Origin: Zygnema cylindricum
Lineage: Eukaryota > Streptophyta > Zygnematophyceae > Zygnematales > Zygnemataceae
Assembly (NCBI GenBank): GCA_037447655.1
Contig: JBBHKE010002026.1
Location: 1-64,000, forward strand
DNA length: 64,000 bases
Direction of reading: 5' to 3'
This document shows positions 1 through 64,000 of the stretch, piece by piece (the first letter of the stretch is position 1; every line of letters begins with the position of its first letter). The notes under the pieces are model-generated. The model had not been told where the DNA came from. It saw nothing but the letters and a program-made list of their open reading frames with translations, and did no database searches. A program made the translations under genes and the position numbers.

Positions 1-1020
1 TTTGTTGACGTAAGTTGACGTCAAGGGCAATTCACGTCCAAACAAAAAAAAACATTCGTTTACTCATCTCATTCATCATCCATTTTTAGTGTGAATGCAG
101 CAATTATACATGGTACTGTACAAAAGCAAAAGGCCCTTACGCACCAAAGGGCAAAGCACCGGGTCGCCCGCGACTATTATTTACTATGTGTTTGTGTTTT
201 TTTTTTAATAAAAAAAACACAAATAATAAAAATCGCTAGACATATATAAACATTTTTACGGCCGCGCGGCGCGGCGCGTCGTAAAACAAAATGATAATGG
301 GGGGGCGACGTGGATCCATAAAAGTGCACGAAACCGACAGTTCAGGTTCACAGAGCCCGAAAAACGCAAGGTTCAGTATTGTACCGCCCAGTATTTGTAA
401 TTTTGTACTGTACTATATTCCTCGCGCGTCCCGCGCATGGAGTATCGTATGGAAAAGTGCAAAACGTTTCGATTTCTGAGACCGGCGGTTGTGGACTGTC
501 TTGTCAACAGCTCCCCTTGTCTCGTTATTGGAGCGCGAATCTGGTTTTTTTCCCGTCAACCACTACCTCTGTCTCCCCTCCCCTCCCTCCCTCCTTCTCT
601 CTCTCGCTTTCCCCCTCATCAGTTCTAGATATTTTGAATGTTCAATAGAGGAGAGGGAGAGGGAGACGGAGAGTGAGAGGGAGAGGGAGAGGGAGAGGGA
701 GTAGCAAAGCTTAAGGTTTGACTTGCAAAGCTCGGAACAAGGTGAGATACATCGTGAATCGCTTATTCGGGGCTGGTTTGTTTTGCGCGCTTAAGATAAA
801 CTGGCAATAATAATGCTAAATGTTTTTCTTAGCAGTAATTTCGTTAGCGGCTGAAAAATGTCCATGTCGTTAAATTTGGAATTATAGCACTAGAATTAAC
901 CGCATGCCATATATCCCCCAATGCTAATAGCTATTCACTATAACACTGCGGAGACTTTTTTTTATGGTACTGCACTAACTGTTTATGATTTTAGTTTTAC
1001 TTTGAGTTTCGTCGCTAACT
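1..1020. other. Intergenic, no gene recognised
   Basis: AT-rich sequence without a convincing coding region. Short reading frames here overlap simple-sequence DNA and match no protein family that I recognise. A purine/pyrimidine-rich patch lies at about 565-705. The stretch ends where copia reverse transcriptase similarity begins. Confidence 0.5.
565..705. repeat. CT-rich then GA-rich simple sequence
   Basis: A CT-rich run (about 565-620, units such as CCCTCC) is followed by a GAGAGG-rich run (about 648-705). The two runs are roughly complementary and could fold back on each other. Reading frames crossing them translate to low-complexity Ser/Pro or Arg/Glu and are not genes. Confidence 0.8.
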
Positions 1021-2818
1021 TACCAAACCAAAACACAAATGGTCAAACAGTCTCACACAAACGCAATGTAAGGCTTCCGTCAATTTCAGCCTCAAAATTT
1101 CCGGGGGGAAGAAGGACATGTAGTCGACAACATGCAAGTGCAAACCATTATGCATTCAATACAAATTCCGAGGAGCCTCTCACCATTCAGCAAGCGTTCT
1201 CTGCACTGGAAAAAGAACACTGGATAGCAACTGCAAATGACAAAATGAAATCGATTATGGAGGCCCAAACGTGGGAACTCGTGGAACTTCCTCCGGATCG
1301 TAAAGCAATTGGGAGTAAGTGGGTCTTTAAATTAAAGCTTAATCCTGATAATACCATCGACAGATAAAAAGCTAGGCTAGTAGCAAAGGGTTATAATCAA
1401 AAAGAAGGAATTGATTATGAAGAGACATTTTCACCAGTTGTCAGATTTCCAACTGTCTGCATTCTGTTAACACTGGCAGCCATAGAAAATATGGAAATAC
1501 ATCAGATGGATGTTAAGACTGCCTGCTTACACGGGGAACTAGAAGAAGTAATATATACGAAACAACCAGAAATGTACCAAGAAAAGGGAAAAGAAAATCT
1601 GGTGTGCATACTACTGAAATCACTTTATGGGCTCAAGCAGGCCGCGAGGCAATGGAATCTAAAATTAGATGAGTACCTGACTAGTCTCGGTTTCACTAGG
1701 ATAAGCTCTGATCACTCGGTTTATGTTTTTTAAGGAGAGGATAGAACAATTTTTCTTGCAGTATATGTTGATGATTTGTTGATTTTTTCAAAAACGATTG
1801 AGGGGGTAACGGAATCAAAACAGCTCTCAAATCTAGATTTGAGATGAAAGATTTAGGTGAGGCAAATTAAATTCTTGGTATACAAGTAGAAAGAGATAGA
1901 ACTAAAAGGATTATTAAACTTACAGATAAAGAGGCTATAGGGAACATGGTAGAAAAATTTAACAATAAAGATGTGAAGGGAGCAGCCACTTCTATGGAAT
2001 TCAAACATAAATTGAAGGGAGCATAAATAGCCTCAGGAATAATTGTGGGAGAGAGTCTAGAAATAGGGGAGCCGGAATTCATGGAAAAGATTCCTGATCG
2101 ACACATTGTTGGAGTCTAATCTATTTTATGAATTGCACACGTCCGGATATTGCGGCAGCAGTAGGTGCTCTAAGCAGAAGTCTACAGAATCCAAGAAAAT
2201 CAGATTGGGAGGCAGCAAAACGAGTGCTAAGATACTTGGCAGGGACTCGAGAGTTCAAGCTAACTTTAGGTGGAGACGAAGTATAACTTCAAACGCGGAG
2301 TGATGCCAGCTACGGTGAAATGCCGAGCAGACGATCGACAATAGGATATGTTTTACAAGTAGGAAACGGAACGTGCTGGTGGAGCAGCAAGCTTCAGAAG
2401 ATCACTGCCCAATCAACGATGGAGGCAGAATACATGGCTGCATGCTCAGCCATCAAGGATTTGTTATGGGTTAAATCTCTGCTCCAAGAGCTTGGCTTGA
2501 TGCAAATTAATGTGCAAACTTTGTGGTGTGACAATCAAGCTGCCATCGCCATTGCATCTAATCCCGCACATCATTTCAAAAGCACGCATATGGATATCAG
2601 ACTTCATTTTGTTCGAGAAAAGGTCTTTGCCAAAATTGTGAAACTTTGTTTTTTACCGGATGAGAAAAGACTTCATTTTGTTCGAGAAAAGGTCTTTGCC
2701 AAAATTGTGAAACTTTGTTGTTTACCGGATGAGAAAATGGTGGCTGACATGTTGACAAAGGCCTTACCTGCTCCCAAATTACAGTTTTGCAGAGATGCTT
2801 GTGGGTTAAGTGGTTAAA
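1021..2818 (+). pseudogene. Ty1/copia pol remnant: reverse transcriptase and RNase H, disrupted
   Basis: Translated pieces in several frames match the copia RT: a WVFKLKLNPDNT block, then [26 protein letters not shown] and the YVDD active-site box near 1770. RNase H follows (GYVLQVGNGTCWWSSKLQK, QSTMEAEYMA, CDNQAAIAIA) and then the usual C-terminal MVADMLTKALP. Gag, protease and integrase are missing, so the 5' half is gone. Stops and frameshifts (for example at 1365, 1732 and around 1870-2110) rule out a single functional protein. The RNase H part contains an in-frame tandem duplication, listed separately. Family assignment is secure from these motifs. Confidence 0.93.
2600..2737 (+). repeat. 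69-bp in-frame tandem duplication inside copia RNase H
   Basis: The segment starting at about 2601 repeats from 2670 with a 69-bp period and only a few mismatches. It doubles a 23-residue block beginning LHFVREKV. Because 69 is a multiple of three, the reading frame continues through both copies. It looks like a replication-slippage or template-switch duplication. Confidence 0.9.
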
Positions 2819-2830
2819 AGAGTCTAAAGC

Positions 2831-2840
2831 TTTAGGGGAG
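2831..2840 (+). other. Copia polypurine tract
   Basis: TTTAGGGGAG lies directly before a TGTTGG LTR start and just downstream of the pol stop. This is the position and composition of the plus-strand primer of a copia element. Confidence 0.7.
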
Positions 2841-3467
2841 TGTTGGTTTATAAAAGCTTTAGTCCTCTCTATATTCTGTGAGAGGAAAATACAGGACTTA
2901 GAAACATTTTCAGAACCTGTTTCAAAGTGTGTGTCAATATTAGTGTGAATTGACAATCTGGACTGTACGGAACTAAGAAGATCACATCGGACGGTTCTTA
3001 AGTAAAAGAAAGATTACAAAATGGCGCGCAATACTTAATTATGACACATCGTTCGATAAGACAAGATCGGACCGACAAAGACCGACCAGAATCTGGAAGT
3101 GGACCACAGTGACACCGCGACAAGTTTCGTCACATATAATGTTTTAATGTATAAATTTCTATAAATTCTAGGACTTAGTTACTTTCATGTATTCCTTTTA
3201 TGAGGTTTCAAGGAACACATATGTGCAATTTAAGAGATATTCTTTGGGGTGTATCTCTTGGGTTAATTGGGCGTTTTGCTTGAAACTTTGTGAGTTGTCA
3301 GCACACGCGGTAAACTGTACTTTCATACAGTTTGGGACAATTTGGTCATATTGACTGCTTTGAACAGTGGATCAAAGCTAGTATCTTGAGTGATTCTTAT
3401 CTTTGGTTTTGTGATGGCTACTACTTCAGCAACTGCTGGTGCTGCACCGGCTATCATAGAACAACAA
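2841..3467 (+). mobile_element. Copia LTR, primer-site-like sequence and first codons of a copia gag
   Basis: An LTR begins TGTTGGTTTATAAAAGC at 2841, right after the polypurine tract. Its 3' end is not certain, probably near 3360. TGGATCAAAGCT at 3368 resembles a degraded initiator-tRNA-Met primer site. An ATG at 3414 opens a frame beginning MATTSATAGAAPAIIEQQ, like copia gag N termini. The frame is cut at about 3468, where a chromovirus LTR fragment starts. An LTR followed by leader and gag start implies the LTR was shared with, or belonged to, a second tandem copia copy. Confidence 0.6.
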
Positions 3468-3717
3468 GTCCTACTCTTATGTACACATGTACCTTCTTGG
3501 TCAATCGCTACTTATCCAAACTATATTTTAGAACAGCACAAATAAATCTACAATATGTTGCGTTGCTATACTGCTACGCTGCGCTACTCTGGTGCTATAC
3601 CAGATTGCTATGCTACAATGTTGCGCTAGTCAAGCATCGCAGTTGCGCTGCTCTGCCGTCGCAAATGTAGCAGCCTCCCTACTCAACTCCAAAGTACTCA
3701 ATTCTGTAACCCTGTTT
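3468..3717 (-). repeat. Truncated 3' LTR of chromovirus 1
   Basis: About 250 bp resemble 11648-11895, sharing a tract built of TGCTACGCTGCGCTGCTCTGG-like words and the CTGTAACCCTGTT end. The outer (left) part of the LTR is missing: homology stops at 3468, where copia gag sequence abuts. The direct-repeat pair of LTRs delimits element 1. Confidence 0.8.
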
Positions 3718-5470
3718 TAATGCCTCCCACTAAGGTTTGAACGTCCCGTTGAATACTACTTACTTAGGGAAACAAGAGTTGACGGAGTATCTCGTAAGTT
3801 TCCTGTCGGTACGCCTCGAATTCTGCATGCAGAGTGTCTAATTGGTTCTAGAGTTCCTCACATCTCGCCTCCAAAAGCGCGATGCGGTGATATGCTGCTG
3901 GTTGACGTCGTCGCGCAAATTGCCACCGTAGCTGTTCATCTCTCTCCTCAGGTACGATTTCTGGCGCATCAAATTGTGGCGGAGGGGTTCCGGGTGTAGG
4001 CTCATCAGGTTATGTACTCTAGGGAGCCATGGGTTCTGCAGCAGGGTGTGTCTCTTATTCGTCCACGGGTTCCCATCTAGGCACTTTCCGTAACTTGAAG
4101 GAGATGTGATTCCTGGCTGCTCAGGCTGGCTGCAGTGCGTTCTTTCAGGTTTGCTTGAGTGCTCGCACCTCTGGTGTAACCTCAGCCTGAGCGATAATAT
4201 CGTGAAGACGTACATCCCATGTATGATATTGGAGAAGTAATCCGGGGACGTCAACGCGGTATCGGTAGTGGTCCTCGACCACTTCTACAAACGACAGAGT
4301 GTGAGGATTCAGTTGCACGTAACCCTTATGGTTGTTCCCTAAATCCTTCGTCCTCATAAAATTCCAAGCGGGGTGTGAAGGCACGTTAGCAAGGATGTTG
4401 ATTGGTTTTTCGGGCCTTCTTGTGCGCCACTCCGCTGGCCAATCTGCAGGATTCCAATAAAACGTTTCACAAAACTAAAGGTGAGATCAGGGTTCTGAGA
4501 GTTAGTGGGAAGTGAGAACAGATAGTCTAGAATTCCTTCCTCCCTTTCGCTTTCTTCCTCCCTTTCCCCTTTTTTGCGCCGAAAGACAAACATGTCATCC
4601 TCGCTAGGGTATTGCTTCTCAACCCTCTTTTCAGAGCTTTCAGAAGATTGTTTGTCGCTCGTGCTCTCTTTATTCCTGTCCGTCGTCACTTCCAGATCAC
4701 AGTCGCGTTTCTCCAATGTTGTGGGCGTCGGTTCTCGCTCTCGTTCCTCGGCATCTGAGAGCTCATGGTCCTCTTCATCTTCGCGATCGCCCTCCTTTGT
4801 TGGATTATACTCGGGGTCCTGCGAATTATTTGACCCCTCCCCTTCTCTGCTTTAACCTGTCCATTTCTCACTGACAGCAGCCTCAACCTGTTTTGTCTCC
4901 TCAACCGTTGCCCTCCTCCGATCAGCCTCTCCCATGGCTTCGGCTGCCACCAACAACCTATCATCACGTCCTATTTGGACTAATCTCCTTCTCTTCGGTG
5001 GTGGAGAAGATGACGATGCCATGGAGACGATAGTGATGGAGAGTTCAGGTAACTCAACGAGTGCGGGTAAGCTATTCTTGCTGATCGAAATGCTCTCGAG
5101 GCTGCTCCTACTAAGGTTGTCACGCGAGTTGATGACGTCTGTATGAGATAGGGTTCTGGGGTTTATCATTGGGACCCTCTTTGTGTCGCAGTGTACGAGA
5201 GTACTACAGTGTTCAATACTTCGCTGATACTGATACTGCGACGATATCAAAGGTTTGACTTCACCAATGTTGCGGTTTATGACTTCGCTAATGCGATTAA
5301 CAAGGTCGCTGTTGCGATTCTCTATCAGCGCAGCCGTGACGCTGTGATTCTCTGACAACGCAGCGAGCACGCTGTGATCCCCAGGCTGCGCTGCGGCAAT
5401 GTTAAGATCCTCCATTGGCGCTGTTGCGTTTCTTCGTCGAGTCCCCAAGATGATTGCGACGGCTACCACC
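3718..5470 (-). pseudogene. Degenerate extra ORF between chromodomain and 3' LTR of chromovirus 1
   Basis: Minus-strand reading frames (5469-4852, 4716-4354, 4384-4145) continue downstream of the chromodomain. The first starts VAVAIILGTRRRNATAP and is rich in Ser, Glu and Arg. A later piece reads HTLSFVEVVEDHYRYRVDV, and the end has a coiled-coil-like stretch near 3780-3900. I recognise no domain. The AIILGT start also follows the chromodomain of chromovirus 2 (63500-63560), so the segment belongs to the family rather than to a chance insertion. The function is unknown. It could be an extended pol tail or a captured 3' ORF. Confidence 0.5.
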
Positions 5471-5528
5471 CTACGATTTGACTCCCTTATACGCCTGGTG
5501 CGTCTGCCTCTCGGTTAGGCTAAGTGTC

Positions 5529-8160
5529 CGCACTCTACCTGAACCTACGCAACAATTCCAGAGTATGGATATCGCGTTCGTCAACCCCAGAATCGTCTTC
5601 CGCGCCATATCCTTTCCAGCGCACCAGATACTGAGTAATCGGGGAATGTCCTTGGTGTTGTTGGCGAGATTGTAGAATTTCCTCCACCTCGTACTCATCA
5701 GGAGTACCCTAAACTGGGGGCAAGGGTGTATGTCGGAGGCGATTAGGAAAAACTAAATCTGGGTCACGAAACGGTTTGAGGAGCGAAACGTGGAAAACAT
5801 TGTCGATATTCCAGCTTTCAGGAATGTCAAGTTTGTAGGCAGCGTCGTTCACCTTTGATATGATAGTAAATAGTCGAGTAAACCTCGGCGCCAATTTACG
5901 GGAAAGGACAATTGGTAGAGATAGGTTTGTCATCTGTATGCGAACTCTGTCACCGACTTTAAAGACAACGTCATTTCGATGTGCGTCAGTTTGCACCTTT
6001 TGACGATCCTTCGCTTGTTGGAGGGCCTTTGTCGAGCGTGCCTGGTAACCGGGAGGTCCAGGTTATATGTCCAAGGAGGTGTGCATGAGAAACCTGCAAT
6101 CCACCCCAAATGCTGATGCTCCCTTGGATCCGTGGTAATGCCCATCTCTGTTCATTACCCCCCCCTAGGGATATGCATAGATAGTAAGGAGGAATGGAGT
6201 GGAAAAGAAAGGTGCCCTGTACCCCCCCCCAAAATTCCAACTCCGCTGGAAGCCCACTAAATGCCACACTCCCAGCTACTCTCCAAAGAATAGGAAGAAA
6301 ATGAGAGTCGTCCGATCCTTTCCGCAAAAACTCCGGACAAACCCAAAGATGACCACAAGAGTGTGCAAATAACTCCCACGCAGAAATATAGAAATAACAA
6401 ATATCGGCTTTTTAGATTAAACAATATCACCTTGCCCCAGAGAATGGAATTAAAGATAGAAATGAATGATAATGGTGAAGCGAATTCACATACCCCGGAG
6501 TGCAACGATGACCAAACTCAGCAGAAGAAAACCTCTCCCAATGGCCCCGAAGACCGGTATGAGTCTCCCTCACCCCTCCCGGTTCCACCGCAAGGATCCG
6601 ACAAAACTCTTCTTAGTTTCAAACAGCGAAAGTCCAAACCGCCCCAAAGAGGAGATAGTGCCAACTACCCACCCGTGCTACGGTCTCCACAAAAGACAAT
6701 CCAAAACAAAGATGGCAATAGAGTCAACGACACAATGCAACCGTTCTCCAACAGAAAGATTGATTTAATTCTCTGGGGGTTTTCTCAGGAGACAGTACTG
6801 AAAAAGCAACCTGTCTCCTTCGGCCCCAAGTGCCTTATACAACCAGAGTTTGTCCTACTGCAAGTTCCAAAGTCAAAGCAATGTGACAGGCCAATCAGCG
6901 GCCAACAATTGTTATCGTACTGACATAAGACAAAACCGACTGTACTACACTCAGGGCTAAAAATTAGACGACTGGTCCCGGCTGAATTAGCGGCCGAGGG
7001 TCCTCCTCTAACACACAAAATGAAACAAAGTTCTGACTCGACGTGAAACCGCCTAACTTTGTCCCAACGTCATAAATACTTTGCCAGGTGATTGGGCCTG
7101 AACTAACATCATACTGACAGCTAACAGTAAGATCTACGGGATAATCCCAAATGTTTCGTGTCGTTCTCTAAGGTATCCCTCTACTAGAGCTACATAGAAC
7201 ACACACTATAATGTATCAGACGCTTTGCACCGGACTAACTCCTCAGTTCGACCTCCGTTTAAGGTGAACTAAATTGCGTGGTGTTTCAGGATGAAAATAG
7301 AAAGATATGATCCGGCTGATTGCCCTTTTCCTTCTCCGTACACTAGAGTCCTTACAAAGTGGAATGAAGCCCCGGAACTCCTGGGAGTGCAAATGTGCCG
7401 AAGATGCACACGCGCTTGACACCTTTGCCGCTTTATCGAGGTTTTCGTGAAAGGTTCGTATAAAGTACGATGCGGCGGGAGTGTAACAGCTGGTGGTCGA
7501 CATATTATGAGGATGCATGGGTTGTCTGCCGTTTAAAGCAAAGGGCGTAGCGTTCGTTGACGAATGAATCGCACTGTTGTACGCCACCTCAAGCGGCGTC
7601 AAATGGTCAACCCAATCAGTTTGTTGTGCTGCCATATAAGCTCGTAGGGCATCCTCCAATGTCCTATTTATTCGTTTGGTTTGACCATCTGTTTAAAGAT
7701 GATACGCTGTGGACATAGCCAACAGCGTCCCGCATAACTCAAACAGACTTTTCCAGAAGTGGTTGACAAATTTCCTGTCACGATTGCTGACGATCTTTTT
7801 CGGAAGTCCATGGTGTCGGAATATCTCTCTGAGAATAGTTCTGCCACATTTTAAGCCGTTGCTGTCGATTTTGTAGGCAAGAAATGTGCCATTTTCGTAA
7901 GGTATTCCACTACGACAAATATAGAGTCGTACACCTCCGGAGTCAACGGAAGAGCAACGATAAAGTCCATCGATATTGCTTCCCACGGAGCGGATGGGGT
8001 CGGCAGTGGTTGTAGTTGCCCTTGAGTACCCTGGTCCGATTTGTTCCTGTTATAGGATTTGCAAGTACGGACATATTTTGCAACGTCCCTTTGTCATTTT
8101 TGGCCAGTAGTACGCCTCGGCAATTCGTGCGATAGTTTTGTCTCTTTCGAAGTGTCAACT
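5529..8160 (-). pseudogene. Chromovirus 1 integrase and chromodomain, split by an insertion
   Basis: On the minus strand, integrase-core fragments (7986-7422: REIFRHHGLPKKIV, NRDRKF, MSTAYH, TDGQTKR, then WVDHLTPLEVAYNS) are followed, after the 6030-7421 insertion, by KALQQAKDRQKV, the GDRVRIQMTNL tail and FHVSLLKPF. A chromodomain (5700-5529) has YEVEEIL and YLVRWKGYG. Integrase copies retroelement DNA into the genome, and the chromodomain normally steers it to marked chromatin. The position of the usual catalytic Glu (TDGQTER in relatives) is Lys here. The Trp usually following EDDS in the chromodomain is Gly. Frameshifts are present. Confidence 0.9.
6030..7421 (-). mobile_element. 1.39-kb internally deleted relative of the methyltransferase element, inserted in integrase
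   Basis: Read on the minus strand it begins TGTCAAGCGCGTG at 7421 and ends GGCACGCTCGACA at 6030. The first 629 bp (7421-6793) are collinear with the left segment of the 27.5-kb element and break at the same CAGTACTG. It continues with sequence like 28119-28640, then a run of nine G (6230-6222 as C on the plus strand) and a right-end segment like 38553-38823. It has no coding capacity. The integrase reading resumes exactly across it, with CCTT (or CCTTT) duplicated on both sides (6026-6029 and 7422-7425). It is a clean insertion that defines both termini of the family. Confidence 0.85.
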
Positions 8161-10114
8161 GATGGGTTCATCATGATTTAGTTGCAGTATCATATGTCTT
8201 AACCTTGGATTTGTCAGAATGTACAACCAGGTTGTACGACTCGGCTTGTACCGCCACATACCGTCAGCAGTTTGAACCAAAATTTTCTTATTGACTAGCT
8301 CTGCGATTGTATGGTTGCTATCGTACCTGGCTTTAATTCTATCTAACCATTGCTCGTCCACTTGCACCGTACTCATCACTGCGTTGACTTTTTGGTCGAT
8401 GATTTTGTCTGTCACATTAGCACTCGTAATCGCAGTCTCATCTTTGCGATATTGTGGTGGTTGCAAAACTTGCTCCACTGTGGGCGCAGCAACACTCGGT
8501 TTTTTTGAAAGAGCATCCGCCGGATTTGTCGTGCCCGGCTTGTATTTTATGAATAACTCCGGTCGAAAGGTCTGTAGAAAAGTCATCTATCTATCTTGTT
8601 TCTTGGATAGCCTGGGCTGCGTTTGTAGGTACTGTAATGCAGGGTGGTATGTGATTACAGTGATCCGCTTTCTTTGGACGTAACACTTGAAACCTCCAAC
8701 GCAATAATGATCGCTATTGTTTCCTTCTCATGCGTGGCCCAATTAAGTTTTGCCGCCTTTAATTTTTGACTGTCGTACGCGATGGGTTGTAGGCCCCTCC
8801 ATGATCTTGCATAAGAATCGCTCCAATAGCGGTATCGTTGGCGTTGGTAATTATCGTCCAAGGTAACTCGGGGTCGAGGACAGCTAACACAGGGGCGGTA
8901 ACTAACCGCTTCTTTAGCGTGTTGAAAGCTGCTTCCTGCGCCGCTCTCCACTCCTAGGGCACGTCATTCTTAAGGAGATCTGTGATGGGTGCAGCAATTT
9001 TTGCAAAGCCTCCCTCAAATCGTTGATAGTAGGAGCATAAACCCAGAAAACTCCTCAACTCCGTGACGTCTTTAGGCTGCGGCCACTCCTTGTTGCCCTA
9101 GTTTTGTTGGGGTGCACTGCGATTCCATCCCGAGTCACCAGATGACCCAAAAACTCGATTTTATCTTTCAAAAACTCACATTTACTCTTCTTTGCGTACA
9201 ACTTGTTTTCCCTAAGGACCTGTAAGACAGTTCGCAGGTGCTTGACGTGGTCCTCTAACGTCTTACTCTACACCAAGATGTCGTCTAGAAAGACTATTAC
9301 GTAAGCGTCCAAATATTGCCTGAAAATAGAGTTCATCAAGTGCATAAAAGTAGCCGGGGCGTTAGTCAATCCAAATGGCATAACCAAAAATCTGAAATGA
9401 CCGTACCGCGTCCTGAATGCGGTATTTTCCACATCTTCCTCCGCAATTCTAATTTGGGTGTAACCACTCCGTAAGTCTATCTTAGAAAAATATTTAGCAC
9501 CTCTTAATCTGTCCAACAATTCGTCTGTCCTTGGTAGGGGGTACGCGGTTTTGACCGTCAATTTATTTAACGCTCGGTAGTCCACACATACGTAAGCCTC
9601 CATCTTTCTTGTTCACGAAGAGGACGGGGGCTCTATACAGCGACTTGCTCGGCTCGATTGCTCCGACCTTGACTAACTCCAAAAGTTGTTTTTTGAGTTC
9701 GTCCAGTTCGGTGCAACTCATCTTATACATCCGATTTGTCGAGGGCACAGCTCCGCGAACAAGATTGATCTTGTGGCCCACGTCGCGTTTCGGAGGTAAA
9801 CCTTCTGGGAGCTTTGGGGGGAAGACATCAGCGTACTCCTCGAGAAGCTTTGGCAAGACTTTCGGGGCCTCAACGGAAGTCTTTACTAGGTCGTCACCTC
9901 TTTTGGAGTCGAAGTCGGGGTCTTTCTTTATCCATTCCTCTGGAATCCCCTCCTTTACTTCCTCCACTGGTCGTACGACCGCCATTTTCACTGTCCCCCC
10001 TTTCTTGAGTGCCCTCTTAAGCTGTAAGGCTGAAAGCAGGCGTCCCTCCTCCAACTCCTTACCAGCCGCTCCCGCATTTACCTCAAACTCTTTTACGCCT
10101 TTCCGCACCCTCAT
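8155..10114 (-). pseudogene. Chromovirus 1 reverse transcriptase and RNase H, disrupted
   Basis: The minus-strand frame 9603-9268 shows the RT core: [34 protein letters not shown] and the FLDD active-site box. The upstream frame 10114-9563 holds the protease-RT linker (PPKLPEGLPPKRDV, VGAIEPSKSLYRAPVLF). Downstream, 8951-8655 and 8586-8155 contain RNase H pieces (TIITNAND, QPIAYDSQKLK, LNWATHEKETIAI) and the connection to integrase (KYKPGTTNPADALSKK). Several frame changes separate these pieces, so no intact polyprotein is possible. Confidence 0.92.
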
Positions 10115-10126
10115 GCAGTAGCTCCT

Positions 10127-11356
10127 TTAATCGATCGTCAGGTTCCACTTTCGTAGCCATGGTTTCCCTAAGATTACCTCATGATCCCGAAGAGGTAAGA
10201 TGTAAAAAGTTTCGTACCACTGAAACTTTCCCATCTCGACACGTAACCGTGAGGTACGATGGTTGATCGAGAGAGAACTCCCATCCGCAAATTGAACCGA
10301 TTGGTGATCTAGAACACCTATGAGAGGAAGCTTCAACTTCTATGTCGTCTTCTCGTTGATGAAGTTCCCTGGCGCACCAGAGTCCACCATGAAGTTGACT
10401 TCGCTATCCCCGATTTTACCTTGAAAGGTCAAAGGATCGCCACCATCACCAGCCAAACTCATGACATTAAGCTTGCCCTTTTTAAGAAATTTCCGTTTTG
10501 GAAATTCTCTGGCCATATGGTCCGGAGAACCTCACTGGAAGCATAATCCGTTTTGCCTCGTCCGTTGGAGCTCATCGGGGGACAGGTCGTTGGTCTTAGC
10601 TTTTGCGGTCTTTTTTTTCCTCTTAATTGCGTTGACCACGTCCTTCTCATCCTTAATCGCTCCGAGCTCCATGGAAGTCGGACCATCATCCCTCCGACCT
10701 CCTCCGCTACTACTCGTTCCAAAATCGTAGGACCTACGGAGAGGGAAGTCTACCGAATTAGTCGGATCCACAAATTGGATAATTGTCTTGAGACTGGGAA
10801 CGGTCGTTTCTCGCGCGAGCCATTGTTCCACATCCCTACGAATAGACGCCTTGAGTCCCTTAACATATCGATCTACCGCTTCATCTTCCGTCATCGTCAA
10901 GAACCGCTACGTGTACTCCAAAACAGAAGTTCGTTGTTTCATCACCGAAATCTTATCCCTCGCAACCTTAACTGGGTTCACGGGTTGCCAGGAATCACGA
11001 AAAGAATTGACGAACAAGGTCCAAACAACGGGTACCTCGTCACTTTCCACCATTGCTTCCCACCATGCTCCTATGGCTCTTTTAAGTTACCCTCCTGCGT
11101 AATAAACCTTTTCACGCTCAGATAGGCCGGGGAAATTCTCCAGGTAATTCGCTACTGAAAACAACCACGCGTCGAGATTTTTGTGCCAAGCTGGGTCAAA
11201 CTCATCGGGAAGTCTTAGCTTAGGCCTCCTCACGTCTTTTTCCGCGCTTCCATGAGTTCTATCACCAAAACGAGACTCGAAGGTTGCAACGGTGTCACTC
11301 AGGTGAGCGTTCTGTAATCTGATGTTTTCCAACTCTCGAAGAACTCGCTCCAACAT
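10127..11356 (-). pseudogene. Chromovirus 1 gag and protease, disrupted
   Basis: The frame from 11356 gives LRELENIRLQNAHLSDTV and RRPKLRLPDEFDPAWHKNLD, the gag start shared with chromovirus 2. It continues at 10900-10532 (TEDEAVDRYVKGLK, MELGAI) to the zinc knuckle. There the second Cys codon of CFQC is TGA (about 10535). An aspartic-protease motif FMVDSGAPGN is read near 10400-10365, and a KPWLRKWN tail near 10150. The TGA and frame changes make it non-functional. Confidence 0.9.
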
Positions 11357-11408
11357 ATCAGCTGTGGATACGTCGTGGCCTTCGATGCTGTCGAGTCACG
11401 AGGAGATT

Positions 11409-11420
11409 GCTCTGATACCA
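11409..11420 (-). other. Primer binding site for initiator tRNA-Met
   Basis: The minus strand reads TGGTATCAGAGC, the standard plant retroelement primer site complementary to the 3' end of initiator tRNA-Met. It lies one base inside the CA end of the LTR at 11422. This fixes the orientation of the element and the inner end of its 5' LTR. Confidence 0.93.
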
Positions 11421-11421
11421 A

Positions 11422-11895
11422 TGAAAAAGAATAAGATGATATCACCACGTCGGCAATGCAAAGCGGAATAGTCCCAATAATTCACTCGTTGGAACAGCAG
11501 TGATACACGACACACACAAAAAAAATTAGAACTTTATTAATCGGGAAGAGATTACAAGATTGAATGTTCGTTGCAGAACTCCACTTCCAAAAGTGTTGCC
11601 TTTGACTAGGCCCGCTAAACTATTAATACTAGTTAGCTGCTGGTCAACCAAGTTCTACTCTTATGTACACGTGGACCTTCTCGGTCAATCGATACTTAAC
11701 CAAACTATATTCTTTAACAGCACAGATTAATCTACAATCTGCTGCGTTGCTATACTGCTACGCTGCGCTGCTCTGGTGCTATACCAAACTGTTATGCTGT
11801 GCTAGTCTAACATCACAATTGCGTTGCTCTGCCATCGCAATTGTAGCATCCTCCCTACTCTGCTCCTAAGTACTCAATTCTGTAACCCTGTTACA
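11422..11895 (-). repeat. 5' LTR of chromovirus 1 (474 bp)
   Basis: On the minus strand it starts TGTAACAGGGTTACAG and ends TTTTTCA just before the primer site. It shares its start and internal repeat-like words (TAGCAACGCAGC family) with the LTR at 45541-46050 and the fragment at 3468-3717. Confidence 0.9.
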
Positions 11896-13690
11896 ATAAA
11901 TAAACATTTTGTGTTTTTAATTGTAAAGCTAAAGAGAAATCAACCCTGTTGCTGAGAGGCCATGCCTCTCAAAATAGAGAAACTTGCACTAACCATTAGT
12001 AGAGAGAAAGTCATCTAAAAGGTTGTGCCCATGTAACTCATACTTTGAAGTGGCAAATTATAATCCATTTTATTAAAGAGGGTTATTAACATGATTTTTT
12101 AATTATTGGTTTAATGCGAGCGAATTAGTGTTATGAACACTAATAAAGTTGGGCGGTGTGGACGTTTACAACGTCACAAAAAATAGGCGCCAACGATATT
12201 GAAACGTCACAAAATTGTGGTGTGTCCACGAACAATCAAGCGTTGAAACACTTTAAAAACCAGTACGGATGATATTAAAAATAAAAAGAAGTATTTTTGC
12301 TAATGGGCACTTTCCCATGTTAGCGAAACTTTGTCTTGTTACTTCATTTTTCAGCGAAGATTTTCCGTACTACTTTCAAAGAGTCTCGCTGTAACGCAAT
12401 GAAATCCTTTTATTTAATTGAGACGGATGTAGACGTGGGTGTAATTTGTGACGGTTGTAGACGACAACAAAAAATGTGACAATTGATGACGTTTACAAAA
12501 TAGAGACGCTTGTACGCGTCTATTTTGTGGTGATATTGTAGATGTTTAAGGTTTGTGACATTTTGACGTCATGCTCACTTATCATAGGGTCGACGTCAAT
12601 AATTCCAAAAATTATGCCATGGTTTCCCGAATTTGTTTTTTTGTCCTTTCTCACTCTAATTGTTATCAAAATACGTCCAAAGACAATAAAAAGTAATATT
12701 TTTAGAGATATTTCCTTTTATACAATTATTGTCGTTTTTTATTGCAATAATTGTGAGATAGACGCGATAGCATGAGAGGGAGAGAGAAAGATGCGCCTTC
12801 ACGAACTTCGCTTTTGAGAAATGACATTCGTTGCTAGAGACCCGTCCACGACCCCTGCACGAAAAAAAGTACGTACAGGCTAGAAATGGAGAGTGGTTTT
12901 TTTGTGTGTGCGTACTGCAAAAAAGAATTCAAAACATTTGACGGGTGCGACAACGTTTGCCTATTCGTTCACATCTTCGAACTTTAATTAAAATCACTTC
13001 ACGAGGTGATTTAAGTATATCTTTGAAGATGAGAGACGTGAAAGTGAGTCGAAACGGGGTAGAAGGCAAACTTTAGTGCATTAAAGTTTTAAAGCGATGC
13101 AAATTGTATTGTGGTAATTTCCTTTTTTTTTGTTACTGCTGCAGATTTTGTCGTTGCGGCTAAGTTTTGGAGGAAAACGACAAGAAAAACCGTTACTTTA
13201 TATCATGGGAAAGTGCCCTAAGTTACTCTTGCATGGACCCACAACCTTTGTAGTATGTGCCCTTGAAAAATGGCATGCGCAACGTACGACATTACATTTA
13301 TACGCTCTACTTTGTGCATGTCTTATTTTTCACAAATAACGTGTCGTAAAAGCGTGAGCGAAGCTGTTTGGCGTGGACCTTTGAAAATCAAACCTCGAGG
13401 CAAATTGCCAAATTGTGTGCACTGATGGACACGCCTCGAATGCTGCAATATACATGATGTAATGTGGCCCAACTCGTCAAGTTTGTAGTTTGGTAAACAT
13501 GTTCGTTTACAAGACAATCCGACAATGCGTGTCAAACCTTTTACAGGGTATATTATGCCCGGTAAAATAACTGGACGTACTGCCATTACCAATAAAGTAA
13601 CGTTAGTTGTACACCATAGATGTCATATGCACATAAAACGCACGGAGTAAACTACAGTAATGAACACTACGTAGAGTGCGCATAAAACAA
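11896..13690. other. AT-rich intergenic DNA, nothing recognised
   Basis: There is no protein similarity that I can name. Short frames (for example 12542-12775 and 13130-13339) are AT-rich and hydrophobic, with no motif. The last eight bases (TAAAACAA, 13683-13690) are the target-site copy flanking the DNA transposon that follows. Confidence 0.5.
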
Positions 13691-15941
13691 GGGAATTGAT
13701 CATGACAGTGACTGTTTTGGTTGCGCACAGTCACTTACGTCATTTTGTCAAAAAACGTACGCTTGAAGTACACATTGGTACAAATAAAGTACCGTTGAGT
13801 ATAAATTTGACGGTCAATCGGTTGGACATCTTTGACTTTCATAATATTGTTTCAACCGCTTAAAATTTTGCCGCGCTTGCGAACGTCGACCGTCATAATA
13901 GAATTAGCAATTCACACGGCCGGCGAGCGTTTACGGTAACAAAACTGCGGCGACCACATGTAAATAAAATGGTTGCAGACAGTAACTTTTTGTCGTTATG
14001 TGAGCTCCACGGTGAGAGCACTTAGACGATTAAATTTCAATTTTGCGGCTAAGTGTTACATTGAACTTAGACGCAAAGTGAAACGAAACCTATTGAAACT
14101 GAAGTACTATAAGTCTCGTACGGAAATATTATAACGCACGAAACGAAATAAACTTATATAATTAAACGAACCGGCGTAAAAATATCATTTGAAATTAAAT
14201 GGAAAAAATGAGCGTCGTCACGCGCGACGAAATCTAGCCACGCTATTTACGAGTCAACATACTTACATTGACAGGGTCGTAGCAGGATCGGCCGTACAAA
14301 GGTATTGCCGCTTCGTCGTACACATAAAATACTTCCGCGGACGAATAAATCGCTTCACGCTTCGTGAACCAACATTTCCTCGCAATCGACGAGCGTGCGA
14401 CTCGAACAAATGAATACCGGCCGGCGCTCGCGCCAAACCGAACCGACACAAAAGTGCAGTACCGAACGCAGAGGTCGCAAACGGTCAACCGAAACCGTGA
14501 CCGACCGTTAACCGACCGCCCGCGCCGTATCCGGAACGGATTCGGTTGCCAAATTTTGGGGGTCGGGCGGTTACGGTCGGTTGACTCACCAGGAAAAAAA
14601 AAACGGTCAGTTACGGTCGGTCAAACAAAAAACCAAAAAAAGTGAAAAAATTGTACTTTTTTTTTCCAACATTATTGTTCTTTGTACTTTTTTTATCGTG
14701 GAAGTTTGTGGCATCATGATTAGCGTCGCAAATCTCACACGGTACTGTAGTAAGCTATTTATTTCGCAAATCAAAGGGAACGCGACAAAGCGTCGCAAAT
14801 CTGACACGGTAGTACACTATTCATTTCGAAAATCTTAGGGAACGCGACAAAGCGTGACAGTATAATATTCATTTCGAAAATCTTAGGCAACGCGACAAAG
14901 CGTCGCAAATCTGACACATAGTACACTATTCATTTCGCAAATCTTAGGGAACGCGACAAAGCGTCGCAAATCTGACACGGTAGTAACACTATTCATTTCG
15001 CAAATCTTAGGGATCGCGACAAATCGTAATTATTGGCTTATTCCGTCGTACATTGATTAATTTTGTACTTTTTCGGTTACGGGCGGGCACGGTTAGTCGC
15101 GAAAAATCAAGATTCGGTTAATTTATTTTGTCGTAAACGACGGCCGGTTAACGGTTAACAATTTTGGAGCGTGACAAAACTCGGTCGGGCGTCGGTTACT
15201 CAGATTTTGAAAAAAAAAAAAACGGTCGGTTTCCGGTATGAAATTTTTTGACTTTTGCGACCTCTGACCGAACGAAACAAAACATAACTGACGCGAACCG
15301 AACAAAAATTTGACTGCACGATTTCGGCCGACGCCGATTCGCCCAATATCCTAACATTTCGCTGTCAATGTAAGTATGTTGACTCGTAAATAGCGTGGCT
15401 AGATTTCGTCGCGCGTGACGACGCTCATTTTTTCCATTTAATTTCAAATGATATTTTTACGCCGGTTCGTTTAATTATATAAGTTTATTTCGTTTCGTGC
15501 GTTATAATATTTCCGTACGAGACTTATAGTACTTCAGTTTCAATAGGTTTCGTTTCACTTTGCGTCTAAGTTCAATGTAACACTTAGCCGCAAAATTGAA
15601 ATTTAATCGTCTAAGTGCTCTCACCGTGGAGCTCACATAACGACAAAAAGTTACTGTCTGCAACCATTTTATTTACATGTGGTCGCAGCAGTTTTGTTAC
15701 CGTAAACGCTCGCCGGCCGTGTGAATTGCTAATTCTATTATGACGGTCGACGTTCGCAAGCGCGGCAAAATTTTAAGCGGTTGAAACAATATTATGAAAG
15801 TCAAAGATGTCCAACCGATTGACCGTCAAATTTATACTCAACGGTACTTTATTTGTACCAATGTGTACTTCAAGCGTACGTTTTTTGACAAAATGACGTG
15901 ACTGTGCGCAACCAAAACAGTCACTGTCATGATCAATTCCC
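13691..15941. mobile_element. Non-autonomous TIR DNA transposon with 8-bp target duplication
   Basis: The element is 2251 bp with near-perfect terminal inverted repeats (13691-14274 and 15362-15941). The outer ends read GGGAATTGATCATGACAGTG. TAAAACAA occurs immediately outside both ends (13683-13690 and 15942-15949), an 8-bp target duplication. The arms differ by one 4-bp indel near the outer end, so the copy is young or has been homogenised. No transposase is encoded. The loop holds diverged tandem repeats and some inverted similarity. Very long TIRs suggest a Mutator-like or foldback family, and an 8-bp duplication would also suit hAT. I cannot decide between these. Confidence 0.9.
14722..15030. 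repeat. About 60-bp tandem repeats in the transposon loop
   Basis: Four to five imperfect units of about 50-63 bp each contain GCGACAAAGCGTCGCAAATC followed by an ACTATTCATTTCG stretch. Units begin near 14722, 14779, 14841, 14890 and 14951. One unit is shortened. They sit between the inverted-repeat arms and carry no coding signal. Confidence 0.8.
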
Positions 15942-15949
15942 TAAAACAA

Positions 15950-16824
15950 TTTCAAATTTTATAAAATTCGTAGTAGAATTCGTACTTTTTATTGACTTTC
16001 AAATTTCAAAATTTTTAAATATTCAAAACTCTAAAAAACTGAAAGTATAACGAGTTAACGGCGAGCGGCGGAATTTACGGCGTCTCAAACGACGGCTTCC
16101 TTCTGAAGACGGAGTGAGGGGACATGAAAATACGCATGCGCAAATGAAGCAACGTTTTTTTTTTGAAGTCCGTACAATTTCTCGTACAGTGTGAACCGTA
16201 CGAAATTTACGAAATTTACGAAACAAGCGAATACTACGTAGTTTTCGGAAAAAAATCCAAATTCGTACGAATAGGACATCTATGTTATATACGGATGGCA
16301 CTATACAGTACACAGTACAGTGCTGCATGACACGACGGTTGAGTATAGTACAGTTGTACCCAAGTATTCTTTTTTGTACGGCAGTTTGAACACGGTTGAA
16401 AGAATTGCAGGAAAAAATGTCAACGTGGAGTTTCAAAAGGTCACGAATCACGAGGCTTGAGGGAGCCTCGTTCTGAACCCTGCCAGTAAAAGCAGAATCT
16501 GCCAATGAGCCTGGAAGTCTGGAATGCCTTTCTACTCTGACTTTCCAGAATCGATGCTAATGTTAGGTTTCCGGCCCGCAGGACAGTCTTTGACACCGTT
16601 ATTGTTTGTATCCATTTCACTTTTGACCGGTGAGATGAACAACGAGGGTTAACATTTCCAGGTTGAAACCGGCAACCATGTGGATTTCATCATAAATTCA
16701 AATATTCATGTGTCCTATATTAAGTTTTTTTTTTCCGCACTATACGTTTGTGCCTCAGGCTGTAGCTCTGCTGTTATCTTCCAAACTTGAGCACCGCAGT
16801 GGTTGTAGGGAAGACTTTAGAAGT
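15950..16824. promoter_or_regulatory. Upstream region and 5' leader of the RBM39-like gene
   Basis: The region lies between the transposon's right target-site copy and the start codon. No TATA box can be assigned with confidence. A pyrimidine-rich stretch (about 16725-16737) precedes the probable 5' untranslated region. The minus-strand frame 16505-16023 matches nothing recognisable. The DNA transposon ends less than 900 bp upstream of the ATG, so it may bring sequence close to the promoter. Confidence 0.4.
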
Positions 16825-19800
16825 ATGGCCGATTTCGATGAATACGAGTATTTGGAGAAGACTGTAGAGAAATCCGATGAACCTCATGATGCAAACGGAG
16901 AGGGTGGAAAAGTAGACGATGGGCACAAGAGTTCCAAGAGACGCAGCAATGAGGAGGAACAGGAGTATCGGACTAAGAGAAGTAGAGGTGATGACGAGCA
17001 CCGCTCTCGTCGGGATGATCGTGAACGTGACAGAGACCGCGATCGTGATCGAGATAGAGATCGGGAACGCGATCGTGATAGAGACCGAGATCGTGATCGT
17101 GACCGTGATCGAGATCGTGAACGTGATAAAGGACGAGAACGGGAGAGAGAGCGCGAGCGTGGGGAAAAGGACAGAGGTCGAGAGCGTGCTAGGGACAGGG
17201 ATAGGGATGGTGAGAAAGACAGAGGAAAGGACAAGGACCGAGATGCAGAGCGTGACAAGTTACGGGAAAAAGAAAGAAGGTGAGAAGTGATGCCTGGACG
17301 GTTTTGTGGAACTTTTAGCAGTGAACGTGCGGCTGTTAACTTTCTGCATTTGCGTTGGTTCTCATATTTTTTTTGGCATGCAGGCAATCCCGAGAGAAGC
17401 GTGATCGTGATCGTGAACGCGAGAAGGAGAAGGAGCCAGCAGCGGAGCCTGAAGCTGACCCGGAGCGTGATCAGCGGACAGTCTTTGCTTATCAGGTAAA
17501 GGAAGGCTAACCTAACTCTTACTACCAGCCTAATACCTTAACCGATGGCTGTTCTCATTCATACATTTTTCTTTTCTTATCTGGAAAAGGAAACCTAACA
17601 AATCATTTAACATTTTAACCTAAGGCTGTTTTCACTTCATACTTTTCCCCTTTTAGCTAGCAACATGGAAGAGTCAGCCCTGCGTCCTTTTGATGCCACT
17701 GTTCTGAGTGGATGTTCTCCTACCTATGTGGTAAGAGTAAAAACTGATTGTTGTTTTCAATCTTTTATTATTTTTGCAGATAAATCTGAAGGCCGATGAG
17801 CGGGATGTGTACGAGTTCTTCAGCAGAGCGGGGAAGGTGTGCACAACTAGACCCATGGTCTGGATCATAGATAAAGTCAAATATTGGGCAATTTGTAGGA
17901 GTGTTAGTGTGTTTTAGCGACACTGAGATAAGTCGTAAAGTGTCCTCGATACAGGACTCTGCCATTGGTCAGTTAGAAAAGTAGTAGGTATTGCCTTGCT
18001 CCCGGCTGTGCTCCTAGTGCACTGATTGATGGAGCTGGTGACTTTGGAATAGGTTGCAAAGTTCGTGGAGTGCCTGGGTGATCGCCAGAGGTATTTGCAC
18101 CGAAGGTGCGTTTGTGCGTTTCTGCCTTGGTTGGTACCAGATTGGATAAAACCCTAATCGGAGAATATTCCATAGTACACCTGCTGGTTCCCCTACCCTA
18201 TTTTTTTTTTCGTACAAGAGGAACGAAGCAGACTACAGGCAGCTAGCTCAGACTTCGCGCATTTTCCACTTTCAGAGGCTTATGAACTAGTGCTGCTTGG
18301 GTGGCTGGACAGGTTCGAGATGTGCGTCTTATTATGGACAGGAACTCCAGAAGGTCGAAAGGAGTCGGGTAAGAGATCTATTCGCCTCTGAATGTTATGC
18401 AAGTCACACTACGAGGTCAAAATTCTGGTCTCGTATGTCTCAAGTAATTTTATTACGATTGCTGTTCCATTGTTGCGGAATTCATTGATGTCCTGGGTTC
18501 GTAACTCTTGTTTGTCATTGTCGTCCAGTGAAAGATTTTGTTTTGCTGATTGTGGTTCTTTTGAATGGGCGCAGGTATATCGAGTTCTATGACGTAATGT
18601 CTGTTCCCATGGCCATCGCCCTTTCCGGACAACTGCTGTTAGGTCAGCCTGTCATGGTGAAGCCATCTGAAGCTGAGAAAAATCTCGTGCAATCGACTCC
18701 ATTGCCCATGATGGCTGGCATGCCTGGCCTAGGGACTCCTGGCCTGTATATTGGCCCGTACTCTGGAGGTGCCAGAAGACTTTATGTTGGGAACCTTCAT
18801 TTTAACATGAGCGAGACAGAGCTTCGACAGGTGCGTGCCAATTGTTGTTTGGTATTTCCTGCTGCTTTATCTTGTAATTTGCTCAGCAACACTGTTCAAA
18901 ATACTTGATACACCACCTGTAAAAATATGCTCATGTCCTCAGAGCTGCAACCTAGATTCAAGGGCATGCGTAAGACAGGGGTAACTTATGCGATATCATT
19001 GTTACAGGTATTTGAACCATTTGGCCCAGTTGAGCTCGTACAGCTGCCAGCTGATCCAGAAACTAACCAGTGCAAAGGCTTCGGATTTGTTCAGGTAAGC
19101 TGCATACAGGACCTATTCATGTCTGGATTAAAACTGTGTCTGATAGTGCTTGTTGTGTTTGTTTTCATATTGAAAAATAGTATTTGCGTTTGTAGTGAAT
19201 TTATGTGCCTGGTTTTATTCAAAATTTTGTTTTTACTGAATTTTAATGTTAAGGAAATTAGAGGTAAAAAGGATTTTGAATATTGTCGTTTGGGTTCTTT
19301 TGTGTTGGAGTATGAGACTGCACAAATTTATTGTAAGCGTGGATGTGCTTTCCATTTTCAATTCTTTTGTATTCTGCCACATTCTTCTTGCCTAAGTGTT
19401 GCAGTGTGGAGATATTGGTGCAAAACCCGTCCACCTTATGTTATTAACAAGTACAAGGTTGTTTCATGGACCGGCAGTATGCCCGTTTGGAGGACGCTCG
19501 CGCAGCTCAGCAAAACTTGAATGGATTGGAGTTGGCTGGACGACCAATTAAGGTCAGAAATGATTTGGAATAAGCTGGGTAACGGTTTTATGGAATGATG
19601 TAATTTTGATGTTTGTAGATAGGTGTGTTATAAACTCCTACAGACATTTAGTTTGATTCAGCAGATGATAACACCGTATTTAAACATGCATGGTATGCAT
19701 AAGTCAGCAGCATTCACCTCTAAGAAGTTTTCCGGGATGTTTTCTGGTTTTTGTTGTTGATTGGAAAAAGAAGTCATAGGAGCCGCTGAATTGTGTCTGA

Positions 19801-22800
19801 TGCTCGGCTATGTCTGTCTTCTTATGTGCAGTCCTTGCTCAGAATAAATTTTTAACTTAGCATGTCTCTCGAAATGCATTGAACTTCATATATGGAACTT
19901 TCAGAGTGTCAAATGTTTTACATGTAATTCGTCTGCAAGAAAGTTGGATTGCAATTCTGTAAAAGTATGTAGCGCATAATGTGTTTGTCTGTGGCTATCA
20001 AAGCAGCTGTCTGGTTGCGATGCTCGTTGGCCTTGCTTTTTCTGTTCTAATCCTTAGTTTGCATTAAACAAAGTTGAGTTTTTTGTGAGGATTTCAATAT
20101 TGTGTTTTTAGGTTAACGTGGAAGTATTAAGTCCTGAGTTGCTACTTCATACAGTATTAACTCAGCATAATTGCTGATTGTCTTTACATTTTGAATATTT
20201 GCATTATTCTGAACATGTGCACCTGGATCAATTCAGTGGTTGCAGTTCAATCTAATGTCCACCTCCTTATTTCACTTGTTTTTTTTTCCAATGAGCAGGT
20301 GACAGCTGTATCAGAACAGATGATGTTACCAGACATGGGCCCGCCTGTTAACCCAGGGGAACTAGATGACGATGAAGGAGGTGGCTTAGTAAGCTTGCTG
20401 GCTTAATATCACTTTGTTGTCCGTTTGTGTACATTAGAGTATAATAAAATTGTGTTTTGTTAGTTTCCTTTTTTTTTGCCCAAAACTGTCTCCTCTTTTT
20501 TTTTTGTACTGAAGCATTTTCTATTTTGATGGTGAACTCCAGTCATTAAATGCACGCTCAAGGGCGGAGTTGATGCTGAAGCTGGATAGAAGTGGCACAG
20601 CTAACAGGTTTGTTCTCGGAGCTATTTGTTTCCATCGATGCATTCTGTCTTTAATCTGAAGCTTTTCTATTTTTGACCTCTGGTATCTATTATCTGTGGG
20701 TTTAAATCACTTGAACCCCTTTAACCTACGTAATTAAAGCAGTGGACTATCATTATTTATTTAAGGAGATTTTTCCAATGTTTTTACGTAAATGAAACCA
20801 TACGAAAAAACATCAATTCCGAAGATGACTGTAAAGAAAAGCAGTACACTGTGCACTACCACCATTACTATAGACCATGGGTAACTCGGAGAATGTAACT
20901 TTTGGCATTGGTACATCAAGATGGATGTAAGTAATGGAGACAGTTATAAGATCTGCAATGATGGCATTCTCATAATTTAGAATCACAGTCATAGGACACG
21001 AGGGATGTTCCACAGATGAGCTGCAGCCTTGCGAACCACACACAAACGTCTCGTTGTCCCATGTCGATATAACACATCAGGGGTTTAGAATTGAACACAA
21101 TTTCCTGTACGGGAATCTTCAACCCCAGGAGACAATAGCTGCTGTCTGTAGCACGTCGCCAATGAAACGCTGTGGGTAAAACATGGATACTGGTTTTCAT
21201 ACACATCATGTTCATTAAATGAAAAGCCATATGGAGATGTGTAGTAAACATCTCTCAGCAGTTTGCAATATTTTATACTACCTGTATGCTACTGCATTTG
21301 AGGAGTGACTGAAGGTTTAACACAACGGTCTTGTTCTTCATGTTGGTCAGTGTTGCAGCAAGCACAACAGTGACTGCACCTGTGGCACCAGCTGGCCTTC
21401 CTGCGGGTGGCCTTGGTATTCTGATGCCGGGACTCCAAGGCCTTTCAGGCCTTACGGGTATGCTACGGCCCGGCATGACCGGGTTTCCTGGCCTCCCTGG
21501 ACTTTCGATGCTCGGCCTTCCAGGAATGGGTATGCCTGGAGCAGGCTTGGCGGGAGCGTCGCCGGGAACAGTTGGGACAGTTCCTGGCGAGGTTGTGGGA
21601 AATCCAAGCGAATGCTTGCTTCTGAAGAATATGTTTGATGAAGAATCAGAGGTGCGCAGAGCCTGACAGAGATATGCCTTCATTTGAAAAGTCACACTTC
21701 TTGTCAGTCACATGAGGAAAATTTGTATATTTTCCTTATGAGCGAATAATGCTTCTTTGCCTGTTTTTCTCTTCTTTTACTTTCAAAAGTGAATTCAAGT
21801 GGACTTTTTAATTTGTCGATTTGTGATAGTTAAAAGTGCTATCTAGGGGAGTTCCAGAATGGCTTAGAATGGAGCTGCAAATGACCTACATGAAACCACG
21901 TGAGTTTGTCTAATAGGAGCTGGTTATTTTCTGTTTGTGTCAAACAGAAGGGACCTGACTTCGAGCTTGATATAAAGGAGGACGTCCAAGATGAATGCAG
22001 CAAGTTTGGCAGTGTGAAGCACATTTTCGTCGACGGGTGAGTTGGAATTGTCAGTCGCTAGCGTGAGAGGTGGACGTGGTCAGTCTAATAAGTTATCCCA
22101 CTGAAACTCAGATTGGCCTGGATGATGAATAAATTATCTTCCTGATTGTGTCGGCAATGGATTGAATGAGTCCCAAACGAGGCAGATAATGCATAAAGCC
22201 TGTGCATATCTTCCTAATTGACTAGCGCTGGAGCTCCTTTGTATACGAGGACGTTCACTGTCTCTCTATGGTCATGCACATGCCATAGTGATATAAGTTC
22301 TGATCTCAATCGGCGAGAATGAGAAGTCTGCCAAATTTAGTTACTCCCCCCTCCGTCCAAGGCTTGTGCTGATGGCAAGTCACATGATTGGGTTATTTCA
22401 GGACCTTGGGTGTTTAGCTGACGATCCCATTCAAGCCGGCCACGCCAGCAGGATGCGCATCTGCAACTTTTGTCTCCCAGCTGGGTCCCTGGGTCCCAGC
22501 ATATGCTGAGTTCCTGTCTGGGCATATGTAGCAGCTCTGGTGGATCAGTCCTTTGCTGTTCAGTGTGTTTGTTGCATAGCTCAATGTGCGAAAACAATTG
22601 GACAGGCTTTATGTGGTGACCCAATCCTATACCAGTATTCACCATATTTTACTGGATATGTAAACTCGTTTAGTATGGGGTTACCGCATATATCGTTTCC
22701 AATCGCGTTCGCACATTTGAACTATGGCTTGTTTATTTTAGGACTGTTGCAGGCTTATGTCAACAGGGTGGTGGTTCTCTGCCTTGAATGGAGAAGTGGA

Positions 22801-23828
22801 GGCTTTACTTTTTCCGGTATGCATGTAGTGGAGAGTGAGTGTTTGCGGTCAAAAGGTGAGACAGTCGGCGGTCAGGTGTATAATGATCGGTCGATGTTCT
22901 GATTGCGTCTTGTGAAAGTGCCCAATTGTGTGGTTATGACTGTGTCGTATGTCTTGGAAGCTCCTTAACGGTGGTTTTGGGTGAGCCGTCCCATGCTCGA
23001 AGATATATCTGGGACCTTTAAGGTAAGTTTGTGGGTGCCATGTATCCACATCATGACTTCTTCTGGAAGTCGCCTATGTGCTATGTCGCTTTCAAGGCAA
23101 CTGGCACCGCCCATTACGTGTAAAGTTAGTGTATTATTAGCCTTAACACTTCATTACAATTAACTACACTAAGGCCTGTGGCTCAATATGGGCCACATAA
23201 AACTAATTTATCACTAAATTTATGATTTTGAGTCGGAATGATCAACCCTAATATCAATGGGCAGTGTAGTCAAACAATGTTTTTATGTCTAAGACAAGCG
23301 AAGGATTTCAATGGATGGTTGCAGGAAGAGTGCGGGCCATGTGTATGTGAAGTTCGACGGCGTGACGTCGGCTCAGACAGCTCAACGTGCTCTTCATGGA
23401 CGCTGGTTTGCTGGAAAAACCATCAGCGCAACCTACATGGTTTGTTACAAATTTCCTTCACTCCTTCACTCCTTCACTCCTTTACTCATAAGAGTAATTA
23501 TTTTAGTGAAGTTTTACCCTGGTTTTGAGGGTAAATCAGGCAACCGGTACAGTTTTTTGGGTAAATTTATACAGTTTGCCCTAAAACTGTGCGATAGGAT
23601 TAGGGAAAATGTATTCCTTGTAATTACCCTATCAGGTAGTGTTATGTATCCAAGGCTCCTTGTCGATATTCGATATGTACCTAATTTTGGGTACCCGATG
23701 ATCAATATATCGCTTCAATATATCAAGGAGCTCAATATCGTGATATTTATGCGATGTATCGGCTGATATCACGATAAACATTTACCGCGATATATCGTAT
23801 TGACGCTAGGTCAATTTTTTTTCCCTCC

Positions 23829-23872
<44 letters not shown>

Positions 23873-24418
23873 CGCGGCGTGCGCTCAGCGGGGGGAGGGG
23901 GGGAGGGGGGGGGGATCTTCCGTACGAATTACTGTGCTATTTACTGTACGAAATCTGTACAGACACCCACCTCCTACCAAATAAATCGCGATAATTTTTG
24001 CTGGTCCCGGAGTGATATATCGAGCCCTTTTGGCCATTCGATGTTCGATATATCGAATTTTTCCTTATATCGAATTTTGATAAATTTTTACCCTATACAC
24101 AACACTAATATCAGGGCAGAAGTTTTTTAGGCCTGGCTGGTTTTTCCGAATATGTTAAGATTTTTCAAGTTTCTCAACAGTTAATAGGCTAGCTGTAAAT
24201 ATGTACATGTCGATCTTAGTTAATGCAGTTTTGGTCTTATGTTCCACCTTTGTATAGCATGATGTGTGTACCCTGAATGTTATTTGGTTTGGCTATCGGA
24301 AAATTTAAAATTAAGGTTTCCCCCTTTTCTGTTATGTCTGATGTCACCTGACTTCCCGTTTCCTTTTGTCTTTTTGCAGACTCCGGAGGCTTACAAGACC
24401 AAGTTTCCTGAAAGTTGA
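16825..24418 (+). CDS. RBM39: RBM39/CAPER-like splicing factor, 13 coding exons, 598 aa
   Basis: Nuclear SR-related protein that couples pre-mRNA splicing with transcription through RNA binding and a U2AF-homology motif. Coding exons, all with GT-AG borders and consistent phase: 16825-17279, 17384-17495, 17780-17836, 18313-18368, 18575-18830, 19008-19094, 19478-19552, 20299-20388, 20543-20607, 21351-21651, 21948-22036, 23325-23439, 24380-24418; total 1797 nt. Residues 1-180 are an acidic start plus an Arg/Asp/Glu-rich RS-like domain. RRM1 spans about 183-262 (RTVFAYQ, RSKGVGYIEFYD) and RRM2 about 294-370 (RRLYVGNLHFN, CKGFGFVQ). Then come an SLNARSRAELMLKL motif and a Gly/Leu/Pro-rich linker. 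The C-terminal UHM (about 505-590) has LKNMFD, DVQDECSKFG, GHVYVKF and HGRWFAGK. The start is the first ATG before the conserved frame. Order and motifs fit RBM39 better than U2AF65. Confidence 0.95.
23820..23915. repeat. About 40-base poly-C run followed by a G-rich tract in intron 12
   Basis: About forty uninterrupted C (23830-23869) are followed after roughly 20 bases by a G-rich run (23889-23914). The two can pair as a hairpin or form G-quadruplex/i-motif structures. Flanking intron sequence (about 23640-24080) is rich in palindromic CGATATATCG-like words. Run length is likely to be uncertain in the assembly. Confidence 0.85.
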
Positions 24419-25150
24419 TGAGGATGAGGTGGTGTTCAGTAAGTTTCAGGTTGTTTCTGGGTCTTAGGGGAGGGGAGGGAAGGGAAGGGTGGTGGGATGG
24501 GTGGATGGCAGGAGGAGACAAAGATCAGTAGAAGCAGACAAACATCTGCGGATTAGCGGTTAATCTGGTTGGCACTTTGTGAATGTCTACGTGACTGCTG
24601 TAAACATAATTTTTGAGTTAGAAATTGAGTCTATGATGAATCGAAGTCAGTTTTTTTTGCTAATTTTCTTATGAGTTATGCTTTTCTCATGTTTCTTGTA
24701 TGTTGTGTAATATATGTGATTGTGGTTGAAATTACTGGTATATCATTATTTTGTTATTGTGGTCACCATTATGCTTTTTTGTATGTTCAACAGGATACCA
24801 AATAGGTTTTTGGAACCGAACAGAGAAGCTGGCGCTCTACTATCAGACGAAAATTAGAGAGGATGCTGCGCTTGCTTTGTCAGACAATATGAGAAAAGCT
24901 AATAACATGACAACTGTCTAGACAAGATTGACCTTTTTTGATTGGCTCCTTTAATCAATGAAATCATATTGCTTCGTTAATGTTGTCAAATTATCCATTT
25001 ATTAGTCTATATTTTTTCTTCTCGCACGGCACATCTGGTCGGTTTTGATCTATTAAATCTGCCAATTGGCTTCCAGGATGCTGCAAGAAAATGGCAACCA
25101 CTTTGGTCTTTTAGTAGTCAAGTCGCTGTTATTTAGTTATTGAAATAAAA
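24419..25150 (+). other. Probable 3' UTR of the RBM39-like gene with a 3' UTR intron
   Basis: Downstream of the TGA, TTCA|GTAAGTTT (about 24437) is a plausible donor. TTCAACAG followed by GATACC at about 24794 is a plausible acceptor, so the last intron may lie in the untranslated region. AATAAA at 25144-25149 could serve in polyadenylation. This is inferred from splice-like and poly(A)-like words only. Confidence 0.4.
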
Positions 25151-25985
25151 TGCAATACTTAGTTATTGAGGTCGGTGGACATTCTGGCATTTTACTCTTT
25201 AAGATCTCAGACTCGTAAAAACAAAATGCCTTATAAAAGCCTCCATTGTAGATATTCGGAAGAAAAGCCTTGTCAAACTTCTTAGACTACGAAAACATGC
25301 TTTGCATTACTTAAATATGAAAATATTTTTATTTCTTGGTAAATCTGGAGTTTTCTGTTTAGTAAATAGATTCAAAGAAAGCATAATTCATTTTACAAGA
25401 AACCTACAGTGGTATAGCAGTGAAAGGGACTAGGAGTATTGACATTTTATACAGTGTTTATCTGTGAGCAGTAAAACTTGTGATCGGTCTTTTCACATAT
25501 CACTATTGTCATATTTAAGGCATTCCCCCATGGCATCCACCAAGCATGGGAGCTTAGGCTGTCTTGTGAAGCTAAATTTTTTGTTCAAAGAAAACATTTG
25601 TAAGAATATTGGAATAGCTCTTAAACATCAACTTTCAACGTATGCAATATATTCTACAATTTATATGACAGATAGCCATGGAAGTCAAGTTGTTACCAGT
25701 ACAGATCTGCGCTCAAGGCAACCGCATATATGGAAAACCTTGCTCAAACCGTTGACATAGAAACAAAATATCTTAGTTACCATTGGAAGAAAAGTGTCTA
25801 AGAGAGAATGGTGGTGTGCATATTTTCGCTCCTTCAACTGAGCAATATAATGTAGTACATCTCCTGTGAACTTTGAGAAAACGGAGTTTGGCCAGTTGAG
25901 CCTTTATGAGAGTGAACTTGCATACAAGTTTAAAAACAATAAAATTTGATACTGCCCAAAAATTCCATCATGACATCATACTAAT
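25151..25985. other. Intergenic, nothing recognised
   Basis: AT-rich sequence downstream of the splicing-factor gene. The longest frame (25464-25760) has no motif, and codon use gives no support. I see no repeat or RNA gene here. Confidence 0.5.
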
Positions 25986-26305
25986 GTGAAGGAATCGAGA
26001 GAGAGTAAGGGGGGAGAGGGGAGAGGATCTCTGTATCTCAATCTTCCCCTCCCTCTCCCTCTCCCTCTCCCTCTCCCTCTCCCTCTCCCTCTCCTCTCCC
26101 CTCCTCCCTCCCTCCCTCTCCCCTCTCTCTCTCCTCTCTCCTCCCCCTCCCCTCCCCCTCCTCCATCCATCCATCCATCCATCCATCCACCATCCATCCT
26201 TCCACCATCCATCCATCCATCCACCATCCATCCATCCATCCATCCATCCATCCATCCACATCCATCCATCCATCCATCCATCCCCTCCCCTCCATCCACA
26301 CCAAC
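25986..26305. repeat. CTCCCT-type and CCAT-type microsatellites
   Basis: A (CTCCCT)n-like pyrimidine tract (about 26044-26160) runs into a (CCAT)n tract (about 26163-26300). Frames across them give low-complexity Trp/Met/Asp/Gly or Pro/Ser/His peptides and are artefacts of the repeat. Confidence 0.95.
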
Positions 26306-26319
26306 CATTCCACCATTCA

Positions 26320-27490
26320 GTCACCCGAACGGATTGCAAAACCCAAACCCGGGAACTTCGAAGTATGGCTATACCCAAACCTGTGATTTTCGTGGATCTT
26401 TAAATCAGATTTAATACCCAAACACGTGAAATTCGAAATATGGCTAAATACCCAAACCCGCTAATTTTCGAAATTTGGCTGTGTCAGAATCCGTGTACGC
26501 CGAGTTGCTAAACTTCAAAATTTGGCTAAGTATTTTTTTTTTTTTTTGTCGTGTCAATTTGCGTTTCGACGCACATTTGACCTTTTTCATAAGGTGTGGG
26601 AGGAAGGGAGAAGGGAAAAAACAAAAATGATGGAAAGCGTTTGCCCCAAGCTTGGAAAGCGTCCGCCCCAAGCGATGAGAGCGTATGTCTCAAGGATTGA
26701 CGGCGTTTGCCCCAAGGTCCCTTTCGGGATCTTGGCCCGCTTCTCCGTTATAAAGTTGCACCCCCCACCTCACTTTTCCCTCTTCGCGCTCTATGGCGCC
26801 GGAGTAGTTGGCATTGCGCTCTTTTGTTGGCTCTCACTCAAATGTTCACACAACTTTTGGTTGCTCAAAATTGAGCTGGCAGTTTCCCGCCGTGCGCTTT
26901 CATTGATAGGTTTTCAGCCTCTCTTGCTTGCGTCCGCGGGATTTTTCATCACTTGCTATGGGAGATAGAGGACCGTGTGGATATCGCCTCGCGCGCCTCT
27001 GTCGTGCATATCATCTCAACGTTTAGGTTCCTTTGCCGGATCTCAGACGCTTTTTGATGGAAGGTTTTGGAGTTTGTGCTCTACACCATGTGAATACTTA
27101 ACTTTCAGTAATCGCAGTCCCCACTCCTAGCGCACCTCACCCTTTTGGGCGACCAAAGGTGCGCTCGGAGTTCGATTCTGCCAAGCGTGATCCGGCATCA
27201 TCACCGACAAAGCCTGCGCCGACTTAATGTCGCGCATGCGCCTCGTTAGTAATCGTTGACCGGTCGCGTGGAGGATTTCCTCAAACAGGCCCCACTTTGT
27301 TCCCTCGCCGGTCTTTATAGACATTTGGCAATGGGAACGCAGGTTGCCGTGAATCTTCACGAATGTGCACCTAAGTGTTGAAATCCGTGTACGCGCCGTG
27401 TGAAACACCCCGAAATTTGGCTAAGTAGCGGAATCCGTGTACGCTCCGTTGCCAGGAACCCGAAATTTGGCTAAGTGTTGAAACCCGTGT
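26320..27490. repeat. Diverged tandem repeats around the left edge of the methyltransferase element
   Basis: Words such as GAAATTTGGCTAAGT and AATCCGTGTACGC recur at 26360-26530 and again at 27365-27488, in units of about 50 bp with much divergence. The 800 bp between them (about 26535-27365) have no recognisable gene. The left end of the 27491 element abuts the last unit. No similar unit is seen beyond the element's right end. Confidence 0.6.
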
Positions 27491-28118
27491 TGTCAAGCTC
27501 GAGTGCTTTTTAGGCACACTTCTATATTACCGAGGATTTCCGTACCCTTCCAACCCGTACTATTCTCAGATTTCGGAGAAGCCCGCACAACCTGCCGGAA
27601 GGATTGAAGTATTTCCTCTACTGAACAAGACGCACTTTGTTTCGTGCCTAACGGAGGCTGGACGACAAAGTTCTACCGTCTGAAAGATCGCAGTTCCGTC
27701 ACATAATACTAGCTTCCACCAGCCCTAGTGGAGGGTACATTGTGGATTGCCACGTAGACTTCCGGACTGTAATCTAGATTTTGGTGTTAGCTGTCTGTAG
27801 CAATTCAGTTCAGATTCAGCTGACCAGTTGTTAATTAATTACATTAAGTCAAAGCTTGGCACTTCCGTGTCTTTTTAGTACTTTGTCTTAAAAACTGTGG
27901 AAGAAATAATAACTTCCGGCCGCGGATCTAGCCGTGGTCAGAGGTCCAACTTTTTGCCCCAAGAGTAGTACACATTATTTTGTCTTATGTCAGTTTGATT
28001 GCCGTTGCTGGTCGCTCATTGGCTAATAGCGTAGGTTTGACTTTTGTACCTGATTTTGGACAAACTTTGATGTATAAGGCGCTTGGGGCCGAAGGAGACA
28101 GGTTGCTTTTCAGTACTG
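27491..28118 (+). repeat. Left terminal segment L1 of the methyltransferase element
   Basis: The 628-bp segment is repeated at 38826-39456 at roughly nine-in-ten identity by eye. It begins TGTCAAGC, and homology ends at CAGTACTG. In this copy it runs on into the leader. In the other copy it joins R2 directly. It is the only 5' repeat: the right segment R is absent on this side. Confidence 0.85.
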
Positions 28119-28696
28119 TCTCCTGTGAAAACCCTCAGAAAATCCAACAAACTTTCTTTTGGAAGAATCTTTGTTTTGTTTGACTCTATTGCCATCTTTG
28201 TTTTGGATATGTCCATTGTGGGAATCATAGTGCGGGCTGGTAGTTGGCACTATCGTCCCTTTGGGTGATTTTTGGATCTTTCGCTGCTTGAAACTGAGAA
28301 GAGTCCGGTCGGTTCCGAACTGCGGACACCGAGGGTTGAAGGAGTACCATACCTATTTACACTACCATCGGGAGAGATTTCGCCCTTGTCTCTTTGTTCT
28401 CGTAAATTGTCGGGGTATGTTAAGCTTGCTTCGCCATCTTTTATATCTTCCATCTTATATTTTATTTCTGTGGTCAAGGTGATATTGTTAAATCTGAAAC
28501 AGCCATTCCTATTTATTTTCTATGTGTCCACGTGGTAGTGCATTTGTGTATTCGCTTGTAGTTTCTTTTGCTTTGGCGTGAACTCCCCGGAGTAAACTAC
28601 CTATTCCTTGTATCGAAACAGTGGGTTTTGAGGGAACAAATGCTGTAGACTTCCCGTGAATAAGTACAGTACTGAAAAGCAACCTGTCTCCTTCGG
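28089..28696. repeat. 30-bp exact inverted repeat flanking the leader
   Basis: Positions 28089-28118 and 28667-28696 are exact reverse complements, enclosing 548 bp of leader. The inner edge of the first copy (28118) is exactly where L2 breaks off and joins R2 at 39456/39457. This marks a structure or a template-switch point. Confidence 0.85.
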
Positions 28697-28792
28697 ATTA
28701 GAGGGGATAGGAGTTTTTGACTTTAAAAGCCCACCCGGCGCAATCGAGTTTAGTTTACTTTCGTTTCTTCTTCTTTCAAGAACTTTGTCATA

Positions 28793-31700
28793 ATGGGGGG
28801 AGGCGAAGCCCAAGATAAGAATCTCTCCGGTGCCCGGCCGGAAGAACGGGCGAATCAAGAAGCGGTGGTATCAGAAGAAGAGTCACAGGTTCGCGAAAAA
28901 TCCGTTCTTTTCACCTCATCGGCAAACATAGAGCGGTTTCTCCAGGGGATGATGCTTGAGCCTGTTAGAGTTGAGACTTCTCCAAAACCGCCCGAACCGC
29001 AAACTTCGCCCCCTTTTCCTCCTAGCCTCACGCCTGCACATTTTCCCTCCTTGGCGGAGGCCTCCAGAACCTTTGCCGAGGAAAGAAAGGAGTCCCGAGC
29101 ATAGGCTCAAGAAAGAAACCGAGTGTCACCCCGGGCCAGGCCAAAGAGGCAAGCTCAACGGGAGCCCCTTTTGGGTCCTTTTCCGGAGGTCGGGCATCAC
29201 ACCAGATCAAAGATTCCCAGGGCCGAAATTCAGATTGACCCTACGGTTTTGACAGATCCCAGCCGCCCTGGTCGAAAGGAACTCCTTGCCCTTCATGATC
29301 TTCATGAACTGAAGGTGAAGCAAGAGTTGGTGCAGAGAGTGGCTCGGTCGGATCGACCCCGGGTGGTTAAACCAGTGGGAGGGGTGGTGGAAATTCTAAG
29401 CAGCTCTTCAGAGAGTGGTTCCTCACAGTCCTTGCAGGAAAGGCCTAGGAGGGCTCCTCCTTCTGGCCCTCCTCCATCTTCTTCCCAAGACACTGCAGCA
29501 AGCCGACCGTTCCGGGTGCGCCATGCTTCGAGGTCTCATAGGGGAGCAGGTGGCAGCGAGAGACGGGTTCCAGAGCCGGTGAGGGGGAAGAAGTTTGACC
29601 ACACGGATAGTAAGGGTAGATTTGCCCCTCTTCCCAAGGAAGAACCTTCCCCAACGCCGGCGCCAGTCTCCACCGAGAGATCTTCCCCTATGGCACCCCG
29701 TGTTCGCCCTGACGGAGGGTTATGGCAACCCGGACACACTGACCCAGAGGTTCCGGAAACAGCACCGGAAGAGTTGTCCGAAGGATTGTGGAGAGCCAGG
29801 CCTACAGATCCAGAAATTCTAGGAGCAGGGATAGCTGATCTGACCGGAATAGTGGAAAGGGCTAAGGAACTAGTGGGAATTTTGAAATCTCAGGGCCAGG
29901 CTACGGCGGGGGCTAGACCCGTCACCGTAGATTGGGAGGCTTTGGAGGAAGAACGGAGAAAGTTGTGGGAGCAAGAATTGAACCTTATCCGGGAAGCTCG
30001 GCGGAGGTCAAGTGGGATCCTCAGTGGGCGGATTCTTCCAACACCATTAGCGGAACCCCCGTCTGGAGCTCAACCCCAGGCTCCTTCCTCGGAGACTGGT
30101 GAGGAACCTCCTCTTCAGCGGAAAGAGGGGGCAGACACAAGACCTAATATTGGGGTTTTGGGTGCAGATTCACCGTCTGAATTCGCCGCAGCTCCACGGG
30201 GAGAGCCTACTTTTGTCTCGGTGGAGGTTTCTGAAGCTGTTGAGGCCTTAGTGGAGTTGCGACCGGACGAAAGAATTCAAATACCCCTGAGACCGCCTAC
30301 ACCTCCTTCGCCTCCACCCAGACGGTCCGCTGATCCTCCTCATCCTCCTACCTTTCACTCCCAGGATCCGGCAGCAGAACCCGGCAGCAGACCCCGAGAC
30401 AATCCCATCTCCTCTTCCTCACCTTCCGTTTCCCTTACTAGAGCAGACCGTGGGTCACCAGGTCCTCTGAATTTACCCTACAAGTCAGACGTCTATTCGC
30501 CTCGTCACCGGCGTTCCCCATCCTCCAGTTCCGGAACTCCGCCGCCTGAAATCTCCCGAAGACGGTCCCGGAAACAGACCCCTTTCCGGAGAAGAACTCC
30601 TTCTCCTCAGAACTGGCCTTCGTTGTCTTCTTCTCCATCCCTGCCCAGAGATCAACCTTTGAACAAACCTCGAATCCACATCCCTTCCGAGGAGGAAGTT
30701 CTTAAGGACGAAAGGTATTCCCGTGGATATCGAGGAGTGGACGAAGGGGAGTGGGCCCTTCCTTCTGCGACACCAGGCCAGACAAGTCTTCAGACGCAGC
30801 TACCATCTGCACCCAGGAGGCCAGGAGTTCTTCCCGAGAGGAATACCCTTCCTCCAGCCATCCTTTCAGGGGTTGGTACTTCCTCGGCGGGAGGAGTATC
30901 CCCACCTCGCAGAGCAGCACCTCCTACCGGAGGAGAAGGCGGTCCCGGTCCCGAAGAAGAGGACAAAGGGGTCACTTCGCCGGCACAGTTCGTCAGTCCC
31001 ACCGGCATTTCCTTTTCTCAGTTCACCCAATCAGCGGAAGAGGAGAAAGAAATGGGGGATATTCGAATATTTACAGGGGACAGCTCGGGGATCGCTTTCT
31101 CAGATTTCGAGTTGTTGTGGAAATCGTTCACCCAATCAGAAATCAATAAGTACAGGGGAGGAGCAGTGCCGGATGACTTCGAGACGACCCTCTTTCCCAT
31201 GATGGTCAACTACCTCTCTGGAGGGGCGTTGGCAGACTATAAGGAGCGTCAACCTCTTTTGATGGCTCCTAGCATCAAGATATCTGATCCCACTCTTGAT
31301 GCGGCCGTTTTTCAAGCAGAGGCTGACTTGGCTTCAGCGGCGGCCACCCCTGTGACAGCCACATTCACCGATGATATGAAACTGCAGGCCCAAGGAAGGG
31401 CCTATGTTAACCAGCTGCAAGCTATTCAGGCAGCTCGGGCGGCAACACGCATGGTTGCCAATCCCACCCCTTGTACCACTCTTCTGAATATCTGGCGACT
31501 CCTCTACACCGAGAGAAACGAATCGGCCATCAAGGAATTCACGGAATTCCGATGCCTGAAGAGCGAGACACCCCAGACTCTCTTCAACCGTCTATCTAGC
31601 CTGTGCCACAAAACTAAGCTGTCGACCATTGATCTTCGTGCAATGGCCACGAAGTATTTCATTGCTGTCCGTAATTCCTTCGGACCGACAGGGCAGACTG

Positions 31701-33982
31701 CCTTGGATAACTGGATTGCAGGACAGGCAATCCAGGACATAAATCCCTCGGCCAAGGACATATCCCTGGTGGCCATGAAGTTGTACGACCACTTCGTTCA
31801 CAGTGAGGCTAGGGAAAAAGCCGTGACCGGCAAGGCAAGAGCAAATTTTGCAGGATTCGCTGGGGAGACTTCCTTAAGTGGGGAAGAACAAGCGGAACTC
31901 CAAGCTTTGCGGAAGCTTAAAGGGAAACAAGCTGTGGACAGCGGGCCCGAACCTGCAATGGGGGCCGACGATCGGGTGATTCTGTACAATTGCCTAAATT
32001 GTCAACAACCTGGACATGGATGGAAACGCTGCAGCAGGAAACTCAAACCGGAGCTAGCCCTCAAGTTGAAAGAATGGGAGGTAGAGCGTTCAGAAAGGAG
32101 CCAGAAGCAGCATGAAGAAAGGCTCAAAGCAGGGGGGGGGGAGAGAACACCGGTCACTAAGAACAATTACCGACCCACTCCACGGAGCGAAACTTCGAAA
32201 ATGTCCCAGTCCCAACTGCGGCAAATCAAACTGCCCAAGTTTGACGATGCTCAGATCTCCAACGAGATTCGGAGCAAGTATACCACCGAGGGTCACAAAT
32301 GCGAGGCCTGTGGTTTTATGGGGCACAAGGAGGGGCAATGTTTCCGGAAGAACGGGATCCCGAAGGAAATGATGCAATTTGCTCTGTTCACGGGAGGAGG
32401 AGAGACTGCCGTTAACCCTCTTCCCCTACAACTCCTTTACCCTTGGGAGCGCCCAGTGCTGCCAACACCAGTGACACCAGCACAATTAACGACTGCTCCA
32501 GCAAGACTTACATCGGAGATAATAATCCAACAACAGAGTCAGCAGATGGCTGCCATGGCTGCAGAATTGGCTGCACTTCGTTTGGGGTCGACTTACCGGC
32601 CTGCTCCTCTTACGGCAGCGCAACGACTCCAAAGACAGAAGCAAGAGTTACTACAAAAGCTAGCGGAGCTTGAGCTTCAAAGCACATCGGGTGCTAACGA
32701 AGACGATATGATGGGCTGGGATTTGGAACCCCCAAATGCCCACCATGCAAGCAGTTTCCTGCACGGAGCCTGGAATGTTGGAGTGGGAGATGGTCGTAGA
32801 CAACTCCGCTCCTCAACCTCGGATCAAAGGAGAGACAGGCGGAAAATGGGCCCAAAGGACCACAACCGGAAGGCCACCGGGCCTTTGTCTTTCACGCCCA
32901 GGGCAGTCATTCTGAACAGTGACATAGGCCTTGGGATCAAGCCCACTCAACCCCCTCCTCTTCCTACTCAACCTAAATTGCCTCCCGGTTTCGAAAATTA
33001 CAGGAAAGAGAAACTGCAGCCGGAGACAAGATCATTGGAAGAGGACAAACAGAGCACTCAGGATTGGTTTGAGCGGTTTATGGCCGAACGCCCGGACGAA
33101 GATGCACCGAAAACTCCACCCGTACCCGATTCCGGTTCTGAAACTGATGGCAACGAAGAAATAGAACCGGATCAGGAACAAAATTCGCCTACATCCTCCC
33201 CAAAAGCTCCGCTCCATTCCTCCAAGCCTGCTGTTATGCTGGTCCGGCATTTGATGCCTTATGCCTTGACCCATGTCAAGACCCTTGCTTCCTCCCATAA
33301 TCTGCCCGAAGAGATCCTCATTCAGGCCCTGGGAGAAGAGATCCATTCTGGAAAAGACAAAGTCGACAGGGTGACACCACCCACGGCGGTATACTTGTCT
33401 TCAGATCCTAAGACCCCTATGGCGGATAGGGACTACAAAACTTTGTCCGTAGCACTCATTCTGAACCGGACCGGGAATTTCAAACTGAACGGGTACGGCG
33501 GGTATCAGGACGTTGTGGTTGATACCGGAGCACTTCCCAACCTCATTACTACTTCTGCATTGCAGAAAATGCCGGAAGAACTCAGACCCCAGATCTGCCC
33601 GAGTAACATCTGCTTGAGCACAGTCAGCAGCGGCAATCAGCCAGTCCATGGAATCATCAAAGCCATGGATATTGAATTCTCAGATGATGCGGGACAGAAG
33701 GTGAAAATTGGACTTCCTTTCTTAGTGGTAGAAGGGAATCAGTTTGAAATTTTGTTCGGAATGGCAACTTGGACCCGCATAAATATGAGTTTGAGTGTTT
33801 GGAAGGAGCAATGTAGAGTTCGGGATCCAGGAAATCCCGAAGGAACCAAAGTTGTGGTTCCTTTGGATTTATGGAACCGGGGAAAGACCAATGTTCCAGT
33901 GTTTGGCTGTAACCCCGTGTATTCTACAACCTCTCCGGTGGAGCTGTTTGACAGTTCCACAGATATTGCCGAAGACATCTAG
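28793..33982 (+). CDS. Gag and aspartic protease of the methyltransferase element
   Basis: An ATG at 28793 opens the frame. An in-frame TAG at 29102 is followed by a 1619-codon open stretch to TAG at 33980. The N-terminal third is Pro/Ser/Arg/Glu-rich and probably disordered. A gag-like helical region follows (about 31080-31900: LLWKSFTQ, TRMVANP, FRCLKSETPQTLFNRL). Two CCHC zinc knuckles lie at 31991-32032 (CLNCQQPGHGWKRC) and 32300-32341 (CEACGFMGHKEGQC). The protease active site is VVVDTGA (33513-33533) with ILFGMATW downstream. The gag is unusually long, with widely spaced knuckles. Gag packages the RNA and protease cuts the polyprotein. The protein would be whole but for the 29102 stop. 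The methyltransferase follows in the same frame. Confidence 0.9.
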
Positions 33983-35491
33983 CAATTCCCGATTTCCAAG
34001 CGGTGGGAAAGGGAATACACAGTCAGATTATTGCAGGTGGCGAAACTCCGGCGGGGAGTGGATCAAACCTTCTCGGCCTTACTATTACCGAAAACAGATT
34101 CGACGATACAGTTAGATGTTTTCAAAAACCAGACTGGGAGCGAAGCCTTCAATCGACAAGTGGTGTCATTGAAAGTCCCCGACTCCGGACTTCGGATTTT
34201 ATCTTTATTTTCAGGAATCAGTTCTGATTTGGAGGCAGTTTTAAAGGCAGGGTATCAAGTGGAGTCCTACACTGCAGTGGAGATTTCACCGGAAGCTCAA
34301 GCTGTCAGCGAATACCGCCTACATCAACTGCACCGCTTATATCCTCAACAGCTTCCAGTGTCTTCCATTTCCACAGCTCACCGGAGTCTTCCCCAGAATG
34401 TGGATAATATAATGGCACCTCATTTAGCTAGTCTGGGAAGAGCAGATCTGGTTGTGGCGGGATGGCCTTGTCAGGGATACTCCCTAGCAGGACAAGGAAG
34501 AGGGCATCAGGACCACCGAAGTGGAACCTTCTATCAGATGATTTCATTGATATCGTGGATTTAGCAACTCCAAGACACACCCGTGGGGTACATTCTGGAG
34601 AATGTCCACCCGGGGGATGATAAACGAAAGCAGGTTGCAGAAAATTGGAATCAGGTAACCCGTATCCTGGGAGCTCCCTTGGTTTTTGACGCTGCTCAAA
34701 TGGGATCTTGAGCGCACAGACTCTGGGCATATTGGACCAATATGATCCCTCTTCCAGTCCTCGGACAACTGTTGGAGACATAAACCCCCGACCCCCAGAT
34801 TTCAGTACAACAAATACTTGGAAAAGGGAGAATAACGACACCTGTAACAAAGCCGGATCGCACACCTTTTTTCCAATGCAATATCCCCGGATTCCCACGT
34901 CGAGCACTCCCCACGTTGGTATCTTTTCCTCACAGTCACGCCTACCGGAAAGGGGCAGCTGGAATGATTTTTGACAGCAAGGAAAGACTTTGGACAGCCC
35001 CAACAATATCGGAACGAGAACAGGCAATGGGATTTCATCTGGAAACCACGGCAGCACCAGGTATTTCAGACCAACAGAGGTGCAGCCTCATAGGGCAAAG
35101 CATGGATTTAAATGCCATTACATGGGTTGTAAAGCATGCTCTTGCCTATTCTAGTATCCGCGCTCCAGATTCACGCAAAAATTACCTTCAAGCTCCACAA
35201 TTACTGTCCATGCAAGCAACTTTGCAGCTTGAGGGGGGGAGAGAAAAGAGAAAAATTCTACACCAGAGAGTTCCTTCAGTGGGGGAGAACAGGAGCTCAG
35301 AAGGAGATAACTTAGCGGGAGTTGTCAGCAGAAAAGTATTATCCGGAGGAATAGAGATAGATCCACAGGTTGGGCTAGAATTCGACATCAACCTCTGGGG
35401 GAAACCACCGGAAGCTTGGGCTGCGGTTGAGCCGGGCAAAATGGACTGGACTCTGAGGAGCAGCTGGACCCTTAGCAGAAAGAACAGCTAA
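33983..35491 (+). pseudogene. C5 cytosine DNA methyltransferase domain within the gypsy polyprotein, interrupted by stops
   Basis: Same frame as gag-protease, continuing past the TAG at 33980. Motifs occur in canonical order. Motif I is LRILSLFSGISS (about 34190-34225), binding S-adenosylmethionine, followed by AVEI. Motif IV is VAGWPCQGYS with the catalytic Cys at 34469-34471. Motif VI is ILENV (34592-34606). A motif VIII-like AHRLW lies at about 34712. A short target-recognition stretch is followed by motif IX (RLWTAPTISEREQAMGF, about 34987) and motif X (LIGQSMDLNAITWV, about 35089). The predicted activity is 5-methylcytosine formation on DNA. Stops within it are TAG 34562, TGA 34709 and TAA 34781. 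The frame ends at TAA 35489, followed by a frame change to RT. No N-terminal regulatory domain is present. Its subfamily (DNMT1/CMT, DNMT3/DRM or other) cannot be settled by eye. Confidence 0.92.
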
Positions 35492-38067
35492 CAGAACTCT
35501 TGGCTAGAAACACGCAGGTTTTCTTATGGTCCCAAACAGATGTCGGAATCTACAAAGGAACCCCCTTTCGGATAGATTTGATCGACGAAACCGCAACGGT
35601 TTGGCAGAAACAATATCCTCTCAGCTTCAAAGAGAAAGAGTTTATTACTGCAAAGGTTCAAACTTTGGTGGACGCAGGGTTGGTTCAGGAGAGTACCGGA
35701 CTCCATGGGTTTGCTTCCCCCACAGTTCTCCCTCCTAAGAAGGATTCATCCGGGAAAACTGTGGACTTCCGAATGTGTGGGGACTACCGCATGTTGAACA
35801 CGGCCACCATTCCTGACCGGTACCCAATGCCAACTCCGAAAGAGATATTCGACTCTCTTGCTGGGGCCACTATTTTCTCCACACTGGACATGAAGAATGG
35901 TTTCCACCAGATTGCCATGGAACCAAAACACCGGGAGAGAACTGCATTCTGGGCCGGATCCAGACTTTATGAGTGGCTTTATATGCCCTTCGGACTGAAG
36001 AATGCACCAGCCAAGTTCCAACGGGCCATGGATGAAGCACTCCGAGGAATCGATTGTGCCCGGTGCTACATCGACGATGTGATAATATTCTCCAAGACTT
36101 TTGAGGAACATCTGGAGCACATCCAGATCGTTCTCCGGGCCCTTCAAGCAGCGGGCTTGAAATGTCACCCGGGCAAGGGTATTTTTGGGGTGCAGAAAAT
36201 TATTTACCTCGGACATGAGGTGACTCCTGGGACAGTGGGTCCCCATATGGTTAAGGTTGCAGCCCTCGACGCTCTTCCTCCCCCGCAGGACATTTCTGCC
36301 TTGCGCACCTTTCTTGGCGTGGCCAACTACTATCGCAGGTTTATTCCTGAGTTCAGTAGTCACGCCCAGCCCCTAAATAAGCTATTGCGGAAAGATCAAG
36401 AATGGCTGTGGGCCGAGGAACAACAGATCGCTTTCCAGTTCTTGAAGGATGCCCTGAAGCAGCACCCAGTGCTCCGGATGCCTGATCACCAAAGGCCTTT
36501 CCTCCTTTACACCGATTGGAGTAGGTTTGGATTGGGAGCTGTTTTGGCTCAAGTTGACGACGCAGGTGCCGAGTATGTGGTGGCTTACGCCAGCCGGAGC
36601 AATAACCGAGCTGAGGGAAATTATAGCAGTTATCATGGGGAGCTTCTTGCCGCGGTTTGGGCCATCCAGCATTTCAGACCTTATTTGTACGGGGTCCATT
36701 TCACACTAATCACCGATCACCAACCCTTGAAGTGGATCATGGAAAATAGTAAGTTGACCGGCAAACTCGCCAGATGGGTTCTTATCCTGCAGGAATATGA
36801 TTTCAGCATTGTCCACCGGGCAAGGGAAATTCATGGGAATACCGACGGACTCAGCCGAAACCCCGATCCTTCTACCCTGGATTCCACCGGGGCTCGGCAC
36901 GACGAGGATCCGGAAATCAGTTTGGGACTTATTCGAGCATCCTCCGTCTTCATTTGGCTTCTTCCATCTGGGGGGGAATTGTCAACTTTTGCAGCAGATG
37001 TTGAGGGGCAGGCACCCATAGGAGCCGGACGAAAAGACATCTGGAATGACTCCGAAGCTCTCCAATCTATTCAGCAGGGATCCCCTCTTTCCCACTTGGC
37101 TGGAATGCAATTATCCCGAGTTCAGACCAGGATGGCGGCATATGAATAAGACCGAGGAGTGCTCCTCCAGAAATGGACAGACGGTACTAGGAAAGTGGTT
37201 CCTCCTCCCTCTGATCGAGAAACTCTGATTACCAATCTCCATAACCAATGTGGACACTTCGGACAGAAGCGAACCACTTCCTTGGTTACAGGCTCTTACT
37301 GGTGGCACAGGTTGCGGGCCCAAGTCAACCGAAGTGTACAGACTTGCACTTCCTGCGACCGAGTTAAGGCAGCTTTTGACAAAAAGGGCGGAACTGAGCT
37401 CCATTCTCTTCCCATCAGGGGAATGTTTTATCGGTGGTCTTTAGATCTTTTGGGACCTCTTCCGACCAGCAGACGTGGGAATCGTTTCGTTCTGGTCATG
37501 ATTGAACATTTCTCAAAATGGATCGAGCTTGTGGTCCTTCCCCGAAAGGAGTCCAAGTCCATTGCTGACGCCTTTCTGCAGAGAGTCCTGTCACAGTTTG
37601 GGGCGCCAGCAAAGGTTCTCACAGACCAGGGATCGGAATTCGCCAGAGAATTAACCAATCTTTTGGAGAAATGCCTCATCGACCATCGACTTACCAGTCG
37701 CGACCACCCCGAAGCCGACGGATTGGCCGAAAGGTGCGTACAGACACTGAAGCGGTCACTGCGGAAATATGCAGTTGAAGAGGACTTGGGAGAGTGGGAC
37801 ACAAGGGTGCCTTGGATTGCCATGGGATACAGATTCAGCAGACTGGCTTCTCTTCACTCCTACAGCCCTTACTTCATTTTATTCAGACGGCATCCCATTC
37901 TGCCTAGGGCTGCCTCTGCAGAAGCGGTGGTCTTCCCGGCAATGGATGACAAGGGAACTGTCGAAAAACTGATCGCCGACCGTGCCAAAATTTTCCACCG
38001 GGAGATGCCTCTCGCCATGGGGAATTTACAGGCAGCACAACACCGAGATCAATTGTGGTATTCCTAG
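35476..38067 (+). CDS. Reverse transcriptase, RNase H and DDE integrase of the methyltransferase element
   Basis: This frame differs from gag-methyltransferase. It is open from just after TAG 35473, with one internal TAA at 37147. RT has FSTLDMKNGFHQI and CYIDDVIIFS (catalytic Asp 130, 192, 193 counted from 35500). RNase H has LYTDWS, HGELLAAV, LITDHQPL and GNTDGLSR (Asp 339, Glu 381, Asp 406, Asp 449). After the TAA, integrase has an HHCC zinc site (His 28, His 33, Cys 63, Cys 66 counted from 37159). Its DDE triad is Asp 96 (about 37444), Asp 156 (37624) and Glu 191 (37729), spaced D-59-D-34-E. All catalytic residues are retained. The domain order RT-RNase H-integrase is Ty3/gypsy. TAG at 38065 separates it from the C-terminal tail, which stays in frame. 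Confidence 0.93.
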
Positions 38068-38496
38068 CGCCGGAGCGGAGATTATGTGCCCCGACAGCGA
38101 CGATTTATGCCGGGAGACTTTGTGTATCGCATGCAACAGAAAAATGACACGCTTGACATTTCTGCCGGGCGTGTGATCTTGAAAGTGTTGGAAGTTTCAA
38201 ATAAGGGAGTTCTGACTTTGGAAGGGAAAGATGGGCGAAGAATTAAAGAGAATCAAATCAATGTGGCCCCTTGTCACCTTCGAGGATTAGATGACGAACC
38301 GACTTTCCACTTGACTTACTTTGCCGACCCTCCTTCCTGTTCACTATCCTGCCACCTGTCCTCCCAGCAGCAAGACACCTTAGTCTGCCATCAGTGCGGG
38401 CAGTGCTGGCATCCCTCTTGTCTCCCCTCCTCATGGGAACCATGCCCTCCATCCCCTAGTCCATGGTTCTGCGGGAACTGTGAATTGGGCGGGTAA
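38068..38496 (+). CDS. Integrase C-terminal tail with PHD finger
   Basis: Continues the integrase frame after TAG 38065. First comes a GPF/SH3-like integrase tail (FMPGDFVYRMQQK, GRVILKVLEV, DGRRIKENQINVAP). Then, at 38338-38481, a Cys4-His-Cys3 array: CSLSC, CHQC, HPSC and CGNC, with a Trp before the His and a Trp-Phe before the last Cys pair, as in PHD fingers. PHD fingers read histone H3 tails. Here the finger occupies the place where chromoviruses carry a chromodomain, so it may guide integration to chosen chromatin. The first Cys pair has three residues between the cysteines rather than two. No chromodomain was found in this element. Confidence 0.85.
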   Translation, partial: RRSGDYVPRQRRFMPGDFVYRMQQKNDTLDISAGRVILKVLEVSNKGVLTLEGKDGRRIKENQINVAPCHLRGLDDEPTFHLTYFADPPSCSLSCHLSSQQQDTLVCHQCGQCWHPSCLPSSWEPCPPSPSPWFCGNCELGG

Positions 38497-38523
38497 CTAT
38501 TTCTTTTTCTTAGTCACGATTGA

Positions 38524-38545
38524 CTAAGAGGGGGGGAAATTAGGG
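38524..38545 (+). other. Polypurine tract of the methyltransferase element
   Basis: A purine run, AAGAGGGGGGGAAATTAGGG, lies about 30 bp past the last stop and just before R1. A G-run occupies the same place before the right-end segment in the 6030-7421 relative. This is the position of a plus-strand primer, which makes R1 the sequence next to the priming site. Confidence 0.7.
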
Positions 38546-38552
38546 TACCGAC

Positions 38553-38823
38553 CCGATTACCGAGAACCCAACCCCTTTCCCCGGCTTAATGGGGAAAGTA
38601 AGGGGGAGGGGAGATCTTTTCGCCTTCCCATGCACTCATCCCTATTCCCTATCCTTGTGCCTCTCCTATCTGATCATGCATGCCTATTGGGAGGGATGGG
38701 GTCAACAGTGGGCATTATCATTACTATGGGAAGCATTCGCATTGGTGGGTTCTTTGCAGGACGCCGAGACCGGCCATTCCGGACAGCGGGCCCTTCCCTT
38801 GTGTTTCTCGGGCACGCTCGACA
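38553..38823 (+). repeat. Right terminal segment R1
   Basis: The 271-bp segment is repeated, with few differences, at 39457-39727. Both copies end GGCACGCTCGACA. R1 follows the polypurine tract and is separated from L2 only by GC. Confidence 0.9.
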
Positions 38824-38825
38824 GC

Positions 38826-39456
38826 TGTCAAGCTCGAGTGCTTTTCAGGCACACTTCTATATTACCGAGGATTTCCGTACCCTTCCTACCCGTACTGTAC
38901 TCAGAGTACGGAAATGTGAGCGCAACCAGCCGGAAGGATTATGGTAGTTCCTCTATTGAACAAGACGCACTTTGTTTCGTGCCTAACGGAGGCTGGACGA
39001 CAAAGTTCGACCGTCTGAAAGATCGCAGTTCCGTCACCTAGTACTAGCTCCCACCAGCCCTAGTGGAGGGTACATTGTGGATTGCCACGTAGACTTCCGG
39101 ACTGTCATCTAGATTTTGCTGTTAGCTGTGTGTAGCAATTCAGTTCAGATTCAGCTGACTAGTAGTTAATTAATTACATTAAGACAAAGCTTGGCACTTC
39201 CGTGTCCTTTTCTTTGTGGTTTGGCTTATAACTGCGGATCAAATAATAACTTCCGGCCGCGGATCTCGCCGTAGTCAGATGTTTAACTTTTTGCCCCAAG
39301 TGTAGTACGGACTATTTGGTCCTCTGTTAGTTCGATTGCTCTTGCTTGCCGCTCATTGGTTCATAGCATAGTTCTGACTTTTGGACCTGATTTTGGACAA
39401 ACTTTTGATGTATAAGGCGCTTGGGGCCGAAGGAGACAGGTTGCTTTTCAGTACTG
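38826..39456 (+). repeat. Left terminal segment L2 (second copy)
   Basis: Second copy of the 27491-28118 segment, starting TGTCAAGCTCGAG and ending CAGTACTG. It is placed between the two R copies, giving R1-L2-R2. Confidence 0.9.
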
Positions 39457-39727
39457 CCGATTACCGAGAACCCAACCCCTTTCCCCGGCTTAATGGGGAA
39501 AGTAAGGGGGAGGGGAGATCTTTTCGCCTTCCCATGCACTCATCCCTATTCCCTATCCTTGTGCCTCTCCTATCTGATTATGCATGCCTATTGGGAGGGA
39601 TGGGGTCAGCAGTGGGCATTATCATTATTATGGGAAGCATTCGCATTGGTGGGTTCTTTGCAGGAGGCCGAGACCTGCCATTCCGGACAGCGGGCCCTTC
39701 CCTTGTGTTTCTCGGGCACGCTCGACA
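39457..39727 (+). repeat. Right terminal segment R2 (second copy)
   Basis: Second 271-bp copy of R1. Its end at CTCGACA (39727) abuts sequence matching the 3' end of a copia pol (compare 58726 onward). It is therefore either the true outer end of the element or a breakpoint. Confidence 0.9.
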
Positions 39728-40852
39728 AAACCTATGCCTTCCCCTAAACTTATTTTCTACAGGGAGAACTGTGGTCTTAAAAAAAAGAGTGACTAGAAAA
39801 TAATGGGAGTGTAGAAATTAAAGGTTCTTTTAGTATTTTCTTGGTTTTGTAAAAGATAAAATGCAGAAAAGAAACAAAAGCAGTCTACCACTAACTCCTC
39901 TCTTCAGCTCCTACACTTGTCGCAATCAGTGAATGTTGGAGAGGGAGCTAGAGCCATGGCTACCTATGCTATCCAGAAGGAGAAGATAGTAGATTGGTAG
40001 ATTTACCAAAATGGAACTTGACAGACCCAGGATTTGAACCTGGTACCTATCGTTGTCAAAGTCGCAGGTAGCTAGTAGTTCTATCTAATTAGTCTAAGAC
40101 GAGTGTTACGTGATATAAGGTTTGATAACTATATAAATATTTATGCGTAGACTATTTGATTTAACAGAATTTTAGGACATAGATATAGTTTGTATTGTAC
40201 GGATACAAAACATCTCGAAACAAATAACTCGCATTTGTTTGAAGTGTGACATAAATACCGCGGAAGTATTTATGACGGCTAAGATTGAAATCCGGTTTCG
40301 ATCGGACAACCGCAAAGAAAGTCGAGATCACGGAATATGATTTTGGCGGTTTGCGCTCATTGCCACATGGAATGACACGTGGCACAACCACATTGAATTG
40401 CGGCATCTCCGAGAATAATAGGAACCAATCCAGATATGACATGTGTCGACATTTTGGCCATGTCGTACAATGTCCGTACAGAAAGTACACCGAAACCTGT
40501 ACCTTTTTGTAAGACACAGTATTGTAATTGGTGCCGTACCTTAGTAGATACAGTTTTAGAGAGAGATAGGAGTTAGAAAAATTAGGTAGATAGGACCCTC
40601 TCTCCGAGAGATCTTTTGTAGAAAAGGTCAACTTTGACTTACCATAACTTACTGCTCAGGGGAGCAAATTTAGAGATTCTTTTTGCTATCGACTCAAGGG
40701 AGTCTTACCTTCCCAATAGTGAAAGTGGTCAGGTTTTTGTTTCATCAGGGTAGCAGCTATTCTTGCTGAAACACAAACGGGTCACAATTATCCACTTCGT
40801 GTGAGTTGCCTACTTTGAGGACCTATGGAGGTCTCAGAGTTACAAACTCAGG
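39728..40852 (+). mobile_element. Copia 3' end, LTR and leader, plus strand
   Basis: The first 80 bases correspond to the copia pol 3' end and polypurine tract (as at 58726-58794). The LTR then starts TGTAGAAATTAAAGG at 39810. It contains an antisense tRNA-like segment (about 40028-40105) and the CCGCGCATTTGTTT-like region shared by this family. The leader ends in ACCTATGGAGGTCTCAG, the start of the copia gag, and after about 20 bases meets a minus-strand gag head to head. Confidence 0.75.
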
Positions 40853-42192
40853 TTGGTTTTGTGGGAAGCCCTAGATGAATCTCCGTAGTGAGTTCCACTA
40901 AAGCCCGATGGCGGACACCTCACTTGTCCCGAAACATTTCCCTATAAGTGCTTTTCGAAAAACAATCCCTCCATCGTAAACTCCTAATAAGTGAAGTCTG
41001 TTCCATCAAACATAGGCACCCTAGATGATGGGCATATATCCTGAAACTTTAAGACCTCCATTGGTCCTCAGAGTAGGCAACTCAAAGAAGCTTATCTAAA
41101 AAGTGCGGACTCTAAGTAGATATAAACCCAATAACTAACACTTTGACAATCTGACCCCCAATACACCTTCACCCCTTTAAAATAAGACTTTGTATGTGCT
41201 TAGTAGTTCCCTCACAGAATTCAAAGTTAGAATATGAGTTTTGGATAACATTCCCCACTTTGACTTTCCCTTAGAAATATTGTCACCCTGGCTTGCAAAG
41301 ACTATGACCAACTTCATCCGTGTGTAGCTTGGAATCGCGTGAGTCCGCAGCAAAAAAAATCATTTAAAATGGTCAATCCACTGAGTTGATATTAAATGGC
41401 AAAGTCAGCTGATTTATACAGATGCTTTGTATGAGAGAGGCGGCTACCTACCAAAATATTATAAGTCCTAAAACCCATCTCTAAGCCCCATAGTATTGAG
41501 GTATGAACCAATTATATAACTGTACTGGATAAGAAAGTACAGGTGCCGGAGTACTCTCTGCACGGTCCCTGAACGACATTGCCATAATGTGACATTTGTC
41601 ACATCCGAACTTATCATCTCGTGTTCCGAAGGTCTTGCAATCCTCTAGGATATTGCCACGTGTTATCCGGAGTAGGGGCGCCCGAAAACGCCAAGGCGAC
41701 CTTTCCAGAATTCCGGCTCGCACGACGACCGTTGATAAAGACCGACATTTAATACTGATGTTCAAAATAAAATGGCATTTCGTTAATTGTCCAAAATTTG
41801 TGCGGTCTAATTCATTTCCGTGTACAGCCCGTCCTGTAATTTGTTTAATGAAACATATTGCGTAGCCAATGTTTAAATAATTATCATACCCTATGTACTC
41901 TAGCACTGGTCGTAGACTGGAGAAAGCTACCAGCTACTGGTTAGTTTTACGGACGGTAGGTACCATGATCAAATCCTGGTGTCGGCAACCACTTTTTTAT
42001 ACAATCTTAATATCTAGCCTATTCTCTGTCTCTTTGGACAGCATAGGCAGCCATGGTTCTAGCTCTCTCTTTGGTCTTCAGTGCCTACAACTAGTATGGG
42101 GACAGGAGAGTGGAGAGAGAAGCAAGGTGCCTTTGCTAACTTTCTCCTTTTCTTTTTCCTAGTTTGACCTAAAAAATACATGATTGTCAACA
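40853..42192 (-). mobile_element. Minus-strand copia gag start, leader and LTR
   Basis: The minus strand has a gag start (ATGGAGG near 41047) running left to 40853 with stops. To its right lie leader sequence (about 41050-41340) and an LTR whose start TGTTGACAATCATG is at 42192. The LTR carries a tRNA-like segment (about 41892-41990, plus strand). The piece 41070-41340 is also found at 45090-45350. Confidence 0.6.
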
Positions 42193-44848
42193 CTATCCAT
42201 GGAGTCCATCTCGAGATGTTCACAGTCCATTCCCGGTCATTCCTCGTTTTCTTCGTCGGTTTCAACCGGAAGTTGTGACTTCAAGAGAGGGTCATTTTCA
42301 ATCAGATTTTTCTCTTCCTCTTCAAGGTCAGGCTGAACCGGAGTTTGGTTAAAAGAATCTGAATGTAACTCATTTTCGGATTCAATTCAAATCTTAACCG
42401 GTTAAGTGTATTTAAGGGGATCTATAGACTTCTTATCATCCATGACTACCACGTTTTTTCTAAAATTATGTCTTCTCTTCCGAGATCATAAACTCTATTT
42501 CCCTTTACATTTTCATCATACCTAAGTAGGTATCCCAACTTTCCCCTTGCATCTAACTTCCAATCAGATTTTTCTGTGTTTAGACTAATCACCTCACTTC
42601 CAAACACCTTTAAGTGTGAAATATTAGGTTTTCTCCCGGTCCATCTTTCATTAGGTGTTTGTCCTTTTACCTCCGAGGTAAAGACTATATTTTTGAGATA
42701 GTTAGCTTAATTCATAGCTTCTGCCCAATTTTTTTTTCTTATCTTTTTATCTGACAACATACTACGTCCACTATCACTTAATGTCCTATTAAGTCTCTCG
42801 GCTACACCATTTTGTTCTGGGTTCTTTGGGACAATCTTTTGGTGTTAAACCCCTTCCTCTTTCAAGAAATCCTCAAACTTATTAGAAGTGTATTCACCCC
42901 CATTATCACTCCTCACTCTCTTTATAGGTGTCTCATGAAGCTTTTCCCTCCATGCTTTATACTCCTTAAAATAAGCCGAAGCCTCAGATTCGTTTTTCAA
43001 GAAATATACTCTAGAGTATCTAGATCAATCATCAGTGATAGTAAGCATAAATATTTACCCTCCAACTGATGGCAATTTGGCCGGTCCCCATATGTCAGTA
43101 TGAATCAAACCTAACACCTTTTCACCCTTATATATTGCGGTTTTTTGGAAACGGCAATCTATAGGCCTTTCTTTCAGCACATCCACTATAATCATCCAAA
43201 GTCTAATTGTCTCCAAAATGTATTCCCTCAAAACACCTATTTTTTTCATTTCTTTCAATATATCTAGATGCATATGTCCTAATCTTTTATGCCACATCAT
43301 TAAATCACTTACACCAGCATAGTAAACTCCCGTCTTTGCATTACTCAAATTCAGCATTACCATTCATTGGCTACCTTTTTCAACTGTGAAGTACACTTCA
43401 TTATCAGAGCTAGCAACAAAGACTCATCGACGTACTGATAAGATTCTTGTTCAACTCTGGACTAAAAAGAACATCAGATAAAGTGACTATACATGTCTTA
43501 CCGTCAACTAAGACTCTTATATCCACTCATCCCAATAAATTCGTAGTCACTATTCTCCCATCCCCATATTCTATCTCTACACTAGGGATCTTTCTCATCT
43601 TTGTAAACAATGGTTTTTCTCTACACATATGCATAGAAGCTCCTGAATCATTAATCCATCTTGCTTCAAGAGCTTCTCTTACTCCACCCAAAGCACACTT
43701 TTGGCTCCTTGGAATCTCCGCTTACCTTTCACCTTCCGTTCCTCGTTGAGGAGTTCTCCATCGTCCTCATCAGAATCCTCTTTGATGACTTGTGTTGCCA
43801 CAAATGCCTTCTTTTTCCTTGCGGCTGGTTTTTCGACTTGTCCCTCTTTTAATCTCAGCTTTATCAGTTTAGTACACTCCGCCATGTAATATCATGGCTT
43901 CTTACAAAAGTGACAAAGCCCATTCGGAGGCCTCGATCGAAATCATTCCGATTGATTTCCTCTTCCTCCTCCACCAAAGTTTCCATAAGGTTTATTGGAA
44001 TCCTTATCTCCCCAATTAGTTCCAGCAGCCAATGCTTCAACATTATTTCCTCCTCTCCGAATCTCAATTGCGCTTTCGCGAACCAAAATTATTCCCACAA
44101 CAGAGTTCCAGATCCATTGATGATGTGGCAAGTCCTAAACCTTGTTAACAATGTTTTCATAATCATCTAGGAGTTTCATCAACAAAGTATTCACCTTCTC
44201 TTTCTCGGTCTCCCTTTTCCCTGCACTCTCTAACTCTATAAATAACCCGACCAAGTCATTACAAAAATCTAACATCTTTCCCCCTTTGTACACATATGCC
44301 TGTACCTTTTGATCTGCCTGCTTCTGCAGCTGAATTGTACCACTTTTGCAAATGTTGACAAAAGCCTCCCACAACTCGTCCACCCTGTCCACATGAAGAT
44401 GAGGTGTAGCCTCTGCCTAGGTGAGACGCCCGAGAATAAAATGAGTCGCCACAATATTGTTGAAATCCCAGATTTCACTATTATTAGCCTCGGTTTTTTG
44501 AACATTCTCTACCGGAACCGATCTAGTAGGCGTCAGTGTGAGTTTCTCCTTCCCGTTCTCTTTCCTTGTGTGTGACAAGATAATTTTTCCAACATCCTCT
44601 ACCACCTCTGCCCCTGCATATCCTTCTGTAAACTGAGATCCTCCAAACCTTGGTGGAACTCCAAATTTTACGGATGGCCGACGCACACGGCCACTCACAA
44701 TGCCCCATAGCCGTTTTTCACACAATGCACCCCTCATCATGGTTTCCCAAAGAATGAACCTTGTTCCATTAATAATGGGCACCTTAGAGGGTAGGCCCAT
44801 AACCTATTATTGTGTGACCTCCATTGGTCCATAGAATGTCTAGCTTAT
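42193..44848 (-). pseudogene. Minus-strand copia with gag, protease and integrase; RT and RNase H deleted
   Basis: On the minus strand, gag starts ATGGAGGTCACAC at 44848 (MGLPSKVPIINGTRFI) and runs to about 43679. It includes a degraded zinc knuckle near 43900 and a Lys/Glu-rich tail. A protease-like WINDSG motif lies near 43655. The gag-pre-integrase domain reads MMWHKRLGHMHLDIL (43363-43055). Integrase (HTDIWGPAK onward) continues to about 42560 in broken frames. The acidic region after integrase (about 42240-42480) directly precedes the LTR start at 42192, so RT and RNase H have been lost. Stops and frameshifts occur throughout. Confidence 0.85.
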
Positions 44849-45540
44849 ATAAAGCCTCTAGGATATAATTTGCACTTTTGACTTTGGCAATGAATAACTG
44901 CCACCCTCGCATGCAAAAACTCTAACCGATTACACCATTGTGTAGCGTGGACTCCCCTTAGTGTGGAACAAAAAGAATCACTAGATTTGCTCACCTGAGC
45001 ATTAAGTTATCGTTGTTCAAAGACAACAAATTTATACAAATGGCATGTTCTATAGGCTATGTTGAAATTCTATTGGCTCCATTCCCCCACAAAAATCGCA
45101 TATCCATAAAAGCTTATCTAGATAGTGCCAACACCAAGTTGATACTAACCCAAATGACCGACACCTTGATAGTCAGAACCCCAATACAACTTCAACCTTG
45201 TGAAAGAATACTCTCTTTGTGCTCAATTCCACCAGAGAATGCAAAACTTGAATATGTGTTTTGGACAACATTCCCCACTTTGACTTTCCCTTAGAAATAC
45301 TACCAGCATGGAAGGCAAACATTCTGACCGACTTCACCCTTTTGTAGCTTGGATGTTGGTTTCAAAGCTTTATCCTCAGTAGATAAGGCTGTGAGGGGAG
45401 GTTTATAACTTGGAATATTTTTTGGGTCTTTGAAGTTGTAATACTTACCTTGTATAGTGTGACAGTGGATGACTAACTCTGGAGTGTAGTGTACGGTCTG
45501 ATAGACACGTGTGTGTATGAGGGACAATACAGAAAAGACG
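44849..45540. other. Copia leader fragments, no gene
   Basis: The sequence upstream of the minus-strand copia gag start contains leader words (GTGTAGCGTGGACTCCCC near 44940) and a second diverged leader block (45090-45350) also seen at 41070-41340. The 5' LTR of the copia seems truncated here. A chromovirus LTR begins at 45541. Confidence 0.5.
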
Positions 45541-46050
45541 TGTAACAGGGTTACATTGTTGGGTACTTAGTAGTTAGCAACTAAGTTGCTATGGTTGCGA
45601 TGTTTGAGCAGCGCAGCTGCGATTCCAGACCTGCGCAACATAGCACTATAGCTACTTAGTTGCATAGTTACTTAGTGGCGTAGCAACATAGCAGTGCAGC
45701 AAAGCAACGCAGCTTAGCAGTATAGCAACGCGGCGGAATGTAGATAGAACGGTATTATTCTAAAAGATATTTCAGGGATTTGTCGCGGTTGACCGTGAAG
45801 GTCCACGTGTACAGTTGTAGAGTACTAGGTTGACTAGCAGCTAGCTAGTTTAAATAGTCAGGTAGGCTTAGTGGATAGGAGACTCTTCGAATAGACCTAC
45901 GCGGCGAGCGCAACCTTGTACTCTCTTCCAAATAATAAAGCGCAACTTTGTCTGTCATTGCTGTGTACTCCTAATGTTGCTACGGGAAGATCCTTCGTGT
46001 TTTCCGCTGTGCATTGTGGCGTGCTGTGGTGCGCTATTGTCCTTTTTACA
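45541..46050 (+). repeat. 5' LTR of chromovirus 2 (510 bp)
   Basis: Begins TGTAACAGGGTTACATTG and ends CCTTTTTACA, giving 5-bp inverted ends TGTAA/TTACA. It shares repeat-like CAACGCAGC words with the LTR of element 1. Polyadenylation-like AATAAA lies at about 45931-45937. Confidence 0.9.
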
Positions 46051-46051
46051 C

Positions 46052-46064
46052 GGGTATCGGAGCC
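46052..46064 (+). other. Degraded tRNA-Met primer binding site
   Basis: GGGTATCGGAGCC directly after the LTR corresponds to TGGTATCAGAGC with two changes. The matching site in element 1 is perfect. Confidence 0.75.
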
Positions 46065-46084
46065 ATTTCCCGTGACTCGACTGC

Positions 46085-47713
46085 ATGGACGAACACGGCG
46101 TATCTACTATAGAAATGTTAGCGCAAGTTCTTAGGGAGTTGGAAAGCGTTAGATTACAGAACGCGCAGCTGAGTAACACCGTCGCGGCCTTGGAGTCTCG
46201 TCTTGGGGAGCGTCCTCATAGAGGCATAGAGAGAGACTTCAAGAGACCGAAATTGAGACTTCCCGACGAGTTTGACCCTGCAAGACACAAGAACCTTGAC
46301 ACATGGCTATTCTCCGTTGCGAACTATCTCGAGAATTTTCCTAGCCTATCGGATCGTGAGAAGATTCGCTATGCGGGTGGTCTTCTAAAAGGGGCAGCAG
46401 GGGCATGGTGGAGGACAATGGTGGAGAATGATGAGGTAACGACCGTTTGGGCTCTCTTCAATCAACTCCTTGGTGACGCTTGGCAGCCCGTCAATACGGT
46501 GAAGGCGGCAAGAGATAAGATCGCAGTGTTGAAGCAACGAACCTCAGTGTTGGAGTTTACGCAGCGGTTGTTGGAGTGCAAAGTTCAAATATCCACGATG
46601 ACGGAGGATGAAGTCATGGATTGCTATGTGAAGGGGCTTAAATCCTCTTTTCGTAGGGATGTGGAACAATGGCTTGCTCGGGAAAGCACGACTCCTAGTC
46701 TCTCGGCAATCATCCAATTTGCGGAGCGGACCGATTCGGTCGACTTCAACCTCCAAAGACCTTATCATTACGGGTCGAGCAGCGGAGGAGGAAGCCGACG
46801 AGACGATGGCCCAACCCCCATGGAGCTCGGAGCAATTGACGAGGATAAGGAAGTGGTCAATGTCCTGCGGAGAAAGAAGAAATCTACCAAGACCAAGACC
46901 AATGACTTATCCCCCGAGGAGCTTCATCGGAGGAGGCAAAGTGGCCTATGCTTTCAGTGCGGTTCCCCAGATCATGTGGCTCAAGAATGTCCGAAACGGA
47001 AAGGTCCCAAAAAGGGAAAACTCAACATTATGAGGTTAGCCGGAGAAGGAGGAGACCCTTTGATATTTCAGGGTCAAATCGGAGTGAACGCAACTAACTT
47101 CATGGTGGACTCCGGAGCATCGGGGAACTTCATCAACGAGGCGACGGTGAAAATGTTGAAACTTCCTCTCGTAGTGCTAAAGGATCATCAGTCGGTACGA
47201 TTGGCCGACGGAAGTTCCTTATCGATTACCCATCGTACTCCGAGGTTACGCGTCGGAATTGGGAAATTCTGATGGTATGACACGCTTCATGTATTGCCTT
47301 TTGGGGACCCTGAAGTAATCTTAGGGAAACCGTGGCTGCAAAAATGGAATCTGACGATCGATTGGCGAAGTGGTGATATGAGAGTGAAGAAAGGTGAAGA
47401 AGAGTTTGAGGTAAAAGCGGGAGCGGCTGGTAAGGGAGCGGAAGAGGGACGCTTACTTTCGGCCTTACAGCTTAAGAGGGCAATCAAGAAAGGGGAAACG
47501 ATTGGTATGGCGGTCGTCAAGCCAATGGAAGAGGCGAAAGAGGAGATCCCGGAAGAAATGAAGAAGAAGGACCCCGACTTTGACTCAAAAGAAAGTGACG
47601 ACACTGGAAAGACTTCCGAAGAGGCCTTGGAAGTCGTGACAAAACTTCTCGGAAGTACGTTGATGTATTTCCCTCGAAGCTCCCCGAAGGACTACCTCCG
47701 AAGCGCGAAGTAG
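46085..47713 (+). pseudogene. Chromovirus 2 gag and protease
   Basis: The ATG at 46085 opens 395 codons. In order: N-terminal coiled coil (LRELESVRLQNAQLSNTV), retrotransposon gag domain (RLPDEFDPARHKNLDTWLF, GAAGAWWRTM), CCHC zinc knuckle (CFQCGSPDHVAQEC, about 46950-46992) and the aspartic-protease site FMVDSGASGNF (about 47101-47133). TGA at 47270 interrupts the protease. The same frame resumes at 47294 (EVILGKPWLQKWNLTIDW) to TAG at 47711, which ends a Lys/Glu-rich linker. This is the best-preserved gag of the chromovirus family in the window. Confidence 0.92.
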
Positions 47714-49042
47714 ACCACAAGATATAGCTTGTTCCCGGAGCGGTACCCCCGGCTAATCGGATGTACAAGATGAGTTACACCGAATTAGACGAACTCAAAA
47801 AGCAACTCGCAGAGTTGGTCGAAGCCGGAGCAATAGAATCGAGCAAGTCACCGTATGGAGCTCTCGTTCTCTTCGTGAATAAAAAAGATGGAGGTTTTCG
47901 TATGTGTGTGGACTACCGAGCGCTAAACAAGTTAACGGTCAAAATGAGTACCCTTTACCGAGAATAGACGAATTGTTGGACCGACTTCGAGGTGCTAAAT
48001 ATTTCTTGAAGATAGATATGCGGAGTGGTTATCACCAGATTAGAAAGACGACGTTTAGAACTCGGTATGGCCATTTCCAATTTCGTGTAATGCCGTTCGG
48101 GTTAACCAATGCGCCGACAACTTTTATGCATCTGATGAACTCCATCTTTCGGCAATATCTAGATGCGTTTGTAATCGTCTTTCTAGACGATATCTTGGTG
48201 TATAGCCGAACGCTTGAGGATCATATGACGCACTTACGAACGGTCCTACAAATCCTTCGGGAAAATAAGTTGTACGCAAAGAGGAGTAAATGTGACTTCT
48301 TGAAGGAGAAAATTGATTTTATGGGCCATGTGGTGAGCCGGGACGGAATCGCAGTGGATCCGAACAAAACTAGGGCAGTGAAGGAGTGGCCGCAACCGAT
48401 GAACATTACGCAATTACGGAGTTTTTCTGGGATTATGCTCCTACTATCGACGTTTTGTCGAAGGTTTTGCTAAAATTGCTGCACCACTCACGGAATTACT
48501 TAAAAATGACGTGCCCTACGAGTGGAAATCGGCGCAAAGGGCAGCTTTTAACACGCTAAAGTAGCGGTTGGTTACCGCCCCTCTGTTAGCTTTTCCCGAC
48601 CAACACTTACCTTGGACGATAATTACAGACGCCAGCGATACGGCTGTTGGAGCGATCCTTATGCAGGATCAAGGAAAAGGCCTCCAACCCATTGCCTACG
48701 ACAGTCGAAAACTAAAGGCACCGGAGCTTAACTAGGCCACCCATGAAAAGGAGACAATTGCGATCATCAATGCGTTGGAAATGTTACGTTTAGGGGAAGC
48801 GGATCACAATTATCACGGTTCACCACGCCCTGCAGTACCTACAAACACAGCCGAAGTTGTCCAAGAAATAAGTGCGATGTATGACGTTTCTTAAGACCTT
48901 CGGGCCGGAACTTGTCATTGAGTATAAGCCGAGCAAGATGAATCCGGCGGATGCGCTATCAAGAAGACCCGGAGTCGCTGCTCCAGTGGCGGAGCAACAA
49001 TCACAGACATCGCAGGTAGTGGACGTGAGCTGTGTGAAAAAG
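47714..49042 (+). pseudogene. Chromovirus 2 reverse transcriptase and RNase H, disrupted
   Basis: RT pieces: KVGAIE-like [18 protein letters not shown] and [13 protein letters not shown] (47761-47967), then in another frame [24 protein letters not shown] and the FLDD box (47904-48473). The RNase H region follows with stops (TIITDASDTAVGAIL, QPIAYDSRKLK, about 48600-48800). Then comes the linker ELVIEYKPSKMNPADALSRR. At least three frame changes occur. At 49048 the nested copia interrupts the polyprotein between RNase H and integrase. Confidence 0.9.
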
Positions 49043-49047
49043 AACAC

Positions 49048-50066
49048 TGTAGAAACTAATGGTTTTATTAGTATTTTCTAGGTCTGAAAAGAAATATAGA
49101 AGTCGAGGCAGTCTATCTCTAACTTCTCTCTCCAACTCTCAAACTTGTCGCAGTCACTGAGAAATTGGAGAATTTGACTGCTCCTCTGTGGAGCCTGGAC
49201 TCCCCTGAGTCCGTAGCAAAAAGAATCACTGAAAACGGCCAACCAGCAGATAAGTTATGAGGCACCGAAAATGCCAATTTGTACAAACTCTCAAAGGGAG
49301 AGGTGACTACCTACCAAAATTTTCTAAGTCCTGATTCCTTCTAATAACTTCTATTTACTGAACTACGACCAATCAAGTTACGGTATCGTACCAAAAAGTA
49401 CTGCTGCCGGTGTACCTTTTGTACGGTCTATGTACGACAAAGCTATTAAGTGGACGCGTGTCCACTTTTTACTTGTCCGTACATTCCTCGGAATTCCTAT
49501 GACGGAATGTCATCTCTCCACGTGGCTCCAGGTCATGCCACGTCACAAAACGCGAAGGTGACCACTCCGGGATTTTGGCAATGACGTGCGCCGTCGGATT
49601 CGTAATGAGATGTAATCTTAACCTTTATAATAACTTGCGAGATATTTGTTTCGCTGTCAAACAAATGCGAGGTATTCATTCTGAAATGATGTCGTAATAA
49701 AACTGTATCTATGCACGCCGTATCTAGTTTTAGTTAAATGGATTTCTTAATTCCTAAATGTATATATATCTATCATACTCTATAGCACTTAGCATTGGTC
49801 CTAGTCTAGTAGGATAAAGCTGACGGCTATCGGCCAACTTGACGAACCGCAGGTTCCGGGTTCAAATCCCGGGTCCGTCAGGACTATTTTTAGTAAACTA
49901 AAATTAACTACCTGTTGAACTAACGTAGCCATGGATCAACCACCTTCTCTATCCTTGAGTGACTACAACAAGTATGGGGGCTAGAGAAAGGAGGTGGAGG
50001 CAGGCTGTCCATCCTTTTACTTTTTCCTAACCTAGAAAATACTATAGAAATCTATGAATTTCAACA
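49048..50066 (-). repeat. 3' LTR region of the minus-strand copia
   Basis: The right edge TTTCAACA (50066) abuts the polypurine tract CTCCCC (minus strand GGGGAG). The part 49172-50066 is collinear with 61033-61958. Positions 49048-49171 are an oppositely oriented LTR start. The 1019-bp whole therefore has imperfect terminal inverted repeats of about 40 bp (both edges contain TAGTATTTTCTAGG or its complement). Confidence 0.75.
49797..49880 (+). other. tRNA-like box A/box B segment in copia LTR
   Basis: TAGTCTAGTAGG (49802-49813) fits the tRNA D-arm/box A. GGGTTCAAATCCCGGGTCC (49858 onward) fits the T-arm/box B with a stem. The 3' end is GTCCGTCA. No pairing acceptor stem or clear anticodon arm is present, so it is a tRNA relic or tRNA-like promoter, not a gene. 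It lies antisense to the copia. Confidence 0.6.
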
Positions 50067-50079
50067 CTCCCCTTATTTT

Positions 50080-51646
50080 CTAGTCTAATTTTAATTTTTC
50101 TTTTAACACGCATTTCTCTAGACAATATTTTAATTTAGGAGAGGGAAGATGTTTGCTCATCATGTCAGCCACCATTTCTTCATCAGGTCTATACACAAGA
50201 TTTAAAATGTTATTTTCAACTTTTTCTCTTACGAAGCTTAATCTTATGTCCATATGTTTTGCTTTGAAATGGTGTTTTGGAGTGGCTGCGATTGCGATTG
50301 CAGCTTGATTATCGCGAAAGATTTCATGCACTCCCTCCTTCATATATCCCAGTTCTTGCAACAATGACTTCACCCACAATAGTTCTTTTACAGCAGAACA
50401 AGACGCCATATCTCAGCCTCCATAGTAGACTGAGCAACCACCTTTTGTTGTTTACTGCTCCAACAGCAAGCTCCTTCCCCCACATACAAAACATATCTCG
50501 AAGTGCATCTTCTCATAGGTGCATCCCCATAACTGGCATCATTCCAAGTGGTGATATCAGTGTGCTCCCCTCCCAAATGCAACCATAATTCTCTGGTTCC
50601 AACAAGATATCTCATGACTCTCTTGACTGCCTCCCAGTCTCTCTTCCTAGGATCATTAAGACTCCTATTGAGTACTCCAACTGCTGTCGCTATGTCCGGC
50701 CTGGTACAATTCATAAAATAAATTAAACTTCCTACGACCTGTCTATAAGGGATAGACTTCATAAACTCTCTCTCCTTTGGACTCATCTGATCATCTAAGA
50801 TCATCACTCCTCCTTCTACACTCCCATCACTTACTTTTTTCAAGTCCATGGGAGTGGTACAACTGTTAGCATTTTCCATCTGGAATTTCTCAAGCATATT
50901 GCCTATTGCTTCATTCTGAGTAAGTCTGATAATCTTCTTCCCTCTATCTCTCTCCATTTGAATCCCCAAAATATATCTTGCCTCCCCTAAATCCTTCATA
51001 TCCAATCTGCTTCTAAGATCTTTCTTTAACTTATCGATTTTTTCTAAGGACTTACTGAGCACAAGCAGATCATCCACGTAAATTGCAATAAAAATGACAC
51101 CATTCTCATCTTCAAACAAATAGATAGAATGGTCTAAGCTGATCCGGATATATCCCAGACCGGTGAGAAACTCATCTAGTTTCTTATTCCACTGTCGGGG
51201 GGCTTGCTTCAGTCTATATAAGGACTTTATGAGCCTACAGACTTTGCTCTCTTCTCCTTCTTCCACGAACCCTTCGGGTTGTCTCATGAAAATTTCTTCC
51301 TCTAACTCACCATTAAGAAAAGCAGTTTTAATGTCCATCTGGTGTATTTCATGTCTTCCGCTGCGGCCAGACTGAGGAGAATCCTTACCGATGGGAACCA
51401 AACAACTGGAGCAAAGGTCTCCTCATAGTCAATCCCCTCTTTTTGGGTGAACCCCTTCGCTACCAATCGAGCCTTATACCTCTCAATTGTATTATCTGGG
51501 TTTAGTTTTAGTTTAAATACCCATTTACATCCAATAGTTTTTCTGTCTGGAGGGCAATCCGCTAGTTCCCAAGTATTTGCTTCCATGATAGAAGTCATCT
51601 CATCATTTATGGCTCTAATCCATCTTTCTTTCTCTGGACTATTCAC
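50080..51646 (-). pseudogene. Minus-strand copia reverse transcriptase and RNase H
   Basis: The minus-strand frame 51646-51302 gives the RT start (EANTWELADCPPDRKTIGCKW). Frame 51401-50388 continues for 337 codons: HQMDIKTAFLNGELEEEIF, SLYRLKQAPRQWNKK and the YVDDLLVLS active site (about 51085). RNase H follows: WNDASYGDAPMRRCTSRYVL, WSSKQQKVVAQSTMEAE. After a frameshift near 50400 the end reads CSAVKELLWVKSL, FRDNQAAIAIAA and EMVADMMSKHLPSPKL. This is the best-preserved copia RT in the window. It is broken by two frameshifts. Confidence 0.92.
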
Positions 51647-51706
51647 TTCCTCTAAGTAAGACTGAGGCTCATCTGGGTGAGATAGCTTAGTTACCTTATG
51701 GGCAGC

Positions 51707-53461
51707 TTATTTTTCCTGTATCCTTTTGCTGCTCGTCCTTCCTCCCTCAAACTCCAAAGCTGGAATGGATGGAAGTCTTGGATTTCTTTTCTCTGTCTCA
51801 TCGGCTCCCCTGTCCATAGAAACCGGTTCTTGTCCCGCTTCTTCTATCTCCTCGAATTCCATAGGAGTATGTGAGGTTTCCGGTGAGTCTCCTGTATCTT
51901 GGATCTCCCCTGAATCTGTAATCACGGTTTCATTCATGTCCCTTTCGAGAACGACCGAATTCTCATCACTTTCGGACTCAAATCAGATCCTTATCTTCTT
52001 TGTATATTTAAAGGGGTCAAATGACTTCCCTTCATCCATGACAACTAAGTGTTTGACCAGAATGATATCTTTATTTGCTAAGTCATAGACTCTTTATCCC
52101 TTAACATCCTCATCATATCCCACAATGTATCCAGGTTTTCCCTTAGCATCTAGTTTCCAGTTTTTCCTATCCGTGTCAAGACTGTAAACTTGGCTACCAA
52201 ATACTTTAAGGTGTGAGATATCTGGTTTCCTTCCAACCCATCACTCATAAGGTGTCACTCCCTTTATAGCTGAGGTAAGGACTCTATTCTTAATGTAGTT
52301 GGCACAGTTCATTGCTTCTGCCCAAAATCTCTTTCCTATTATCTTGTCGGCCAACATACTGCGTACACTATCTCCTAATGTTCGATTTGCCCAAAATCTC
52401 TTTCCTATTTTCTTGTCGGCCAACATACTGCGTACTCTATCTCCAAATGTTCGATTTAACCTCTCAGCTACGCCATTTTGTTTCGGGTTATATGGTACAG
52501 TTTTTTGGTGGTTCACTCCCTCATCTCTCATATATTCCTCAAACTCGTTAGAGGTATATTCCCCCCCATTATCACTCATTATCCTCTTAATGGGGGTTTT
52601 ATGCAACTTCTCACTCCAAGCTTTATATTCTTTGAAGTAAGTTGATGCTTCAGACTTTGTTTTCAGAAAATAGACTCTAGAGTATCTAGACCTGTCATCA
52701 GTTATGGTCATCATGAACCTCTTTCCTCCAACTGAAGGTACTTTTGCAGGTCCCCAAATATCTGTGTGGACCAAATCTAACACTTTCTCACCTATGTATG
52801 TGGCAGCTTTGGAAAAGGGAAGTCTGTGAGCCTTACTTTAAGCACAACCACTACAATCATCCATCATTTCATTATCCCCAAACTGAATGCCATCCACTAC
52901 CCCAAGCTTTTTCATTTTCCTCAACCTATCAAAATGCAAATGCCCCAACCGCTTATGCCAAATCATCACCTTAGGAACACCAACATAGTAAGCATTCTTG
53001 TTTTCATTACTCAGGTTAAGCCTAAACATTCCTTGGCTACCCTTATCTGCCGTGAAGTAAACTTCATCCCCATACTTAGGTGTAAAGACTCCCTTTCTAG
53101 TGAAGGTATCAAACTCTTAGCCATCTAACACACACGTAGAGACAAGATATTTACTCAGCTGAGGAATGTAGAGTATATATGAGAATGTAAGTACAGAAGA
53201 CTTACCCTCCACTAAGACTTTCAGATAAACTGATCCCACTAGATCTGTAGTAACCACTCTCCCATCCCCATACTCTATCTCTACAGTAGGGATCTTTCTT
53301 AGCTTAGTGAAGAGATCCTTATCATGACACCTATGCATGGATGCACCTGAGTCCATGATCCATCCTGTAGAAATTAATGGTCCGTTTAGAGTATTTTTTA
53401 GGTCTAAATAGAAATATAGAAAAAAGTTGAGGCAGTCTACCTCTAACTTCTCTCTCTCCAA
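51707..53461 (-). pseudogene. Minus-strand copia protease, gag-pre-integrase and integrase
   Basis: In order on the minus strand: protease-like WIMDSGASMHRCHDKDLF (about 53360), gag-pre-integrase MIWHKRLGHLHFDRLR with a DDCSGCA zinc part (53029-52838), and integrase 52783-52241 with HTDIWGPAKVPS, MSDNGGEYTSNEFEEYM and KQNGVAERLNRT (the usual DDE residues, Glu present). An acidic integrase-RT linker follows (51937-51707). The integrase carries a 69-bp in-frame tandem duplication (52320-52457). Stops fall at about 52240, 52830 and 53120. The 5' part is cut at 53365 by the nested plus-strand copia. Confidence 0.9.
52320..52457 (-). repeat. 69-bp in-frame tandem duplication inside copia integrase
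   Basis: The segment starting GCCCAAAATCTC at 52320 recurs at 52389 with few differences. It doubles a 23-residue block around VRSMLADKK.IGKRFWA. The period and in-frame effect equal those of the duplication at 2600-2737, in a different domain of a different copia. Confidence 0.9.
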
Positions 53462-54240
53462 CTTCTCAAACTTGTCGCAGTCAGTAAGAAATTGGAGAGG
53501 AAGCTAGAGCCATGGCTACCTAGGCTATCCAGAGGTTTACGGGAAATATATATATATATATATATGTTTATTTACCGGTAGAGGTTTATTTACTAAAAGG
53601 ATATGTGTTGCACCCAGGATTTGTTCTCGGTACCTGTCGGACGGTAAGCAGCCGATAGACGGTAGCCTTATCCGTTATGTCTAGACCTAGTGTTACGTAC
53701 TATACGGTTTGATATTTAGTTAAACATTCCCACGTACGATAATTCATTTAACTAAAACTATTTACGGGATACATTGATCCAGTAATATAAAAGTACGGAT
53801 TGTGGTACGGATAATGAAACGAATACCGCGCATTTGTTTCTATAGTGAAACGAATACCGCGCAAGTATTTATTACGGCTATGATTAAATGTGAATTTAAT
53901 CGGACGGCCAGAATGAACGCCGAGATGAAGGAAGAGGATTTCGGCGGTTTGTGGTCATGGCCACATCGGATGACATATGGCGGAATAACATTAGATCGCG
54001 GCATCTCCGAGGATTAAGGGAGCAAATCCGGATTTACCACGTGTCGACATTTAGGCAAGTCGTACAATGTCCTTACAAAAAGTACACCGGCAGCTATACT
54101 TTTGTGTACGAAAGTGGAATATTATAGGCTCCGTACATCAGTAGATAGAGTCTGTGAGAGAGATAGGACTTAGAAAAATTAGGAGATAGGACCCTCTCTC
54201 CCAGAGAGCTTCTTTAAAAAAGGTCAGCTTTGACCCTCCA
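53366..54240 (+). repeat. 5' LTR of the nested plus-strand copia
   Basis: Starts TGTAGAAATTAATGGTCC. It is collinear with the LTR at 58795 onward, including an antisense tRNA-like region (about 53612-53690), an (AT)n run at 53551-53564 and a CCGCGCATTTGTTTC stretch. The inner end is not resolved; 54240 is approximate. The leader continues to the gag start. Confidence 0.7.
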
Positions 54241-54449
54241 TAACTTACTACTCAAGGGAGCAAATTCAGAGATTCTTTTTGCTATCGACTCAAAGGAGTC
54301 TTGCCTTTACAGGGGTGAAGATGGTCATAGTTTTTGTCTGCCAGGGTGGCAGTTGTTCTTGCTGGAACACAAAGGGGTTAGAGTTATCCTAGATGCTTCT
54401 TAGAAGCTGTTCACTCTGAGGACTTATAGAGGTCTCAAAGTTTCAGGTT

Positions 54450-55574
54450 ATGGGCCCACCCTCTAGGGTACCAATCTTTAATGGAACTGGCTTCATATAG
54501 TGGGAAAGTATGATGATGGAGCTCTATGCGAAAAAAGGTTTTGGGGGATATTGAGTGGACGATTGAGGCGTCCATCAAGTCTTGGAATTCCTCCCGGGTT
54601 TAAAGAAAGCAGATTCACCAGGAAAGAGGATTCACCTTCAACGGAGGAAACAAAGGAAGGAGAGGTGGTGGACAAAGGAAAGGAGAAGGAGGCGACCACA
54701 CTTATAGCAACTGGTTTAGCATTCATGTCACTTATTCCGAGGAACGAGGAGAATGATACTGAAACCTGGGACTTCAACAATATTGCGGCAAAGCACTTCA
54801 TCCTACGCCATCCCACTCAAGGACTTGCATGTCCTCATTTGCAGGTAGAGAGGGCATCCGATCTTTGGATGGCTCTCATAGAGATTTACCGAAGTGGTAC
54901 GATTCAACAACAATAGTTGGCTGATCTGAAAGTTAAGGAGTATGTATACAAAGGGGGAAATATGTTGGATTTTTGCAATGAGCTTGCTACACTCTTCATG
55001 GAGCTACACAGTGCGGGAAAAGATTTTAGTGAAAAAGAAAAGGTTAACTGTTTACTGATGAAGTTACCTAATGAGTTCGAGACATAGTCAACCGTGTGCA
55101 AGACTTGCCGGACTCAAGGTGGATATGGAACTCAGTGGTAAGGATGATTCTCGTTTGAGAGAATATAATTGAGATCCGAAGGGGAGGAAAGAGTGGCCAA
55201 GCCTTGGCAATAGCGACTGATTGGAGGAACAAGGATTCCTGAAAACCGGTCGAAAACTATTGGGGTAGGGAGCAGAAAAAACAGGCCGACGCGTTCGAAC
55301 CTAGGGCTCCCAAAGGTTTATGTCATTTTTGTAAGAAACCGGGGCACTATATGGCAGAGTGCACTAAGCTAACCGAGCTTCGGTTAAAGGAGGGGCAGAT
55401 CGGTGGTACCCTGAGAGGAAAGAAAAAGGCCCTTGTCACAGAGGTACTTGAGGCGGAATCCGAGGACGAGGACGATGAGCTCCTTTTGATTGAGGAGTTG
55501 GAGGCGAAAAATGAGGTCGAAATTCCACGAATGCAGAAATGTGCTTACGGTGGATTGAAAGGTGAAGCACGCTA
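54450..55574 (+). pseudogene. Nested copia gag
   Basis: An ATG at 54450 begins MGPPSRVPIFNGTGFI, then TAG. The frames 54500-54916 (FGGS-like FKESRFT, ETWDFNNIAAKHFILRHPTQGLACPHLQV) and 55000-55570 continue the UBN2-type copia gag. A zinc knuckle (CHFCKKPGHYMAEC) lies at about 55323-55364. The acidic Glu/Asp-rich tail leads to the protease. Stops occur at about 54487, 54914, 55086 and 55240. Confidence 0.88.
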
Positions 55575-56871
55575 GATTGTAGATTCAGGTGCCTCCATAC
55601 ACATGTGTAAGGATAGACACCTGTTCACTAAGATAAAAAAGATTACCAACGTAGGGATAGAGTACGGAGATGGGAGGATAGTCACCACTACTCTTGTGGG
55701 ATCAGTAGATTTGAAAGTGTTAGTAGAATGAAAGACATCCATATTAACATTCTCCGATGTATTGTTTATTCCAGAGCTGAACAAAAATCTTATCTCTACA
55801 TCTCTATAAGATGATAAGGGTTTTTTCACTAGCATTAGGGAAGGAGTCTTTACTGCTAGTTTTGAGGAGGATGTCTATTTCATTGCTGAGAAAGGTAGAC
55901 ATGGGATGTTTAGGCTGATCTTAAGTAATGAAAAGAAGAAATTTTATTATACTGGTGTTCATGATATTATGATGTGGCATAAGAGGCTTGGGCATGTGAA
56001 TCTAGATAAGTTAAGAGAGATGAAAAAGATGGGAGTGGTGGAAGGGATTCAGTTCAGTGAGAATGATGATATTAGTGATTGTAGTGGATGTGCTCAAGGT
56101 AAATCACACAGATTACCCTTTCCTAAAACAACCACCTATAAAGGGGAAAAAATTCTAGATCTAGTACACACAGATATTTGGGGACCAGCTAAAGTGCCCT
56201 CACCGGGGGGGAAGAGATTTATGATGACTATCACTGATGATTGGTCTCGGTATTCCCGAGTGTATTTTTTGAAAAACAAGTCGGAAGCTCAGGATTGTTT
56301 TAGACAATATAAAGCATGGAGCGAAAAACTCCATGAAACTCGAATCAAGAGAGTAAAGAGTGACAATGGTGGAGAGTATACTTCTAACCAATTTGAGGAT
56401 TTTCTGGGGGAAGATGGAGTCAAACACCAAAAGACAGTTCCAGAAAACCCGGAACAGAATGGGGTAGCTAAAAGGTTAAATAGAACACTAAGTGATAGTG
56501 TTAGAAGTATATTGTCGCATAAGAAGATAGGAAAAAGGTTTTGGGCAGAAGCAATGAACTGTACTAGTTACCTCAAAAATATAGTTCTTACTTCAGGTGT
56601 AAAAGATCAAACACCTTATGAGAGATGGACAGGCCGGAAACCAGACATATCTCACTTAAAGGTTTTCGGCAGTCAAGTATTCAGTCTAGATACAGAACGG
56701 TCTAATTGGAAGCTAGATCCTAAAGGAAAACCGGGATACTTATTAGGATGTGATGAGGATGTTAAAGGATATAGATTTTATGATCTAAAAAAGGAAGATA
56801 TAATCTTAGTAAAGCATCTAGTAGGTATGGATGAAGGAAAGTCTGTGAATCCCTTCAAATATACAAAGTGA
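55575..56871 (+). pseudogene. Nested copia protease, gag-pre-integrase and integrase
   Basis: The protease active site IVDSGASIHMCKD is at about 55577. Gag-pre-integrase has MMWHKRLGHVNLDKLREM with the DCSGCAQGKSHR zinc part. Integrase is open for 321 codons (55906-56871) with HTDIWGPAKVPS, KSDNGGEYTSNQF and QNGVAKRLNRTL. In the last motif the catalytic Glu usual in copia (GVAER) is Lys, so the enzyme should be inactive. Stops lie upstream at about 55729 and 55807 in the protease. Confidence 0.92.
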
Positions 56872-56985
56872 GTAAAAATCAGATTTGAGTCAGAAAATTC
56901 CGATGACTTTGAGCTTCCTAACTATCTAGGTTTTAGAGAAGATGACATTCTTGCAGGTACAAATCAGACCGAAAAGGACTCGGCT

Positions 56986-58740
56986 GTGGAAACCCCAGTG
57001 ACAACTCTACCCGAAGCAGAAGACGTGGTGGAAATTGATTCGGAATCAATAGATAGGGGAGAAGCCGAGATTGTTCGAAAGAATCCACGACAACCATCTA
57101 TTTCGGCCTCAGATTTTGAGGGGGGGAGGAGAAGTAGCAAAAGACTGCAAGAAAAACAGGTTAATAACAAGGTAACAAATTTATCTCATCAAGATGAACC
57201 TCAGACTTATGGAGAGGCAATGACTTGTCCAGAAAGAAACCGGTGGAAGAAAGCCATCAATGAGGAGATGGCCTCAATTATGGCAGCCGATACTTAGGAG
57301 CTAGTGGATTGTCCACCTAACTAAATACAAATCGGTTGTAAGTGGGTTTTCAAATTAAAACTGAACCCAGATAACACAATCCAACGCTACAAGGCCAGAT
57401 TAGTTGCAAAGGGATTTACACAAAAGGAGGGAATTGACTACGTGGAAACCTTTGCCCCGGTCGTCAAATTTCCCTCAGTCCGCATACTTCTCAGTCTGGC
57501 ACCAGCAAAAGGCATGGAAGTGCTCCAGATGGACATCAAGACAACCTTTTTGCATGGAGAATTGAAAGAGGAGATCTTCATGCGACAACCCGAATGGTTT
57601 GTGGAGGAACGAGAGGAGAGTAACGTATGCCGGTTGATTAAATCTCTTTATGGTTTGAAACAAGCACCTCGACAAAAGAATAAGAAGCTTGATGAGTTTC
57701 TTATAAGTCAGGGATATATCTAGATCAGCTTAGATCACTTAATCTATGTTTTTCGAAGATGAGGAAGGTTTTATATTTATTGCAATTTATGTTGATGATT
57801 TGATTGTTTAAGTAAATCAATGGAAAAAATTAATAAACTGAAAACTGATCTTAAAGGGAGATTTGAAATGAAGGATATGGTGGAAGCAAAATATATTTTG
57901 GGAATACAAGTAGAAAGAGACCGAAAAAGAAAGATTATAAGACTGACTCAAAAGGAAGCAATAGGGAACATGCTTGAAAAATTTCAAATGGATAAAGCTA
58001 ATAGTTGTACAACTCCAATGGAGTTGAAGAAGGGAAATGAGGGTTGTGAGTAAGAAGGAGTCATAGTCTTAGACGAAGAATTATCTCCTGAAGAACAAAA
58101 GTTCATGCAGACTATTCCTTACAGCCAGTAGTGGGAAGTCTAATCTATTTTATGAATTGTACCCGGCCAGATTTAGCTGCAGCTGTAGGAGTGCTGAGTA
58201 GAGGTCTAAATGCTCCCACTAAGAGAGATTGGGAGGCAACTAAGAGAGTCCTTAGATATTTGATAGGAACTAAGGATTTTTGGTTGCATTTGGGTGGGGA
58301 GAATAGTGACATCACTACTTGGAGTGATGCCAGTTATGGTGATGCTCCGATGAGGAGATGCACTTCTGAATATGTATTATATGTGGGTGATGGGGCTTGC
58401 TGCTGGAGTAGCAAACAACAAAAATTTATTGCTCGGTCCACCATAGAGGCTGAGTATATGGCCTCTTGCTCTGCTGTAAAAGAATTGATGTGGGTCAAGT
58501 CTTTGCTTGGTGAGCTTGGTCACCTTAAGAGTGGTGTGCAGAAAATTTATTGTGATAATCAGGCAGCAATCGCTATTTCTGCCAAACTTAAACATCATTT
58601 TAGAGCAAACACATGGACATTAGACTCAGTTTTGTTAGAGAGAAAGTAGAAAAAAAAATAATCAGCTTAGAGTACCAACAGATCGTGAGATGGTAGCAGA
58701 TATGATGACCAAACCTGTGCCTTCCCCTAAGCTAATTTTG
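56986..58740 (+). pseudogene. Nested copia reverse transcriptase and RNase H
   Basis: The acidic linker (56986-57297: PRQPSISASDFEGGRRSSKRLQ) is followed by RT pieces: [23 protein letters not shown] (about 57346), [44 protein letters not shown], a YVDD box near 57790 and EAKYILGIQVERDR. RNase H follows at 58131-58649: SLIYFMNCTRPDLAAAVGVL, WSDASYGDAPMRRC, RSTIEAEYMAS, YCDNQAAIAI. The end reads EMVADMMTKPVPSPKL. Stops or frameshifts occur at 57296, 57324, 57722, 57810, 58050 and 58647. Confidence 0.92.
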
Positions 58741-58794
58741 TTGCCGGGAAAAGTGTGGTCTGAAATTAAAGATTGACTAGAAAATAAGGGGAGT

Positions 58795-59837
58795 GTAGAA
58801 ATTAATGGTCTTTTAAAGTATTTTCTAGGTTTGAATAGAAATAAGAAAGAAGCCGAGGTAGTCTACCTCTAACTTCTCTCTCCTACTCTCAAACTTGTCG
58901 CAGTCATTGAGAAATTAGAGAGGGAGCTAGAGCCATGGCTACCTAGGCTATCCAGAGGTTTACGGTAATATATATTTTAGTTAGGGGTTTAATTTACTAA
59001 AAGGTATGTGCCGGCCACAAGATTTGATCTAAGTACCTACCGGCCGGCAGTCAACCGGTAGTCGGTAGCCTTAGCCGTTAAGTGTGTTATCAGTGTTACG
59101 TAAGGTTTGATAATTAATTAAACACTTCTACGTAGCATAGTTCATTTAACTGCAATAGTTTTAGGGATACATAGATCCAGTAATATGTAATGTACGGATT
59201 ACGATACGGACACAAATCAGTACCGCGCATTTGTTTCGTAAATGAAACAAATACCGCGCATGTATTTATTACGGCTACGATTGAAGCCGAATTTAATCGG
59301 ACGGCCGAGATTAGCGCCGAGATCGCGGAGGAAGATTTCGGCGGTTTGTGGCCATCGCCACATCGGATGACGCGTGGCGAAATTCCGTCGGATTGTGGAA
59401 TCTCCGGAGATCATGGCATCGAATCCGGATTTGACAGTGTCGACATTTTGGCCATGTCGTACAATGTCCGTACATAAAGTACACCGGCAGCTGTACTTTT
59501 GCGTACGGAACTCAATTCTGATTGGTTCCGTACATCAGTAGATAGAGTCTGTGAGAGAGATAGGACTTAGAAAAATTAGAAGATAGGACCCCCTCTCCCA
59601 GAGAGCTTCTGTACAAAAGGTCAACTTTGACCCTCCATAACTTACTGCTCAGGGGAGCAAATTCAGAGATTCTTTTTGCTATCGACTCAGGGGAGTCTTG
59701 TCTTCACAGGGGTGAAGTTGGTCAGAGTTTTTGTCTGCCAGGGTGGCAGTTATTTTTGCTTAAACACAAAGGGGTCAGGATTATCCTAGAGGCTTCTTGG
59801 AAGCTGTCCACTCTGAGGACTTATGGAGGTCTCAGAG
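58795..59837 (+). repeat. Second LTR, leader and gag start of the nested copia
   Basis: LTR starts TGTAGAAATTAATGG at 58795 after a GGGGAG polypurine tract. It carries an antisense tRNA-like region (about 59018-59093). The leader from about 59640 ends in ACTTATGGAGGTCTCAG, the gag start, then at 59838 joins a minus-strand gag. The layout matches the head-to-head join at 40852. Confidence 0.75.
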
Positions 59838-60950
59838 TTTCACTCCAAGGGCACACTTCTGCCTCCAAGGGATCTCCTTCTCCTCCAGACTCTCGTCAAG
59901 AAGAAGCTCTCCATCCTCCTCAGAGGACTCATCCTCGGTTTCTCCTGACACTTTTGTAACCACAACTGCCTTTTTCTTCCCTCCGGAAGCACCCCCTCCA
60001 TGGTTCTCTTGGAGCCTCAGCTCTGATAGCTTGACACAATCTGCAATAAAGTGTCATGGCTTTTTGCAATAATGACAAAGACCCTTTGGGGGCCGAAGTC
60101 CCCCAGAATGATCTCTTTCCCCTCTATAAGGTTTCTTCGGGTCCTTCCCCCATCGGTCCCCTCCAGCTGCTAGAGCTTGAATGCTCTTTCCTCCTCTCCT
60201 AATCTCCATTGTGTTTTCCTGCACAAGTATCATCTTGACTACTGTGTTCCATTTCCATGAACTATCAGGCATTCTTTGTACTCGGTACACTATGTTTTCG
60301 AACTCATCTGGTAATTTCATGATAAGGGTGTTAACTTTCATTTTCATTGTACCTGTCCACCCGGCACTTTCCATTTCCATATACTAATAAGAAAGATCAT
60401 TACAGTAATATAACATCTTTCCTCCTTTGTAAGTGTAACTCAATAGCTTTTGCTCAGCCAACAAGATCTCCTGAATAGTTCCTGCTCTATAAATCTCCAC
60501 CAAACTCTCCCACAACTCCTCGGCCTTGTAAATGTGAAGATGAGGAGTGGCCAAACCTTGAGTGAGGTGCCTCAGAATGAAGTTCTTGGCAGCCATGTTT
60601 ACATCCTCCCACATTTGAGTATCGTTCTCCACGGTCTTCACGGTCGCCGCTCCCGATACTGTGGCAATAGGAGTGAGGGGTGTCTCCTTCTCTTTCTCCT
60701 TTTCGGACACACTGCTGTCCCCATCATCTTCCTCCTCCGCTGAGGCAGCGGTTGTTGCAGAAAACCTTACTCCCCCAAATCCTGGTGGAGTTCCCGAAGG
60801 TGGACGTTTCACTTGTCCACTGACGATACCCCAGGATCGTTTTTCACACAAAGCTCCCATCATCATGGCTTCCCAATAGATGAACCCAGATCCATTGAAG
60901 GTGGGCACGTTAGAGGGTGGGCCCATAACCTGCAATTCTGTGTCCTCCAT
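59838..60950 (-). pseudogene. Minus-strand copia gag
   Basis: The ATG at 60950 starts MEDTELQVMGPPSNVPTFNGSGF. A 188-codon open frame carries the UBN2-type gag core (KNFILRHLTQGLATPHLHIYKAEELWESLVEIYRAGT). A stop near 60382 is followed by another frame (60380-60054) with the GLCHYCKKP zinc knuckle start. The next Cys of the knuckle is lost to a stop. The remainder (SLRLQENHGGGAS, Lys/Ser/Glu-rich) reaches the protease border KCALGV, where the nested element cuts it. Protease and pol of the same copy resume at 53365 leftward. Confidence 0.9.
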
Positions 60951-61958
60951 TGGACTATAGAATTCAGGAAGCCTCTAGATAGTATTTATCTAACCCACTT
61001 TAAGCCACGACCACTTCTGCCCAAGAAGGCAAACTGACAATTTGACTGCACCCGTGTGGAACGTGGACTCCCCTGAGTCCGTAGCAAAAAGAATCACTGA
61101 AAACGGCCAACTAGGCGATAAGTTATGAGGCAGTAAAAATGCCTATTTGTACAAACTCTCAAAGGGAGAGGTGACTACCTACCAAAATTTTATAAGTCCC
61201 GATTCTCTCTAATAACTTCTATCTATTGAAGTATGGACCAATCAGATTACTGTATCGTACACTAAAAGTACTACTGTCGATGTACCTTTTGTACGGCCTA
61301 TGTACGACAAGGCTATTAAGCGGACGCGTGTCCGCTTTTCACTCGTCCGTACGTTCCTCGGAATTCCTATGACCGAATGTCATCTCTCCACGTGGCTCCA
61401 GGTCATGCCACGTAGCAAAATGCCAAAGTGACCACTCCGGGATTTCGGCGATGATGTGCGCCGTTGGATTTTATGCGAAACGCAATCTTAGCCGTAATAA
61501 ATACTTGCGCGGCATTTGTTTCGATGTCGAACTAAAATGCGTGGTATCCGTTTTGAATTAGCATCGTACGACGTACTTTATAAAACTGAATCTATGTACG
61601 CCGTATACAGTTCTAGTTAAATGAATTTTATCCACTCGAACTATATATATATTTATCATATACCATAACACTTAGTATTGGTCCTAGTCTACTAGGATAA
61701 AGCTGACCGCTACCGGTCAACTTGACGAACCGTAGGTACCGAGATCAAATCTCTGGTCCGTCAAGTATATTTTTAGTAACCTACTAAAAATAGCTGTCTG
61801 TTGAACTTAGGCATCCATGGATCAACCTCTCTCTCTAACCTTCAGTGACTACACAAGTATGGGGGCTAGAGAGAGGAGGTGGAGGCAGGCTGTTTGTCCT
61901 TTTCTTTTCCTAACATATTAAACCTAGAAAATACTATAGAAATCTATGAATTTCAACA
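60951..61958 (-). repeat. 5' LTR and leader of the minus-strand copia
   Basis: The minus strand starts TGTTGAAATTCATAG at 61958. LTR homology to 49172-50066 runs to about 61033, and the leader runs to the gag ATG at 60950. The leader has the GGACTCAGGGGAGTCC palindrome (61064-61079) common to the family. Confidence 0.8.
61680..61766 (+). other. tRNA-like box A/box B segment in copia LTR
   Basis: TAGTCTACTAGG (61685-61696) and GAGATCAAATCTC (61741-61753) occupy the same places as box A and box B in the LTR at 49797-49880. Box B has kept a self-complementary stem through compensating changes (CCGGG..CCCGG to CGAGA..TCTCTG-like). It is antisense to the copia. Confidence 0.55.
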
Positions 61959-61963
61959 AACAC

Positions 61964-63470
61964 CGCAGAGGCGACCACAGCGCAACACCTGAAACTCAGT
62001 GTAGTCACCACTACGATGCAAGTGGACGAAGAGTGGTTAAGTAGGATAAAGCCCGCCTATGATGACGATGACACACTGAAGGAACTAAGTAAACGGAAGG
62101 TACTAATCCAAACCGCCAATGGTATGTGGCGGTACAAACCGAGTAAAACTACACGACTTTATGTTCCGACAAATACGGAGTTATGTCATGCGATTCTTAA
62201 ACCGAGCCACGACGAGCCGCTCAGCGGACACTTTGGGCGGGATAAAACAATCGCGCATGTCGCTGAGGCGTATTATTGGCCGAACATGACTCGCGACATT
62301 GCGGAATATGTCCGGACATGTGACTCCTGTAATAGGAACAAATCGGATTCAGGGCAACAAGGCTTGTTACAACCCCTTTCCATACCATCTGTTCCTTAGG
62401 AGGCGATTTCAATGGATTTCATTGTAGCCCTTACGCTGACTAAGGAGGGCTACGACTCAATCTTCGTTGTCGTGGATTATTTGACGAAAATGGCCCATTT
62501 CTTACCCACGTCCACCACAGCCACAACACGAGATATCGGGGACTTACTCTTTCGGGAGATATTCCGCCATCACGGACTTCCGAAGAGGATCGTCAGCGAC
62601 CGCGATCGCAAATTCGTGAGCCACTTTTGGGGAAATCTATTTGCGCTATGTGGCACGCAGTTGGCCATGTCCACAGCTTACCACCCTCAAACTGATGGTC
62701 AGACTAAAAGGGTGAATCGAACTCTAGTGGAAGCGTTGCGGGCTTATGTATTGGTGCACCAAACAGATTGGGTGGACCATTTAACAGCTATTGAGGTGGC
62801 GTACAACAGTGTTGTACACTCGTCTATGAATGCTACGCCATTCTCCCTAAATGGACGACAACCCACTCTTCCCCAAAACTTATTGGTAGCGGACCGCCAT
62901 ACGCCAGCAGCTCGGGATTTTGCCAAAATGCTGCAAGGAAACCTGGAAAAGGCGGCCAAGGCGCTCCAGTTAGCAAAGGATTGCCAAAAGTCGAAGGCCC
63001 ACGCTCATCGGAAGGACGCCGTCTTTAGCGTGGGGGAAAAGGTTTGCCTTAATATGGCAAACCTCTCTTTGCCGGGTGCCCTCTCTAAGAAATTGGCACC
63101 GAAATTTTACGCGCCCATTCACAGTTCTCTCCCTTGTGGGGGAAGTGGCTTATAAGTTGGATATTCCGAAAGACTGGCATATCCATAATGTCTTCCATGT
63201 TTCACTACTTAAACCATTCCGCGACCGTGATTCGATGTTTCCTAATTCACGACGGAATACTCCTTTACCACCCGTTCAGGGTACCTCGAACGAGTATGAG
63301 GTGGAAGAGATCCTTTAGTCGCGCCGCTCTCGCAATTCCAACTCCAGCCGATATTTGGTGCGTTGGAAGGGCTATGGTGCTGAGGATGACTCTTGGGTGG
63401 ACGAAATGGATCTGCATTCCCCAAAGTTGCTACGCCGGTTTCAGCAGAGTGATGACACTCCACTTCGCTG
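61964..63470 (+). pseudogene. Chromovirus 2 integrase and chromodomain
   Basis: The continuation of the polyprotein after the copia insertion. RNase H-integrase linker, then HHCC zinc domain (SGHFGRDKT, HVAEAYYWPNM, CDSCNRNK) in 62016-62399. The core is in 62412-63155: SMDFIVAL, VSDRDRKFVSHFW, AYHPQTDGQTKRVNRTL. The Glu of the DDE triad (TER in relatives) is Lys, as in element 1. The tail has VGEKVCLNMANL and FHVSLLKPF (63076-63318). The chromodomain (63296-63450) has YEVEEIL, a TAG, then RYLVRWKGYGAEDDSWVDE with the aromatic residues kept. One stop at 62397 and a frameshift near 63100 break it. Confidence 0.92.
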
Positions 63471-64000
63471 AAAGGGCAATCGCAGCGGCCGCAATAAAGG
63501 AACGAATCGCAGTATTGCAACCATCGCAATTATATTAGGGACGCAACAAAGAAACGTAGCGGCGATGTTCCGCATCGCAGCGCTATAGGAGCGCAGCCAC
63601 CGCAGCGGAACATGGTTGCGGTGATGTCAGAGGAACGCAGCACCACCGCTGCGCTGACAGAAAGCGCACGGCGAATTTGCGCACGACGTTGGGGCAACGA
63701 ATTTGGTTTGGGCAGCAGCGGTATAAATGTTGGAGGGCAATAGGCGCTGGACGCCGCACCTGGGTGAAATCTCAAATTTTGATACCGCCATCTGCGACCA
63801 AATGCCTCGCGCCAGATTGCCTCTCCGCCGGTCAGAGATCTGGACAAGTCCTCAAAGATATGCAGCCAAAGGAAGCATACGATGGGCAAGGAGAAGAGAT
63901 ATTAAAGTGAGGTGGTAACTTCTAAGAAAGTCCGCCAAAGAAACTGGTAGCGAGGCAGGGCCGGCAGAAACCAGTGGAGGGGAGGGGTCGAAAAACTCAC
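63471..64000 (+). pseudogene. Post-chromodomain tail of chromovirus 2
   Basis: After the chromodomain, AIATIAIILGTQQRNVAA resembles the start of the extra ORF of element 1. Stops are frequent. The sequence runs to the window edge, so the 3' LTR is not seen. No domain recognised. Confidence 0.5.

What the first reader, a model, noticed from the sequence alone, without database searches (positions are those of the whole stretch)
33983..35491. A C5 cytosine DNA methyltransferase carried between protease and reverse transcriptase of a gypsy-like element
Seen: motifs I, IV (Pro-Cys), VI, VIII-like, IX and X occur in canonical order, in the same frame as gag-protease and flanked by retroelement domains on both sides. 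Known: DNMT-bearing retrotransposons have been reported from dinoflagellates and charophytes, so capture itself has precedent. Inference: the element could methylate its own DNA copies or manipulate host silencing. The position inside the polyprotein (after protease, before RT) would give a packaged or processed enzyme.
Basis: partly seen in the sequence, partly recalled or inferred. Interest (0 to 1): 0.9.

Follow-up and report, generated by a model that had tools for sequence, protein, structure and literature searches.

The report
Jumping gene carrying its own DNA-methylating enzyme
A virus-like jumping gene in this genome carries its own version of an enzyme that adds methyl marks to DNA; the copy here is broken, but the same arrangement occurs in many other copies, some unbroken, and in relatives from green algae and liverworts, so the enzyme probably serves the jumping gene itself.

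Summary
Window 34142-35170 is a DNMT3-type C5-cytosine methyltransferase between protease and reverse transcriptase of a Ty3/gypsy-type element. This copy is dead: three stops inside the domain, one before it, a frameshift after it. It is not a chimeric accident: in the window's 353-Mb genome 65 loci carry the domain beside the same RT (9 of 71 matches without stops), and dN/dS is below 1. Relatives occur in Marchantia, Calypogeia, Closterium, Monoraphidium and metagenomes. Two positions exist, protease-DNMT-RT (here) and RNaseH-DNMT-integrase; the latter forms one clade. The integrase tail carries a PHD finger. Repeats are A-ORFs-B-A-B, as in DIRS/PAT elements, yet four of six split-repeat copies with both ends read have 4-bp target-site duplications (not the window, not C1374), as a DDE integrase makes. 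Closest known: KnitGypsy-Dnmt3 of Klebsormidium (PMC5890265). New variant of a known kind. Methylation activity and its purpose are untested.

The parts
27491..28118 (+). repeat A, left copy (A1), begins TGTC; TATAAGG at 28073-28079
   Evidence: 89.6% to A2; sequence
28119..28662 (+). 5' untranslated part that belongs to the A repeat in the four other full copies; missing from this copy's right-hand A
28793..29101 (+). start of gag frame (first ATG of the stretch 28754-29101), ended by TAG 29102
29105..33979 (+). gag-protease open frame (1625 aa); zinc knuckles 31991-32032 and 32300-32341; no Pfam family at E 0.1
33434..33979 (+). aspartic protease, DTG within 33512-33547
   Evidence: phmmer to P0006 1.4e-18 and P0003 5.5e-6; Pfam Asp_protease_2 in P0003
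34142..35170 (+). DNMT3-type C5 cytosine methyltransferase domain, interrupted by TAG 34562, TGA 34709, TAA 34781
35476..37146 (+). reverse transcriptase and RNase H (YIDD within 36064-36084)
   Evidence: RVT_1 5.7e-29, RT_RNaseH 1.6e-36
37150..38064 (+). DDE integrase with H2C2 zinc domain
   Evidence: Integrase_H2C2 2.8e-15, rve 1.1e-13
38068..38493 (+). integrase tail: SH3/Tudor-like part and PHD finger
   Evidence: homologous tail in 31 of 139 relatives; model pLDDT 79.8 but pTM 0.50; Foldseek PHF1/MTF2 E 6.6e-4, TM only 0.34 over the query
38338..38481 (+). PHD finger, C4HC3, eight ligands invariant in 27 aligned rows
   Evidence: Pfam PHD 0.0041, below cut-off, in window; over cut-off in the 8 scanned relatives that hold the whole finger; invariance
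38553..38823 (+). repeat B, copy B1
   Evidence: 98.2% to B2
38820..38829 (+). B1-GC-A2 junction GACAGCTGTC (palindrome)
38826..39456 (+). repeat A, right copy (A2), without the 544-base part
39457..39727 (+). repeat B, copy B2, ends GACA
6372..6996 (-). fragment of a second copy (end of A and 5' part), same junction, 72-77%

Best explanation
It is a decayed, mosaic copy of a Ty3/gypsy-type element whose gag-pol carries a DNMT3-type C5 methyltransferase between protease and RT and a PHD finger at the end of integrase. Shown: identity and order of the domains, their conservation, purifying selection, the repeat layout, 4-bp target-site duplications in part of the copies. Inferred: the enzyme is made as part of Gag-Pol, cut out by the protease, packaged with RT and integrase, and methylates CG sites of the element's double-stranded cDNA (or of chromatin at the insertion site) about the time of integration, so that new copies enter already marked as resident DNA; the integrase tail with its PHD finger helps to choose the chromatin. 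Replication probably uses the internal B-GC-A junction as template to restore both ends, as I recall it being proposed for DIRS/PAT elements, but the product is inserted by a DDE integrase.
Against: No activity was measured. The tested Klebsormidium gypsy DNMT gave no methylation in yeast; the authors call this inconclusive, as human DNMT3B also failed. The window copy is inactive and most copies seen have stops (62 of 71 matches). Between window and P0001 DNMT diverges faster (49.6% identity) than RT (76%). Half of the 12 loci compared, window included, lack a duplication. Packaging and processing sites were not examined.
Confidence: 0.55

Rival explanations
1. The enzyme acts in trans on the host: it methylates host genes or silencing loci, or floods the genome with methylation, to blunt host defence; self-methylation of cDNA is not its point.
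For: DNMT loci are very numerous (123 PF00145 matches in 353 Mb; 103 of them outside the 65 P0001 loci; some may be host genes). PMC5890265 discusses host-wide effects in Symbiodinium.
Against: Location inside gag-pol next to RT favours action in the particle. No host methylation data here.
Confidence: 0.2
2. The domain is kept for nucleic-acid binding or RNA methylation, for example as a chaperone for template transfer, and not for DNA methylation.
For: The tested Klebsormidium relative gave no DNA methylation in yeast. Motif IV Pro is replaced in 7 of 35 class II domains.
Against: Catalytic Cys and motif VI Glu are each kept in 69 of 70 domains; the best match is DNMT3, not DNMT2.
Confidence: 0.13
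3. Chimeric locus or passenger: a methyltransferase fragment that landed in one element and does nothing.
For: The window copy is broken and mosaic, with no target-site duplication.
Against: Same order in 65 loci, in a second, distant family of the same genome in one open frame (C1344, C1407), and in other organisms; dN/dS below 1.
Confidence: 0.03

Closest known systems
KnitGypsy-Dnmt3 of Klebsormidium nitens (de Mendoza et al. 2018, PMC5890265; three sections and passages read)
   Same: Gypsy domain composition, Dnmt3-type domain in Pol without introns and without DRM rearrangement, purifying selection, and repeats described as the same as in a DIRS element
   Different: The parts read say nothing of a protease-side position, and a text search found no PHD, protease or Marchantia and target-site duplications only for SymbioLINE; figures and supplements were not seen; its sequence was not retrieved, so kinship at sequence level is untested
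SymbioDIRS-Dnmt3 of dinoflagellates (same paper)
   Same: Dnmt3-type domain in Pol, A-coding-B-A-B repeats, more than one domain order
   Different: Those carry a tyrosine recombinase; here DDE integrase, gypsy-type RT, 4-bp duplications in part of the copies
PAT/DIRS tyrosine-recombinase elements (PMC4157794, passages read)
   Same: Split direct repeats A1-B1-A2-B2
   Different: They have a tyrosine recombinase in place of integrase and form no target-site duplication; a methyltransferase in some DIRS elements is a Dam-type adenine enzyme according to PMC5890265
Animal DNMT3A/3B
   Same: Closest solved sequences and fold
   Different: Companion domains ADD and PWWP (named in PMC12344493) were not found beside it; motif IV reads PCQ where DNMT3A has PCN; about 26% identity for the P0002 model

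Membership tests
C5 cytosine methyltransferase (PF00145) | Motifs I, IV (PC), VI (ENV), VIII, IX, X in order, over curated cut-off | tested here: met
   the window's second motif VIII Arg is Trp
DNMT3 family | Closest to DNMT3 rather than DNMT1, DNMT2 or bacterial enzymes | tested here: met
   Profile and fold ranking; no chain named DNMT1 among the 57 sequences; no tree with host DNMTs was made
DRM (plant rearranged DNMT3) | Circularly permuted motif order | tested here: not met
   Motif I before IV to X
Ty3/gypsy | RT-RNase H-integrase order with H2C2 and DDE integrase | tested here: met
Ty3/gypsy | Two identical LTRs flanking the internal part | tested here: not met
   Window and the copies in which both A repeats were read show A-ORFs-B-GC-A-B; in 14 left ends seen A is not followed by B
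Ty3/gypsy | Short target-site duplication | tested here: met
   4 bp in 4 of 6 split-repeat copies, in the single-unit copy C161 and in 1 of 5 solo copies; absent in window and C1374
DIRS/PAT | Split direct repeats | tested here: met
DIRS/PAT | Tyrosine recombinase, no target-site duplication | tested here: not met
   DDE integrase in its place and duplications in part of the copies; Pfam scans of the window's six coding stretches list no tyrosine recombinase
KnitGypsy-Dnmt3 | Dnmt3 domain in Pol of a gypsy element with DIRS-like repeats | tested here: met
   against text
KnitGypsy-Dnmt3 | Common descent with the K. nitens element | not tested
   No protein named as K. nitens was among the hits
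ChloroDNMT (PMC12344493, passage) | DNMT lineage of chlorophytes and charophytes, often with a PWWP domain | not tested
   No sequence of that lineage was compared; no PWWP was found in the window frame

The most novel reading that the evidence does not exclude
A separate, old lineage of gypsy-type elements across the green lineage that joins four things I have not found described together: DIRS-like split repeats with a B-GC-A junction as replication template, a DDE integrase that inserts the whole unit with 4-bp duplications, a self-carried DNMT3-type writer that has changed place once within Pol (protease side versus integrase side), and a PHD reader on the integrase. It marks its own DNA and reads chromatin in one polyprotein.
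Probability: 0.35. Interest if true: 0.85.

Novelty: new variant of a known kind. Interest (0 to 1): 0.7.

Why it matters
Hosts silence mobile elements with DNA methylation; an element that carries a de novo type methyltransferase and keeps it under selection turns the usual picture round and asks what it gains. The many copies, stop-free members, two domain positions and relatives in liverworts and algae make that question testable. Split repeats with target-site duplications also show that this layout does not need a tyrosine recombinase, which bears on how such repeats arise.

Tried and rejected
Alternative genetic code with stops as Gln: rejected, stop types are mixed. Further DNMT pieces in the window: none at E 1. 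IMG/VR scans with P0001 and with alignment A2: no relative. The first dN/dS run is void because minus-strand loci were not turned; repeated. In one search only 20 of the 65 loci were used, 137 of 190 DNMT pairs fell outside 0.05 < dS < 1.5 and were dropped, copies with stops were included with stop codons skipped, and pairs are not independent. Tree: 70 of 140 domain rows were dropped for covering under 85% in one stretch, among them P0006, P0066 and P0078; the outgroup is a DNMT3A fragment on a very long branch, so which position came first is not settled. Position I labels rest on matches for five proteins (P0066 by Pfam) and otherwise on my reading of protease-like or RT-like stretches. A self-priming reading of the 31-base inverted repeat 28089-28119/28666-28696 was not followed: about 24-30 bases of it recur in 11 of 14 left ends but not at that place in the 6.8-kb fragment. 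An RT-only search for DNMT-less sister copies did not complete. Ten paper searches brought up, for DNMT-bearing gypsy elements, PMC5890265 and a passing mention in PMC12344493 (which writes LTR Copia and DIRS); other listed papers were seen as listings only, and the library is open-access only. Host not identified: the third homology search went to long polyproteins instead.

Full report
What is there. The frame 33983-35488 contains a C5 cytosine methyltransferase (PF00145, E 2.2e-9 with stops as X). A profile of 11 relatives without the window hits the three stop-free pieces at 1e-46, 1e-14 and 8.5e-46, against E 1.2 for the best shuffled piece. The motifs stand in canonical, unpermuted order. 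Upstream in the same frame are zinc knuckles and a DTG protease, downstream RT, RNase H, H2C2 and rve integrase. The tail after the integrase carries a C4HC3 PHD finger: weak by Pfam in the window (E 0.0041, under cut-off), but its eight ligands are invariant in 27 aligned rows, and Pfam scores it over cut-off in the 8 scanned relatives that hold the whole finger (P0028, P0030, P0042; P0106, P0108, P0111, P0118, P0128; P0023 ends inside it). The AlphaFold2 model of the tail is middling (pLDDT 79.8, pTM 0.50); its best Foldseek matches are PHF1/MTF2 chains (E 6.6e-4, TM 0.34 over the query).

This copy is broken. Stops lie at 29102, 33980, 34562, 34709, 34781, 37147 and 38065, and DNMT and RT are in different frames. 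In P0001 the same two domains form one frame. Stops of all three kinds break the window's other elements too, so no recoding is implied.

Own genome. The window lies in a 352.8-Mb assembly of 2689 contigs. P0001 gives 71 matches at 65 loci, each with DNMT and RT parts (59 in one match, 6 in two); 9 of 71 matches have no stop. Only the best 65 of 3968 candidates were scored, the window itself is not among them, and the query held both domains, so DNMT-less copies could have been missed. PF00145 gives 123 matches, 103 outside those loci. Two of these, C1344 and C1407, were read in part: they belong to a second family (RT 46% to the window's, DNMT 40% to P0001's) with gag, protease, DNMT and RT in one open frame.

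Selection. Among 20 fetched loci, DNMT dN/dS is 0.13 for L001-L003 (dN 0.024, dS 0.188) and 0.24 for L001-L019. The median is 0.275 in the 53 of 190 pairs with 0.05 < dS < 1.5, and for RT 0.276 in 51 pairs. Copies with stops are among them, which should raise the ratio. Across 15 full class II polyproteins DNMT is as conserved as RT and integrase (medians 51.5, 51.7, 51.6%). The catalytic Cys is kept in 69 of 70 near-full domains and in 19 of 20 own-genome loci. Against this, window and P0001 differ more in DNMT (49.6% identity) than in RT (76%).

Relatives and two positions. Three protein searches gave 139 proteins. By matching window parts (139 proteins and the window frame, 99 of 140 showing DNMT alone), position II (RNase H-DNMT and/or DNMT-integrase) is seen in 37 proteins and position I (protease-DNMT or DNMT-RT) in 4; further position I members were assigned by Pfam (P0066) or by reading the sequence (for example P0011, P0013, P0020, P0102-P0105). 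The DNMT tree (70 domains and one outgroup) puts the 35 position II rows, with 5 unplaced rows, in one clade (100/100). The window groups with P0001 (99/82). So the domain most simply changed place once within Pol, or was exchanged once; the direction is not settled. In an RT tree the two position I rows group apart from 17 position II rows (99/97).

Repeats and insertion. The window element reads A1-ORFs-B1-GC-A2-B2. Of 40 A-start matches, 30 loci were fetched and sorted: 5 with the B-GC-A junction (window, C1508, C746, C2610, C886), 14 left ends, 5 solo A-B copies, 6 cut short. In the four other junction copies the left A lies on the same contig, the A repeat is about 1170 bases (A plus a 544-base part), A1/A2 are 97.25-97.95% and B1/B2 96.6-98.9% identical, and all four have a 4-bp target-site duplication at the outer ends. 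Three of these four (C746, C2610, C886) were checked and hold protease, DNMT and RT; integrase and tail were seen in all four. A sixth split-repeat copy, C1374, with an extra 3.7 kb and a further B copy, has no duplication, nor has the window; its junction is again GACAGCTGTC, while a minus-strand copy on C544 reads GACAACTGTC. A unit with only A-ORFs-B (C161) has a duplication (CAGG); of five solo A-B copies one has it, and their right flanks all differ. Over all 12 loci compared, 6 match; of 132 cross pairs none does. So A1-left and B2-right are the ends of insertion, and an integrase fits better than a tyrosine recombinase. Solo A-B and A-ORFs-B forms follow from recombination between the two A or the two B copies (inference).

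The window copy looks mosaic: A1 is closest to C886 and C161 (95, 94%), the 5' part to C161 and C544 (96%), while A2, B1 and B2 are closest to C1508 (97, 99, 98%; A2 equally to C2026 and C1156); A2 lacks the 544-base part; the flanks share no duplication. Recombination between two copies would explain why A1/A2 differ by 9.7% but B1/B2 by 1.8% (Fisher p 9e-6).

Mechanism. Position and conservation fit an enzyme made in Gag-Pol and used in the particle on cDNA, as proposed for SymbioDIRS-Dnmt3 in PMC5890265. There two SymbioDIRS DNMTs methylated CG de novo in yeast; the Klebsormidium gypsy one did not, which the authors call inconclusive. The PHD tail suggests chromatin choice at integration. 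Nothing here measures activity.

Known and new. The 2018 paper reports gypsy elements with Dnmt3 in Pol and DIRS-like repeats in Klebsormidium; a 2025 paper repeats that DNMT3 members sit in retrotransposons of streptophytes and dinoflagellates (PMC12344493, passages). Within ten searches of the open-access library I found no report of the protease-side position, the second position and its clade, the PHD finger, the spread to liverworts, Closterium and Monoraphidium, or 4-bp duplications on split repeats. I read three sections and passages of PMC5890265 and passages of PMC12344493 and PMC4157794; figures and supplements were not seen.

Noticed in passing
G000:C1344:88501-92500 (L061) and C1407:186501-190000 (L062): Second, distant gag-protease-DNMT-RT family in the same genome, open over 1332 and 1166 aa in the stretches read; the two copies look nearly identical by eye.
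   Followed up: partly
window 27491-39727: Mosaic of sub-lineages; A1/A2 differ by 9.7%, B1/B2 by 1.8%; right-hand A lacks a 544-base part.
   Followed up: yes
window 28089-28119 and 28666-28696: Exact 31-base inverted repeat around the 5' untranslated part; 24-30 bases of it recur in 11 of 14 other left ends, not at that place in the 6.8-kb fragment.
   Followed up: partly
window 16696-23763: Exons of what looks (from memory) like an RBM39/CC1-type splicing factor with RS and RRM parts; host not identified.
   Followed up: no
window 13732-14274 and 15362-15904: 543-base inverted repeat, 99% complementary, 1087 bases apart.
   Followed up: no
P0108, P0111 and other class II C-termini: Class II polyproteins carry a further conserved stretch after the PHD finger (with WGxxHYxG, RPxYFxV and DGD), absent from the window element.
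   Followed up: no
P0014-P0019, P0021, P0022, P0025, P0027, P0032: A group of very similar, partly decayed DNMT domains, mostly from JGI metagenomes, as if from one repeat-rich genome.
   Followed up: no
window 39724-40793: Right flank looks like a copia relic: 39724-39800 matches 58707-58784, and 40443-40793 matches repeats near 54 and 59 kb.
   Followed up: partly
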